From positions 1 through 47,325 of the forward strand of contig JAGBES010000008.1 in NCBI GenBank assembly GCA_017936845.1: 47,325 bases of DNA. The letters run 5' to 3'. Every line of letters starts with the position of its first letter. The first letter of the stretch is position 1. The notes under the pieces are model-generated. The model saw nothing but the letters and a program-made list of their open reading frames with translations, was not told the origin of the DNA and did no database searches. Of this stretch, positions 1-47,325 are shown piece by piece. This stretch comes from Bacilli bacterium. GTDB taxonomy: Bacteria > Bacillota_I > Bacilli_A > RF39 > UBA660. A program made the translations under genes and the position numbers.

Positions 1-251
1 TTTTCCTTTTACTAACCCATCTTCATTTTTTAACATTTGTAATGTTTGATAATTTTCTACTGCTTCTACATATCCAAAAATTGAATCTTTTGCTGCACTT
101 TTTTTAGCATCATTTATCATATTTAATATTATTGGGGTTGCTATAAGTGCTATAATTGCTAATATTACTATGACTGCTAATAATTCTATAAGTGTAAATC
201 CTTTCTTTAGGTTATTTAAATAACCCCCCCGATTTTACTGTTTGCTAACAT
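1..251 (-). pseudogene. type IV prepilin-like protein, partial, out of frame across a G7 tract
   Basis: Reading leftwards from an ATG at 251, the frame gives M-L-A-N-S-K-I-G-G-V-I and hits TAA at 216-218. A different frame, downstream of the G-run, reads N-N-L-K-K-G and then FTLIELLAVIVILAIIAL, a classic prepilin N-terminus with Gly-1/Phe+1, Glu+5 and a hydrophobic helix. It stays open to the window edge. That frame contains no ATG, GTG or TTG after its upstream stop (235-237). One more G in the run at 224-230 would join the two, giving the leader MLANSKIGGGYLNNLKKG. The ATG at 251 has the same promoter and AGAAAGTAGG ribosome-binding region as the intact paralogue ending at 397. So this is either a phase-variable gene in its off state, a decayed gene or a homopolymer error. 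The 3' end lies outside the window. Confidence 0.7.
224..230. repeat. homopolymeric G7 tract (minus strand) near the start of the prepilin gene
   Basis: Seven consecutive C on the plus strand (G on the coding strand) in a sequence that is otherwise about three quarters A+T. It lies 21-27 bases after the ATG at 251. Lengths of 5 or 8 G would put that ATG in frame with the prepilin helix; 7 leads to a stop within 12 codons. Poly-G tracts near gene starts are a well-known slipped-strand phase-variation device; that this one varies is inferred. Confidence 0.65.
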
Positions 252-320
252 ATAAACTACCTACTTTCTATTTTTTCTATACTAATTATATATTAAAAAA
301 ACTATTTTTGCAACTAATTT
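252..320 (-). promoter_or_regulatory. promoter/leader of the first prepilin gene, a copy of the leader at 1621-1684
   Basis: On the minus strand this holds an imperfect hairpin (arms near 294-301 and 312-320), a T-run, a -10 box TATAAT at 285-290 and the SD region AGAAAGTAGG just before the ATG at 251. The same order with nearly the same bases is found upstream of the paralogue at 1620. Terminator, promoter and SD therefore appear to have been duplicated with the gene. The hairpin is weaker here (a T-G pair and a G-A mismatch), but it could end transcripts of the gene at 397-1620. Confidence 0.6.
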
Positions 321-396
321 TCTTTTTGTAATTTCAATTTAGGAAAAGAAATGATTGCTTCATTCTTTTTAGTTTGTTTAAAAATAATTTTAAAAT

Positions 397-1620
397 TTAT
401 TTAATTCTTTTATACATATAAACAGTTATATATGGATCTAATACACTAAATGATGTATTACTTCCTGTTGTTCCAGTGTTACTTGCTGTTCCTTTAAATG
501 TACTTGTTACTGTTCCGGATGCTGTTACTGAATGGTAATGTGATTCTACACCACTTATACTATTTGCATAATAGTCATTGTAATTATGTGTGTGATCACT
601 TAATGGATAACTTCTATCAGTTCTATCTACATAAGCAGATGATGTGTAACCTGTAACATGGTTAGCACTTGCTGCTGTTCCACTAGTTGAAACTGTTCTA
701 TAAAAAGCCGCATTGGCTACCCCACTTGTTCTAGTTGCATATGTATATTTTATAGTGTATCCACTTCCTTTTGAACCACTATTAACTGCTGTTCCTGTAA
801 ATTTACTTGTTACTGTTCCTGCTGGTGTATATGAATGTGAATGTGATGGTAAGTTTGCTGTTGTTAAAGATATATCACTATTTCCTCCTGTTTGATTTGC
901 TTCTCCTGTTGTGCTTCTTAACACTCTTCCATCTCCATAACTTTCCCATTCTCCACCTAACTTTTCTTTTACTTCTTCAGCTGTTTTTAAACTTGTTGAT
1001 ACATATATGCTTCCTACTGGATATATTTTATTTAAAGCATTTTCTGTTCCTATTTCATTATTATTTATATCTTTTATTGTACTCTTTAATTCTTGTACTT
1101 CTTTTGATAAATTTTCATTTGAATCTTTTAAATTTTGAATTGCTGTTAATATATCATTTGTTCCTATATCACTACTTGATGAATCTAATAAATAACATGC
1201 AAAATCATCCTTTATACTGAGCATATTTATTACTTCACTACTTGATAATTTTTGTCCACATAGTTTATCATCTAATGCTGTTATTGATACTTTTCCTTCA
1301 TCTGTTATTGTTACAAGTCCTTTTTTAATCGTTTTTCCTTTTATTTCTAATTTTTCTTTATCACTTTGTTTACTTAAATCTAATGTTAGTGAATATGTTC
1401 CGTCTAATCCTTTCGTAAATTCTTCTTCATTTCCTTCTAATATTAAGTTCTCATAATATGTATTTGATGCTTTATCTATAGCATATATTTTATTTTTAAA
1501 TGCACTTATTTTAGCATCATTTATTATTTTATATACTACTGGGGTTGCTATAAGGGCTATAATTGCTAGTATTACTATTACTGCTAATAATTCTATTAAT
1601 GTAAAACCTTTTCTTTTCAT
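397..1620 (-). CDS. type IV prepilin-like protein fused to a phage tail-collar (tail-fibre) domain
   Basis: A 407-residue protein. Residues 1-28 are a prepilin leader and helix (MKRKG/FTLIELL, Glu+5). Residues 30-145 resemble a pilin globular part with two cysteines (121, 142). Residues 158-186 are coiled-coil-like. From residue 199 the sequence changes to a tail-fibre/collar type: YPVGSIYVS at 200-208, GGEWE at 222-226, GRVLRS at 231-236, LPSHSHS at 257-263, DHTHN at 342-346, HYHS at 361-364 and the usual fibre ending PYITVYMYKR at 396-405. Two related stretches, GTVTSKFTGTA (268) and GTVTSTFKGTA (369), mark an internal repeat. The HxH motifs match the metal-binding His of phage fibre tips. 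I infer a surface pilin or pseudopilin displaying a fibre-like adhesin. No other phage gene is nearby. The SD is AGAAAGTAGG. Domain calls are by eye. Confidence 0.8.
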   Translation of the reverse strand: MKRKGFTLIELLAVIVILAIIALIATPVVYKIINDAKISAFKNKIYAIDKASNTYYENLILEGNEEEFTKGLDGTYSLTLDLSKQSDKEKLEIKGKTIKKGLVTITDEGKVSITALDDKLCGQKLSSSEVINMLSIKDDFACYLLDSSSSDIGTNDILTAIQNLKDSNENLSKEVQELKSTIKDINNNEIGTENALNKIYPVGSIYVSTSLKTAEEVKEKLGGEWESYGDGRVLRSTTGEANQTGGNSDISLTTANLPSHSHSYTPAGTVTSKFTGTAVNSGSKGSGYTIKYTYATRTSGVANAAFYRTVSTSGTAASANHVTGYTSSAYVDRTDRSYPLSDHTHNYNDYYANSISGVESHYHSVTASGTVTSTFKGTASNTGTTGSNTSFSVLDPYITVYMYKRIK

Positions 1621-1655
1621 TTTTTACCTACTTTCTACTATAAAAATTATATATT

Positions 1656-1684
1656 AAAAAAACTAGTTTTTCAACTAGTTTTTA
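1656..1684 (-). terminator. Rho-independent terminator of the M23 peptidase gene
   Basis: On the minus strand a perfect 9-bp stem (AAACTAGTT, loop GAAA, AACTAGTTT) is followed by a T-run. It is 20-48 bases past the stop of the peptidase gene. The T-run leads directly into the -10 box (TATAAT, 1646-1651) of the prepilin gene starting at 1620. Confidence 0.8.
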
Positions 1685-1703
1685 TCAAATTATCATATTA
1701 TAA

Positions 1704-3227
1704 TCAATTATATAATGTCCATGGATTTAATCTTGTACCACCTCTATAAGGTGCTCCTCCATACCATGCTTCAAAATGTAAGTGAGGTCCTGTTGCACTA
1801 CCGGTCATTCCTACATATCCTATAATTTGTCCTCTTGTAACATTTGATCCTACTTTAACTCTATTATCAAATCTACTCATATGTGCATAAAGTGTATAAT
1901 ATCCATTATTATGATTTATTATAATATAATTTCCATAGGAATAATGTGATGTTCTTGTTATAATTGTACCATTATTTGTAGCATATATTGGACTACCATA
2001 TCCTGTACCTGAAATATCAATTCCTGTGTGTAAATTACGTCTTCTTGTAAATGGATCTATACGATATCCATAGTTAGACGAAATTGTATAACCACTATTT
2101 GTTGGCCATCCCCAACTTCGTGTTGAACCAACACCTGATACTTGCTTTTTACCATATACAATTATTTTTGAAGTTGCTGGTTTAAGTTCAGTTTTACTAA
2201 TTGGTTTAACATAAGTAATATTGCCATTAGTAATTTCAACTATTTGACTAATTCTCTCTAAACCATTTTCTCCTTTTTGAATTACTTCATCATCGCCAAC
2301 TTGTCTTGATGAATCATATCTTTCAATTGTTGTATATTTATTTACTTCATCTTTGACAACAGATTTTTCTATTACTACTTGTATTTGTGGATCTGTTATT
2401 CCAATTACTACTTTTTGTCCAGGAAATAATAAACTTTTTGAACTACTAAATGAAGGATTTGATATCAAAAATTCTTCTGTACTTATCTTATTTGCAAACG
2501 CTACTGTATCAATTGTATCTCCGCTTTTTACTGTATAGTCTGATTTTTTATTATTTTCACCAAATAATAAAAATTGTGCTAATTCATTTGAGTCATTATA
2601 TATTTTTTCTGTAACTGGTATATTAACTTTTTTTATTGTTATATTATCTTTTACATATACATTATTTATATATGTACCAGTTGTTACAATTTGTTGTTGT
2701 GTTTCTTCTTTATATGATTGATATTCATTTGTACCAACATAAGTTTTAAATAAACTCTCTACTGCTTCATCAAATATTTTACTTTCTGTTATATATAATT
2801 TAATTTTTGAAGTTTTTATTTCTTCTTTTTGTTCTTGTTTATTTTTTGTATCTGATGAACTATCAATTGTAAATTGATATCCACTTATTGTAAATGGTTT
2901 TTCATTTTGTATTTTTGCATATATACTTGCTACTGAACTTACTTCTGCATTATATGTTAAAACTTTTTGGGTAGATAGACCATTTGGTGAATATATTCTA
3001 TCTACTCCTAATTTATTTTTATACATTTCATTTTTACTATCAATATAATTATCTAATTCTTCTTTTGAATTTACCGTTCCTATTACTTTACCATCTAGGT
3101 ATACTTCATAATATACTTTAGGTTCAGTTGTTTTTCTATAACTAGATGTAAGTAAAATAGAAAGTATAATTATTGAGCAAAATACTAATATATATATTAA
3201 TGTTTCTTTAAACTTATCATTCTTCAT
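1704..3227 (-). CDS. cell-wall peptidase: membrane anchor, LysM, G5, M23 endopeptidase
   Basis: Numbering is from the upstream in-frame ATG at 3239. There is a TM anchor at about 13-31, an N-terminal extracellular region, LysM at about 234-280 (SDYTVKSGDTIDTVAF to PGQKVVIG), G5 at about 284-365 and M23 at about 385-511. Zinc ligands expected from the LytM family are present: His404 and Asp408 (HTGID) and His488 (HLH), plus catalytic-type His453 and His486. It should be a Zn-dependent endopeptidase cutting peptidoglycan cross-bridges, anchored to the membrane and binding glycan through LysM. I prefer the start at 3227 (fifth residue), because GGTGAT lies 4-5 bases before that ATG and the upstream ATG has no SD. 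It has its own promoter (TTGACT, 18 bp, TATAAT) and terminator, so it is probably monocistronic. Confidence 0.88.
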   Translation of the reverse strand: MKNDKFKETLIYILVFCSIIILSILLTSSYRKTTEPKVYYEVYLDGKVIGTVNSKEELDNYIDSKNEMYKNKLGVDRIYSPNGLSTQKVLTYNAEVSSVASIYAKIQNEKPFTISGYQFTIDSSSDTKNKQEQKEEIKTSKIKLYITESKIFDEAVESLFKTYVGTNEYQSYKEETQQQIVTTGTYINNVYVKDNITIKKVNIPVTEKIYNDSNELAQFLLFGENNKKSDYTVKSGDTIDTVAFANKISTEEFLISNPSFSSSKSLLFPGQKVVIGITDPQIQVVIEKSVVKDEVNKYTTIERYDSSRQVGDDEVIQKGENGLERISQIVEITNGNITYVKPISKTELKPATSKIIVYGKKQVSGVGSTRSWGWPTNSGYTISSNYGYRIDPFTRRRNLHTGIDISGTGYGSPIYATNNGTIITRTSHYSYGNYIIINHNNGYYTLYAHMSRFDNRVKVGSNVTRGQIIGYVGMTGSATGPHLHFEAWYGGAPYRGGTRLNPWTLYN

Positions 3228-3251
3228 TTTCATCACCATTTTAATATAAAA

Positions 3252-3281
3252 ATTATATCATATTAAAGTTATAATAGTCAA
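3252..3281 (-). promoter_or_regulatory. promoter of the M23 peptidase gene
   Basis: Minus-strand -35 TTGACT (3276-3281), an 18-bp spacer and -10 TATAAT (3252-3257). It sits between the terminator of the upstream gene and the peptidase start. Confidence 0.65.
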
Positions 3282-3286
3282 TTAAG

Positions 3287-3313
3287 AAAAAAGAACCTTT
3301 ACATTTCAGGTTC
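3287..3313 (-). terminator. Rho-independent terminator overlapping the stop of the beta-sandwich protein gene
   Basis: Minus strand: GAACCT, a loop containing the TAA stop codon, AGGTTC, then a T6 run. The stem is 6 bp. It ends the dockerin/beta-sandwich operon. Confidence 0.7.
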
Positions 3314-4714
3314 TCCTTTTTCTAATTTTTTCTTGTTTTTTTTATTTTGCTTTTTTGTATCTTTTTCTATCTTTTTTATTTCTTTTTTTGTTAATTCGTT
3401 ATCTATTTCATTAGTTTCTTTATTTTTAACTTTTCTTGTAAACCCAATTGTTACTAATAATATTAAAATTACTATTACTACACCTAGTATTAATATTAGT
3501 TTTTCATATTGGCTAATTTTTTCTTCTAATATTTTCTCTTCTTCTCTTTCATATATTTGAATTGTATTTTCATCACTATCATATCTATATATGTTTTCTT
3601 TTCCAGTTATTAAATTAATTCCATAAATTAAACTATATTTAGAATTTTTATTTAATTTATAAACTATAACATCTTGATCATTTATTTTTATTGAGTATTT
3701 TTTATAGTTAGAAGGTATTTTATTTTTTGGAAAATCAATAATATTAATCATTTTAGAATCAAAACTAAACGATTTAAACAATTTATATTCTGTTGGTTTT
3801 TCATTATCCTTAAACGAATCAAACTTATATAAATTTACATTTCCTTCTTTATCCTTTAAACCAACTAATACATAACTTATATTATCAATTCTATATGCTG
3901 GAACTTCTTGATCTTCAATATTTAATGTTAAATCTTCATGTTTTAATTCTAATTCTGGTAATTCATCTTTTTTCTTTATAAGAGTATATTCTTCATTTTG
4001 AATTTTTACAATTATTGGTTTTGAATCAACTGTTATTGTAATATTATATTTTTTTTCACTACCATTTTCAGCTTTAACAACAACTGAAAACTTATTTTCT
4101 CCTTCTTTAACTTCTTTTTCTCCATCATCTCCACTTAACGATGCTTTATCATCTTCTTTGTATGCTAAAATTTTAATCTTGTTAACATCATTCGGAACAG
4201 TTAAAGTATAATCTGTTTTATTTTTATCAAATTCTGGACTTAATTTATAACCTTCAATTTCTAATGATTTTAAATTGTTATTTGAAGATTTAGTTTCTTT
4301 TTTAGATGTTGAAGAATTATTTGATGTATTTGAAGATGTTGGTTTGCTTATGACATTTACACTTTTTGAACCTGATATATTAACTGTATTACCATTTTGA
4401 TCAGTTGTATTACCATTTAAATTAATTTTTATAGTACCCGTACCTGTCGTTTTACATTCTGCAGTATATGTTTTAGAACCATTCATTGCATTTTCTGTTG
4501 CATCTGCTTGATTTATAGAACATCCACTAACTGGACCACTAGCTGATACATGAATTTCCCACGAAGCAACACCACTTAATTTAACACCAACTTTAAATGT
4601 AGAACCATTATATACAGTTGATGAACTTGTATAAAGTGATGATGCAGCTTTTACTCCTGTATTAAAAAGGAATGTACTCACAAATATTAGTGTCAAATAT
4701 TTAATTTTTTTCAT
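3299..4714 (-). CDS. secreted membrane-anchored beta-sandwich surface protein (cadherin-like domain)
   Basis: A 471-residue protein. It has a signal peptide at about 1-23 (ending GVKAA). An Ig/cohesin-like beta domain at about 25-125 carries two Cys that could form a disulfide (GCSIN, AECKT). A Ser/Asn-rich linker follows, then a domain at about 150-230 (LKSLEIEGYKLSPEFDKN) matching the cadherin-like beta-sandwich family, and a further region of unknown fold. A C-terminal TM helix (LILILGVVIVILILLV) is followed by a very Lys-rich cytoplasmic tail. It lies 8 bp downstream of a dockerin-bearing glucosaminidase and is surely co-transcribed with it. The N-terminal domain might therefore be a receptor for that dockerin; this is inference, and I cannot establish a cohesin fold by eye. 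No enzymatic motif is visible. Confidence 0.7.
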   Translation of the reverse strand: MKKIKYLTLIFVSTFLFNTGVKAASSLYTSSSTVYNGSTFKVGVKLSGVASWEIHVSASGPVSGCSINQADATENAMNGSKTYTAECKTTGTGTIKINLNGNTTDQNGNTVNISGSKSVNVISKPTSSNTSNNSSTSKKETKSSNNNLKSLEIEGYKLSPEFDKNKTDYTLTVPNDVNKIKILAYKEDDKASLSGDDGEKEVKEGENKFSVVVKAENGSEKKYNITITVDSKPIIVKIQNEEYTLIKKKDELPELELKHEDLTLNIEDQEVPAYRIDNISYVLVGLKDKEGNVNLYKFDSFKDNEKPTEYKLFKSFSFDSKMINIIDFPKNKIPSNYKKYSIKINDQDVIVYKLNKNSKYSLIYGINLITGKENIYRYDSDENTIQIYEREEEKILEEKISQYEKLILILGVVIVILILLVTIGFTRKVKNKETNEIDNELTKKEIKKIEKDTKKQNKKNKKKLEKGEPEM

Positions 4715-4722
4715 ATTACCTC

Positions 4723-6255
4723 CTATTGATTTATTTTAGCTAATCCAATTAAATGTTGTCTCATTTTAAGTAAATCTGCTGAATTAACTATTGTATCATT
4801 TCTATTTAAATTAGCTGAAATTAAATATGCTCCTTTCAACTCATTTGTTGGAATTAAATGTTGTCTTATTTTAAGTAAATCTGCCGAATTAATAATCGAA
4901 TCACCATTTAAATCTCCATATATTACAGCTGTATATGTAAATTCTTTTTCATTATATTTTATTTTAATTATATCACCAGTAGCTATATTTTCTGTTTTAT
5001 TGTTATTGTTTTTTGTAATAGAAACTGTTGAATTTTTTAATTTATCGGTTATATTTTTTATAAAATCAGCTTGTAATGTTTTTTCTTGAATACCACTAAT
5101 ATAATTATCACTTATATTATATGTTATAAGTTTTTTAATATTATCTGATGTTGTATTATCATCAGTATTTGTTCCATCATTTAAATTTGGTGCATCTTTA
5201 TATATTGGAATATAAAAAACGTAATTATAATTTTTATATTCTTTAAAAGATGAATAAGATTTAAAAGTACTTTCTGATTCATAATATGGTGCTCTAATAT
5301 TTTGCATATATTGATGACCTCCAAATACTGGACCATATGGATCCCATTTTTGAAGATAATTTGTCATTTGTCCTTTAACATTATATGTATCATTAATTCC
5401 AATGTATTCTTTATATATAAATTTTGCTCCTCCTATTATTGAAGAATATGGGCTATTCCAATTATTTCCTTCACATAATTTTTGCCCTTTAGAGTTTGTT
5501 AATGTACCATTAGCACATTTCAAACCATTTGTAATTTTTATTTCATCTGTTGATCCACCAGCTTGTATATTAAAATAATTATAAAAATTTTCATATCCTT
5601 CATATTCGCCAGAAATTAAGGCACTTGTTCCTTTAGATCCTTGTTCCTGTTTTAAACGTGCTGCTAGCATATACGGACTAATATTATATTTTACTGCTGC
5701 TTCTAGTATGACTTCAGAATAAGTTTTATCTGAACCTTCACATTTAGTATTAGCCATAAATGTACCAGATAATATTTTTTCTACTCCTTCTTTTATATGA
5801 TAATCTTTATAATATTGAGATTCAAACATAAAAACATGTTTTTCATCCAAAAAGTTATAAGGATTCATATAATATTCAACAGCTTCTTTACTTGCAATAT
5901 ACCAAGTACATTTATTACCAGAAGTTTCCCCACAAATAGATGATTTATAATTATCTGGAGCACTTGCCTCTATCTCACTTCTTTTGTTTTTTAATTGTGC
6001 ATCAAGCATACTATTCCAATTAACTTCAACTTCTTTATATTTATTCCAATCAAAGAATTTATCTTGAGCAACAAATATGGCATTAGGATATGTATTATGT
6101 AATTTTTTTATTTTTTCTTGATATGCATATGGAAATTTAGTCAATTCTTCTTCATATGTTCCAACCATTGAATCATTATAAATAGCTTTTACATTTTTCA
6201 TAAAGCAAAAAGAGATAAGAAAAATGAATATAAATAATAACTTCTTTTTTTTCAT
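4723..6255 (-). CDS. secreted beta-N-acetylglucosaminidase with C-terminal dockerin
   Basis: A 510-residue protein. A signal peptide at about 1-24 ends NVKA. The middle part reads as a glucosaminidase domain (AVKYNISPYMLAARLKQEQG with the probable catalytic Glu, then NFYNYFNI and GAKFIYKEYI), which cleaves peptidoglycan glycan strands. The last 65 residues form a type I dockerin with two repeats. The first is a good calcium loop (DLNGDSIINSAD) followed by LLKIRQHL. The second (NLNRNDTIVNSAD, LLKMRQHL) has Asn in place of some Asp ligands. It is the first gene of a two-gene unit with the anchored protein 8 bp downstream. A promoter (TATACA, 17 bp, TATAAT) and the SD AAAGAGGTG precede it. A dockerin implies a cohesin partner; no clear cohesin is seen in the window. 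Confidence 0.85.
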   Translation of the reverse strand: MKKKKLLFIFIFLISFCFMKNVKAIYNDSMVGTYEEELTKFPYAYQEKIKKLHNTYPNAIFVAQDKFFDWNKYKEVEVNWNSMLDAQLKNKRSEIEASAPDNYKSSICGETSGNKCTWYIASKEAVEYYMNPYNFLDEKHVFMFESQYYKDYHIKEGVEKILSGTFMANTKCEGSDKTYSEVILEAAVKYNISPYMLAARLKQEQGSKGTSALISGEYEGYENFYNYFNIQAGGSTDEIKITNGLKCANGTLTNSKGQKLCEGNNWNSPYSSIIGGAKFIYKEYIGINDTYNVKGQMTNYLQKWDPYGPVFGGHQYMQNIRAPYYESESTFKSYSSFKEYKNYNYVFYIPIYKDAPNLNDGTNTDDNTTSDNIKKLITYNISDNYISGIQEKTLQADFIKNITDKLKNSTVSITKNNNNKTENIATGDIIKIKYNEKEFTYTAVIYGDLNGDSIINSADLLKIRQHLIPTNELKGAYLISANLNRNDTIVNSADLLKMRQHLIGLAKINQ

Positions 6256-6293
6256 TTTACTACACCTCTTTCTTAGTATTAATTCTTATATTA

Positions 6294-6322
6294 ATTATAA
6301 CAAATACTGATTTTATTGTATA
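6294..6322 (-). promoter_or_regulatory. promoter of the dockerin operon
   Basis: Minus-strand -35 TATACA (6317-6322), a 17-bp spacer and -10 TATAAT (6294-6299), 39 bases upstream of the glucosaminidase start. The -35 box is weak. Confidence 0.5.
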
Positions 6323-6358
6323 GCAATTATATTTAAATTTCAATTGATTTACACTATT

Positions 6359-6865
6359 TTACAGTTGGTATTTTTTAGCAATTACTATAAATCTTTTATT
6401 CCTATTATTAGTACATGTTATAAGAATTAATGTTTTGGTATTATAACTATCATTTAATATTTTATAATCATCTATTCTTATTTTTTTTGTTTCTTCCACT
6501 ATATATATTTCTTTTTCTTCTAAATATAATTCTATTAAGTCATTTTTTTTCATATAATGTATTTTTTTAAATACAGAATTTGTATTATGACCAGCTAATA
6601 TTATTAAATTAGGTTTATTTATATTCATTATTCCTACATAGTTTTGATCTAATATTTTATCTGATGTTCCTTTTTTTATTACTTTTTTTATATTATATTT
6701 TGGAATTTTAATATAACCTTTATATTCTTTATAAATATTATGATTATCATATATATTTGATATTATTTTATTTTGATAAATTGTATTAATATTATCTTTT
6801 TTATATTTAGATATTATAAGTATTATAGATAATATAATAAGTAAAAATCCTAATTTATTTTTCAT
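6359..6865 (-). CDS. sortase
   Basis: A 168-residue protein with an N-terminal TM helix (about 5-20) and a compact sortase domain. The triad is visible: His93 (LAGHN), Cys151 (LITCTNN) and Arg158 (NKRFI). The TLITCT context fits the accessory class B-D sortases rather than a housekeeping SrtA, but I cannot fix the class. It overlaps the 3' end of the adhesin gene by 11 bp, so translation is probably coupled. The adhesin ends in a YPKTS sorting signal. I infer a dedicated enzyme that attaches this one adhesin to the cell wall. It is short compared with typical sortases (about 200 residues), but the catalytic residues are all there. Confidence 0.88.
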   Translation of the reverse strand: MKNKLGFLLIILSIILIISKYKKDNINTIYQNKIISNIYDNHNIYKEYKGYIKIPKYNIKKVIKKGTSDKILDQNYVGIMNINKPNLIILAGHNTNSVFKKIHYMKKNDLIELYLEEKEIYIVEETKKIRIDDYKILNDSYNTKTLILITCTNNRNKRFIVIAKKYQL

Positions 6866-8894
6866 GTTTTAAACCAGATAAAATAAGCATTAATCCTATA
6901 AATACAAGATATATTATAATAGAATTTATAATTATATCTTTATTACTTGTTTTAGGATAAACTATTTCTTTATTAATAAGTTCTATTTCTTTTACTATAA
7001 AATCTTCATTTGAATTATTATTTAAGTCTATATCATATATATTGTCATCAATATAAAATTTATCTATTGTACTTATTTCTTTTATATAATATTTACCTAT
7101 AGGAAGTAAGTTTGATATAGCTATTCCTTGTTCTATATTTAATGTTTCTATTAATGTATCTTTTTTATATATTATTTTATTATCGTAATCTAATATATCT
7201 TCTTTAGCATATATATTAAATTTAACACCACTAAGTTTTATTAAACTATTATCTAATAATTTACCATATTTTATTATTTTAATTTTACCATATTGTTTTT
7301 TATTATATATATCTATTATTATTTCATCTGATGAATTTACTATAAATTCTTTATTTTCTCCCTTTATATAACCATTTGGTGGGGTTATTTCTTCTAATAA
7401 GTATCTTCCACCTTTTATAGCAAGAGTAATATATCCATTTTCAGTTTTAAATATTTTATCTAAATATTTATTTGTTTTCAAATCTTTTATTTTGAATGAT
7501 GCCTCTTTTAATATATTTTCTTTAGTATCTATATCTTTTTTATTAATTATTATTTTTGTTTTAATTATATCATCATATAAATTAATTATCTTATCTTCTG
7601 TACTATCTATTTCTATAAAAAAGTCTTTTATTTTTTTATATCCTAAAGTTGTATTTTTTTGAACTATTTTATATTTACCATATATAAGTTCTATATAAGC
7701 TTTTCCATTATTATCTGTTGTTATTTCATCTATTAATTTATTGTCTGAATTATATATTTCAAATGTTATATTTGCTTCTTTTTCTATTTTTTCATCGTCT
7801 TTTAAATATTTATTTATTATTAATTTTCCTTTTATTATTTCTTCTTTTAATTGTATTCTAACACTCTCATTATTTATATTAATATTATAAATTTTATCAT
7901 CTAATTTATATCCTATTGGGGCTTTTATCTCTTTTAAAGTATAATTTCCATATTTTAGTTTATCTATTTTAGCATTTCCTTCATTATCTATTTTTAAAGT
8001 ATCTATTAAGTTATTATTTTCATCATATAGATTGTAATTAGCTCCTACTACACTAGCACTTCCTCTTCTATTACTTTCTAGTGTTTCACTATCTACCTTT
8101 TTTATTTGTAAACTTCCTGAATATACTTCTACTTCTATTTCTTTTTCAATCTTTTCTATGTATCCTCTTATTAATATAGCTTGTCCTTTTTTAGCAGTAT
8201 AAGGAATATTAATATGTGAATGATTTCCATCTTTTTTAGTTAATTTTATTTTATATTTTCCTTCTTTAGTTGGATTAATTTTTAACTTATTATCTTCTAT
8301 TTTACTATTTAATGTTTCATCTGCTTCTATATTAAATTCATTTAACATTTCATTATATATTTCATAGTTATCATTAATTGATATTTTTATATTATCTATA
8401 TTTGGTAATTTATTATAATTTTCTATTAATTTTTCTATTTCTTGTTCTTCTAATGTAAACCTTTCTATTTTTTCTCCTTTAAATTTATTTGTATAAAATA
8501 TACTTGCTTCTTTATCCATTTCTTTCCATATCATCATTTGGGTTATTGCATACCATTTTATATCAGTATGATCTTTATAATTATATCCAAAATATGCGAT
8601 TTGTGAGACTCTTTTATATTTTTCATATGATATATTAAGATATTTATCAATATTATAAAATCTTGCTGTATATAATTCATCTTCATATAATGTATCTGAT
8701 GGTGTTAAGCAATAAACTGGTAAATTATCTCCTTCTCTTCTTATAAATCGCATTAACTGTGATTTTGTGAAATCATCTTTCTTATATGTTGCATATACTC
8801 CTGTTACATAATTATCTTCATAAAAGTATTCTGCTTTTACTTCTGTTGTTATAAATAAAACTGTAAATATAATAAATATTAAAATTTTTTTCAT
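6855..8894 (-). CDS. sortase-anchored thioester adhesin with SpaA-type repeats
   Basis: A 679-residue protein from the chosen start. A signal peptide ends TEVKA. Next comes a TQXA/thioester domain with the reactive pair Cys62 (VYCLTPSD) and Gln119 (AITQMMIW), known in such domains to form an internal thioester that bonds covalently to host molecules. Four SpaA/Cna-B-like beta domains follow (starting near GSLQIKK, GKLIINK, TKIIINK and GKIKIIK), which usually carry isopeptide bonds. The C-terminus has a sorting signal YPKTS, a hydrophobic helix and a basic tail (GLKHEK). An in-frame ATG exists at 8909, but an ideal AGGAGG overlaps its codons 2-3 and sits 6 bases before the ATG at 8894, so I start there. 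The sortase gene overlaps its end. Confidence 0.88.
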   Translation of the reverse strand: MKKILIFIIFTVLFITTEVKAEYFYEDNYVTGVYATYKKDDFTKSQLMRFIRREGDNLPVYCLTPSDTLYEDELYTARFYNIDKYLNISYEKYKRVSQIAYFGYNYKDHTDIKWYAITQMMIWKEMDKEASIFYTNKFKGEKIERFTLEEQEIEKLIENYNKLPNIDNIKISINDNYEIYNEMLNEFNIEADETLNSKIEDNKLKINPTKEGKYKIKLTKKDGNHSHINIPYTAKKGQAILIRGYIEKIEKEIEVEVYSGSLQIKKVDSETLESNRRGSASVVGANYNLYDENNNLIDTLKIDNEGNAKIDKLKYGNYTLKEIKAPIGYKLDDKIYNININNESVRIQLKEEIIKGKLIINKYLKDDEKIEKEANITFEIYNSDNKLIDEITTDNNGKAYIELIYGKYKIVQKNTTLGYKKIKDFFIEIDSTEDKIINLYDDIIKTKIIINKKDIDTKENILKEASFKIKDLKTNKYLDKIFKTENGYITLAIKGGRYLLEEITPPNGYIKGENKEFIVNSSDEIIIDIYNKKQYGKIKIIKYGKLLDNSLIKLSGVKFNIYAKEDILDYDNKIIYKKDTLIETLNIEQGIAISNLLPIGKYYIKEISTIDKFYIDDNIYDIDLNNNSNEDFIVKEIELINKEIVYPKTSNKDIIINSIIIYLVFIGLMLILSGLKHEK

Positions 8895-8970
8895 TTTTTT
8901 CCTCCTCATTTATAGATAATATTAGATTTTTATGAAAAGTTCAAATGAAGGTTTTTATATTTTTTTTAAC

Positions 8971-8999
8971 AAAAAAAAGCAGATTTTTTATTTCTGCTT
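8971..8999 (-). terminator. Rho-independent terminator of the prepilin-like gene at 9035
   Basis: Minus strand: AAGCAGA, an AT-rich loop, TCTGCTT, followed by a T8 run. It lies 36-64 bases past the stop and separates the regulator/prepilin pair from the adhesin operon. Confidence 0.8.
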
Positions 9000-9034
9000 A
9001 CCAATTTAGTTTTTCATATTATTATTTTACTTAA

Positions 9035-9457
9035 TTAATTAAAATCATTATTAAAGTTTTTTGTAACATACATTCCAGGACAATTTATATATGGAGTATA
9101 TGTTTTATTTTCACTATTATATATAACATACCCATCACATATAATATTTGAATCATTTGGATCTTTTATTTCATTTATTAAACTAGCTTTTTTTAATTTA
9201 TCTAAAGATATAATAATATTTTTATTTTTGTTAAATTTGTAATTTTGACTTGCCTTTTTTAATTTAGTTTCTAGTTTTTTGTATTCTTCTGGAATTTCTA
9301 TATTAGATGGTGTTATTATAGGATCTGTTATATCTTCTACTTTAATTTCTTTAACTTCTTCATCTTTATTCCAATATAGCATAAAACATACTAAAATAAA
9401 CATACTACATCCTATAAAAACCAAAAGTTCTGGAAGACCAAATCCTTTATTGTTCAT
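9035..9457 (-). CDS. prepilin-like protein (GFGLPELL N-terminus)
   Basis: A 140-residue protein. The N-terminus MNNKG/FGLPELLVFIG fits prepilin peptidase processing: a short basic leader, Gly-1, Phe+1, Glu+5 and a following hydrophobic helix to about residue 28. The rest is a small soluble domain with two cysteines (IICDGY, YINCPG) that could form a disulfide, as in pilins. The gene starts on the last base of the NrtR-like regulator (1-bp overlap at 9457), so the two are probably translated together. This is the third prepilin-like gene in the window and unlike the other two in its globular part. The role (pseudopilin of a competence or type IV pilus) is inferred. Confidence 0.7.
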   Translation of the reverse strand: MNNKGFGLPELLVFIGCSMFILVCFMLYWNKDEEVKEIKVEDITDPIITPSNIEIPEEYKKLETKLKKASQNYKFNKNKNIIISLDKLKKASLINEIKDPNDSNIICDGYVIYNSENKTYTPYINCPGMYVTKNFNNDFN

Positions 9458-10104
9458 TAAAATAAGTCCTTATCATCTATATCTTTAAATCTATATAATT
9501 TTGCTGGTCTACCTGTCATACTGATATTTTTATCCATTGTATCTTCTATAATACCTAATTTTAATATTTTTTTTCTAAAATTTCTTCTATCTAGTTTTTT
9601 ATTTAATACTTGTTCATATAATTTTTGTAATTCAGGTAGAGTAAAATCGCTTGGAAAAAATATTTTAAGTAATTTAGTGTTTAATAATTCTTTTTTTAAT
9701 TTGTTTACTGATTCTTCTATTATTATTCCATTATCATAAATAGTTTTTGGAATATTATTTATATTAAACCACTCTGCTTCTTCTGTTATATTAAATCCTA
9801 TATTAGCTTTAACTGTATCTACAATTCCTATTATAGAGATTCCAACAATTCTTGTATCTGGTATACGGTCTACATCTGAAAAAACATTACATGTTTCTTT
9901 ATATATATCTGTTACTCCTACTCTTTCTTTTAAAGTTGCATCTGCACATTCTTCTAATGTTTCTCTATTTAACATAAGATTACTTGGTAACATCCAATAT
10001 CCCTTAAATGGTTCATCTTGTTTTTTAAATAATAATATTTTTATTTCTCCTTTATCAAAAGTAAATAAATTAATTAAAACTTCTATTTTATTATTAAAAT
10101 TCAT
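9457..10104 (-). CDS. NrtR-like transcriptional regulator: degenerate Nudix domain plus winged helix
   Basis: A 215-residue protein with a Nudix fold (about 5-130) and a C-terminal winged helix (about 135-215: TLPELQKLYEQVLNKKLDRR, ending GRPAKLYRFKD). This is the NrtR architecture, a repressor family that senses ADP-ribose-type ligands and controls NAD-related or sugar genes. The Nudix box is degraded: where REUxEExGU is expected it reads ATLKERVGV, so hydrolysis is unlikely and a sensor role is favoured. An upstream GTG (10113) is part of AAAGGAGTG; the ATG at 10104 lies 8 bases after AAAGGAG and is the better start. A 14-bp palindrome lies 17 bases upstream. The downstream overlapping gene is a prepilin-like protein, so the regulon could concern surface structures. 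The effector is unknown. Confidence 0.78.
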   Translation of the reverse strand: MNFNNKIEVLINLFTFDKGEIKILLFKKQDEPFKGYWMLPSNLMLNRETLEECADATLKERVGVTDIYKETCNVFSDVDRIPDTRIVGISIIGIVDTVKANIGFNITEEAEWFNINNIPKTIYDNGIIIEESVNKLKKELLNTKLLKIFFPSDFTLPELQKLYEQVLNKKLDRRNFRKKILKLGIIEDTMDKNISMTGRPAKLYRFKDIDDKDLF

Positions 10105-10120
10105 TAATAACACTCCTTTG

Positions 10121-10134
10121 TGTCCTAATGGACA
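10121..10134. promoter_or_regulatory. palindromic candidate operator for the NrtR-like regulator
   Basis: TGTCC-ATTA-GGACA on the minus strand: perfect 5-bp arms and a 4-bp spacer, GC-rich against the background. It sits 17 bases upstream of the regulator start and just before its SD. The position suits autorepression. I know of no published match to this exact site, so the assignment is by position and symmetry. Confidence 0.6.
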
Positions 10135-10172
10135 TAGAAAATTATATTACAAAACTTATTTGATGTCAAATT

Positions 10173-10200
10173 AAAAAATACATGTAATTTTTACATGTAT
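10173..10200 (-). terminator. Rho-independent terminator of the phosphorelay operon
   Basis: Minus strand: ATACATGTAA, loop, TTACATGTAT, followed by a T6 run. It lies 3 bases past the stop of the Hpt-REC gene. Confidence 0.8.
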
Positions 10201-10203
10201 CTT

Positions 10204-10980
10204 TTAGCTAAACATTACAGTTTTTTCTACAACTCTTTTTACATCTCTTTCATTAAATGGTTTTTGTAACATATCAATTATTGGATAATTAAATGCTCTA
10301 TTTATAGAATCTTTATCATCTGCACCTGTTATTATTGATACTGGATATTTATTAAATAATCCATTTGATTTAAAATAATCTAATACTTCAAATCCATCTA
10401 CATTTGGCATATTTAAATCTAATAAAATACCTTTTATTTTATTATCAGTACTACTTGTTACTATATCAATAGCTTCTCTTCCATCATGAGCCATAATAAC
10501 TGAAAATGTATCATCAAATACTTTTGATATAAAGTTTCTAATCATATCTGAATCATCTACTACTAATATAGCTTTATCTTTTATAACATTTTCTTTATGT
10601 TCTACTACTGATACAGTTGTTTCTTTTCCTAAATAATTACTTACTAGTTTAATTATTCTTGAAGCTTCTTCCATCAATTCATCATAATGATCATATATAT
10701 AATCTAAATTATTAGCTTTACTTTCCATTTCATGATTTAATGATAATTCAGCTAATCTAGTAAATCCTAAATATCTAGCATCACTTTTAAGTGAGTGAAC
10801 TAATATTGCATAATTAGTCATATCTGATGCTTCTTTATATGTTTTTATATCATTAAGTTTTTGGTTTACTCCTAATAAAAATTCTTCTAAAGTTTCATCA
10901 TAAGTAGCCATATCACCAAATAATTCTAAACTTTTATTTACATCTACACCATTATTTATTAATAAATTTACATCTTTCAT
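10204..10980 (-). CDS. Hpt-REC phosphorelay protein without output domain
   Basis: A 258-residue protein. The N-terminal half is a four-helix Hpt domain with the phospho-accepting His62 (LVHSLKSDARYLG). The C-terminal half is a receiver domain with acidic pair Asp142/Asp143, phospho-acceptor Asp188 (LLDLNMPNVDG), Thr218 (ITGA) and Lys240 (LQKPF). There is no DNA-binding or enzymatic output. It lies 33 bp downstream of the hybrid kinase and is surely in the same operon. The expected flow is kinase His, kinase REC, Hpt His62, REC Asp188. The final target is not seen: the last receiver may act by protein contact, as CheY or Spo0F-like proteins do. Confidence 0.85.
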   Translation of the reverse strand: MKDVNLLINNGVDVNKSLELFGDMATYDETLEEFLLGVNQKLNDIKTYKEASDMTNYAILVHSLKSDARYLGFTRLAELSLNHEMESKANNLDYIYDHYDELMEEASRIIKLVSNYLGKETTVSVVEHKENVIKDKAILVVDDSDMIRNFISKVFDDTFSVIMAHDGREAIDIVTSSTDNKIKGILLDLNMPNVDGFEVLDYFKSNGLFNKYPVSIITGADDKDSINRAFNYPIIDMLQKPFNERDVKRVVEKTVMFS

Positions 10981-11013
10981 ATTATCACCTACTATAATTA
11001 TAACATATTATTA

Positions 11014-12831
11014 TTATTTTACCAAGAATTTTCTAATGACTCTGTCAAGTTCATTACGATCAATTGGTTTTGATAAATAATCATTAAATTTATCTTTTTC
11101 TATATATTTTTCTTTCATTCCACTTATGGCGTTTGCTGTAAGAATTATTGTTGGAATATTAAAATTATCAAGTACTCTAAGATTATTGTAAGTTTCTACT
11201 CCACTCATATTAGGCATCATATCATCCATTAAAATTAAATCATATTTTTCACCTAAATTTATTTTATCAATACAAGCTTGACCACTAGTAACTGAATCTA
11301 TATCTAAATTATAATCTTTAAGTAAACGAGTTGCTACTTTAATATTTAATATATTATCATCAACTATTAATAATTTTTTACCACTTACATCTATTTCTTT
11401 TTTCTCTTGTTGTTCTACTTCTATTTTTATTGGATCCATAGCAACTATTCTTTGATCGATTGCGACTGTAAATCTTGATCCTTCTCCATATATACTTTGA
11501 ACTACAATCTTACCATTCATTAAATCAACTAATTTTTTAGTAATAGCAAGTCCTAAACCAGTACCTTCTATTGTTATATTCTTTTCTAAATCAAATCTTT
11601 CAAATTTTGAAAATAATTTATCAATGTTTTCTTGTTTTATTCCTATTCCTGAATCTTCTACAGAAATAATTAATCTACAAATATCATCTTTTTTTACACA
11701 TGATACTCTAAATTCTACATATCCTTCTTTTGTATATTTAATAGCATTTGTAAGTAAATTTAATATTATTTGTTTTATTCTTGTATGATCTCCATATAAA
11801 ACTGATGGTATTGTAGGATCAAAATTTGTTCTAAATTCAAGTGGTTTATCACCCATACGCGCTTTTGATAACGCAACTAAATCTTTTAATACTTTATTAA
11901 AATCATATTCTGTATTTACTATTTCTATTTTATTTGCTTCTATTTTACTTATATCTAATATTCCATTTACTATTTCAAGTAAGCTTTGAGAAGCACTTAT
12001 TATATCTTTTACTTCTTCTTTAGCACTATCAGGTATATCTTCTTCTTGTAATGCTTCACTAAATCCCACAATAGCATTTAATGGAGTTCTTATTTCATGA
12101 GACATATTTGATAAAAATTCTGATTTAGCATTATTTGCTTTATCAGCTTGTTCACGTGCTAGATTAAGTTCAGCTATCATCTTTAAGTCTGGATTTTCTA
12201 TAGTATGATACATTATAAATATAACTAAAAACTCCATTACAGTTGTTAATGTTATTTCCGGATATATCTTTTGTATTGCTGATATTATTATCATAAATAA
12301 GACAAACAATATAATTGGTAATAATTTTTTCTTATTAATAGTTTTGATATTTTTAATAAAAGGAATTGTCCATTCTATTAATGCAAGTGTCGAACATGTA
12401 TATACCCAATTTACCGCTGGTCCTGTTGCGAAACCTCTACCTGTTGTAATTGGAAGAAATATGCAAACTATTACACAAACTATCCAAATAATATAGGATA
12501 TTATTTTTAATTTATTATAGTATTTTAATTTAGGTTTGTCGCTAGATACATAACATATAATATAAATATATAATGTCATAAACAATAAAAATGTCATTAA
12601 ACATATTAAATATATTTTAGTTGAAATATGAGGTAATATTGTATTCTCAGAATAGTTAAATCCAATATATGAACATAATAATTCACTTATTAATCCTATC
12701 AAATTAAGCAAAAGTAATATTGAAAATACTTTTGTTTCACGAGTTTTTATATGTTTTTTTGAAAAAAATAATATATTTAAAACAACTGAAAACAATAATC
12801 CACATAATATAAAATAAAAAAATTTACCCAT
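11014..12831 (-). CDS. membrane hybrid histidine kinase with C-terminal receiver
   Basis: A 605-residue protein. Six or seven TM helices within residues 3-210 form the sensor, with hardly any extracytoplasmic domain. HisKA follows with phospho-His245 ([14 protein letters not shown]), then HATPase with N-box Asn358/Asn362 ([11 protein letters not shown]), G1 DSGIGI at about 393-398 and G2 GTGLGLAI at about 423-430, and a receiver with phospho-acceptor Asp536 (LMDDMMP) and Lys588 (LSKP). This is the first gene of a two-gene operon with an Hpt-REC protein and supplies the first two steps of a phosphorelay. The signal is unknown; a multi-TM sensor of this kind may read the membrane or a lipophilic or peptide signal. 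SD AGAGGTG. Confidence 0.88.
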
Positions 12832-12932
12832 AATAACACCTCTACCTTAATACTTACTCTTATATTATTTTAGCATATTTAAAATAAAATTAAAAGAAAA
12901 TATATATAAAATATATATAAAGTTTTAAAAAT

Positions 12933-12970
12933 AAAATACTCATTATTTTTTATAAAACAATGAGTATTTT
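12933..12970 (-). terminator. Rho-independent terminator of the AMP-ligase gene
   Basis: Inverted repeat with 12-bp arms (AAAATACTCATT and AATGAGTATTTT) around a 14-base loop, with a T-run on the minus strand. It lies 13 bases past the stop. Confidence 0.75.
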
Positions 12971-12982
12971 ATAACTATAATT

Positions 12983-14950
12983 CTATTTTCTTTTAATTTT
13001 TATAGTTGCTTTTTCTTCTAAACAATTATTTTCTAATTCACTAAATGACAAAGTTTTTTCATCTATTCCAGTATTTATTAATGTACTTAAGCTTCTTTTA
13101 CCACTTGGATCTAGCGGAAAAGACTCTTCATTGTTTCTTATTCTAAAGTATAATCTGTTTTTTATTTCATGATTAAATGAATTGTTTATTCTCGATATAA
13201 TTCCCTTAAGTATTTGTTTTTCTGACTTTTGTTTATATGGTTGCAATTCAATATGACAAACTAAATTGTCATCTAAAGTATTAACAACTGAACAACTCAT
13301 TACATTTTTAGTATCAAGAAGAATACTATCTTCTATTAAATAGTATGGAACATTTTCCCCATTAGATAATTTAATATAGTTTCCCATTCTACCTTTCATT
13401 TTAATTCTACCAGTTCTATCTTTATATGAATATGTCCCCAAATTTAACCATTCACGACCAATAGAATCAACAATATGTGTTTGCTTATTTAATTCAGAAT
13501 CAGTATATCCTATCATTTCACATGGATTAATTGCCACTAAAAGTCCTGGCTCATTAACTTTACAATAATCTCCATCTTCATTTAATACTTCTATTTCAGA
13601 AAATTTATGAGGTGTTAATCCTAATGTTTCCTTCCTGATTAAATAATTTAATTTTTTTTCTTGAAGAGATTTAAATAATGTAACAAATATACCACTACTT
13701 TCAGTAGTACCACCACCTATTGAAAATGTCACTGGTGAAAGTGGAAATGGTAATTTATCTACACCAAATTTATGCTTTCTACTTGTAAAATTCAAAAATT
13801 TTTCTTCACCAATTGATAAACCTTCACCTGTAACAGTAGGTAGCATCAAATAAGGCATATCAACATTCTTCCAAAATTCATCGAAATTTAATAATTTACA
13901 TAAGTTACACCAAAATCCTGTGCTTGCAGGTACAAAATTTGGCTTATTAATAACTAATGAATATGGAAAAAAATCCTTATTATAAAATGGTTCTAACGCA
14001 AGTGTACAACCACAATAAAGCGTATCTGATATAGCACATGACAATTCCATATGAGTATACGTAGGAATATGTGCAAGAACTGACATATTTTTCATTGTAG
14101 GCATACCCGACACATCCGATTCTTTAAATCTGGATAAAGTTATATAACTTCTATTTGATTGGATAACTCCTTTAGGATATCCTGGTAATGTTGTTCCACT
14201 TGTATATGTAATAGAAAATGCATCATTTAAATCTACATTTTCAACAACTTTTCCACTATAGTCAAATCCTAATGATTCAAATTCATTTATATTATATGTT
14301 GTTCCTTTATGTTTTCTTTTTACTTTATTTACATTATTACTTATATCATGATAATTTGAATCTATCTGTTGATAAGGATTAGTCTTAATATTATCTTGAT
14401 TTATTATAAAAGAATCAGTTAATGAAAAGCATACTAAGTCTTTTATATTACTGTTATCAATAGAATCTTTAATTTTTTCGTATGAAATATCATCAATAAA
14501 CATTACATTACTTTTTGTTTCGTTTAATATTTTAATTAAATAATCTTTATTAAACCAATCACCCACTATATTTGCTTTAGCACCAATAAAACTTACAGCT
14601 AAAAGTAAATATACAAATTCAGGAGTATTAGTAATACAAATAGGTATTTCATTTTCTTTTGAAAATCCAAGTTTTTTTAATGATTTTGCATACATATACG
14701 CACGTTCAAACATATCTTTATATTTAATTTTTTTTCCGCGATAATATAAGGCTATACTGTTCATATTTTCTCGATTTCTATCATACATTTCAATTGCCCA
14801 TGAGTGATTATGATTATTATCTATATCATTCAACACATTTTGTACTTTTTTTACTATTTTATCACTATATATATATGGTTTTTCACATTTTTTTTCATTT
14901 TGTTTTTCCAAACTTATTTCTTCTAGTAACAGCTCAAAATTATTTTCCAT
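12983..14950 (-). CDS. AMP-forming acyl-CoA synthetase/ligase family protein
   Basis: A 655-residue member of the adenylate-forming (ANL) superfamily. Motif A1 is TYTSGTTLPGYPKGV, with three extra residues compared with the usual TSGTTGxPKG. GGGTTESSG resembles the A5 region. A hinge region reads NLGTYSYKDRTGRIKMKGR, followed by IKLSNGENV, and a C-terminal DPSGKRSL supplies the usual catalytic Lys. The family activates a carboxylate with ATP and usually passes it to CoA or a carrier; the substrate cannot be read. It has its own promoter and terminator, so no partner gene helps. The atypical P-loop and the insertion at about 195-225 make it a divergent member. Confidence 0.75.
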   Translation of the reverse strand: MENNFELLLEEISLEKQNEKKCEKPYIYSDKIVKKVQNVLNDIDNNHNHSWAIEMYDRNRENMNSIALYYRGKKIKYKDMFERAYMYAKSLKKLGFSKENEIPICITNTPEFVYLLLAVSFIGAKANIVGDWFNKDYLIKILNETKSNVMFIDDISYEKIKDSIDNSNIKDLVCFSLTDSFIINQDNIKTNPYQQIDSNYHDISNNVNKVKRKHKGTTYNINEFESLGFDYSGKVVENVDLNDAFSITYTSGTTLPGYPKGVIQSNRSYITLSRFKESDVSGMPTMKNMSVLAHIPTYTHMELSCAISDTLYCGCTLALEPFYNKDFFPYSLVINKPNFVPASTGFWCNLCKLLNFDEFWKNVDMPYLMLPTVTGEGLSIGEEKFLNFTSRKHKFGVDKLPFPLSPVTFSIGGGTTESSGIFVTLFKSLQEKKLNYLIRKETLGLTPHKFSEIEVLNEDGDYCKVNEPGLLVAINPCEMIGYTDSELNKQTHIVDSIGREWLNLGTYSYKDRTGRIKMKGRMGNYIKLSNGENVPYYLIEDSILLDTKNVMSCSVVNTLDDNLVCHIELQPYKQKSEKQILKGIISRINNSFNHEIKNRLYFRIRNNEESFPLDPSGKRSLSTLINTGIDEKTLSFSELENNCLEEKATIKIKRK

Positions 14951-14981
14951 TAAACTTTCCCCCTCTTTTTAATTGTGTTAT

Positions 14982-15010
14982 ATATTATCATAACTTTCAT
15001 TGTTTGTCAA
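14982..15010 (-). promoter_or_regulatory. promoter of the AMP-ligase gene
   Basis: Consensus -35 TTGACA (15005-15010), a 17-bp spacer and -10 TAATAT (14982-14987) on the minus strand. It is followed by the SD GAGGGGGA 8 bases before the start at 14950. Confidence 0.75.
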
Positions 15011-15045
15011 TTTTTTATATATTTTTTAATAATTTTTATAACTAT

Positions 15046-15684
15046 TTAATTAATAATTTTATTTTTCTTTCCTAATTTATTATCTATTATTTGTACTATT
15101 GTTCCATAACCTACAAAGAATATATAAATTACTAGTAAATTAAATAATACTCCTATTGTTCCATATTTTTCTATATCCATATAAAAGTAAGGATATGTTA
15201 AGCCATTCATAAATGTTCCACCTAATAATACATAAATTATAACGAATAATTGATATAAAATTAAGATTGAACTCCATATAATAGGATATTCTTTTTTTAA
15301 ATGTCCTTTTTCTCCAAATATAATATAATCAAGTATTACCATTAAAGGTACAACTAGATGAACTAAATTACATTCTAACATATGACCTTTAAAAGCACCC
15401 ATACCATCATTTGATGATAATAATATATTATATATAAACATTGTTATAGTAATAGCCATTGTTACCATACCTTTAAATATATAGTATGTATCGTTTCTTT
15501 TAACTTTTTTTGTTATAGTCATTATAATTAATACTATAAAATATATTAAACAAATTAAATTGCTTATATTAGTAAAATATATTATTCCTTCTTTAAATCC
15601 AAATAATTTAAAATTAAGATAAAGTGCTACTGCAGATACTATTACTATTAAAATACGATAAATTAATTTTATTTTTTCTTTCAT
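15046..15684 (-). CDS. Pr6Pr-type integral membrane protein
   Basis: A 212-residue protein with about six TM helices. The sequence signature YFTNISNL (near residue 36), a His in ECNLVHLVVPLMVILDYI and YPYFYMDI near the end fit the Pr6Pr/FAR-17a-like membrane family. Function in bacteria is not established. It stands alone: the AMP-ligase promoter lies just downstream and a terminator lies upstream. Confidence 0.65.
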   Translation of the reverse strand: MKEKIKLIYRILIVIVSAVALYLNFKLFGFKEGIIYFTNISNLICLIYFIVLIIMTITKKVKRNDTYYIFKGMVTMAITITMFIYNILLSSNDGMGAFKGHMLECNLVHLVVPLMVILDYIIFGEKGHLKKEYPIIWSSILILYQLFVIIYVLLGGTFMNGLTYPYFYMDIEKYGTIGVLFNLLVIYIFFVGYGTIVQIIDNKLGKKNKIIN

Positions 15685-15757
15685 ACTCCACCTATTTTCT
15701 ATAATAAGTATATATTAACTATATATTTAAGTAAAGAAAAAAGGTAAATTAAATGTC

Positions 15758-15780
15758 AAAAAAAGCCTTTTTTTAGGCTT
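15758..15780 (-). terminator. Rho-independent terminator overlapping the stop of the HEFIH protein gene
   Basis: Minus strand: AAGCCT, A-rich loop, AGGCTT and T7. The first arm includes the last codons and abuts the stop codon at 15773-15775. Confidence 0.85.
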
Positions 15781-16738
15781 CTAAATCTCTACTTATAAAA
15801 GAATCTGATAATCTATTTAAACTTCTTTTTAAAGAATATTGTTTTTGTTTAATTTCTTCTCCAAATATAACTTTTAATAATCTTTGTTCTCTTGTTTCTG
15901 CCTCTGTTGTTAATAATAAACCATTCATTTTTGAATTACTATTAGTATGAGCTATAACTTCATATATTTCTGCTATTTCTTTTTCTATAGTTTCTAATAT
16001 AAAATTTCTTATTCCTTTTGTTTCAAATATAGATTCATACATTAAATTTAAATAATATAAAATTTTATATGCTGATTGCATAGAAATATATTCTATATCA
16101 CTTACTTCTTTATTTTCCATTTTTCCTAATGTTTCATAATATCTAACATATATATCTTTTATTTTTATATAAACATTTTCATTTTTTAAATATGTTTCTA
16201 ATAATGTTTCTTTATCATTTATTTCACCATATAATAATTCTAATTCTTGAATTACATTTGCTAAAGTAAAATAAGAGTTTTCTTCAAAACTTATTTTATC
16301 TTTATTTAAATAAACATATTGTATTTCATCTTTATATATTTTTCCTTTTCTTTTATACATATTATAAAGCATTTCTGCATATTTAGTAAATCCTTCTATT
16401 AATCCATTAAACATAATAGGTTCTTCTAATTCTTCTAGTTCATCTATTGATTCTTTTCCTCTAATAGAATGAATAAATTCATGAAATATCGCAATATCAT
16501 TATTTTCATTTACTATATTAATTGTTCTTGCTTCATAATCATAATTTCCTTTTATTATTTTATTTTCAAATGGTTCTACTTTATTTATCTTTTTTAAATT
16601 TTCTTTTAATATTTCTTCTAACTTTTCTTTTTTATAAATACTAGGAAATAATTTTAAAAATTTTTCTATAAATTCATTTTTATAATCATCAATATTTAAT
16701 TCTTTTATTACTTTTAAATTTTCTTGTTCTAAAATCAT
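15773..16738 (-). CDS. unknown protein with an HExxH zinc-protease motif
   Basis: A 321-residue protein of no family I recognise. Residues 86-90 are HEFIH, embedded in DIAIFHEFIHSI. A downstream Glu115 in GLIEGFTKYAE could be the third zinc ligand in a gluzincin arrangement. No signal peptide or TM segment is visible, so it should act in the cytoplasm. It lies 3 bp after the gene ending at 16742; the two form an operon with one promoter and terminator. Catalysis is inferred from the motif only. Confidence 0.5.
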   Translation of the reverse strand: MILEQENLKVIKELNIDDYKNEFIEKFLKLFPSIYKKEKLEEILKENLKKINKVEPFENKIIKGNYDYEARTINIVNENNDIAIFHEFIHSIRGKESIDELEELEEPIMFNGLIEGFTKYAEMLYNMYKRKGKIYKDEIQYVYLNKDKISFEENSYFTLANVIQELELLYGEINDKETLLETYLKNENVYIKIKDIYVRYYETLGKMENKEVSDIEYISMQSAYKILYYLNLMYESIFETKGIRNFILETIEKEIAEIYEVIAHTNSNSKMNGLLLTTEAETREQRLLKVIFGEEIKQKQYSLKRSLNRLSDSFISRDLEA

Positions 16739-16741
16739 ATT

Positions 16742-17908
16742 TTAACCTCTTCTTAATGTTACTACTTTTTGATATGCTTCATCTAATATATTAAGTTGTT
16801 CATTATAATTATTATTTTGCTCTAACAATTCATTTTTTTCTTCTATTAAATTATTATTTTCTTGTTCTTTATTTTCTAAATCTTGTTTTAATTTTTTTAA
16901 TTCCTCTTTTAGATTTTTATTTTCTTCACTTAAAGATGAATAACTATTTAAAGCTGAATCATTGTTTTCAATAGAACATAATGTGTTATTACAAACATCT
17001 ATTAATCCTAATAAGTCTTCAGTTAATTCTACATTACCTACTATTTCATCTATTGTATCTCTATCTAATACATTACCACTTTTAATGCTATCACTTAATA
17101 ATCTTAAAACATTAATGCTTACATTTGTAGATGTTTTGTCATTTTTAGTTCGATTTAATGTATAAGCAAAATCTTTTGCTACTGATGAAGTAGCATCATA
17201 CTTTTGAGATAATTTAATTACTCTATCTAATAACACTTCTTTTGATTCTAAACTACTTGTAAAACTTTTATTAAATAATTGTTCACTGTTTTCTATTTTC
17301 ATTAAATATGGATAAGTTATTTCTTGCTTTATAGATATTCTTCTCATAAATTTTTCAAACTCTTGATAATCATCATATTTTCTAGAAGTAGATGGATAAT
17401 AAATATTTCCATTTTGAACAAAACCTAACACATAATACTCATTTAATTTTTTTCTTATCATGTAATAATCACATATATCTGCTTTATCTTCAAATTTATA
17501 TGTTTTCTCTTTATCATATTTTATTACACAATAAACATCATCTGTTCTTATTTTTATATTATCAATAAATGAAGATAATTTTTCATCAATATAATCTGAA
17601 AACATATTATTAAAACTAAGTAAACCATCAGATACTAAATTCTTAAATACAAAACGATTTTCAATGAAGCTTTTTAGTAATTCATAACTATTCATATTAG
17701 GTTTAAATTTATTTGATAATCTTAAATATTCAAGATTTACACCTAATAAATGAGCTATATTATTTTCGGTTACTCGTACATTTAAAATATCTCCACTAGC
17801 TAAATAAATAGTATGTCTATTATTTTTAAATCCAACTTTTTCAAATATTGTAATATTATCTTCTATTCTATCCATTATTTCATTATATTTTGCTAATGTT
17901 ATATCCAT
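16742..17908 (-). CDS. unknown protein with a C-terminal coiled coil
   Basis: A 388-residue protein. The N-terminal region (about 1-110) contains HTIYLASGDILNVRV, NIAHLLGVNLEYLR and SYELLKSFIENRFVF. This faintly recalls phage-linked nuclease-like PBECR4 domains, but the match is too weak to name. The middle is globular with no motif. Residues 320-385 are a long coiled coil rich in Glu, Lys, Gln and Asn. It is the first gene of a two-gene operon with the HEFIH protein. The promoter has consensus-like boxes; the SD GAGGGGGA is identical to that of the AMP-ligase gene. Confidence 0.5.
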   Translation of the reverse strand: MDITLAKYNEIMDRIEDNITIFEKVGFKNNRHTIYLASGDILNVRVTENNIAHLLGVNLEYLRLSNKFKPNMNSYELLKSFIENRFVFKNLVSDGLLSFNNMFSDYIDEKLSSFIDNIKIRTDDVYCVIKYDKEKTYKFEDKADICDYYMIRKKLNEYYVLGFVQNGNIYYPSTSRKYDDYQEFEKFMRRISIKQEITYPYLMKIENSEQLFNKSFTSSLESKEVLLDRVIKLSQKYDATSSVAKDFAYTLNRTKNDKTSTNVSINVLRLLSDSIKSGNVLDRDTIDEIVGNVELTEDLLGLIDVCNNTLCSIENNDSALNSYSSLSEENKNLKEELKKLKQDLENKEQENNNLIEEKNELLEQNNNYNEQLNILDEAYQKVVTLRRG

Positions 17909-17939
17909 AAAAAAATCCCCCTCTTTTTTATAGTTTAAT

Positions 17940-17968
17940 ATATTATCATATAAATATTACAAAGTCAA
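17940..17968 (-). promoter_or_regulatory. promoter of the coiled-coil/HEFIH operon
   Basis: Minus-strand -35 TTGACT (17963-17968), a 17-bp spacer and -10 TAATAT (17940-17945), 32 bases before the start at 17908. Confidence 0.7.
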
Positions 17969-18020
17969 ATTTTTGTTCGCATTATTTTAAATATTTTTTT
18001 AATTTATATTATAATAAAGA

Positions 18021-18046
18021 AAAAAAGCAATTATTTTTGCTTTTTA
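18021..18046 (-). terminator. Rho-independent terminator of topA
   Basis: Minus strand: AAAAGCAA, loop, TTGCTTTT and a T-run, 19 bases past the topA stop. Confidence 0.8.
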
Positions 18047-18064
18047 TTGTATATTATTTTATAA

Positions 18065-20098
18065 TCATATTTCTTTTTTATAATCACAACTACTACATTT
18101 TATTTCTTTTTTCTTTTCTACTAACATTGACCCACATTCTGGACATTTTTCTCCAATTGGTATATCCCAATAAGCTGTTTTACATGTTGGATAGTTATTA
18201 CAACCATAAAATGTTTTTCCTTTTCTACTTTTCTTTTCAACTATTTTTCCATCACAATTTGGACAATCACATATCTCTTGTTCTTCTTTTTTTTCTTGTT
18301 TTATGTATTTACATTCAGGATAATTGCTACATGCTGTGAATTTACCATATCTACCTTTTCTAATTACTAATGGACTTCCACAGTTTGGACAATTTTCTCC
18401 TGTTTCTTGTGGAGCTTCTTTTTCCATACTTTTAAACGCTTCTTCTAATAACGGTTCAAATTTTTTATAAAATTTATCTAAAGTATTATACCAAATAATG
18501 TTTCCTTCTGCTATTTTATCTAAATCTTCTTCCATATTGGCAGTATATTCAACATTTATTATTGATGAAAAATATTCCTGTAACTTATCAGTAACTTCTA
18601 TTCCTATTTCTGTTGGAACAAATTTTTTTTCTACTATATTTACATATCCTCTATCTTTTATATTACTCATTATAGTAGCATACGTACTTGGTCTTCCTAT
18701 TCCTAATTCTTCCATTGCTTTTACTAATTTTGCTTCTGTATATCTAGCTGGTGGTTGTGTAAAATGTTGTTCTTTTGTTATATCATTTGATACTATAATA
18801 TTTGATTTATATGTATCAAAAGGTGGAATAATGTTTTCTTTTGTATCTTCATAATCACTATATACTTTTAAATAACCATCAAAAGTAATTATTTGTCCTG
18901 TTGTTTTAAATTGATAATTATTATTATCAAATATTACTGTTGTATTTTCTGTTTTAGCAGGGGCCATTAAATATGCAAGTGCTCTATAATATATCATACG
19001 ATATAATTTAAATTCATCATCATTTAAATATGGTCTTACTATTTCTGGGGTTCTAGTTATACTTGTTGGTCTTATAGCTTCATGAGCATCCTGAACATTT
19101 TCTGTTTTTTTGCTTTTTTTAACTATTCCTACATAGTTTTCTCCATACTTAGATTTTATATAATTTTTTGTTTCTGTTATGAAATCATTTGATAATCTTG
19201 TTGAATCAGTACGCATATATGTTATTAAACCTACTGTTTCATCTTCAAGTTCTATTCCTTCATATAGTTTTTGAGCAATCATCATTGTTTTTTTAGCATT
19301 CATATTTAGTTTAGATGATGATTCTTGTTGTAGAGTACTTGTTGTAAAAGGAAATTTGGTTGCTTTTTCTTTACTTTTCTTTTCAACATTTTCTATTTTA
19401 AATGTATTAGATAGTTTATTTAATATATCATTTGCTTCTATTTCATTTTTTATATCTATTTTTTTATGATTATATAAAACTAATTCAGCATCAAAATCAT
19501 TAAATAATGCCTTTATTGTCCAATATTCTTCTTTTATAAATTCATTTATTTCTCTTTCTTTATCAACTATTAATTTTAAAGCTACACTTTGAACACGTCC
19601 TGCACTTGTACCACTTGTTTTATATTGCATTAGTTTACTTAATCTAAATCCAATAATTCTATCTAGAATTCTTCTTGTTTCTTGAGAATTTACTAAATTT
19701 TTATCTATTTTTCTTGGATGTTTTAATGCTTCTGTTACAGCATTTTTTGTTATTTCATTAAATACAATTCGATTATAATCATCATCTTTTAATTCAAGTG
19801 CATCATATAAATGCCATGATATTGCTTCTCCCTCACGATCAGGGTCAGTAGCAAGATAAACAAAATCTGAATTTTTAACATCTTTTTTTAATTCATCAAT
19901 TACTTTTTTCTTTCCTTTTATTGTAGTATATTTTGGTTTAAAATGATCTTCTATATCAATTCCTAAACCATATTTCCCTGTTGTCGATAAATCTCTAATA
20001 TGTCCTTTTGAAGATACTACTTTATAATCATTTCCTAAATATTTGCCTATTGTTTTTGTTTTAGCTGGTGATTCTACTATTACTAGTTTTTTTGTCAT
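18065..20098 (-). CDS. topA: DNA topoisomerase I
   Basis: A 677-residue type IA topoisomerase, which relaxes negative supercoils through a 5'-phosphotyrosine intermediate. The Toprim domain starts KLVIVESPAKTKTIGKYL (catalytic-type Glu9) and carries the metal site ATDPDREGEA (Asp85, Asp87). The active-site Tyr294 lies in GLITYMRTDSTRLS. The C-terminus has zinc ribbons with paired cysteines (ENCPNCGSP, CSNYPECK, CDCPNCDGK, CNNYPTCK, EKCPECGS, CSSCDYK). Length and order are standard for Bacillota TopA. It is a single-gene unit ending in a clear terminator; the SD is weak. Confidence 0.97.
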   Translation of the reverse strand: MTKKLVIVESPAKTKTIGKYLGNDYKVVSSKGHIRDLSTTGKYGLGIDIEDHFKPKYTTIKGKKKVIDELKKDVKNSDFVYLATDPDREGEAISWHLYDALELKDDDYNRIVFNEITKNAVTEALKHPRKIDKNLVNSQETRRILDRIIGFRLSKLMQYKTSGTSAGRVQSVALKLIVDKEREINEFIKEEYWTIKALFNDFDAELVLYNHKKIDIKNEIEANDILNKLSNTFKIENVEKKSKEKATKFPFTTSTLQQESSSKLNMNAKKTMMIAQKLYEGIELEDETVGLITYMRTDSTRLSNDFITETKNYIKSKYGENYVGIVKKSKKTENVQDAHEAIRPTSITRTPEIVRPYLNDDEFKLYRMIYYRALAYLMAPAKTENTTVIFDNNNYQFKTTGQIITFDGYLKVYSDYEDTKENIIPPFDTYKSNIIVSNDITKEQHFTQPPARYTEAKLVKAMEELGIGRPSTYATIMSNIKDRGYVNIVEKKFVPTEIGIEVTDKLQEYFSSIINVEYTANMEEDLDKIAEGNIIWYNTLDKFYKKFEPLLEEAFKSMEKEAPQETGENCPNCGSPLVIRKGRYGKFTACSNYPECKYIKQEKKEEQEICDCPNCDGKIVEKKSRKGKTFYGCNNYPTCKTAYWDIPIGEKCPECGSMLVEKKKEIKCSSCDYKKEI

Positions 20099-20160
20099 GT
20101 TCCACTTCCTTTATATCAATTAAATTTATACACTAATATTTTTTTTATGTCAATATAATT

Positions 20161-21102
20161 TTAATTTTTTATTTCTCTATTACATTTACTACCAAATGCA
20201 TCTATTAGTTTTTCATCTTTATAAATTTTCAAAATTTCACAGTTATTTGGACATTTATTACATTCCATTCCTTTTGTTTCAAATTTAATATCTTTAATAT
20301 TTAGATCATATATTTTATTATTTTTATTTTTTGCTAATATGGCGATTCCTATAGCACCCATTAAATGACTATTTGAGTCTACTATTATATCTTCTTTTAA
20401 TATTTCTTTAAAATATTTTACAACTCCAATATTTTTACTTACTCCACCTTGAAAAACTATAGGTGGTTTTATTTTTTTACCTTTTCCTACATTGTTTAAA
20501 TAATTTAATACTATACTTTTTGATAATCCTGCTACTATATCTTCTATTTTATATCCAAGTTGTGCTTTGTGAACTAAATCTGATTCTGCAAATACAGTAC
20601 AACGAGCTGCTATTTTAACAGGATTATTTGATTTAAGTGCTAATTTACCAAAGTCTTCTATTTTTATTTTTAATCTTTTTGCTTGACTTGATAAAAAAGC
20701 ACCTGTCCCGGCTGCACATAAAGTATTCATTGCATAATCAGTTATTATTCCATTATTTATTAATATTATTTTTGAATCTTGCCCTCCTATTTCTAATATT
20801 GTTTTACATTCTGGATAAAAGTTAAGTGTTCCAACTGCATGAGCTGTTATTTCATTTTTTATAACATTTGCATCTAATAATAAACCAATTAATTTTCTAG
20901 CACTTCCTGTTGTTCCAATACCTTTTATTACTATATTTTTATCTAAATTATTCTTTAAATTTTCTATTAATTTTTTGACTGCTTTTATAGGATTTGCTTC
21001 TGTCCAAATATATTCTGATTTTATAATGTTATTATTCTCATCTATTATTACACCTTTTGTTGAAATTGATCCTATATCAATGCCTAGATAACAATTTTTC
21101 AT
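20161..21102 (-). CDS. 2-hydroxyacyl-CoA dehydratase activase (ASKHA ATPase)
   Basis: A 313-residue protein with GIDIGSISTKGVIID, the phosphate-binding start of the ASKHA fold, and ILEIGGQDSKII. Two cysteines (TLCAAGTGAFL, IAARCTVFAESD) bridge the [4Fe-4S] cluster between subunits in this family. The C-terminus adds a Cys-rich tail (MECNKCPNNCEI, SKCNREI). The family couples ATP hydrolysis to low-potential electron transfer into a dehydratase or double-cubane protein. It overlaps the next upstream gene by 26 bp, the third gene of an operon whose first two encode the acceptor protein. The physiological substrate is unknown. Confidence 0.88.
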   Translation of the reverse strand: MKNCYLGIDIGSISTKGVIIDENNNIIKSEYIWTEANPIKAVKKLIENLKNNLDKNIVIKGIGTTGSARKLIGLLLDANVIKNEITAHAVGTLNFYPECKTILEIGGQDSKIILINNGIITDYAMNTLCAAGTGAFLSSQAKRLKIKIEDFGKLALKSNNPVKIAARCTVFAESDLVHKAQLGYKIEDIVAGLSKSIVLNYLNNVGKGKKIKPPIVFQGGVSKNIGVVKYFKEILKEDIIVDSNSHLMGAIGIAILAKNKNNKIYDLNIKDIKFETKGMECNKCPNNCEILKIYKDEKLIDAFGSKCNREIKN

Positions 21103-22156
21103 TCTTTTTCCTCATTTCTATCATATCATAAAATGCTTCTAATCGCGTTTTGATTCCTACTTCACTCGTATTAGCATCAAAGGAAAAAAATATTACTGGA
21201 ATATCATATTCTTTACATATTTTATTTATTATAGCCATTGATCCTATTTCTGGTGTACAAAATGATGATTTTATATGAATTATTCCATCATATTTTTTTT
21301 TACATAAATATTTACATCTACCTATATTGTCGTGACTATCTGCCCCCATCTTATATTTAATATATTTTTTAGCACTTTTTAAATATTTTAAACCTTTTTT
21401 TCTCTTTTCTATTAATAGATAATGAGCATTTGTAAATCTTTTTATTTCGATATTATAACTTGCTAATTCTCGTTCTAAATAATAATTAGCAAATGGTTCC
21501 ATAACTGTATATAATTCTCCTATAATACCTATTTTTAAACAATTTTTAGGTTTATTTATTTTTACTTTTTTTAACTTTTTATAATATTTTTTATATGTTC
21601 TTCTTAAATCTAGATAACCTTTAACATTTAAAAATTTATTTAACATTTCTTTATTTATATTTTCTAATTCTTTTTTTTCTTCAAATCCTATATTTTGTCT
21701 TATATAGTCGTCACACCTATCCATATATTTAAGCATTTTAAATGTTATAAATGAATAATATATTAGTTTATCTACTTTTAATTTAGGATTTATTTCTTTT
21801 AACTTTAGATATATTTCTTTTAAGTTTGTTACTCCTTTTGTTACAAAATTAACATATTTAAATTCATATCCTAAATCTTTTAATATTTGTTCTTGTAATT
21901 CAAAATAATATCCATATCTACAGCCTCCACCAAATTGTACTACTATATTAGCTCCTTTTTCTAGGGCTTCTATATATGTACCTAATGTATATTTAAATGG
22001 TGTACATACAAATTCTGGACTATTAGCATTTCCAAGTTCAATGGTTTTTTTTGTTATTGGTGGTGGTTCTACTATTTCACATTCTAAAATATGTTTAAAT
22101 AAGTATATTATTGGCGTTCTATAGTTTCCAACTAACGGGAATGTTATTTTATTCAT
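21077..22156 (-). CDS. 2-hydroxyacyl-CoA dehydratase / double-cubane-cluster-type protein, half A
   Basis: A 359-residue protein. Conserved cysteines in typical contexts (EFVCTPFKYTLGTYIEAL, FGGGCRYGYYFELQE, GRCKYLCKKK, SSFCTPEIGSM) and the core ELYTVMEPFANYYLERELA assign it to the 2-hydroxyglutaryl-CoA dehydratase D-component superfamily. The long split form linked to DUF2229 is known to include proteins with an [8Fe-9S] double-cubane cluster. It overlaps both neighbours (8 bp and 26 bp), indicating coupled translation and a complex with them. What it reduces or dehydrates cannot be read; no acyl-CoA pathway genes are nearby. Confidence 0.8.
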   Translation of the reverse strand: MNKITFPLVGNYRTPIIYLFKHILECEIVEPPPITKKTIELGNANSPEFVCTPFKYTLGTYIEALEKGANIVVQFGGGCRYGYYFELQEQILKDLGYEFKYVNFVTKGVTNLKEIYLKLKEINPKLKVDKLIYYSFITFKMLKYMDRCDDYIRQNIGFEEKKELENINKEMLNKFLNVKGYLDLRRTYKKYYKKLKKVKINKPKNCLKIGIIGELYTVMEPFANYYLERELASYNIEIKRFTNAHYLLIEKRKKGLKYLKSAKKYIKYKMGADSHDNIGRCKYLCKKKYDGIIHIKSSFCTPEIGSMAIINKICKEYDIPVIFFSFDANTSEVGIKTRLEAFYDMIEMRKKNEKLLSRH

Positions 22157-23060
22157 TTATAACTCCTCCTTTTATAATGTCTATAAAACTTTCTATTCTT
22201 GTTTCTATACCTGTCATACTATTTAAATCATCTATTATTAAATTTAAATATGGTTTTTTTAACTTTCTAAACATTAATTCGTTTACTAATGAATCTGGGC
22301 TACATGGAAATGTTGAAATAAAAATTATACCGTCTATTTTATCTTCTACTAATGGTATAGAACCTATATTTTCTTTATTATATTTAAAATATAAACTATA
22401 TGATAATTTTTTGCTTAATGTATTTGTTATATCTTTATGAAATAAGTCAGAATATATTATTTCTGTATCATTTAATTCTATATATTTAATTATTTCTTTT
22501 CCTATTAAATTATCATATAAATTATATGGATGACCTATTAATAATATTTTAGTTTTTTCACTATCTAACTTTTTTATATTATCTTTTATTAATTTGTCAT
22601 TTTTTTGTTTTACTTTTTTTATTGCATTTTTATATGCCTTTTTAGCATATTCTTTTGAATAACCAAAATCAGTTACTATTTTTATTAATCCTTTTTCTTC
22701 AGTTTCATTATTTTCAAGATTAATATTATAATTTAATATCTTAGTATCAAATATATTATTAATAATGTCATAGGTTGCTAAAAAATTTGTACATGTTTGA
22801 TTATCATTACCATAATTTGATATTCTAGGAATTAATATATAGTCACATTTATCTAATAAATAATAGACATGTCCAATATAATTTTTCATTGAAACACACA
22901 TTTCATCAATAGAAAATTTAATACCATTTTCCATTATTGTTTTGTTTGTAGGTGGACTTATAATTAATTCAATATTAAATTCATCAAAAAAATATTTCCA
23001 GATATCTTTATAGTAATAATAGAATAAACTTCTTGGAATTCCTATTTTTATTTTTGCCAT
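22149..23060 (-). CDS. 2-hydroxyacyl-CoA dehydratase-related protein, half B (DUF2229 type)
   Basis: A 303-residue protein starting MAKIKIGIPRSLFYYYYKD, typical of DUF2229/activase-related proteins. Cysteines occur in DEMCVSMKNYIGHVYYL, NDNQTCTNF and FPCSPDSLVNEL. It resembles the partner protein downstream in overall plan (a Cys near residue 55, then about 90, then about 250), consistent with a heterodimer of related halves holding an iron-sulfur cluster. It is the first gene of the three-gene operon; SD GGTGATT before the ATG. Confidence 0.8.
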   Translation of the reverse strand: MAKIKIGIPRSLFYYYYKDIWKYFFDEFNIELIISPPTNKTIMENGIKFSIDEMCVSMKNYIGHVYYLLDKCDYILIPRISNYGNDNQTCTNFLATYDIINNIFDTKILNYNINLENNETEEKGLIKIVTDFGYSKEYAKKAYKNAIKKVKQKNDKLIKDNIKKLDSEKTKILLIGHPYNLYDNLIGKEIIKYIELNDTEIIYSDLFHKDITNTLSKKLSYSLYFKYNKENIGSIPLVEDKIDGIIFISTFPCSPDSLVNELMFRKLKKPYLNLIIDDLNSMTGIETRIESFIDIIKGGVINE

Positions 23061-23167
23061 ATAATAATCACCTATATAATTGTATGAATAGTTTAAAAAT
23101 TTATGTTAAATTTAAATTTAATGATAATTTAAAAGATATTTAATATATATAGTATTTTTATAAATAT

Positions 23168-23199
23168 TAAAAAAACCTCATTTTATTAAATGGGGTTTA
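23168..23199 (-). terminator. Rho-independent terminator of the coiled-coil pair
   Basis: Minus strand: AAACCCCATTT, loop, AAATGAGGTTT with one G-T pair, then a T-run. It overlaps the stop of the gene at 23197. Confidence 0.75.
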
Positions 23200-23997
23200 T
23201 TCTTTATTATTAAATTTATCAATATTAACTGTAAAATCGCTTACTAATTCATTAAATTTTAGCAAATTATTAGATAATTCATTTTTATCTGAATCATATT
23301 TTATTCTATCTAATTCTAATTTTCTTTTAGCATTGTCAAGTTCTTCTTTTAATGCTTCTAATTTATTTTTATATTTATCTAGTTCGTCTCTTTCTTGTTG
23401 ACATTCTTCTTTTTGTTGCTTTTTAATTTGCTTTATACGTTCAATTTCATTTCTTTTATATTCTTCAAAACGTTCTTTTTCTGTATTTAATTTATTTTGA
23501 ACATTTTTAAATTCTTCTATTTTTGTCTCTATTTCAGCTTTTTTTTCATTTACTTTAGCATAAACTTCATCTTTATACTTTCTTATTTTTTCATAATCTT
23601 CGCTTTTTTTAATTTCAAATTCATTTTGTCTTTCTTCAAGTTCTTTAAATTTATTATCAAGTTCTTTTTTCATTTCTATATTTTGATTATAAATATTTTT
23701 TGCTTGAAGAACATTATTATTAGCAGCTTCAAAAATACTGTTAATATCATTTGTGATATTTTTTTCAACTGGTTCTTGTTCTTCTTCCATATCATCAAAA
23801 TTAAATTCACTATCAATATCTATCTCACTAACTTCAACAGGTTCAGTTATATTTTCATCGTCAGTTATATTTGCTTCATCTAATTTTTGTTCATTCAAGT
23901 TTTCAATTTCTTCTTGTTCTTCTGTTAAACTTAATTGTGGTTCTTCAGTTTCATTCATTAATTCTATATCATTATCTTTTTTTATTTTTTTACTCAT
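23197..23997 (-). CDS. acidic coiled-coil protein B
   Basis: A 266-residue protein of unknown function. Residues 1-75 are very acidic and low in complexity; 80-250 form a long coiled coil rich in Lys and Glu. The end (LLKFNELVSDFTVNIDKF) matches the end of its upstream neighbour (ARFKELVSQFNSGFQQL). The start overlaps the last base of that gene, so the two are a coupled pair and probably old duplicates. No signal peptide or TM segment is seen. It could be a cytoskeletal or scaffold protein, but nothing proves it. Confidence 0.6.
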   Translation of the reverse strand: MSKKIKKDNDIELMNETEEPQLSLTEEQEEIENLNEQKLDEANITDDENITEPVEVSEIDIDSEFNFDDMEEEQEPVEKNITNDINSIFEAANNNVLQAKNIYNQNIEMKKELDNKFKELEERQNEFEIKKSEDYEKIRKYKDEVYAKVNEKKAEIETKIEEFKNVQNKLNTEKERFEEYKRNEIERIKQIKKQQKEECQQERDELDKYKNKLEALKEELDNAKRKLELDRIKYDSDKNELSNNLLKFNELVSDFTVNIDKFNNKE

Positions 23998-25244
23998 TAC
24001 TTATCCTCAGGTAATTGTTGGAAACCTGAATTAAACTGAGATACTAACTCTTTAAATCTTGCACAACTTTGAGATAAATTTTTACTTTCTAATTCTAATT
24101 TTTTCTCTTCTAGTTCTTTTGTTTTAGCAAATTGTTCTTTTTGAACTTGTAAATCTTTTTGAGCATTTTTTATTTTTTCTAATTCTATTGCTTTTTCTTT
24201 TTCAAATTGTTCTTTTTCTGTTTCAAATTTTTGTTTTTCTGATGTTAATTTTTGTTCTTCTATTTCTTTATATTTTTCAAATTGTTGTTTTTCATCTTCT
24301 AATTTTTGTTCTTCTATTTTTAATGATTCTTCTGCTAATTTTCTTTCAGCTCTTGCTGCTTCCATATCATTATTAAATTGTTCTTCTTCATTTTGAAGAC
24401 GAATTTTTTGTGTTTTAATATATTCATTGCATTGTTTCTTTTCTGATTCTATGCTTTCTTTTTGAGCTTCTACATACTTAGCAAATTCTTCTTTTTCTTT
24501 TTCTAATTTAGTAGCTTGTTCATTTAATGTTGCTTCATTTATATTTACATTTTTCTTTTGTTCTATTAAATTTGAAATAAAATTATTAGCTCCATTTACA
24601 TCATTATATAAGCTATCAAATAAGACATCAAAGTTTGATAATACGTAACTATCATCTAATGATTCTTTTTTATTGTCTTCTTCTATCATTCTATCCATTT
24701 CTTCATTTGTTAAACTTGAAACTACAAATTTTTCATCCTTTACTGATTCTTTTGGTTCATTTTCTATTTCTTCTAATTCTTCTTCAACTGATTCTTTTGG
24801 TTCTTCTTTTTCATTTTCTAATTCTTTCTCTTGTTCTAAATCTTCATTTTCTTCTATTGGTTCATTTTCATTAGATTCTTCATCTGGTTGTTCAGATTCA
24901 ACTATTTCTTCTTTTTCTTCTACTGGAGAAAAATTAAATACATTTGAATCATTATTCATTGAAACTTCTGTTGGAACACCATCTTGAATATTATCAAAAT
25001 CTAATTTTGCTACTGGTTGCTCATCTTTTGAAAAATCATCTAAGCTAACTGGTTGAACTGGAATTGGTGGTTCTACTTCTTCATCATCATAAAAATCAGC
25101 ATTTGAAGAATTCATTTGCATTGGTTGTTCTATAATTTCATCATCATAAAACTCATTTGAATCATTTACTTTTTCTGCAATATCAGTTGCGCTATCAACA
25201 AAAATATTATTATTGTAATCTGTTTGGTTTGTGTTTTCTACCAT
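23997..25244 (-). CDS. acidic coiled-coil protein A
   Basis: A 415-residue protein. The N-terminal 200 residues are acidic and disordered-looking, with a repeated motif FYDDEIIEQP / FYDDEEVEPP near residues 32-57 and several EEP and KESV repeats. Residues 215-395 are a long coiled coil with near-heptad repeats such as LEDEKQQFEKYKE and LTSEKQKFETEKE. The C-terminus (SCARFKELVSQFNSGF) is shared with the next gene. SD AAGGAGATG. No family name can be given. Composition (no Cys but one, no TM) suggests an intracellular filament or scaffold; this is inference. Confidence 0.6.
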   Translation of the reverse strand: MVENTNQTDYNNNIFVDSATDIAEKVNDSNEFYDDEIIEQPMQMNSSNADFYDDEEVEPPIPVQPVSLDDFSKDEQPVAKLDFDNIQDGVPTEVSMNNDSNVFNFSPVEEKEEIVESEQPDEESNENEPIEENEDLEQEKELENEKEEPKESVEEELEEIENEPKESVKDEKFVVSSLTNEEMDRMIEEDNKKESLDDSYVLSNFDVLFDSLYNDVNGANNFISNLIEQKKNVNINEATLNEQATKLEKEKEEFAKYVEAQKESIESEKKQCNEYIKTQKIRLQNEEEQFNNDMEAARAERKLAEESLKIEEQKLEDEKQQFEKYKEIEEQKLTSEKQKFETEKEQFEKEKAIELEKIKNAQKDLQVQKEQFAKTKELEEKKLELESKNLSQSCARFKELVSQFNSGFQQLPEDK

Positions 25245-25373
25245 AAAAACATCTCCTTTTTATTCTTATTCTTCTATTTAAGTAGCATGTACTACCATAG
25301 TATCATAACAAGTATATCATACTTTTTTAAAATTTGACACTTTTTTTACACTTTTTTTAAAATTTTTTTTAAA

Positions 25374-25399
25374 TAAAAAAAATTCAAACTATTTGAATT
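25374..25399 (-). terminator. Rho-independent terminator of the sigH operon
   Basis: Minus strand: AATTCAAA, TAG loop, TTTGAATT and a T8 run, immediately after the sigH stop. Confidence 0.8.
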
Positions 25400-25400
25400 C

Positions 25401-26018
25401 TTAATTTATTACATCTTTTAAATACTTTTTTATCTTTATTCTTATTCTTTGAATAGCATTATCAACTGATTTTACATCCTTATCTATTACTTCAGCTATT
25501 TCTTTATATTCAAATCCATCTAATTTTAATTGTAGAACTTGCATTTCAAAATCTGTTAGAATATCTGTTATTTTATTTATTAATTCTTCATTTGTTTCGT
25601 TTGAAATAATTATATTTTCTGGATTATATTCACTATCACCTAAAAAAGTTTCTAAATTTATATAATCATCATTAAAATTTAGTTCAAATGATATTGAATC
25701 ATTAAGGATTCTATGTTTTTGTCTATTTGCGGATATTACTGAACTTATTATTTTTCTTTCAATACATGTCTTAGCATATGTAAAAAAAAGTGTATCTTTA
25801 TTTTCTTTATAGTGATTAATAGCACTATTTAATCCCAACATTCCTTCTTGAATTAAATCATTTACATCTAATCCTGTATTTTGACAATATTTTTTATAAA
25901 ATTTATTAGCTATTTTGTTTATAAGTGGATTATATTTTTCATATATTAAATCTATTGATTCTTCATTTTCATTTATATAACTCAATATTTCATTGTCATT
26001 ATATTCTTTATAATTCAA
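25401..26018 (-). CDS. sigH: RNA polymerase sigma factor, SigH-like
   Basis: A 205-residue sigma-70-family factor. Region 2 is DVNDLIQEGMLGLNSAINHY with TFFTYA-like TLFFTYAKTCIERKI. Region 4 is EMQVLQLKLDGFEYKEIAEVIDKDVKSVDNAIQRIRIKIKK as a helix-turn-helix (positions about 160-200). The order rlmB-sigH after mrnC is the one seen around Bacillus sigH, where it controls post-exponential and competence genes; here a link to the prepilin genes is only a possibility. It starts 1 base after the rlmB stop and is the last gene of the operon. Confidence 0.85.
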   Translation of the reverse strand: MNYKEYNDNEILSYINENEESIDLIYEKYNPLINKIANKFYKKYCQNTGLDVNDLIQEGMLGLNSAINHYKENKDTLFFTYAKTCIERKIISSVISANRQKHRILNDSISFELNFNDDYINLETFLGDSEYNPENIIISNETNEELINKITDILTDFEMQVLQLKLDGFEYKEIAEVIDKDVKSVDNAIQRIRIKIKKYLKDVIN

Positions 26019-26019
26019 T

Positions 26020-26721
26020 TTATCCCAACTCTCTTTGTGTTACTGCTTCATATATAATAATCCCAGCTGCTACACTAGCATTTAAACTATTTGTTTTTCC
26101 ATACATTGGAATACTAGCTATGAAATCTATATTATCTTTTACAAGTCTAGACATCCCGCTACCTTCATTTCCTATTACAATAGCTATTTTACCTTTATAA
26201 TCAATTTTTTTATAGTTTGTTCCATTCATATCTGTTCCAACAATCCAAAATCCTTGTCTTTTTAATTCATTTATCGCATTAACTATATTTGTAACTCTTG
26301 CTATTTTTATATTTTCTGTTGTTCCAACACTTGTTTTTATTACGGTAGCGTTTACTTCTACACTTCTATCTTTTGGGATTATTATTCCATCTACTCCTGA
26401 TGCTTCGCATGTTCTTATTATTGCTCCTAAATTATGAGGATCTTCTAAATGGTCTAATATTACAATTAAAGGATTTTCTTTTATTAATAATTCTTCTATA
26501 TCAACATATTTATAATCTTCTACTTCTAAAATAATTCCTTGATGAAGTCCATTTACTATTTTATCCATTTCATATTTTTCTAAATATTTAATTTTTATAT
26601 TATTTTTGATAAGTAAATTTAAAATTTCTTCTTCTTTAAAATTTTTATATAGTATTGCTTTATTTATTTTCTTTTTCTTTTTTAATGTTTCAATTGCTAC
26701 ATTTTTACCATATATATACAT
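26020..26721 (-). CDS. rlmB: 23S rRNA (guanosine 2'-O) methyltransferase, TrmH/RlmB family
   Basis: A 233-residue SPOUT methyltransferase. An N-terminal L30e-like substrate-binding part starts YIYGKNVAIETLKK. The knot motifs are LDHLEDPHNLGAIIRTCEA (motif 1), IVIGNEGSGMSRL (motif 2) and IPMYGKTNSLNASVAAGIIIYE (motif 3, binding AdoMet). It methylates a 23S rRNA G residue. It lies between a rhodanese gene (4 bp) and sigH (1 bp), all in one operon. Confidence 0.93.
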   Translation of the reverse strand: MYIYGKNVAIETLKKKKKINKAILYKNFKEEEILNLLIKNNIKIKYLEKYEMDKIVNGLHQGIILEVEDYKYVDIEELLIKENPLIVILDHLEDPHNLGAIIRTCEASGVDGIIIPKDRSVEVNATVIKTSVGTTENIKIARVTNIVNAINELKRQGFWIVGTDMNGTNYKKIDYKGKIAIVIGNEGSGMSRLVKDNIDFIASIPMYGKTNSLNASVAAGIIIYEAVTQRELG

Positions 26722-26725
26722 TTTA

Positions 26726-27073
26726 TCACCTAACTATATCATATTCCCAATTAGATATTCCACCCATATCATAAACATTGGTATAACCCATATCTATTAA
26801 CTTTCGTGCTGCTTGTTTACTTCTATTTCCACTAGCACAATATACAATTATTTTTTCATCTTTTTTATAGTTTATTGTTTCTAGTTTGTCAAGTGGTATA
26901 TTAACACTACTTTCTATATGACCACTATTATATTCTGCTTCACTTCTAACATCTATTATTTTAGTTTTTGTTATTTCATTAAAAGTTTCTTTCATACTTA
27001 TTGTTTTATATGTTATTTTAGAAGAACATCCTACTAGTAATAAAATACTAATTATAGAAAGAAATTTTTTCAT
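26726..27073 (-). CDS. rhodanese-domain lipoprotein
   Basis: A 115-residue protein. The lipobox LLLVGC (lipid-modified Cys16) marks an extracytoplasmic lipoprotein. A single rhodanese domain follows (IDVRSEAEYNSGHIESSVNIP, then the active loop VYCASGNRSKQAA with the sulfur-carrying Cys). It could move sulfur or act in thiol redox at the outer face of the membrane. It is inserted between mrnC (1 bp) and rlmB in the otherwise familiar mrnC-rlmB-sigH order. Confidence 0.88.
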   Translation of the reverse strand: MKKFLSIISILLLVGCSSKITYKTISMKETFNEITKTKIIDVRSEAEYNSGHIESSVNIPLDKLETINYKKDEKIIVYCASGNRSKQAARKLIDMGYTNVYDMGGISNWEYDIVR

Positions 27074-27074
27074 T

Positions 27075-27446
27075 TTATCCCTCCAATATATAGTTCATTA
27101 TATCATTAATTCTATCATTTTTATTATTAATATACAAGTAACCTATTATTGTTTCAAAACCTGTTGCTTCTTTATATGTTTTTATATCTGTATTTTTAGG
27201 TGATTTATGACTTTTATGATTACGACCTCTATAAATAATAGATATTTCTTTTTCATCAAAAAAATTATCTTCTAACATCTTATTTAAAAAATTAGCTTGT
27301 CCTTTAGCACTTACATATTTTATTGCTTCTTTTTGAAGTTCATTTACATTACATATTCCTTTATCAATTAAATATTTTCTTATATATACTTCATAAATAG
27401 AATCGCCTAAATAAGCTAAAGCAAGAACATTTATATCTCTATTCAT
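27075..27446 (-). CDS. mrnC: Mini-ribonuclease III
   Basis: A 123-residue single RNase III domain without the dsRNA-binding domain. The signature LALAYLGDSIYEVYIRKYL contains the catalytic Asp and Glu, and SAKGQANFLNKML, YRGRNHKSH and TGFETIIGYLYI complete the family pattern. It matures 23S rRNA ends. I use the ATG at 27446 rather than the GTG at 27452; it overlaps the rbgA stop as ATGAATAG. Confidence 0.93.
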   Translation of the reverse strand: MNRDINVLALAYLGDSIYEVYIRKYLIDKGICNVNELQKEAIKYVSAKGQANFLNKMLEDNFFDEKEISIIYRGRNHKSHKSPKNTDIKTYKEATGFETIIGYLYINNKNDRINDIMNYILEG

Positions 27447-28308
27447 AATCACTTATTCGATCAAAGGTAATACCTTTAATATATCCTTCTTTTATATCAT
27501 TAATTACAATGCTACAAACTCTATCATAATCAACTTCTCCACCTTTAATTAAACATCCTCTTTTTTTACCTATTGTATCAAATACTTCTATAAAATCTGG
27601 ATCTATTTCACTTATATTATATCTTTCTTTTAAGATATTTGGATAATATTTATATAGTGTTTCTATTATATAACAAACAACTTTTTCAATTGGTAATATT
27701 TCTTCTTTTATAGCTGTTAGACTTGCTAGATTGAGTGCTACTTTTTCTTCTTCAAATTTAGGCCATAGTATACCTGGAGTATCTAATAATTCCAATGATT
27801 CATTTATTCTAATCCAATTTAAGTTTTTAGTAACACCTGGTTTATTTCCTACATTAGTTGCATTTTTTCCTACTAATCTATTTATTAAAGTTGATTTGCC
27901 TACATTAGGTATTCCTGTTATTAATATTCTTGTTCTTCTATTTTCTAATCCTTTTTCTAATCTTTTTTTGTTTTTTTCTTCTAATACTTTATCTGTTAAT
28001 TTTAAAATACTAGGAATAGATTTTTTATCATTTAAATTACATAATATTACATAATATCCTTTTTTTTCATAATATTTAACCCATTTTTTTGTTTCTTCTA
28101 AATCACACAAATCTGATTTTGTCATAATAAGTATTCTAGGTTTATTTTTAATAAAATTTTCTATATCTACTATTTTAGATGAATATGGCATTCTAGCATC
28201 TATTACTTCATAGACAATATCTATTAAATTTAAATTTTCACTTATTTGTCTTTTAGTTTTTGCCATATGTCCTGGATACCAATTGATATTAGTTTTATTT
28301 TCATTCAT
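27439..28308 (-). CDS. rbgA: ribosome biogenesis GTPase RbgA (YlqF)
   Basis: A 289-residue circularly permuted GTPase. Motifs come in the order G4 TKSD (63-66), G1 GIPNVGKST (132-140), G2 Thr160 and G3 DTPG (176-179). The N-terminal NWYPGHMAKT is typical. It acts in late assembly of the 50S subunit. SD GGAAGTG. The 5' end of this gene is duplicated twice further upstream (near 31000 and 32064), and an Xre gene ends 34 bases before its start without a terminator in between, so the promoter at 28741 probably drives both. Confidence 0.95.
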   Translation of the reverse strand: MNENKTNINWYPGHMAKTKRQISENLNLIDIVYEVIDARMPYSSKIVDIENFIKNKPRILIMTKSDLCDLEETKKWVKYYEKKGYYVILCNLNDKKSIPSILKLTDKVLEEKNKKRLEKGLENRRTRILITGIPNVGKSTLINRLVGKNATNVGNKPGVTKNLNWIRINESLELLDTPGILWPKFEEEKVALNLASLTAIKEEILPIEKVVCYIIETLYKYYPNILKERYNISEIDPDFIEVFDTIGKKRGCLIKGGEVDYDRVCSIVINDIKEGYIKGITFDRISDYE

Positions 28309-28324
28309 AAAATCACTTCCTTAT
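28279..28324 (-). repeat. rbgA start-region repeat, copy A (in the intact gene)
   Basis: SD, ATG and first ten codons of rbgA, ending in AATATCAATTGG. Copies B (30972-31020) and C (32036-32084) match it at about 41 of 48 positions, and share the reading M-x-E-N-K-T-N-I-N. Confidence 0.75.
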
Positions 28325-28342
28325 TGTTTTATAAATAAAGTT

Positions 28343-28708
28343 TTATTTAACGTTCTTATTAATACTATTATCTAAATAGCTGCCAATTAATTCTTCAGCG
28401 TTTTCTTTTAATTCAGGAGAAACTACTCCTAATGTTTTTATTAACATAAATTTGAACTTACTTTGTTGATCTAATGGTTGGTTTTCTAGATATTCTCTAA
28501 AGCCATCTAAATCTGAATAATCATCTAATGTTATACCTAAATTATCCAAACCATACTTAAGAGTCCTAAAATTCATTTCTCTTTTCCCTTTTTCTAGTGC
28601 ACTTATATAAGCTTTTGTTACTAAAAAATATTCAGCCATTTGCTCCATATTTAAATCTTTTGCTATTCTAATCATTCGTAAAGTCATTATACTTGTATTT
28701 TTTGCCAT
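28343..28708 (-). CDS. Xre-family helix-turn-helix regulator
   Basis: A 121-residue protein. An HTH of the Xre/Cro type lies at about 10-65 (LNMEQMAEYFLVTKAYISALEKGKREM), with a C-terminal helical part of unknown role. SD GAGGAG 8 bases before ATG. It has an extended -10 promoter directly behind the terminator of the DUF6870 gene. It is the last gene of the accessory island before rbgA and probably co-transcribed with it. It may regulate its own cassette; no operator was identified. Confidence 0.8.
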   Translation of the reverse strand: MAKNTSIMTLRMIRIAKDLNMEQMAEYFLVTKAYISALEKGKREMNFRTLKYGLDNLGITLDDYSDLDGFREYLENQPLDQQSKFKFMLIKTLGVVSPELKENAEELIGSYLDNSINKNVK

Positions 28709-28740
28709 ATTATCATCTCCTCAAGATTTCAGTTTACTCA

Positions 28741-28749
28741 ATTATACCA
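28741..28749 (-). promoter_or_regulatory. extended -10 promoter (TGGTATAAT) of the Xre-rbgA unit
   Basis: TGG-TATAAT on the minus strand directly after the T-run of a hairpin (28751-28777). The same layout, hairpin, T-run and TGn-10 box, occurs before repeat copies B (31036-31044) and C (32098-32108), although no clear -35 box is seen in any of them. Confidence 0.6.
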
Positions 28750-28750
28750 T

Positions 28751-28777
28751 AAAAAAGTAAATTGATTATTTATACTT
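28751..28777 (-). terminator. terminator of the DUF6870 gene
   Basis: Minus strand: AAGTATAAAT, short loop, ATTTACTT and a T6 run, with a one-base bulge. It overlaps the DUF6870 stop codon. Confidence 0.55.
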
Positions 28778-29054
28778 ATCTATATAAATTTTTCAGAACA
28801 TTAGTTAAACAATCTTTTGCTGTTTTATTAGTATTATCTGAAAATCTAATTTGTACTAAGTGCCCATTTATTTTAAATACATATGGGTTTTCTACTACAG
28901 TTAAAAAATCTAATATTCTTTCTTCTTTAGGTTTTCTTTTATCTATTTTTAACTCTTTTATATCAGGTATATCATCAGGATTTATATCATTTAAATCCAT
29001 ATTTTTATATTTTTCAATCTTTTCTATTATTTTATCTACACCATATTTTTTCAT
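28776..29054 (-). CDS. DUF6870-like small protein
   Basis: A 92-residue protein. The part ERILDFLTVVENPYVFKING, followed by VQIRFSDNTNKTAKDCLTNVL, matches the pattern of DUF6870 (a conserved NPY motif and a C-terminal DCL). This family is usually carried on conjugative or integrative elements of Bacillota; the function is unknown. SD AAAGGAA. Its presence supports the accessory nature of the island. Confidence 0.6.
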   Translation of the reverse strand: MKKYGVDKIIEKIEKYKNMDLNDINPDDIPDIKELKIDKRKPKEERILDFLTVVENPYVFKINGHLVQIRFSDNTNKTAKDCLTNVLKNLYR

Positions 29055-29234
29055 ATATTTTCCTTTCTAGTTTAAAGTGTTCAACGTCGACCTCAACTTA
29101 ACAATTCTTCATCAAAATAATCATTATTTCGTATTTATTTTGACATATTTTATAATTTTTAACAATTCTACGAAAAAATATGTAAGATCTAAATCTTTTA
29201 AATCCCTTTATTTATAAAGGTTTTAAGAAAGTGT
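29055..29234. other. intergenic part of the accessory island
   Basis: Contains the distal half of repeat D (the TATGTAAGATCT box at 29180-29191 and the hairpin 29204-29220) and, near 29073-29098, a local GC-rich patch with a GTCGAC palindrome between GTTCAAC and CTTAAC. No gene was found. Confidence 0.5.
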
Positions 29235-29270
29235 TCAATAAATCGATATCAGCCAATTGATATTGCAAAC
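29169..29270 (-). repeat. island repeat, copy D
   Basis: Minus strand: AATATCAATTGGCTGATATC, then a hairpin CCTTTATAAATAAAGGG (29204-29220), then AGATCTTACATA (29180-29191) 12-13 bases on. Copies B and C have the same three parts at the same spacing (21-23 bases from the hairpin to TAAGAT). Here the part upstream of AATATCAATTGG is not the rbgA start but a copy of sequence E (30540-30595). Confidence 0.65.
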
Positions 29271-29333
29271 GGGAAGCCCATTATTATTTTTTTCTATATT
29301 TTTTACATTTCTATTTTTTTTATTATTAGGCAT
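29235..29333 (-). CDS. small ORF (32 residues) overlapping the end of rhuM
   Basis: The ATG at 29333 has AAGGAG 7-8 bases upstream, inside the end of the rhuM-like gene. The peptide contains RNVKNIEKNNNGLPVCNINW. The remnant at 30486-30705 encodes RNVKDIEKNNNGIAPVAINW, so the two are related. It may be expressed, but it may equally be the junction of a recombination event. Confidence 0.35.
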   Translation of the reverse strand: MPNNKKNRNVKNIEKNNNGLPVCNINWLISIY

Positions 29334-30366
29334 TTTCATCACTCCTTAAATAAATTTCTGACTCTTCCATCAATAAATCAAAATCTGATTTATATAATTT
29401 GTCCTGTTTTATTCTATATTTTTCAAATTCTGTTAATGCTTTATCACAAGCAATCTCATGTGATATTTTTCCAGCATCTTTTAATATATCTCTATCATCT
29501 GCAAATAAAAATTTATCAATTCTATTTGCCCAATCTTCCATTGTCATTGGAATATGTCTTCTTGCTCTATTTTCTGCAATTTCTAAAAATGCACTAACTA
29601 TACCTTCCAAGTCTTGTAACTCATCTTTAGATAAATAATTTTTAGCAATTATAACATCAGATTCCATTATTTTACCATTAGGATAATTTTTCCAAGAAGT
29701 CAAGCCCATATGTTCTTTTTCTGAATTTACTCTATCATAAATAATTTCTGCAGCAGTCTTTCTAGATACTGCATAATGCATTTTGTTTTGTACTTTTTTA
29801 AAAAATTCAATTGATATTGGAGATTTAGGATCATAATCAATACTTGTAGCATATATATCTGTTACTTTTTGATAAAATCTCCTTTCTGATAACCTTATTT
29901 CTCTAATTTCTTCTAATAATTTTTCAAAATAATCTTTATCAATGAAAGAACCATTTTTCATTCTTTCTTTGTCTAATACATATCCTTGAATAGTAAAAGT
30001 TTTTAATACATTTGTTGCCCATCTTCTAAATTGTGTTGCTCTTAATGAATTTACTCTGTATCCAACAGAAATTATAGCATCCAAATTATAAAATTCAACA
30101 TTTCTTTTAACATTTCTAGTTCCCTCTTTTTGAACTAATTCCATTTTGGAATAAGTTGAATCTTTATCTAATTCTTTCTCATTATATATATTTATAAGAT
30201 GCTTTGCTATTGCAGGCTGTTCAACATCAAATAATTCTGCCATAGCTTTTTGTGTCATCCATAAAGTCTCATTTTCATATCTAACTTGAATACCTTTATC
30301 CTTTTCCTGAAGTTTAAATGTTATAAATTCTTCAGTGCTACTTCTTATTATTAAATCTTTTGCCAA
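29326..30366 (-). CDS. RhuM-family virulence protein
   Basis: A 346-residue protein. VRYENETLWMTQKAMAELFD, FYNLDAIISVGYRVNS and RRWATNVLKTFTIQGYVLD are hallmarks of the RhuM family (named from Salmonella SPI-3), whose N-terminal part resembles DNA-binding antirepressors; biochemical function is not known. The frame could open at 30453, but AAAGGAG lies 9 bases before a TTG at 30366 and the family similarity begins there (AKDLIIRSS), so I use that start. It is flanked by two diverged direct repeats (29235-29325 and 30486-30600), suggesting insertion as a unit. Confidence 0.82.
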   Translation of the reverse strand: MAKDLIIRSSTEEFITFKLQEKDKGIQVRYENETLWMTQKAMAELFDVEQPAIAKHLINIYNEKELDKDSTYSKMELVQKEGTRNVKRNVEFYNLDAIISVGYRVNSLRATQFRRWATNVLKTFTIQGYVLDKERMKNGSFIDKDYFEKLLEEIREIRLSERRFYQKVTDIYATSIDYDPKSPISIEFFKKVQNKMHYAVSRKTAAEIIYDRVNSEKEHMGLTSWKNYPNGKIMESDVIIAKNYLSKDELQDLEGIVSAFLEIAENRARRHIPMTMEDWANRIDKFLFADDRDILKDAGKISHEIACDKALTEFEKYRIKQDKLYKSDFDLLMEESEIYLRSDENA

Positions 30367-30485
30367 TTTTATCATCTCCTTTGTCTGAAATATTAGTTTT
30401 CCATAAGTCATAATTACCTTTGTTGTTTTATATTTTTTATTATTTTTTAACAATAAAAATGAAAAATTAATAAAGAAAAATTTCT

Positions 30486-30705
30486 TTATTTATAAAAGTT
30501 TGAAAGTGGTTTACCATAAGGCAGATTATCCCAGTTGATAGCCACAGGTGCGATACCATTATTATTTTTTTCTATATCTTTTACATTTCTAGTTCTATCT
30601 TTTTGAACTAGTAAGAATTTTTTACTAGTTAAATCCAAATTTAATTCTTTATCTTCATAAATCATAATTTCATTATCAATAATATTGCTTCTTTCATCTA
30701 CTATA
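30486..30705 (-). pseudogene. C-terminal remnant related to the small ORF at 29235 (sequence E)
   Basis: An open frame without a start or SD ends at TAA (30486-30488). It reads KKFLLVQKDRTRNVKDIEK, then NNNGIAPVAINWDNLPYGKP and LSNFYK. It resembles the end of a larger protein whose 5' part is gone. The DNA coding RNVKDIEKNNNG is 35 of 36 identical to the copy at 29290-29325. I do not recognise the parent family. Confidence 0.45.
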
Positions 30706-30888
30706 TTTTATCATATTACAAACAATTTATATATATATTTTTATTAATTATCATATTTTAGCAATATCGAATTTAGTCTTATTTTATAAGGTATCACGTT
30801 GTCCCTATCAACCCTAAAAATGTATAACAAAAAAAGCACTATTTCAGTTCTTTTCATCATTTTATTATCAAAAATATATCATTTTTAT
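30706..30888. other. non-coding part of the accessory island
   Basis: Together with its neighbours this belongs to a 630-base stretch without a full gene. A CTTATTTTATAAG hairpin near 30779-30791 with CACGTTGTCCC beyond it may be a fourth, worn copy of the island repeat. Nothing else is recognisable. Confidence 0.35.
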
Positions 30889-31020
30889 ATGAAAAGTTGT
30901 AAGATATCATTTTAAGAAAATCCTTATTTTATAAGGCTAAATTCATTGTACTAGCAAAAATCTTAACCAAGCAGTTTATATTAGTTTTATTTTCATACAT
31001 AAAATCAACTCCTTAAAGTT
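30889..31020 (-). repeat. island repeat, copy B, beginning with an rbgA start-like segment
   Basis: Minus strand: AACTTTAAGGAGTTG, then ATG and nine rbgA-like codons (ending at 30972), a CCTTATAAAATAAGG hairpin (30922-30936) and GATATCTTACAA (30897-30908). The first 49 bases match copy C at 42 positions. Beyond codon 9 there is no similarity to rbgA. Confidence 0.7.
30929..31000 (-). CDS. short ORF (23 residues) beginning like RbgA
   Basis: SD AAGGAG and ATG at 31000. The peptide MYENKTNINCLVKIFASTMN, followed by LAL, ends inside the repeat hairpin. The first nine residues mirror RbgA (MNENKTNIN). Probably a truncated target-gene end rather than a working protein. Confidence 0.35.
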   Translation of the reverse strand: MYENKTNINCLVKIFASTMNLAL

Positions 31021-31035
31021 TTTTAAATCTATATA

Positions 31036-31044
31036 ATTATAGCA
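31036..31044 (-). promoter_or_regulatory. extended -10 promoter (TGCTATAAT) before repeat B
   Basis: TGC-TATAAT on the minus strand right after the T-run of the terminator at 31049-31077, 36 bases before the short ORF at 31000. Confidence 0.55.
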
Positions 31045-31048
31045 TAAA

Positions 31049-31077
31049 AAAAGCATATTTTAAACTTATATGCTTTA
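31049..31077 (-). terminator. terminator of the unknown gene at 31084
   Basis: Minus strand: AAAGCATAT, loop, ATATGCTTT, then T-run. The 9-bp stem is perfect and lies 7 bases past the stop codon. Confidence 0.8.
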
Positions 31078-31083
31078 AACAAC

Positions 31084-31815
31084 TTATTTATGTATTTTTC
31101 CATTTTCTAAATCTAAATTATTTTGAAAATAATTTACAAATCCATCAAGGTTATCCAATCCTTCAGATTTTAAATCAATTAATGAAGATATGCTAAGAAT
31201 TATTGATAACATATCTGTATTACCATCATTATCCATTACCATTTTAATTTTATCAGGATTAATAACTTTTTTACCTAAATGGGTATACATATTCCAATTT
31301 TCCATTCTTAATGATTCTAAATCAGAATACTTTCCAAATTCCCATTTCATATTAGATGAATTTAAGTAACCTTTATTCTTTGCTATTATTTTTTTAAAAT
31401 CAAAATCTTTAGAATTATAATCACTATTTTGATAATCTTCACCATCTATTAAATCTAGAATTAAAAGACATCTATTTTTTTCGTCATTATAAAACTTTTT
31501 ATATACTAATTCCATTATTTCATCGTAAATAGTAATATCTCCAGTAGGTAAATTTTTATATTGAGGATTTTCTCTTAACTTTTTAACTATATTATCGTAT
31601 TCCCATCTTATCCAAACATCTGCAGTTCTTAATAATCCTATAATTCCTTTTGAAAAATAAATCGTATCATGTCCTTCATCAGTTTTTGTCATGTTTTCGC
31701 GTTTTTCCGGAACTGAAGTAAGTCCATTCATTTCGATATTATATAAATTTACACTCCTAGTAAAATGAAAACAAGTATCATTATTAAATACTTTATCTAA
31801 CAAAACTTTTTCCAT
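31084..31815 (-). CDS. unknown protein, possible ADP-ribosyltransferase-like fold
   Basis: A 243-residue protein. FHFTRSVNLYNIEMNGL near the N-terminus, followed by DTIYFSKGIIGLL, recalls the His-then-Tyr arrangement at the NAD site of DarT/PARP-like ART folds (H-T, then Y-F-S). No convincing catalytic Glu motif can be assigned, so this is only a hint. It is the only gene of a cassette bounded by repeats B and C. A GGTGAT site lies 5 bases before the second of two tandem ATGs (31815), which I take as start. A toxin or defence role would fit the setting, but no antitoxin is visible. Confidence 0.45.
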   Translation of the reverse strand: MEKVLLDKVFNNDTCFHFTRSVNLYNIEMNGLTSVPEKRENMTKTDEGHDTIYFSKGIIGLLRTADVWIRWEYDNIVKKLRENPQYKNLPTGDITIYDEIMELVYKKFYNDEKNRCLLILDLIDGEDYQNSDYNSKDFDFKKIIAKNKGYLNSSNMKWEFGKYSDLESLRMENWNMYTHLGKKVINPDKIKMVMDNDGNTDMLSIILSISSLIDLKSEGLDNLDGFVNYFQNNLDLENGKIHK

Positions 31816-31950
31816 CATATCACCAATCTTTCATTTATAATTATACACTATTTTTCAATTATAGAAAACTAGTATGGGATGTCGTTATCACATCAATAAT
31901 TCCTATAGCATTTTTTCACTAAAAATCCCTTAAAATTAAAAAATACATTA

Positions 31951-32084
31951 TTTTTGCAAAAACATGTAAGATCAAATTACTTATTTTCTCTTATTTTATG
32001 AAGTTTTTAAGGAGTTGGAAAAAACCGTTGTCAGACAATTGATATTTGTTTTATTTTCGTTCATAAAATCAATTCTTTAAAGTT
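31951..32084 (-). repeat. island repeat, copy C, beginning with an rbgA start-like segment
   Basis: Minus strand: ATG (32064) and codons for M-N-E-N-K-T-N-I-N, AATATCAATTGTCTGACAAC, a weak hairpin at about 31990-32003 and GATCTTACATG (31963-31973). Spacing matches copies B and D. The peptide start is identical to RbgA residues 1-9. Confidence 0.7.
31996..32064 (-). CDS. short ORF (22 residues) beginning like RbgA
   Basis: MNENKTNINCLTTVFSNSLK, then TS, stopping at TAA 31996-31998. Like the ORF at 30929 it shares only the first nine residues with RbgA and then diverges, although both continue with Cys-Leu. The SD is weak (AAAGAATTG). Confidence 0.3.
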   Translation of the reverse strand: MNENKTNINCLTTVFSNSLKTS

Positions 32085-32097
32085 CTAAATTTATTTA

Positions 32098-32108
32098 AGT
32101 ATACCACA
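32098..32108 (-). promoter_or_regulatory. extended -10 promoter (TGTGGTATACT) before repeat C
   Basis: TGG-TATACT directly after the T7 run of the hairpin at 32108-32136, in the same arrangement as at 28741 and 31036. Confidence 0.5.
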
Positions 32109-32136
32109 AAAAAGATAGATTTTATAGTAATCTATC
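32108..32136 (-). terminator. terminator bordering repeat C
   Basis: Minus strand: GATAGATT, loop, AATCTATC, then T-run. It would end transcripts from the HD-domain gene and the scraps behind it. Confidence 0.75.
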
Positions 32137-32145
32137 ATAAATAAA

Positions 32146-32221
32146 TCAATTCATTTTATAATATTCTTCTCTTGTTATAGACATTGATATTATATTCTTT
32201 TGTTAAATCATTTAAACTCAA
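32146..32221 (-). pseudogene. gene remnant
   Basis: GGTGATAAAA lies before a TTG at 32221 and gives SLNDLTKEYNINVYNKRRIL; a shifted frame from 32184 gives MSITREEYYKMN then stop. The second looks like a normal protein C-terminus, the first like an N-terminus, suggesting a deletion. The family is not recognised. Confidence 0.3.
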
Positions 32222-32301
32222 TTTTATCACCAAATCTATTTTATTCTATAAATTTTACCTTAAATAATTCATAAAAAATTAATTTTAATATCATATATAG
32301 A

Positions 32302-32835
32302 CTATATTTTTAACATTATTTTTGTTTTTTCTAAATATTTTTTTCTTTTTTCTAGTTTTTCTGGATGATGAGCTAAAACATCACATCTTTGTATTTCAAA
32401 TCTTTTTAATTGTAATTCATAGTTTTCTATTATATCTTTTTCTTTTATTGGAGTATCATGGTTTTCTATTAAATAACATATTTTTTTTATATCTTCTGAA
32501 TCAAATTCTAATCTTTCTAATATTTCATTTGCTATTGTAGCAGAAACTTTAGGATGACCATAAAAATGTCTTATTTCTTTATCTTGAAAACAAAATGGTT
32601 TTCCTATATCATGTAATAATAATGATAATCTAATATCAAAATCACATTCTGATAAACTAAGTGCATATAAGGTATGATTCCATAAATCTAAATGATGATG
32701 TGGATTTTTTTGATCAAAACCTATCATATATTTTATTTCTGGGATATTTTTTATTAAAAAGATTATATTATTATTTATTTCTTCTACTACATTATCACTT
32801 ATTAATATATTCTTTAATATTTCTTTATTTTCCAT
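32302..32835 (-). CDS. HD-domain phosphohydrolase
   Basis: A 177-residue protein. The HD signature is complete: LWNHTLYAL, LLLHDIGKPFCF, HFYGHPKVS and ENHDTP supply the metal ligands. The closest style is the HD part that follows bacterial CCA-adding enzymes, but no nucleotidyltransferase domain is attached. It likely hydrolyses a phosphate ester or a nucleotide. The ATG at 32835 has no SD of its own; a better SD (AAAGGGAG) serves a 21-residue frame at 32814-32879 that overlaps this start, so translation may be coupled. Confidence 0.8.
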   Translation of the reverse strand: MENKEILKNILISDNVVEEINNNIIFLIKNIPEIKYMIGFDQKNPHHHLDLWNHTLYALSLSECDFDIRLSLLLHDIGKPFCFQDKEIRHFYGHPKVSATIANEILERLEFDSEDIKKICYLIENHDTPIKEKDIIENYELQLKRFEIQRCDVLAHHPEKLEKRKKYLEKTKIMLKI

Positions 32836-32879
32836 ATTGTTTTTATAGAATTTGATATAGTAAATATTATTTTTTCCAT
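32814..32879 (-). CDS. 21-residue upstream ORF overlapping the HD gene start
   Basis: SD AAAGGGAG 6 bases before an ATG at 32879; the peptide MEKIIFTISNSIKTIWKIKK, then Y, ends 22 bases inside the HD gene in another frame. Candidate leader peptide or a sign of an old frameshift. Confidence 0.4.
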   Translation of the reverse strand: MEKIIFTISNSIKTIWKIKKY

Positions 32880-32936
32880 TTTATACTCCCTTTACTTATT
32901 TATAATAAATATTTCTAATTAAGAAAAACTAATTTA

Positions 32937-34589
32937 TTAATGAACTTTCTTCTTAATTTTATTTATTTGCAATTTATCTGTTTCTTCTAACATTGTTTCT
33001 ATTTTAACATTTTCTTCTAATAAATCCAACTTCATTTCTTCTAAATTAATTAACAATTTTTGTGATTCATTATCAAAATATAATAATTCTAATTTACTTT
33101 TTAATTTATCTATTTCATCTATAGTATCTAACAAAATATAATTTGTACTTTTTAAACAAGATTTTTTATCATTAATATTATTTATTATATCTTCATATTG
33201 AACTATATCAATTTCTTCATTATTAAATATTGAATTCATACTTCTAATTCTATTATTTAAAATAATACCACTAGTTAAGGTTGCTAATAACTTATTTTTA
33301 AAGATTCCAAATGGTATTAAACTTATTCCGATATTTATAGATACTCTGAAAAAATTAGTTAATTTATTTAATAATGTAGGTTTATAATTACCATTTAATT
33401 TTTTCATATCTTCTTTTATATTTTCTATTTCTTTTCTACTCAACAATATATCTTTTTTTACACTATTTCTAATAAGTTCTATTTGATTTTTATCTATCAA
33501 TACTTCATTCTTTCTTTTTTCTTCTTCTTTTTTAATGATTTTTTCATTTGTTATTTTTTCTTCTTGTTTGATATTTTTATTATTTTTTATTTCTTTTATA
33601 GATTTTTCTAAATATTCAATTAAATCTTCTAATGATCTATCATGATAAACTAAATGATTAGGATCTATATTATTAATATCTTTATACATTTTTAAATTAT
33701 TAAATTTTTTTTCATTAGATAATTTCAAGTATTCTTTTTTTAGTTTTTCTACTTTTTCTTTTAATTCTAATAATTCATTTTCTTTATTTTCACTATAATT
33801 ATTATTTCTTATTTTAGAAATATCTAAATAGACATTATTTATTTCTTTATTTAGTTTTTTTACATTATTAATTATAGTTTTTTCTTCTTTAACATTTGTA
33901 TTTTTTATACTATTTTCTTGCTTTTTTATTTTCTTAACAGCACCTACTACTGGTATTGTTAATATTGTTACACTTTTTTTTAATTTATCTTTAATTAAAT
34001 TAAAATTTATTTTTTTAATTTTAGGTTTATTTATATTTTTTTGTTTAGTTATATTTTTATTATTTGATATATTTTTCTTTTTTGATAATTCTATATTATT
34101 CTTGTTATTTTTTAAATTATTATAATCTATACCTTTTAATTTATTTTCGCATACAGTAATTTTATCTTTTATATTTAATAAAGCATCTGTTTGATCTTTT
34201 ATTAATTTAGATTCTTCTCTTGATTTTAGATTTTTTATATTTTTTAATTTATTTATTTTTTTATTTATTTCTCTTTTGTACATTTTTAAAACAATAGGTG
34301 TTGTTTCATTTTCAATTGAGTTTTCTATATTTAATATATTTTTATTTATTTTTTTTAATTCATATGATATATTTACTTCTTTTTCTTTTTTATCTTTTTT
34401 TACTAATGATGTTACTGCACTTCCTAAATAGCTAAATATTTGAATAAAAAAGTTTTTGGCATTTTTATTTTTATATTTAAATTTTTTAATATTATAGTAT
34501 ATATTTTTATATGTTTTTTTAAAAAATTTCTTTAAAAAATTAAATATTTTTAAAAATAAATTTTTTAAAAATTCAATAATTTTATTCAT
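32937..34589 (-). CDS. large Lys-rich coiled-coil protein with a central hydrophobic segment
   Basis: A 550-residue protein of unknown family. The first 55 residues form an amphipathic, strongly basic and aromatic helix (FLKNLFLKIFNFLKKFFKK) without a signal cleavage site. Residues 80-390 are mostly coiled coil with very high Lys, Asn and Ile. Around 405-445 (INIGISLIPFGIF, LLATLTSGIIL) are one or two possible TM or membrane-hugging helices, and the end is again helical. It stands alone between the SDR and the HD gene. It could be a membrane-associated filament or curvature protein; I cannot assign a role. Confidence 0.55.
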   Translation of the reverse strand: MNKIIEFLKNLFLKIFNFLKKFFKKTYKNIYYNIKKFKYKNKNAKNFFIQIFSYLGSAVTSLVKKDKKEKEVNISYELKKINKNILNIENSIENETTPIVLKMYKREINKKINKLKNIKNLKSREESKLIKDQTDALLNIKDKITVCENKLKGIDYNNLKNNKNNIELSKKKNISNNKNITKQKNINKPKIKKINFNLIKDKLKKSVTILTIPVVGAVKKIKKQENSIKNTNVKEEKTIINNVKKLNKEINNVYLDISKIRNNNYSENKENELLELKEKVEKLKKEYLKLSNEKKFNNLKMYKDINNIDPNHLVYHDRSLEDLIEYLEKSIKEIKNNKNIKQEEKITNEKIIKKEEEKRKNEVLIDKNQIELIRNSVKKDILLSRKEIENIKEDMKKLNGNYKPTLLNKLTNFFRVSINIGISLIPFGIFKNKLLATLTSGIILNNRIRSMNSIFNNEEIDIVQYEDIINNINDKKSCLKSTNYILLDTIDEIDKLKSKLELLYFDNESQKLLINLEEMKLDLLEENVKIETMLEETDKLQINKIKKKVH

Positions 34590-34666
34590 AAAACCACCTA
34601 TAGTAATTTTATCATAAAATTTTATTAAACTAAAGAATTCTAATTAAATTTTTAAATCTTATTATT

Positions 34667-35440
34667 TTAATTCAATATATTATATATTTTTACTCCTATA
34701 CTTTGTAATATAGGAGAACGATATATAAATTTTTTATCTGTTTCTATAGCCTTTATAATTTGCTTTACTATACTATTAAGTTTTTTCTTTTCTAGAAAAA
34801 ACATCATTATATTTTCTTTTTTTCTAATAAGTTCTAATTCTTCTTTAAATAATAAATCAAAGTTAGTATTATATTTGTTATCAAACATTACTTTGTTAAA
34901 ACCTGTTTTATACATTCCTGGTTCTATTAAACAAATTTTAATATTACTATTTAGTATTTTTAATTCTTTTTTTAAACATTCACTTAATTTTATAATACTT
35001 GCTTTTGTAGAACAATATGATCCTAAAAATGGTATTGGTATAATTCCAGCCATTGATGACATAATAATTATTTTTCCTTATTTTTTTTCTAACATATTTT
35101 TTAAAATTATCTGTATTAATTCAAAGTTAGAAAAAACATTTACTTCAAAATTATTTCTAATATTATTCATATTCATATTAATTATACTACCACCTATTCC
35201 GATAGCAGAATTAGCTACAAATATATCTATATCTAAATCTTTTATTTTTTGTTTATCTACTTTAGATGTTACATCTAATTTAAAACATTTTATATTTTTT
35301 TCATTTTTATATTTTTCTTTTATATTTTCTAATTCTATTACTGTATGTGTTGTTACATATATAAAATATTTATTCTTTATCTTTTTTATTAGCTCTTTCA
35401 TTATACCTGAAGTTGCTCCTGTTATTAATATTTTTTTCAA
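34667..35440 (-). pseudogene. short-chain dehydrogenase split by an in-frame stop codon
   Basis: The first half (KKILITGATSGIMKELIKK, VANSAIGIGG) holds the Rossmann nucleotide site and NSA motif and ends LEKK-stop (TAA, 35078-35080). The very next codons, in the same frame, continue GKIIIMSSMAGIIPIPFLGS with the catalytic Ser and YCSTKAS (Tyr-x-x-x-Lys), and run to LQSIGVKIYNILN. So one TAA, not a frameshift, interrupts a full-length SDR of about 255 residues. An internal ATG (35062) could restart only the second half. For the 5' start I favour a TTG at 35440, since the GTG at 35449 is part of a GGTGAT SD. It follows fhs by 8 bp. Recent decay, sequencing error or suppression are possible. Confidence 0.75.
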
Positions 35441-35457
35441 AAAAATCACCAGTATTA

Positions 35458-36987
35458 TTATTTACTGATGATGTCGTTAATATTCATATTTAAATAATTT
35501 GGATTTTTTGATAATCCTGGCATTGTCAATATATTTCCCATATATATAACAATAAATTTTGCTCCATTAAATACTTTTATATCAGTTATTTTCATTTTAA
35601 AATTTTTAGGAAATCCTAGTTTATTTTTATCGTCACTTATGGAATATGGAGTTTTTGCTATACAAATAGGATATTTATATTTATCTAAATATTTTATTTT
35701 TTCTTTTATATTTTCATTTATTTCTATATCATTGCATCCAAACATAAGACACATTTTTTTTATTTTATCTTCCAATTTATCCTCTAATTTATAAATTTCA
35801 TATTTTTTTATTGTTTCTTTTATTTCTACTATTTTATTAGCTAATTCTATACATCCATTTTCCCCATCTTTATACATTGTTGATATTACAAATGGTATAT
35901 TTAAATCTTTTACATATTTTTCTATATATTTTATTTCATCATCTATATCATCTTCAAATTTATTTAATGAAACTATTACATTACTAAATTTTTTCATATT
36001 TAATATATGATATTTTAAGTTTTCTATTCCTTTTTCTAGTATATTATGTCCATTATATTTTAAACTTTTTATTGTTGTATTTATAACTATTATATCTGGG
36101 TATATATTATTATTACGACATTTTATATCTAAAAATTTAAGTGCACCCATATCACTTCCAAAACCTGCTTCTGTTATAACATAATCAGATAGTTTTAAAG
36201 CTGTTAGTGTTGAAATTATACTATTACAACCATGAGCTATATTAGCAAATGGTCCACCATGAACTATAACTGGATTATTATATAAACTTTGTACTAAATT
36301 AGGTTTTAAAGCATCTTTTAATAAAATTGTAACAGCATCTTCACATTTTAAATCTTTTACATATACTTCTTTTTTTTCTTTTGTATAACCTACTATTATA
36401 TTTTTAATTCTTTCTTTTAAATCATATATATTTTTTGATAGACAAAGTATTGCCATTATTTCACTAGCAGGTGTTATATTAAACTTTTCTTCTCTATCTT
36501 CTAATTTTACTTTTCTAAGTGATCTATCATTTATATCTAAACATCTATTAAAAACAACCTCATCTATTTTTAATTCATTGCCTTGATATATATGATTATC
36601 TATTACTGAACTTATTAAATTATTAGCACTTGTTATGGCATGAAAATCACCATTAAAGTGCAAATTAATATCAAGCTCTGGTTCTATTTTGGCAAGTCCT
36701 CCTCCACAAGCTCCTCCTTTTGTTCCAAATACTGGTCCAAGTGATGGTTCTCTAAGAACTGCTATACTTTTTTTCCCTAACTTATTTAAAGAATCAGAAA
36801 GTCCAATTGATAATGTTGTTTTTCCTTCTCCAAATGGTGTTGGATTTGTAGAAGTTATTAGTATTAATTTCCCATTATTTTTTTCTTTTTCATAGTCATA
36901 ATTTATTTTTGCTTTATAGTTTCCATATAATTCTATTTCTTCAGGTAACAAACCTATTTTACCTATAATTTCTGTTATTTTTTTCAT
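35458..36987 (-). CDS. fhs: formate-tetrahydrofolate ligase
   Basis: A 509-residue protein. It makes 10-formyl-THF from formate, THF and ATP. The P-loop is PTPFGEGKTT (49-58); REPSLGPVFGTKGGACGGG and NLHFNGDFHAITSANN are the hallmark segments, though position-specific differences from the usual QPSLGPTFGIKGGAAGGG exist. It is about 45 residues shorter than common Fhs (about 555). No other C1 gene is beside it. There is no room (about 70 bases upstream) for a riboswitch. Confidence 0.95.
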   Translation of the reverse strand: MKKITEIIGKIGLLPEEIELYGNYKAKINYDYEKEKNNGKLILITSTNPTPFGEGKTTLSIGLSDSLNKLGKKSIAVLREPSLGPVFGTKGGACGGGLAKIEPELDINLHFNGDFHAITSANNLISSVIDNHIYQGNELKIDEVVFNRCLDINDRSLRKVKLEDREEKFNITPASEIMAILCLSKNIYDLKERIKNIIVGYTKEKKEVYVKDLKCEDAVTILLKDALKPNLVQSLYNNPVIVHGGPFANIAHGCNSIISTLTALKLSDYVITEAGFGSDMGALKFLDIKCRNNNIYPDIIVINTTIKSLKYNGHNILEKGIENLKYHILNMKKFSNVIVSLNKFEDDIDDEIKYIEKYVKDLNIPFVISTMYKDGENGCIELANKIVEIKETIKKYEIYKLEDKLEDKIKKMCLMFGCNDIEINENIKEKIKYLDKYKYPICIAKTPYSISDDKNKLGFPKNFKMKITDIKVFNGAKFIVIYMGNILTMPGLSKNPNYLNMNINDIISK

Positions 36988-37034
36988 AGAATCAACTCCT
37001 TTTATATTATATAAAAGAATTACATTTTTATCAA

Positions 37035-37058
37035 TAAAAAAATCACCAATGGTGATTC
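37035..37058 (-). terminator. Rho-independent terminator of the SPFH cluster
   Basis: AATCACC-ATT-GGTGATT and T7 on the minus strand, directly after the SPFH gene stop (37060-37062). Confidence 0.85.
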
Positions 37059-37059
37059 T

Positions 37060-38277
37060 TTATTCTGCTTTTGTTCCACATTCTGTACAGAAGTTTCCAG
37101 TTACTGGTGTTCCACAATTTGTACAGAATTTAGCTTTAGGTGCTTCTTCATCTTTTGTAATTGTTGATTCTACTGTTTCTTCTTTAACAATTGATGGTTC
37201 TTGTGTAGTTGTTTCTACTGTTGAAGGTTGAACAGGTGATTGTTGTTGCATCATTTCTGGTGAATTCATTGCTCCCATTACCATTCCTTGTGTACTTTGT
37301 TCTGAAATATTTGCTCCAAACATTGCTCCACCTTGATTCATCATACCAATACCCATAAATCCATTCATTGCTCCATTAGCATTGTTTGCTGCACCAACCA
37401 TAGCTTCACTTGCAGCAGCATTTGCTCTTGCTCCTTGCATTGCTGGATTCATAGCATAAATTCTATCTTTTTGTGCTGCTTTAATCATATTAGCGCTTTC
37501 ATCAGTTGGTGTAACACTCTTAATTGATACACGTACTACGTTAATACCATTTTCTCCCCAAGTTGGCTCTAATTGTTGTTTTACTGCATCTGAAATTTGA
37601 ATTACAGCTCCTGGTAACATATCATATGATACTTTTTGAAGTGCTACACTAGCTAATGCAGGTTGTAATGCTTGCATAAAGTCAGCTCCAAATTGTGATT
37701 CAAATTCATCATCTATTACATAATCACTTTCTATATTTCCTCCTAATGATGTAAAGAATTTAATTGGATCTGTAACTTTAAGTACATATTCTCCATGACA
37801 TCTAATATCTACTGTTATTCCAAATTCACTATCTCTAAATGGTACTGGATTTGGTGTTCCAAATTTATTACCTATAATATCACGCATATTTATGAAATAT
37901 ACTCTTTGATCATGATTTACATTACCAGCTGTTGTAAATCTAGAACCTATTGTTTTAAAACTTTCAATAAGACCTTTACCAAATCCACCATATAACATTG
38001 ATGGTTCTGTTCCTTTATCAAAAGTATATCTTCCAGCTTCAGCTGTAAAGTCTACTATTTTACCATCAGATACAACTACTAAAAATTGATCTTCTGCTAC
38101 TACAATTTTACTACCATTTGTAATGATATTTTCATTTCCATTGTTATTAGTTTTATTCTTTGCTGTTCCCTTTCTCATTAAAACATTGTCAGGTAATCTA
38201 TCACAATAGATATACTCTAACCATTCATCTTTTAGTGTTGAAGAAGTTGCTTCAACTACTGCTTTTATTAATCCCAT
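37060..38277 (-). CDS. SPFH/band-7 domain protein with C-terminal zinc ribbon (YdjI-like)
   Basis: A 405-residue protein. The N-terminal 290 residues are an SPFH (stomatin/flotillin-like) domain of the YdjI/virion-core type (starting IKAVVEATSSTLKDEWLEYI). A Met/Asn/Gly/Ala-rich stretch (270-345, NGAMNGFMGIGMMNQGGAMF) is followed by a double-Cys zinc ribbon (CTNCGTPVTGNFCTECG). There is no TM helix: membrane association must come through partners. It is the last gene of a three-gene operon whose first two encode a TIM44-like and a zinc-ribbon membrane protein, the same set as Bacillus ydjG-ydjH-ydjI, known from envelope-stress work with PspA. No pspA is in this window. Confidence 0.85.
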   Translation of the reverse strand: MGLIKAVVEATSSTLKDEWLEYIYCDRLPDNVLMRKGTAKNKTNNNGNENIITNGSKIVVAEDQFLVVVSDGKIVDFTAEAGRYTFDKGTEPSMLYGGFGKGLIESFKTIGSRFTTAGNVNHDQRVYFINMRDIIGNKFGTPNPVPFRDSEFGITVDIRCHGEYVLKVTDPIKFFTSLGGNIESDYVIDDEFESQFGADFMQALQPALASVALQKVSYDMLPGAVIQISDAVKQQLEPTWGENGINVVRVSIKSVTPTDESANMIKAAQKDRIYAMNPAMQGARANAAASEAMVGAANNANGAMNGFMGIGMMNQGGAMFGANISEQSTQGMVMGAMNSPEMMQQQSPVQPSTVETTTQEPSIVKEETVESTITKDEEAPKAKFCTNCGTPVTGNFCTECGTKAE

Positions 38278-38292
38278 AATCTTTCCTCTTTT

Positions 38293-39006
38293 CTAAAATT
38301 CTCTTATTTTATTTAAAACCCAGGTTCTTTTTAAAATATCAATAACGCCACTTCCACAGTAACTACATATTTTATCACCTAGATTTTTAATAGGTGCTCC
38401 ACAATTTGGACAATTAAGACCAACACCTTTTTCCATTCCTATTTTGTCTTCATCTATTATGTATATATATTCAAGTTCAAATCTAGTTTGAATCTTTTGT
38501 GGACTTTTTTTATCTTCATGATATATATATTCTAAAGCTATATGAATTTTTATTGTTGCAATTGCATCATCTTTTTCATATCTATTTAGAAGCGTCTTAT
38601 GAATTTTTATAGAATCATAAGTAACATTTTTATCTTTTAAATCTTGTAATTTATTATTTATCCATATTTTTAATATTTCTTCTTTTATATTATTACTGTC
38701 TTTCGTTTCAATTGCATTTAAACAACTAATTACTTTATTTTCTGAATCTCTTTTTAATTCGTTTATATTTAAATTTTTAAAATCCTTATTTAATCTTGGC
38801 AAATCTAATTTTTCCATACCAGTCAATGTAAGAGGTGTACTAAGTGTTTCTAATTCTTCTTGTTTAATTCCTTTTATTATATCTTCTGTACCAAAAGCTT
38901 CTTTTGAAAAAGATCTTACTTTATTTCTTAAATGAAGATATATTGAAATTATTATTAAAAATAATATTATAAATATAGACAACAATACTATAATAACTAT
39001 ACTCAT
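38293..39006 (-). CDS. membrane protein with C-terminal zinc ribbon (TIM44-like half)
   Basis: A 237-residue protein. A TM helix lies at 2-24 (IVIIVLLSIFIILFLIIISI), followed by a TIM44-like domain of about 150 residues (ENKVISCLNAIETKD, RFELEYIYIIDEDK) and a zinc ribbon (LNCPNCGAPIKNLGDKICSYCGSG). The start overlaps the end of its upstream neighbour by 1 bp and it lies 15 bp before the SPFH gene. By analogy with YdjH-type proteins it probably tethers the SPFH protein to the membrane; this is inference. Confidence 0.7.
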   Translation of the reverse strand: MSIVIIVLLSIFIILFLIIISIYLHLRNKVRSFSKEAFGTEDIIKGIKQEELETLSTPLTLTGMEKLDLPRLNKDFKNLNINELKRDSENKVISCLNAIETKDSNNIKEEILKIWINNKLQDLKDKNVTYDSIKIHKTLLNRYEKDDAIATIKIHIALEYIYHEDKKSPQKIQTRFELEYIYIIDEDKIGMEKGVGLNCPNCGAPIKNLGDKICSYCGSGVIDILKRTWVLNKIREF

Positions 39007-39896
39007 TATTCTCTACTTCTTATATCACTTAATACCCAATCATGTTCACCAGTTGTAATTATGCTCTTACAATATTCACATTTACCTGATGATGTAATTT
39101 CAGTAGGTGCCCCACAATTTGGACAGTTTGTTACTGATTTATTGCTCAATCCTGGTTCTGTTTTAACTCCTGCCTTACGATTAAATACCATGATATATTT
39201 CATATACCAATCTTTATTTGGATTACTTTCTAATACTTTATTTGTTACTTCATCTACTACATAATCTCTCATAATAGCATCTAAGTAAACAGTAAGCACT
39301 TCTTTATCTCCATCAATCTTAAATGATTGTAATGAAACATTTTTAATTGCAATTTTTTCAATTTTATTAATTTTCTTGTTTTTAATATATTCTTCAAGTT
39401 GACTACTATGCTGATTAAATAATTCATTTGATTCAAATGGTCTAATTTCTTCCCATTTACGATCTTGCCATGCTTGTTGTATTTTTAAGAATACTTCGCG
39501 TGTCCATCCTATAAATGCATCTGAAGAGAATTTTGGGTCTATTTCTCTTATTTGATTTGCTACTGAATTAGTATTATCAACAATATTCGAACTAATATTT
39601 TGAACAATGTTATTATTTTGGTTATTTATAAGGCCTTTTTTCTTCATAATTAAATAACCTATTCCTATTCCAATAATTATTAAAATAGTTGGTCCTGGTC
39701 CTAAAATATCAAACATCATCCAAATAATCCAAAATATTCCATCTCCATCATCTGATGAACTAGAACTTGATGAACTATATCTATTATTATTTCCAACGTC
39801 AGCACTAACTTTTGGAACTGTTATAAATATAATGCTTAATACTAAAACAATACATGAAACTAGACAAAGATATTTAAAAATTTTTTTATTATTCAC
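39006..39896 (-). CDS. TIM44-like membrane protein with zinc ribbon
   Basis: A 296-residue protein. A signal/TM segment (7-30, ending KVSADVG), a run of Ser, a second TM (FDILGPGPTILIIIGIGIGY), a TIM44-like domain (about 118-255: FSSDAFIGWTREVFLKIQQA, DRKWEEIRPFES) and a C-terminal zinc ribbon (TNCPNCGAPTEITSSGKCEYC) are visible. First gene of the SPFH operon. The two TM proteins have related ends (DWVLSDIRSRE here and TWVLNKIREF in the next). Confidence 0.75.
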   Translation of the reverse strand: MNNKKIFKYLCLVSCIVLVLSIIFITVPKVSADVGNNNRYSSSSSSSSDDGDGIFWIIWMMFDILGPGPTILIIIGIGIGYLIMKKKGLINNQNNNIVQNISSNIVDNTNSVANQIREIDPKFSSDAFIGWTREVFLKIQQAWQDRKWEEIRPFESNELFNQHSSQLEEYIKNKKINKIEKIAIKNVSLQSFKIDGDKEVLTVYLDAIMRDYVVDEVTNKVLESNPNKDWYMKYIMVFNRKAGVKTEPGLSNKSVTNCPNCGAPTEITSSGKCEYCKSIITTGEHDWVLSDIRSRE

Positions 39897-39981
39897 TATA
39901 TCCTCCTTTATAGAGTTTATAATAAATTATATTCATTAAAAGACTTTCTACCACCTACCAATTCTATTAAAATTATAACAT

Positions 39982-40016
39982 TAAAAATACATAAAGTAAA
40001 TTACTTTATGTATTTT
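39982..40016 (-). terminator. long perfect inverted repeat ending the mutS unit
   Basis: AAAAATACATAAAGTAA and its complement form a 35-base palindrome that includes the last codons and stop of the gene at 40001. With T5 on either side it can end transcription in either direction. Confidence 0.8.
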
Positions 40017-40390
40017 TCTCCATTACCTTTAGCTAAATTTACATTAGGCCATATATATAAATATATACTCATTATAATTAGTAATGTCCACCCTAAAACT
40101 GGTATTATAAATAAAACAATCCAAGTATATGGTGTATTATATATTTTTTCTCCTGGTACATTCAATTTAGCTGCAACTGCACAATTTATTTGAATTGCAA
40201 AAACCATTAACATTATAAAGACTGGAAAAATTAAACATAATGTACCAAATACCCAATATTGCCATTTAGCATACCATGCTTCTTTACTGTAACAGTTCAT
40301 AAAATATGCTAGTACAAAATAGAATAAACCTCCTGTTACTATGTTTAAAAATAAACAAATACCCCAGTTTTCTTTTTTTAATAAATCCAT
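40001..40390 (-). CDS. small membrane protein of unknown function
   Basis: A 129-residue protein with about four TM helices (WGICLFLNIVTGGLFYFVLA, FGTLCLIFPVFIMLMVFAI and YTWIVLFIIPVLGWTLLIIM among them). I recognise no family. It lies 13 bp after mutS and is probably co-transcribed with it; the terminator at 39982 overlaps its stop. SD GAAGGA. Confidence 0.6.
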   Translation of the reverse strand: MDLLKKENWGICLFLNIVTGGLFYFVLAYFMNCYSKEAWYAKWQYWVFGTLCLIFPVFIMLMVFAIQINCAVAAKLNVPGEKIYNTPYTWIVLFIIPVLGWTLLIIMSIYLYIWPNVNLAKGNGEKYIK

Positions 40391-40403
40391 ATGTATATCC
40401 TTC

Positions 40404-42941
40404 CTATTTCATATTTTCTTTTAGTTTATATAAGATATTCAAAGCATCTAATGGTGTTAAATTAAGTATGTCTATTTTTTTTAATTCTTCTTCTACTTCT
40501 GATTTTTCTTTTACTACTTCTTCAAGTGGTAAAGCTTCTTGTATTCTTATATCTCTTTTTTCTTCTTTATTTTCATATATTTTAAGTATTTGATCTGCTC
40601 TTTTTATTAGTGATTCTGGAAGATTTGCTAGTTTAGCAACATGGATACCATAACTTTTATCAATACTTCCATCAATTACTTTATGTAAGAAAATAATATT
40701 TCCATTTTCTTCTTTAGCACTTACATGAACATTTTTTAGATTATTTAATGTATTTTCAAGATCTGTTAATTCATGATAATGAGTTGAAAATAATGTTTTA
40801 GCTTTTATATTATTACTTATATATTCTATAATTGATTGAGCTAAAGCCATACCATCAAATGTTGCTGTACCTCTACCTAACTCATCAAATAAAATCAAAC
40901 TATTTTTTGTAGCTCCTGTTATAGCATCACAAGCTTCTTTCATTTCTACCATAAATGTTGATTCCCCACTTACTAAATCATCACTAGCACCTATACGGGT
41001 AAAAATAGCATCAAATATTGGTAATGTTGCTTCTTTAGCTGGTACAAAACAACCTGCTTGAGCCATTATAACTGTTATAGCAAGTTGTCTCATATATGTT
41101 GATTTACCTGCCATATTAGGTCCAGTTATTAATAGTATATCTGTATTTTTATCTAATATAATATCATTTGATACATATTCACTTTCAATTACTTTTTCTA
41201 CAACAGGATGTCTATTATCTAATATTTTTATTTCTCTTTCATCTGTTAAGACTGGTCTTACATAATTATTTTCTTCTGTTACAGTTGAAAATGATTGCAT
41301 AACATCTATTTCACTTATAACTTTTGCTATTGCTTGAATACGAGGAATATATTCTTTTATCTTTTCTCTTATTTTTATAAATGTTTGATATTCTAATTCT
41401 ATTATTTTTTCTTCAGCATTTAAAATTAAGGCTTCTTTTTCCTTTAATATTGGACTTATATATCTTTCACAATTAGATAATGTTTGTTTTCTTTCATATC
41501 CATATTCTTCTTTAACTAAATTTGTCATTCCTTTTGATACTTCAATATAATAACCAAATACTCTATTATAACCAACTTTTAATGTTTTAATACCTGTCTT
41601 TTCTCTTTCTTCTGATTCAAATTTAGCAATAAATTCTTTTCCACCTTTTCTAAGACTTTTAAGTTCATCAAGTTCATTATTATATCCTTCTTTTATGATA
41701 TATCCTTCTTTTATAGTTACTGGTGGATTTTCATATATACTTTTTTCTAATAATTCATATAATTCATCTAATGTTTCTATATTTTTATAAAAATTTATTT
41801 TTGTTAATATTTCTTTTATATCAGGTAATACTTTTAAAGAACTTTTAAGTTGTAATAAATCTCTAGCATTAGCATTTCCAAATGCTATTCTTCCTGATAA
41901 TCTTTCTAAATCATATACTTCATAAAGTAGTTTTGTTAAATCATCTTTTAAAATAAATTCTTTTAACAATGTTTCTATTATATCGTATCTTCTATTTATT
42001 TCATCTTTATTTATCAAAGGATTTTCTATCATTTGCTTTAACATACGAGAACCCATTGCTGTTTTTGTTTTATCAAGTAGCCATAATAATGAATAGTTAC
42101 GACTTTTAAGTCTTAGTGTTTCTGTAAGTTCAAGATTTCTCTTAGTATGAATATTCATTTTTAAATAATTTTTATTTTCTTTTATTACTACCTTTTGTAA
42201 ATGTGAGAGATTTCTTTTTTGAGTATTATTTATATATGTAAGTAAATGTTTTAATGTCTCTATATATCTTATATCTTCTATTTCTTCATATATATATTTA
42301 TAATCTTTTAAATCTTCTATTTCATTTAACTTACTTATTGTAATTTTAAATTGATTTTTTAACATATTTAAAATATTAATATCTAGTTTATCTTGTACAA
42401 CTACTTCCTTTATTCCAATACTAACTATTTCACTTATTAATTTTGATTTATCATGTTCTAAAGCTGTTATATAGACTTCACCTGTTGATATATCTATATA
42501 ACTTATCATGTAACAATGATTAAAATCTATTATATTTCCAATATAATTATTTTCATGTTCATTTAATGATTCATTATCAATTACTGTACCCTTACTTATT
42601 ATTTGAATTATATCTCTTTTTACTATTCCTTTAGCATTCTTAGGATCTTCTAATTGTTCACATATTCCTATTTTATATCCTAAATCTACTAATTTTTCTA
42701 TATATAGATTTGCTGCATGATGTGGAATTCCACACATAGGAATTTTTTCTTCTAAACCAGCATTTTTACCTGTAAGTGTTAGTTCTAATTCTCGTGATAC
42801 TTTTATTGCATCTTCAAAGAACATTTCATAGAAATCTCCTAATCTAAAAAAAATTATAATATCTTCATTTTTACTTTTTATTTCAAGGTATTGCTTCATC
42901 ATTGGAGTTATTTTATTCATATCAACTTCACTACGTAACAT
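40404..42941 (-). CDS. mutS: DNA mismatch repair protein MutS
   Basis: An 845-residue MutS1. The mismatch-reading Phe37-x-Glu39 lies in GDFYEMF. Walker A is ITGPNMAGKSTYMRQ, Walker B IDELGRGTATFDGMA-like (FDELGRGT), and FSTHYHELTDLE follows. The C-terminus LTPLDALNILYKLKEN is also typical. It recognises mismatches and starts repair. The start at 42941 has SD AAGGTGAT. No mutL is next to it; instead a small membrane protein gene follows. It is divergently oriented to the DUF975 gene. Confidence 0.97.
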   Translation of the reverse strand: MLRSEVDMNKITPMMKQYLEIKSKNEDIIIFFRLGDFYEMFFEDAIKVSRELELTLTGKNAGLEEKIPMCGIPHHAANLYIEKLVDLGYKIGICEQLEDPKNAKGIVKRDIIQIISKGTVIDNESLNEHENNYIGNIIDFNHCYMISYIDISTGEVYITALEHDKSKLISEIVSIGIKEVVVQDKLDINILNMLKNQFKITISKLNEIEDLKDYKYIYEEIEDIRYIETLKHLLTYINNTQKRNLSHLQKVVIKENKNYLKMNIHTKRNLELTETLRLKSRNYSLLWLLDKTKTAMGSRMLKQMIENPLINKDEINRRYDIIETLLKEFILKDDLTKLLYEVYDLERLSGRIAFGNANARDLLQLKSSLKVLPDIKEILTKINFYKNIETLDELYELLEKSIYENPPVTIKEGYIIKEGYNNELDELKSLRKGGKEFIAKFESEEREKTGIKTLKVGYNRVFGYYIEVSKGMTNLVKEEYGYERKQTLSNCERYISPILKEKEALILNAEEKIIELEYQTFIKIREKIKEYIPRIQAIAKVISEIDVMQSFSTVTEENNYVRPVLTDEREIKILDNRHPVVEKVIESEYVSNDIILDKNTDILLITGPNMAGKSTYMRQLAITVIMAQAGCFVPAKEATLPIFDAIFTRIGASDDLVSGESTFMVEMKEACDAITGATKNSLILFDELGRGTATFDGMALAQSIIEYISNNIKAKTLFSTHYHELTDLENTLNNLKNVHVSAKEENGNIIFLHKVIDGSIDKSYGIHVAKLANLPESLIKRADQILKIYENKEEKRDIRIQEALPLEEVVKEKSEVEEELKKIDILNLTPLDALNILYKLKENMK

Positions 42942-43013
42942 CTTATCACCTTTATTAATTTTATCATTTTTTTTAATTTTTTTAAAGAGTAATAATGTTT
43001 TTTTTAATTTATG

Positions 43014-43022
43014 TGATATACT
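43014..43022 (+). promoter_or_regulatory. extended -10 promoter of the DUF975 gene
   Basis: TGA-TATACT, 24 bases before the start; a -35 box is not evident. SD AAAGGAG follows. Confidence 0.5.
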
Positions 43023-43045
43023 TATTATAAGAAAGGAGTGTATTT

Positions 43046-43708
43046 ATGAATAGAGCTTTACTAAAAAGTAATGCAAAAGATAGTTTAAAAAATCATTTTG
43101 GTGAGGCAATTGCTATATTTTTAATTTCTTCTGCTATTACAGGTGTAGCTAGTTTTATTATAGGATTTATTTTTGGTATGGTAAGTGCTATTCTTGATTT
43201 AGATACTAATTCAGTTGGATTACTTTCAGATAGTGTTAACGGTATTGTATCAATTATTATAAATGGATTTATAGCTTTAGGATTAACTAGTTTTTATCTT
43301 AAATTATCAAGAAATCAAGAAGTAGAAATTAATGAATTATTTTCTAAAACAAATATGTTTGGATTATATATTGTTACTACTATTTTAATTGGTTTATTTA
43401 CTACTTTAGGATTTATATTACTTATTATTCCAGGATTTATAGTTTCAATTGCTTTATCTCAAACTTACTATATTTTATTAGATAATCCTGAAATAGATCC
43501 TATGGAAGCTATTAAAAAAAGCTGGGAAATGATGAAAGGTCATAAATTAGAATATCTTTTGTTACAAATGTCTTTCTTAGGTTGGATCATACTAGGTATC
43601 TTCACTTGTGGTATTTTATATTTATGGTTAACACCTTATATGACAGTTACAAATGCAAATTTCTATAATTATGTTAAAAATGATTATGAACAAAAAAATT
43701 TGGGTTAA
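43046..43708 (+). CDS. DUF975 family membrane protein
   Basis: A 220-residue protein, the only plus-strand gene of the window. It starts MNRALLKSNAKDSLKNHFGE and ends with PYMTVTNANFYNYVKND, typical of DUF975 proteins. Four or five TM helices and the motif PMEAIKKSWEMMKGHKLEYL (a conserved cytoplasmic loop) are seen. The role is unknown; related proteins are common in Bacillota. SD AAAGGAG, 8 bases before ATG. Confidence 0.8.
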   Translation: MNRALLKSNAKDSLKNHFGEAIAIFLISSAITGVASFIIGFIFGMVSAILDLDTNSVGLLSDSVNGIVSIIINGFIALGLTSFYLKLSRNQEVEINELFSKTNMFGLYIVTTILIGLFTTLGFILLIIPGFIVSIALSQTYYILLDNPEIDPMEAIKKSWEMMKGHKLEYLLLQMSFLGWIILGIFTCGILYLWLTPYMTVTNANFYNYVKNDYEQKNLG

Positions 43709-43722
43709 TCTCAAATTTTTTT
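43691..43722 (+). terminator. Rho-independent terminator of the DUF975 gene
   Basis: CAAAAAAATTTG, a 9-base loop with the stop codon, CAAATTTTTTTG. Perfect 12-bp arms; the stem overlaps the last codons. Confidence 0.75.
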
Positions 43723-43736
43723 GTTTGATTATAATA

Positions 43737-43760
43737 AAAAGAAACCTTAAAAGGTTTCTT
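43737..43760. terminator. second hairpin terminator
   Basis: AAAGAAACCTT-AA-AAGGTTTCTTT: an 11-bp stem with A/T runs on both sides, 14 bases after the first. It can work in both directions and might end the PDDEXK gene transcript. Confidence 0.65.
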
Positions 43761-43772
43761 TATCTATATAAA

Positions 43773-43822
43773 ACGCTAAAAGCATTAGCGTAACACTATA
43801 GGCAAGTATAATTTATACTTGC
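43773..43822. other. two further hairpins in the gap between the DUF975 and PDDEXK genes
   Basis: ACGCTAA-AAGCA-TTAGCGT (43773-43791) and GCAAGTATA-ATT-TATACTTGC (43802-43822). Neither has a T-run, so they are not plain terminators. Both are GC-richer than the background. They may be part of a small RNA, an attachment site or a REP-like element; no further copies were noticed in the window. Confidence 0.5.
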
Positions 43823-43962
43823 AATTAAATATTTAGTGTCATATTTTTTACAATGCTCTACTTTAAGTATATACATTTTTTAAATTTATATGTATCTAAA
43901 TTTTTTATTTTCAATAATAATATATTAAAAATTTTTTTATTAGTGTAGACTATTAAACTATT

Positions 43963-44853
43963 TTATACTAATTCATATTCTCTTGCTATTATTCTATCAT
44001 CTGAACAATATTTGATTACATATTCATTATCTTGTTTACAAATTATTATTCCAACTGTGTCATTTTCTTCTATAGTTTTAATATTCTTATCAATGTAATT
44101 CATATAAGTTTGTATTTGACCTGTATGTTCTTTCTTTAATTCAGTTACTTTCAACTCTACAACAACATAAAATTTATATTTAATATTATAAAGTAGCAAA
44201 TCAATGTAATTATATATGCTTCCTACTTTAATTTTATATTCATTACCAACATAAGTAAAACCAATGCCTAACTGATTTAAAAAATCATCAATATTATTTA
44301 ATATTAACTGTTTTAATGCATATTCAGTTAATTCTTCTTCCGATAAATTGGTTTTTACAATAATAGGATTTGGTACTAAATCATTGACGTTTAATTGTTC
44401 TTTAGTAATTAGTTTATTTTTAGTCTTATCGCTTAATCTATCATATTCATGATTTTTTATTCTTTTTTGCAACTGTCTTTTAGATAAGTTATTCTTTTCA
44501 CAAATATAAATATAATATATGATTTCATCAATGTTTTTAATCGTTATTAACTCTCTATAATGACTCCAACTCAATTTTGAACCCAGTGGGTTCAATTTTT
44601 CATTGCTGAATACTTCATAGAATTTTCTCATTCCGTAAAGTGTTCTTTCATTATATTTTTTACCAACTTCTAACATTAGATTTTTAGAATATTGTTTAAT
44701 TATATTTTTACCATATTCTTTGCCAGCCTCACTTAAAAGTTTTCCAATCTCAAAATATACATTAACTTTATGTCTATCTTTTGCATAATCTTTAGCTCTA
44801 CTATATATTTCACTTTTTATTAATTTTTCTTTTATCTCATTATAATAATTCAT
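43963..44853 (-). CDS. YhcG-type PD-(D/E)XK nuclease domain protein (DUF1016)
   Basis: A 296-residue protein. The N-terminal DUF1016_N part (YFEIGKLLSEAGKEYGK, YGMRKFYEVF, LSWSHYRELI) is followed by a PDDEXK domain with Asp in YIDLLLYN, the pair FYVVVELK (Glu-x-Lys) and GQIQTYMNYIDK. The family is widely found in accessory and defence-linked loci; its exact substrate is not settled. It starts 12 bases after the truncated comEC copy, with AAAGGAG directly following that stop. Confidence 0.85.
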   Translation of the reverse strand: MNYYNEIKEKLIKSEIYSRAKDYAKDRHKVNVYFEIGKLLSEAGKEYGKNIIKQYSKNLMLEVGKKYNERTLYGMRKFYEVFSNEKLNPLGSKLSWSHYRELITIKNIDEIIYYIYICEKNNLSKRQLQKRIKNHEYDRLSDKTKNKLITKEQLNVNDLVPNPIIVKTNLSEEELTEYALKQLILNNIDDFLNQLGIGFTYVGNEYKIKVGSIYNYIDLLLYNIKYKFYVVVELKVTELKKEHTGQIQTYMNYIDKNIKTIEENDTVGIIICKQDNEYVIKYCSDDRIIAREYELV

Positions 44854-44865
44854 ATTTACTCCTTT

Positions 44866-45441
44866 CTATGGATTACATGTCTCTACTTTCAACGAATTAT
44901 TTTTAATCTTAAACATAATACTACCATCCTCTTCTGTTCTATATATTTTAGATTTTTCTAGATTATCTAATACTTCTTTATTTGGATGACCATACCGATT
45001 ATTCTTACCAACACTAATAATCGAATACTTAGGATTAATCTCATTTATAAAATTCTTACCAGAGCTTGTCTTACTTCCATGATGTCCCACTTTTAATACA
45101 TCTATATCTTTCAAATTATATTTATTTAATATATCTTTCTCTCTTTCTACTCCAGCATCTCCCATAAATAAAAATTTATAATTGTTGTAATTAAAATATA
45201 TTACATTCGAATTATCATTTTCATTATCATATTCTTTTGTGTTTAAAAATTGTAACTTATATTTATCAACATTTAATTCTTTAATACATGAATAATATTT
45301 AATATTTTTCTTTTCTAATACTTTAATTAAATTACTCTCTAATTCATTAAACTCTCCACAATTAAATATTACTTTTTCTACTTTAAAGTTTTCTACTAAA
45401 TTAATTGCTTCTCCCATATGGTCGTAATCACCATGTGGTGA
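44866..45441 (-). pseudogene. truncated comEC 3' end (metallo-beta-lactamase part)
   Basis: The open frame begins after TAG (45442-45444) with SPHGDYDHMGEAINL, that is, right at the metal-binding HxDxDH motif, and runs to the normal ComEC end (VGHHGSKTSSGK, SVGKNNRYGHPN, IYRTEEDGSIMFK). The channel part and the start of the MBL domain are missing. An ATG at 45417 exists, but no SD is evident. About three quarters of the residues in the last 110 match the second comEC copy at 46974. It is a displaced gene end, not a working ComEC. Confidence 0.8.
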
Positions 45442-45468
45442 CTATCGATTATGCACACGAATTTAAAC

Positions 45469-45501
45469 AAAGAAAAAGAACTATCATTTTGATAATTCTT
45501 T
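45469..45501 (-). terminator. terminator of the Nudix gene
   Basis: Minus strand: AAGAATTATCA, short loop, TGATAGTTCTT with one mismatch, then TTTCTTTG. It lies 9-41 bases past the Nudix stop. Confidence 0.65.
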
Positions 45502-45509
45502 GTTAATAA

Positions 45510-46091
45510 TTATAAATGTTTTTTCTTTGTATAATTTAAATAAGTTTTTATTAAATCCTCATCCATTAAGTTTTCTGGAACTTCATCTAGATTAAAAAAT
45601 CTTAAACGTTTTGTTTCAGAATCACCTTTTAATGCAGATTCATCAGTAATTGAAACATCAGCTAAATATAGTGATGTATTATTATAAACAATATCGCCAT
45701 TTGGATAACTATTTTTTCTAGATTCACCAGATAATGTGTCTATAAGTTCAATTTCATTAGGATCAAGATTTATTCCTGTTTCCTCATATGCTTCTCTTAC
45801 AGCAGTAACTCTTAAATCTTCACCTAAATCTTGGCATCCACCAGGAAGCCCCCATTTATTTCTATCAGTTCTTTCTTGTAATAAAATTTGTCCATTTTCA
45901 TTTCTTATAATAATAGCTGCACCTGTTTGAATAAATGGTATATGACTAATTCTATCATCTAAAGCCATTCTAAATAAAACTGGATAACCACCATATCTAG
46001 CACTAAGTTCTTTCACTTGCTCTTCATTTAAACTTAAAATTAGATTTACAAATTCTTCATGTGTATATTCTCTCATCTTTTTATATTCCAT
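45510..46091 (-). CDS. Nudix hydrolase
   Basis: A 193-residue protein. The Nudix box is perfect, GCQDLGEDLRVTAV then REAYEETGI, and a leading GAAIIIRNENGQILLQER is typical. It should hydrolyse a nucleoside diphosphate linked to another moiety. The N-terminal 55 residues (EEQVKELSARYGGYPVLFRM) are a small helical addition. The frame could begin at 46109, but GGAGG lies 7 bases before the ATG at 46091, my chosen start. A TATAAT box lies just upstream. Part of the insertion between the two comEC ends. Confidence 0.9.
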   Translation of the reverse strand: MEYKKMREYTHEEFVNLILSLNEEQVKELSARYGGYPVLFRMALDDRISHIPFIQTGAAIIIRNENGQILLQERTDRNKWGLPGGCQDLGEDLRVTAVREAYEETGINLDPNEIELIDTLSGESRKNSYPNGDIVYNNTSLYLADVSITDESALKGDSETKRLRFFNLDEVPENLMDEDLIKTYLNYTKKKHL

Positions 46092-46135
46092 AACATAACC
46101 TCCAAACATTAATATAATTATAACACAAATTTTGT

Positions 46136-46957
46136 CTATTGTTTTAGTTTCTTACTTTCTTTTTCTAATTCTTTCAAACTCTTTTCGGGTGTTGGCAAAT
46201 CTTCAGGCATTGTTCCCCCAAGTTTCTTAATTGTATTTCTAATTTCTTTTCCAACTTCATAATGGGTTTCATTGGCTTCGTTTTCTAAACTAATATTTTC
46301 ATTTCTTAATTTTTGTTCAGTTTGAGATATTCTAAATAAATTTGCTATTAATTCATCACTCACCATATTATCTAAAATATCTTCTCTATATCTAAGTTTC
46401 TTTCTTCTAGCAATATCATTAGCGGTTTCTCCATTATATAAACCTTTATATCCTGAATTATGAAACTTATCAAAATTTTTAACTCCTGCATTTTTAGCTG
46501 CAATATTTAAAGAATAATTTCCTTTTCTAGTCAAATTTCTTTGATAAAATCTTTTTTCATCCTCTGTAAGTTCACTATATTGTTTTTCACTTAATTCTTG
46601 TTTTCTAGTTTGAATAGCAAAATAAGTTTGACCTAAAGACACAATTTTCTTTTTAGGGTTAGCATTTTGAACTATTAAATAACATATATATCTAGATAGT
46701 TTATAGTCTATAATAAATTCTTCTTTACCTTTACCGGTTATTATTGGCTTCCTGATTTCGGGAAGCCAATATGAATCATTGTTATTGCTATTTTTATATG
46801 CTATTACAGCTTTCTTAATTACATTATTAAAATTTTCCCATTTACTATATTCAAGTAACGGCATTAACTCACGCGCTAACCAATATTCATTACCATCTTC
46901 ATCAATATGTTTTATATCATCAAATAATTTTTCTGTATATTCTTTTATTTCGTTCAT
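46136..46957 (-). CDS. dinD: DNA-damage-inducible protein D (DinD)
   Basis: A 273-residue protein. The N-terminal BRO/Bro-N-like part (YWLARELMPLLEYSKWENF) and the segment SRYICYLIVQNANPKKKIV, followed by SLGQTYFAIQTRKQEL and GRKGNYSLNIAAKN-like (TRKGNYSLNIAAKNAGV), fit DinD. The E. coli homologue is SOS-induced and modulates RecA; here no LexA box was identified. It starts 17 bases after the comEC stop with AAAGGAG directly behind that stop. Confidence 0.9.
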   Translation of the reverse strand: MNEIKEYTEKLFDDIKHIDEDGNEYWLARELMPLLEYSKWENFNNVIKKAVIAYKNSNNNDSYWLPEIRKPIITGKGKEEFIIDYKLSRYICYLIVQNANPKKKIVSLGQTYFAIQTRKQELSEKQYSELTEDEKRFYQRNLTRKGNYSLNIAAKNAGVKNFDKFHNSGYKGLYNGETANDIARRKKLRYREDILDNMVSDELIANLFRISQTEQKLRNENISLENEANETHYEVGKEIRNTIKKLGGTMPEDLPTPEKSLKELEKESKKLKQ

Positions 46958-46973
46958 TTTATCACTCTCCTTT

Positions 46974-47325
46974 CTATGGTGTACATATTTCTATCTGTAG
47001 TTTATTATTCTTAACCTTAAACATAACGCTACCATCTTGATCTGTTCTATATATTTTAGAATTATTTAAAATATTTATTACTTCTTTGTTTGGATGGCCA
47101 TATCTATTGTTTTTGCCTACACTTATAATAGAATATTTTGGATTAATCTCATTAATAAATTCTTTACCACTACTTGTCCTACTACCATGATGTCCAACTT
47201 TTAAAACATCAATATCTTGAAGATTATATTTTTTTATTAAATCTTCTTCTACTTCTATTCCAGCATCTCCCATAAAAAGAAATTTATGATTATTAAGTTT
47301 TGTATAAATAATACTCGAATTATCA
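46974..47325 (-). CDS. comEC: ComEC/Rec2-type competence protein, C-terminal part (gene continues beyond the window)
   Basis: About 117 residues of the C-terminal metallo-beta-lactamase domain are inside the window: KFLFMGDAGIEVEEDLI, VGHHGSRTSSGKEFI and SVGKNNRYGHPN are typical of ComEC. The frame is open to the right edge. In ComEC this domain is linked to the DNA-uptake channel. The last bases (CCATAGAAAGGAG, stop included) are identical to those at the end of the truncated copy at 44866, and in both cases an accessory gene starts directly behind. Confidence 0.85.
   Translation of the reverse strand, partial: DNSSIIYTKLNNHKFLFMGDAGIEVEEDLIKKYNLQDIDVLKVGHHGSRTSSGKEFINEINPKYSIISVGKNNRYGHPNKEVINILNNSKIYRTDQDGSVMFKVKNNKLQIEICTP

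Follow-up and report, generated by a model that had tools for sequence, protein, structure and literature searches.

On the minus strand of the 47,325-nt stretch of DNA analyzed here (the window) lie three open reading frames whose products we designate HA, HB, and ACT. HA (22149-23060) is a subunit of 303 aa that was assigned to DUF2229 (PF09989, E 1.6e-42) by Pfam profile search. HB (21077-22156), a second BCR/HAD-type subunit of 359 aa, carries the HGD-D domain (PF06050, E 5.2e-11) at its C-terminus. The third frame (20161-21102) encodes ACT, an ASKHA-type ATPase or reductive activase of 313 aa, on which both PF01869 (BcrAD_BadFG, E 1.1e-47) and TIGR00241 scored above cut-off. HA and HB overlap by 8 nt (22149-22156) and HB and ACT by 26 nt (21077-21102), which bears out an earlier sequence-only reading of the locus as an activase and two BCR/HAD-type subunits with overlapping genes. 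Because the HA-HB pair was kept in 33/33 loci examined in the window's order, with ACT adjacent in 30/33, and the HA-HB arrangement also recurs in Clostridia, the grouping is not a matter of chance.

The predicted models of HA and HB had pLDDT values of 90.8 and 91.2. For each model, the ten best structure entries were all chains of DCCP, 2-hydroxyisocaproyl-CoA dehydratase, or benzoyl-CoA reductase, with Z scores of 11.7-15.4 for HA and 12.0-16.7 for HB, and the next unrelated rows followed at 9.3 and 9.9, respectively. Both models display the two-alpha/beta-domain catalytic fold of the BCR/HAD superfamily. The fold models and structure matches thus predict HA and HB each to be a complete subunit, and their earlier description as half-proteins had to be given up. 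Judged by domains and predicted fold, HA-HB-ACT is a member of the BCR/HAD superfamily that occurs mainly in anaerobic spore formers. It shares with the 2-hydroxyacyl-CoA dehydratases (HadBC/HadI, HgdABC) the fold of both subunits, the homology of the activase, and three-Cys cluster sites, and with class I benzoyl-CoA reductase (BzdNOPQ, MbdONPQ) the combination of two different catalytic subunits with an ATP-driven activase.

Exactly three cysteines are invariant in HA (C55, C90, and C253; 84/84 sequences) and exactly three in HB (C51, C79, and C300; 83/83 sequences). In the predicted models these lie at helix N-ends or immediately ahead of them, as do Cys73, Cys100, and Cys327 of BzdN. Conservation and helix position suggest that the three cysteines of each subunit would form a [4Fe-4S] set with an open site; their convergence is argued from single-subunit helix positions and fold matches rather than from coordinates. 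As described in PMC11971306, BzdO, the [4Fe-4S] subunit of class I benzoyl-CoA reductase, likewise uses three cysteines (Cys95/128/380), whereas the [8Fe-9S] double cubane of BzdN is bound by six (Cys36/73/100/263/293/327). Resemblance to DCCP, which works with DCCP-R, extends to the subunit fold (Z 15.4 for HA and 16.5 for HB against 7yzm_A) and to a dedicated activase, but the six-Cys double-cubane site is absent, and HA and HB are two different subunits where DCCP is a homodimer. The sequence-only reading had suggested a reductase that acts on small substrates by means of an [8Fe-9S] double cubane, and DCCP and BzdN are indeed among the best fold matches. Three invariant cysteines per subunit in place of six led us to reject the double cubane, and the NCBIfam model NF040772 (double_cubane) gave only 18.4 bits on HB against a cut-off of 350 and no match on HA; we consider an enzyme of this kind highly improbable.

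In ACT, the core cysteines C129 and C168 were kept in 68/68 activases; by analogy with HgdC, we take them to be the pair for a bridging [4Fe-4S] cluster. A further four, arranged as C281-x2-C284-x3-C288-x18-C307 and encoded at 20182-20262 on the minus strand, were invariant in the same proportion (68/68), in support of the earlier suggestion that the Cys-rich tail holds an extra site. This Cys4 tail lies past the stretch aligned to solved activases, falling outside the aligned part of the HgdC and HadI chains, and it recurs in plasmalogen-synthase-type proteins, in the second of their activase domains.

The operon adjoins topoisomerase I and other housekeeping genes in the window. The 1.1-Mb genome, which is 88% complete, encodes SpoVAD and two SASPs and holds no further match to PF01869, PF09989, or PF06050. 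A linked acyl-CoA pathway elsewhere with a standard dehydratase would have told against the sequence-only reading, and no such dehydratase was found in this genome. The claim that no acyl-CoA or amino-acid fermentation gene lies nearby survived in part: the 43 window ORFs scanned included no recognizable gene for a dehydratase, a CoA-transferase, or amino-acid fermentation, but an AMP-binding protein resembling acyl-CoA ligases is encoded 5.2 kb from the operon (12983-14950; best NCBIfam score 110.5 bits, cut-off 476). This gene, together with the shared superfamily and activase type, would fit a 2-hydroxyacyl-CoA dehydratase or other acyl-CoA fermentation enzyme. Between this ligase-like gene and the operon, however, lie topoisomerase I and other unrelated genes, and all NCBIfam dehydratase and benzoyl-CoA reductase equivalog scores were far under cut-off. 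The lack of a CoA-transferase among the scanned ORFs and of further activase or HGD-D matches elsewhere in the genome also argues against a fermentation enzyme, which we regard as very unlikely; unlike HadBC/HadI and HgdABC, HA-HB-ACT is accompanied by no recognized CoA-transferase or dehydratase pathway genes. Representative neighbor clusters from the window's order, judged by eye, revealed no common pathway that would point to a functional partner; Pfam was run on the neighbors at the window and at a locus from Orenia.

The closest known systems are the plasmalogen synthase PlsA/PlsR, encoded by plsA-plsR in Clostridium perfringens and by a single gene in Enterococcus and Lactococcus, and Ger, a glycerol ester reductase that resembles PlsA. 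PlsA/PlsR and HA-HB-ACT have in common the activase, DUF2229, and HGD-type modules, the 3+3 cysteines, the activase Cys pair, and the Cys4 tail. All of the Cys sites of HA, HB, and ACT (3, 3, and 2+4) were present in 10/10 PlsA-type proteins from genomes of the window's class, recognized by their architecture rather than by an authentic C. perfringens sequence. Their genes were laid out as ACT-ACT-HA plus HB or as ACT-ACT-HA-HB, in agreement with the Act1/Act2/Red1/Red2 scheme and the plsA-plsR operon as described in PMC12838417. PlsA-type proteins differ in having two activase domains fused to the DUF2229 subunit, whereas HA-HB-ACT comprises three separate genes with one activase. In a quick tree of HA rows of 280-425 aa, rooted on PlsA-type rows that did not include authentic PlsA, the 102 split HAs stood on their own branch apart from the 9 PlsA-type HAs with a support of 100. 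By sequence, split HA-HB-ACT, with its single activase, forms a branch of its own and is the unfused sister of the PlsA/PlsR type. Within the window's order, 39 genomes had the split system, 8 the fused one, and a single genome both; mutual exclusion was not significant (p 0.14).

A second difference from PlsA-type genes is the association of the split operon with sporulation genes. Among 80 named carriers, the best 80 of at least 569 relatives found with a Haloplasmataceae HA as first query row, spoVA genes lay in the fetched flanks of 16 loci. Ten of the 15 complete HAs at spoVA-linked loci were located directly 3' of spoVAF, spoVAEb, or spoVAEa on the same strand, at distances of -53 to +123 nt, and at the Orenia locus the linkage was checked by Pfam names. 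In the HA tree, linked loci turn up repeatedly on different branches. Within the fetched stretch, spoVA genes stood beside the operon at 0/32 split loci of the window's order and at 0/19 further clostridial loci. The operon, called an orphan in the sequence-only reading, is one in the window; many other genomes have it beside or inside a spoVA locus. Not all linked loci have the spoVA genes in line with HA; at one they lie on the opposite strand.

We also compared the presence of the operon with that of SpoVAD. A strong SpoVAD match was detected in 46/50 carrier genomes chosen from the best 80 of at least 569 relatives, and a convincing one was missing in the other 4/50. In 245 clostridial genomes, SpoVAD was present in 74/79 carriers as against 104/166 non-carriers (p 8e-8 by a Fisher test that ignores phylogeny). 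Here, scoring a genome as split required a best match of E <1e-55 that did not fall within a long frame; this placed two partial copies (G673 and G533) with the carriers and a match within a 1342-aa frame (G682) outside them, and SpoVAD matches weaker than 1e-10 (G548 and G612) were scored as absent. All other matching clostridial genomes, with only a weaker and mostly PlsA-type match and not each checked by frame, had SpoVAD in 63/110 cases versus 41/56 for genomes with no match; PlsA-type genes show no SpoVAD link. Within the window's order there was no enrichment (35/39 carriers versus 48/58 non-carriers, p 0.39, again ignoring phylogeny), with a 44-residue HA fragment (G012) counted as split and a partial match in a 544-aa frame (G052) as neither.

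These observations bear on whether the three genes encode a plasmalogen or ether-lipid synthase of ordinary vegetative growth, their spoVA neighborhood and spore-former bias reflecting shared anaerobic Bacillota ancestry. We think this rather doubtful. The parts are those of PlsA/PlsR, the window operon stands among housekeeping genes, and the near absence of genomes with both systems in the window's order weakly suggests replacement. Yet the weaker, mostly PlsA-type matches lack the spore-former bias, the spoVA-linked loci are spread over separate branches of the HA tree, and both systems often occur together in Clostridia.

The reading that we favor, tentatively and at somewhat less than an even chance, is that HA-HB-ACT is a sporulation-associated, ATP-driven radical Fe-S reductase of PlsA/PlsR-like kind, acting most likely on an ester-linked membrane lipid; the lipid is proposed solely because of homology to PlsA-type proteins. 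Reduced ferredoxin or flavodoxin would serve as electron donor, perhaps by way of a cluster in the Cys4 tail, and pass electrons to a [4Fe-4S] cluster of an ACT dimer. ATP hydrolysis would lower the potential, and single electrons would then reach putative [4Fe-4S] clusters on the three cysteines of HB and the three of HA. At one of these HA/HB clusters, the open Fe site may reduce the carbonyl of the substrate by way of a ketyl-type radical, perhaps with water being lost. In sporulating cells, the ester-linked membrane lipid would become a vinyl- or alkyl-ether lipid. An alternative that we hold to be possible, if less probable, is a sporulation-associated reductase of the same chemistry whose substrate is not a lipid but some cofactor or small molecule in the developing spore, with its likeness to PlsA a matter of ancestry only. 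The separate branching of split HAs, the spoVA linkage at 16 of the 80 named loci, and the PlsA-type frames >900 aa in at least 26/79 clostridial carrier genomes, by which the two systems are not simply redundant, are consistent with a non-lipid substrate. Against it, every invariant Cys site, the unusual tail included, is common to PlsA-type proteins. Nor is a substitute for dipicolinate synthase indicated, as DpaA showed no relation to the operon among SpoVAD-positive genomes (52/74 carriers versus 78/104 non-carriers, p 0.50; matches weaker than 1e-7, in nine genomes, scored as absent). A more far-reaching form of the lipid reading, which we offer as speculation, is a dedicated oxygen-sensitive radical reductase of anaerobic endospore formers, anciently tied to spoVA, that would remodel phospholipids of the forespore or spore inner membrane to carry vinyl- or alkyl-ether bonds; Bacillus subtilis would lack this step, and even genomes of 1 Mb would have retained it.

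If the favored reading is true, anaerobic spore formers possess a spore-linked radical enzyme that, within our limited search, has so far gone undiscussed in the sporulation field. Among the top results from open-license PMC we found no paper joining HA-HB-ACT genes with sporulation, and the main text of the sporulation papers examined made no mention of an activase or dehydratase. A 2026 paper (PMC13274423) describes extra PlsA homologs in Bacillota genomes that lack the activation domain and whose role is unclear. The split operon may explain these homologs, with the activase as a separate gene and sporulation as context. HA-HB-ACT is a concrete candidate open to knock-out testing.

The sequences upstream of HA were searched for promoters. 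At 23079-23086 on the minus strand, 26 nt before the HA start, lies CATACAAT, a weak promoter candidate that matches the sigma-E -10 consensus. A sigma-E-like pattern stood before HA in 7/84 cases, as against 11/542 (p 0.006, several patterns having been tried); the sigma-pattern counts upstream of HA were weak, and none demonstrated a sporulation promoter. Upstream regions of SASP genes were no usable control, as 10/30 loci were unanchored and some others mis-anchored. The 8-mer GTCAATAA was strongly enriched before HA (11/84 versus 0/542). It was rejected as part of a sigma-F/G promoter, since GTCAATAATAT was no commoner than its reversed control in three genomes, and 3/4 of its gene-preceding sites there stand before HA itself; GTCAATAA looks operon-specific.

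The sequence-only reading described three overlapping genes, and these were found, on the minus strand, exactly where it placed them: HA (22149-23060, 303 aa), HB (21077-22156, 359 aa) and ACT (20161-21102, 313 aa), with overlaps of 8 nt between HA and HB and 26 nt between HB and ACT. Pfam assigned HA to DUF2229 (PF09989), HB as HGD-D-like (PF06050) and ACT to the BcrAD_BadFG activases (PF01869). No further match to PF01869, PF09989 or PF06050 was found anywhere in the source genome (1.12 Mb, 34 contigs, 88% complete). The Pfam scan of the window, which covered all 43 ORFs of at least 100 aa minus those merely antisense to a longer ORF, placed topoisomerase I, a SpoU-type rRNA methylase, a sigma factor and several match-less proteins near the operon. 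The claim that no acyl-CoA gene lies nearby has one exception among the 43 ORFs, a gene for an acyl-CoA-ligase-like AMP-binding protein (12983-14950, 655 aa) 5.2 kb from the operon. The protein scored 110.5 bits, far under the NCBIfam cut-off of 476.

Directly upstream of HA, at 23197-25244, are two adjoining genes whose products (266 and 415 aa) are acidic, look like coiled coils and have no Pfam match. A run of surface-structure genes occupies 397-8909: a protein that carries a pilin-type methylation motif (397-1620), an M23/LysM/G5 peptidase (1704-3239), a sortase (6359-6865) and a SpaA/thioester-domain surface protein (6855-8909). The available part of PMC10868615 reports sortases as missing in RFN20 and ML615J-28, and not so for RF39. 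Two adjoining ORFs at 34667-35449 form the front and back of one short-chain dehydrogenase (PF00106 profile positions 1-126 and 134-191), so that this gene looks broken or mis-assembled.

AlphaFold2 models of the window's HA and HB (pLDDT 90.8 and 91.2; pTM 0.88 and 0.89) were compared with the PDB. Each of the ten best entries for HA was DCCP, 2-hydroxyisocaproyl-CoA dehydratase or a benzoyl-CoA reductase, including DCCP 7yzm_A (Z 15.4, 3.8 Å, 261 residues), 3o3n_B (Z 14.9, 3.7 Å, 264 residues) and BzdN 8s02_B (Z 14.7, 3.8 Å, 267 residues), and the first unrelated row had a Z of 9.3. Those for HB were the same or sister entries (3o3m_D, Z 16.7, 4.0 Å, 295 residues; 7yzm_A, Z 16.5; 8s02_B, Z 16.1), followed by a row at Z 9.9. 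Since the alignments cover nearly the whole of both models, the proposal that these are half-proteins is not borne out; as modeled, each would correspond almost full length to a BCR/HAD-type chain. In profile searches against PDB sequences, the matches of HA and HB to DCCP and HadC were confined to the C-terminal part of those proteins; there HA C253 and HB C300 each align with a cysteine.

Alignment of 84 HA and 83 HB sequences revealed exactly three invariant cysteines in each subunit, C55, C90 and C253 in HA and C51, C79 and C300 in HB. An extra cysteine beside C79 was present in 46 of the 83 HBs; the window's HB does not have it. In the models, the invariant residues are predicted to lie at or just before the N-terminal ends of helices 56-67, 91-94 and 254-266 in HA and 52-66, 84-94 and 301-316 in HB. 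In BzdN, helices 74-85, 103-113 and 327-343 border the cluster with their N-termini, and the ligands include Cys73, Cys100 and Cys327; six cysteines hold the [8Fe-9S] cluster of BzdN and three the [4Fe-4S] cluster of BzdO (PMC11971306). With three invariant cysteines per subunit, HA and HB thus fit the three-Cys [4Fe-4S] pattern rather than the six of BzdN, which argues against the [8Fe-9S] double cubane suggested earlier. HA-HB-ACT is very probably an ATP-driven BCR/HAD-type enzyme having one three-Cys cluster site in each subunit.

ACT carried six invariant cysteines (C129, C168, C281, C284, C288 and C307; n=68). From HgdC biochemistry, we presume that C129 and C168 have a bridging role, and that ferredoxin is the electron donor to ACT. 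The alignment to solved activases ends near residue 261, and the Cys4 tail falls past that point. The Cys-rich tail, in which the sequence-only reading saw a hint of an extra cluster, is therefore real as a motif and invariant in the 68 ACTs, but it is common to plasmalogen-synthase-type enzymes: all of the core cysteines and the Cys4 tail were present in 10/10 PlsA-type proteins, all from the window's class, compared alongside 12-13 split ones.

Here the split system means HA, HB and ACT as separate genes, and PlsA-type proteins join the same modules in one or two long chains. The split-protein HMMs resolved the longer relatives into ACT-ACT-HA (969-988 aa) with HB (406-430 aa) after it, or into ACT-ACT-HA-HB of about 1,400-1,430 aa. 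PlsA is said to have been discovered by Jackson et al. in 2021. Both long forms agree with the published layout of plasmalogen synthase, being PlsA-PlsR in C. perfringens and, in Enterococcus and Lactococcus, a PlsA encoded by one gene; the parts are named Act1, Act2, Red1 and Red2 (PMC12838417; layout also treated in PMC9702350, PMC13274423 and PMC8788747). A tree of 111 HAs, made by a quick method and rooted on the PlsA-type rows, divided 102 split from 9 PlsA-type sequences with a branch support of 100. Among the carriers, that is, genomes with the split system, at least 26 of 79 in Clostridia also had a frame of more than 900 aa, indicating that the two forms are not simple substitutes. 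A membrane-lipid ester is a tentative candidate for the HA-HB-ACT substrate, one we rate at somewhat below an even chance. Clusters c32, c33, c62, c63 and c64 form a block downstream of both L055 and L058, two PlsA-type loci of genus g16 in the window's order; this block is possibly a functional neighborhood of the fused form.

HA was matched in 47 of the 97 genomes of the window's order. It stood alone in 38 and lay within a frame of 1,250-1,450 aa in 8, G051 alone having both kinds; G012 had a fragment, and in G052 the match was partial and lay within a frame of 544 aa. At each of the 33 loci looked at, the window's among them, HB followed HA; ACT was adjacent in 30, the exceptions being L070, L071 and L072. 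HA-HB without an adjoining activase also occurred at L205, L207, L221, L222, L182, L184, L185 and L186; all of these pairs, L070 to L072 included, may share an activase or have another partner. By genome names, the 80 named loci (best 80 of 569 relatives) were nearly all from Bacillota, mostly Clostridia, plus relatives of Haloplasma and a small number of MAGs from other phyla. Variants included HA-HB-ACT-HB with a second HB copy (L180, L209 and L211), HB-ACT-HA-HB (L177), and a 784-aa protein after HA at L156, whose best domain is ACT; this apparent HB-ACT fusion would support physical contact of HB and ACT. At L036 (10268-13178), HB is split across two frames by a break and ACT is short, and its genome, G006, had no SpoVAD match; this copy is possibly decaying or mis-assembled.

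Sporulation genes of the spoVA group lay within the fetched flanks of 16 of the 80 named loci, often with spoIIAA, spoIIAB, sigF or lysA, in Halonatronum, Orenia, Syntrophomonas and relatives, Moorella, Peptococcaceae, Heliobacteriaceae, Acetivibrio alkalicellulosi and others. The order in Orenia is spoIIAA, spoIIAB, sigF, spoVAA, spoVAB, spoVAC, spoVAD, spoVAEb, spoVAEa, spoVAF, HA, HB, ACT, with a gap of 23 nt between spoVAF and HA. Of the sporulation genes in this locus, all but the one at the spoVAB position were scanned with Pfam. The products of spoVAA, AC, AD, AEb and AEa fell into sporulation-specific families and that of the gene in the spoVAF slot into GerA; spoIIAA, spoIIAB and sigF matched general families only (STAS, histidine-kinase-like ATPase and sigma-70). 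In spoVA-linked loci, 10 of 15 complete HAs came directly after a spoVA gene of the same orientation; the others had an ORF in between or spoVA elsewhere in the flank (at L119, on the opposite strand). Taking a 3-Mb genome and a single 18-kb locus, we estimate the likelihood of such linkage by chance at under 1%. In the split part of the quick HA tree, linked loci were scattered, which suggests an old linkage that was repeatedly lost. Speaking against a sporulation context, no spoVA gene was in the fetched stretch of any of 32 split loci of the window's order or of 19 further clostridial loci.

Strong SpoVAD matches were found in 46 of 50 named carrier genomes tested; the exceptions, one weak (G505) and three without a match (G511, G512 and G515), are MAGs labelled as other or unnamed phyla. 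The class of Alkaliphilus (245 genomes) had 79 carriers, of which 74 had SpoVAD, versus 104/166 non-carriers (odds ratio 8.8, p 8e-8); with SpoVAD or DpaA counted, the figures were 76/79 and 108/166. DpaA alone was no different among SpoVAD-positive genomes of this class (52/74 carriers versus 78/104 non-carriers). Where the only matches were of other kinds, mostly PlsA-type, SpoVAD occurred in 63/110 genomes, and where there was no match in 41/56, so no positive link is seen for PlsA. The window's order had SpoVAD in 83/97 genomes, with no enrichment in carriers (35/39 versus 48/58) and a lower frequency with the fused form (4/8 versus 79/89). B. subtilis, among the control genomes, had no DUF2229 match.

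HA-HB-ACT probably serves sporulation in many carriers. We are less sure of this for the window's own copy, because its neighborhood is not sporulation-related. The window's genome encodes spoVAC-spoVAD-spoVAEb on contig C7 (17714-18676, L203) and two alpha/beta-type SASPs on C33 (2740-2904 and 5727-5888; L237 and L252), making this 1.1-Mb genome a candidate endospore former; very small as it is, it seems to keep endospore genes. Spore formation is predicted in PMC10868615 for RF39, a name that would fit the window's order.

Among the matches listed from open-licence PMC, no paper linked sporulation to DUF2229, to COG3580/3581 or to the names of these enzymes; the search also surfaced PMC9686372, the accessible part of which concerns a non-spore-forming actinobacterial lineage. 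By term look-ups, activase and dehydratase were absent from the main text of the sporulation papers PMC3533761, PMC4433262 and PMC3738446, and the available sections of the C. beijerinckii papers PMC6362236 and PMC7884928 hold nothing on the HA-HB-ACT genes.

A GTCAATAATA element precedes HA in diverse Clostridia (for example L118, L120, L137, L142, L143, L159 and L217). The 8-mer GTCAATAA occurred before HA in 11/84 cases versus 0/542 controls, and 3 of the 4 sites that precede a gene in three genomes precede the HA-HB-ACT operon. The element before HA may be a specific regulator site or a promoter element. In the window, CATACAAT lies just upstream of HA (23079-23086, minus strand) and resembles a sigma-E -10 element.
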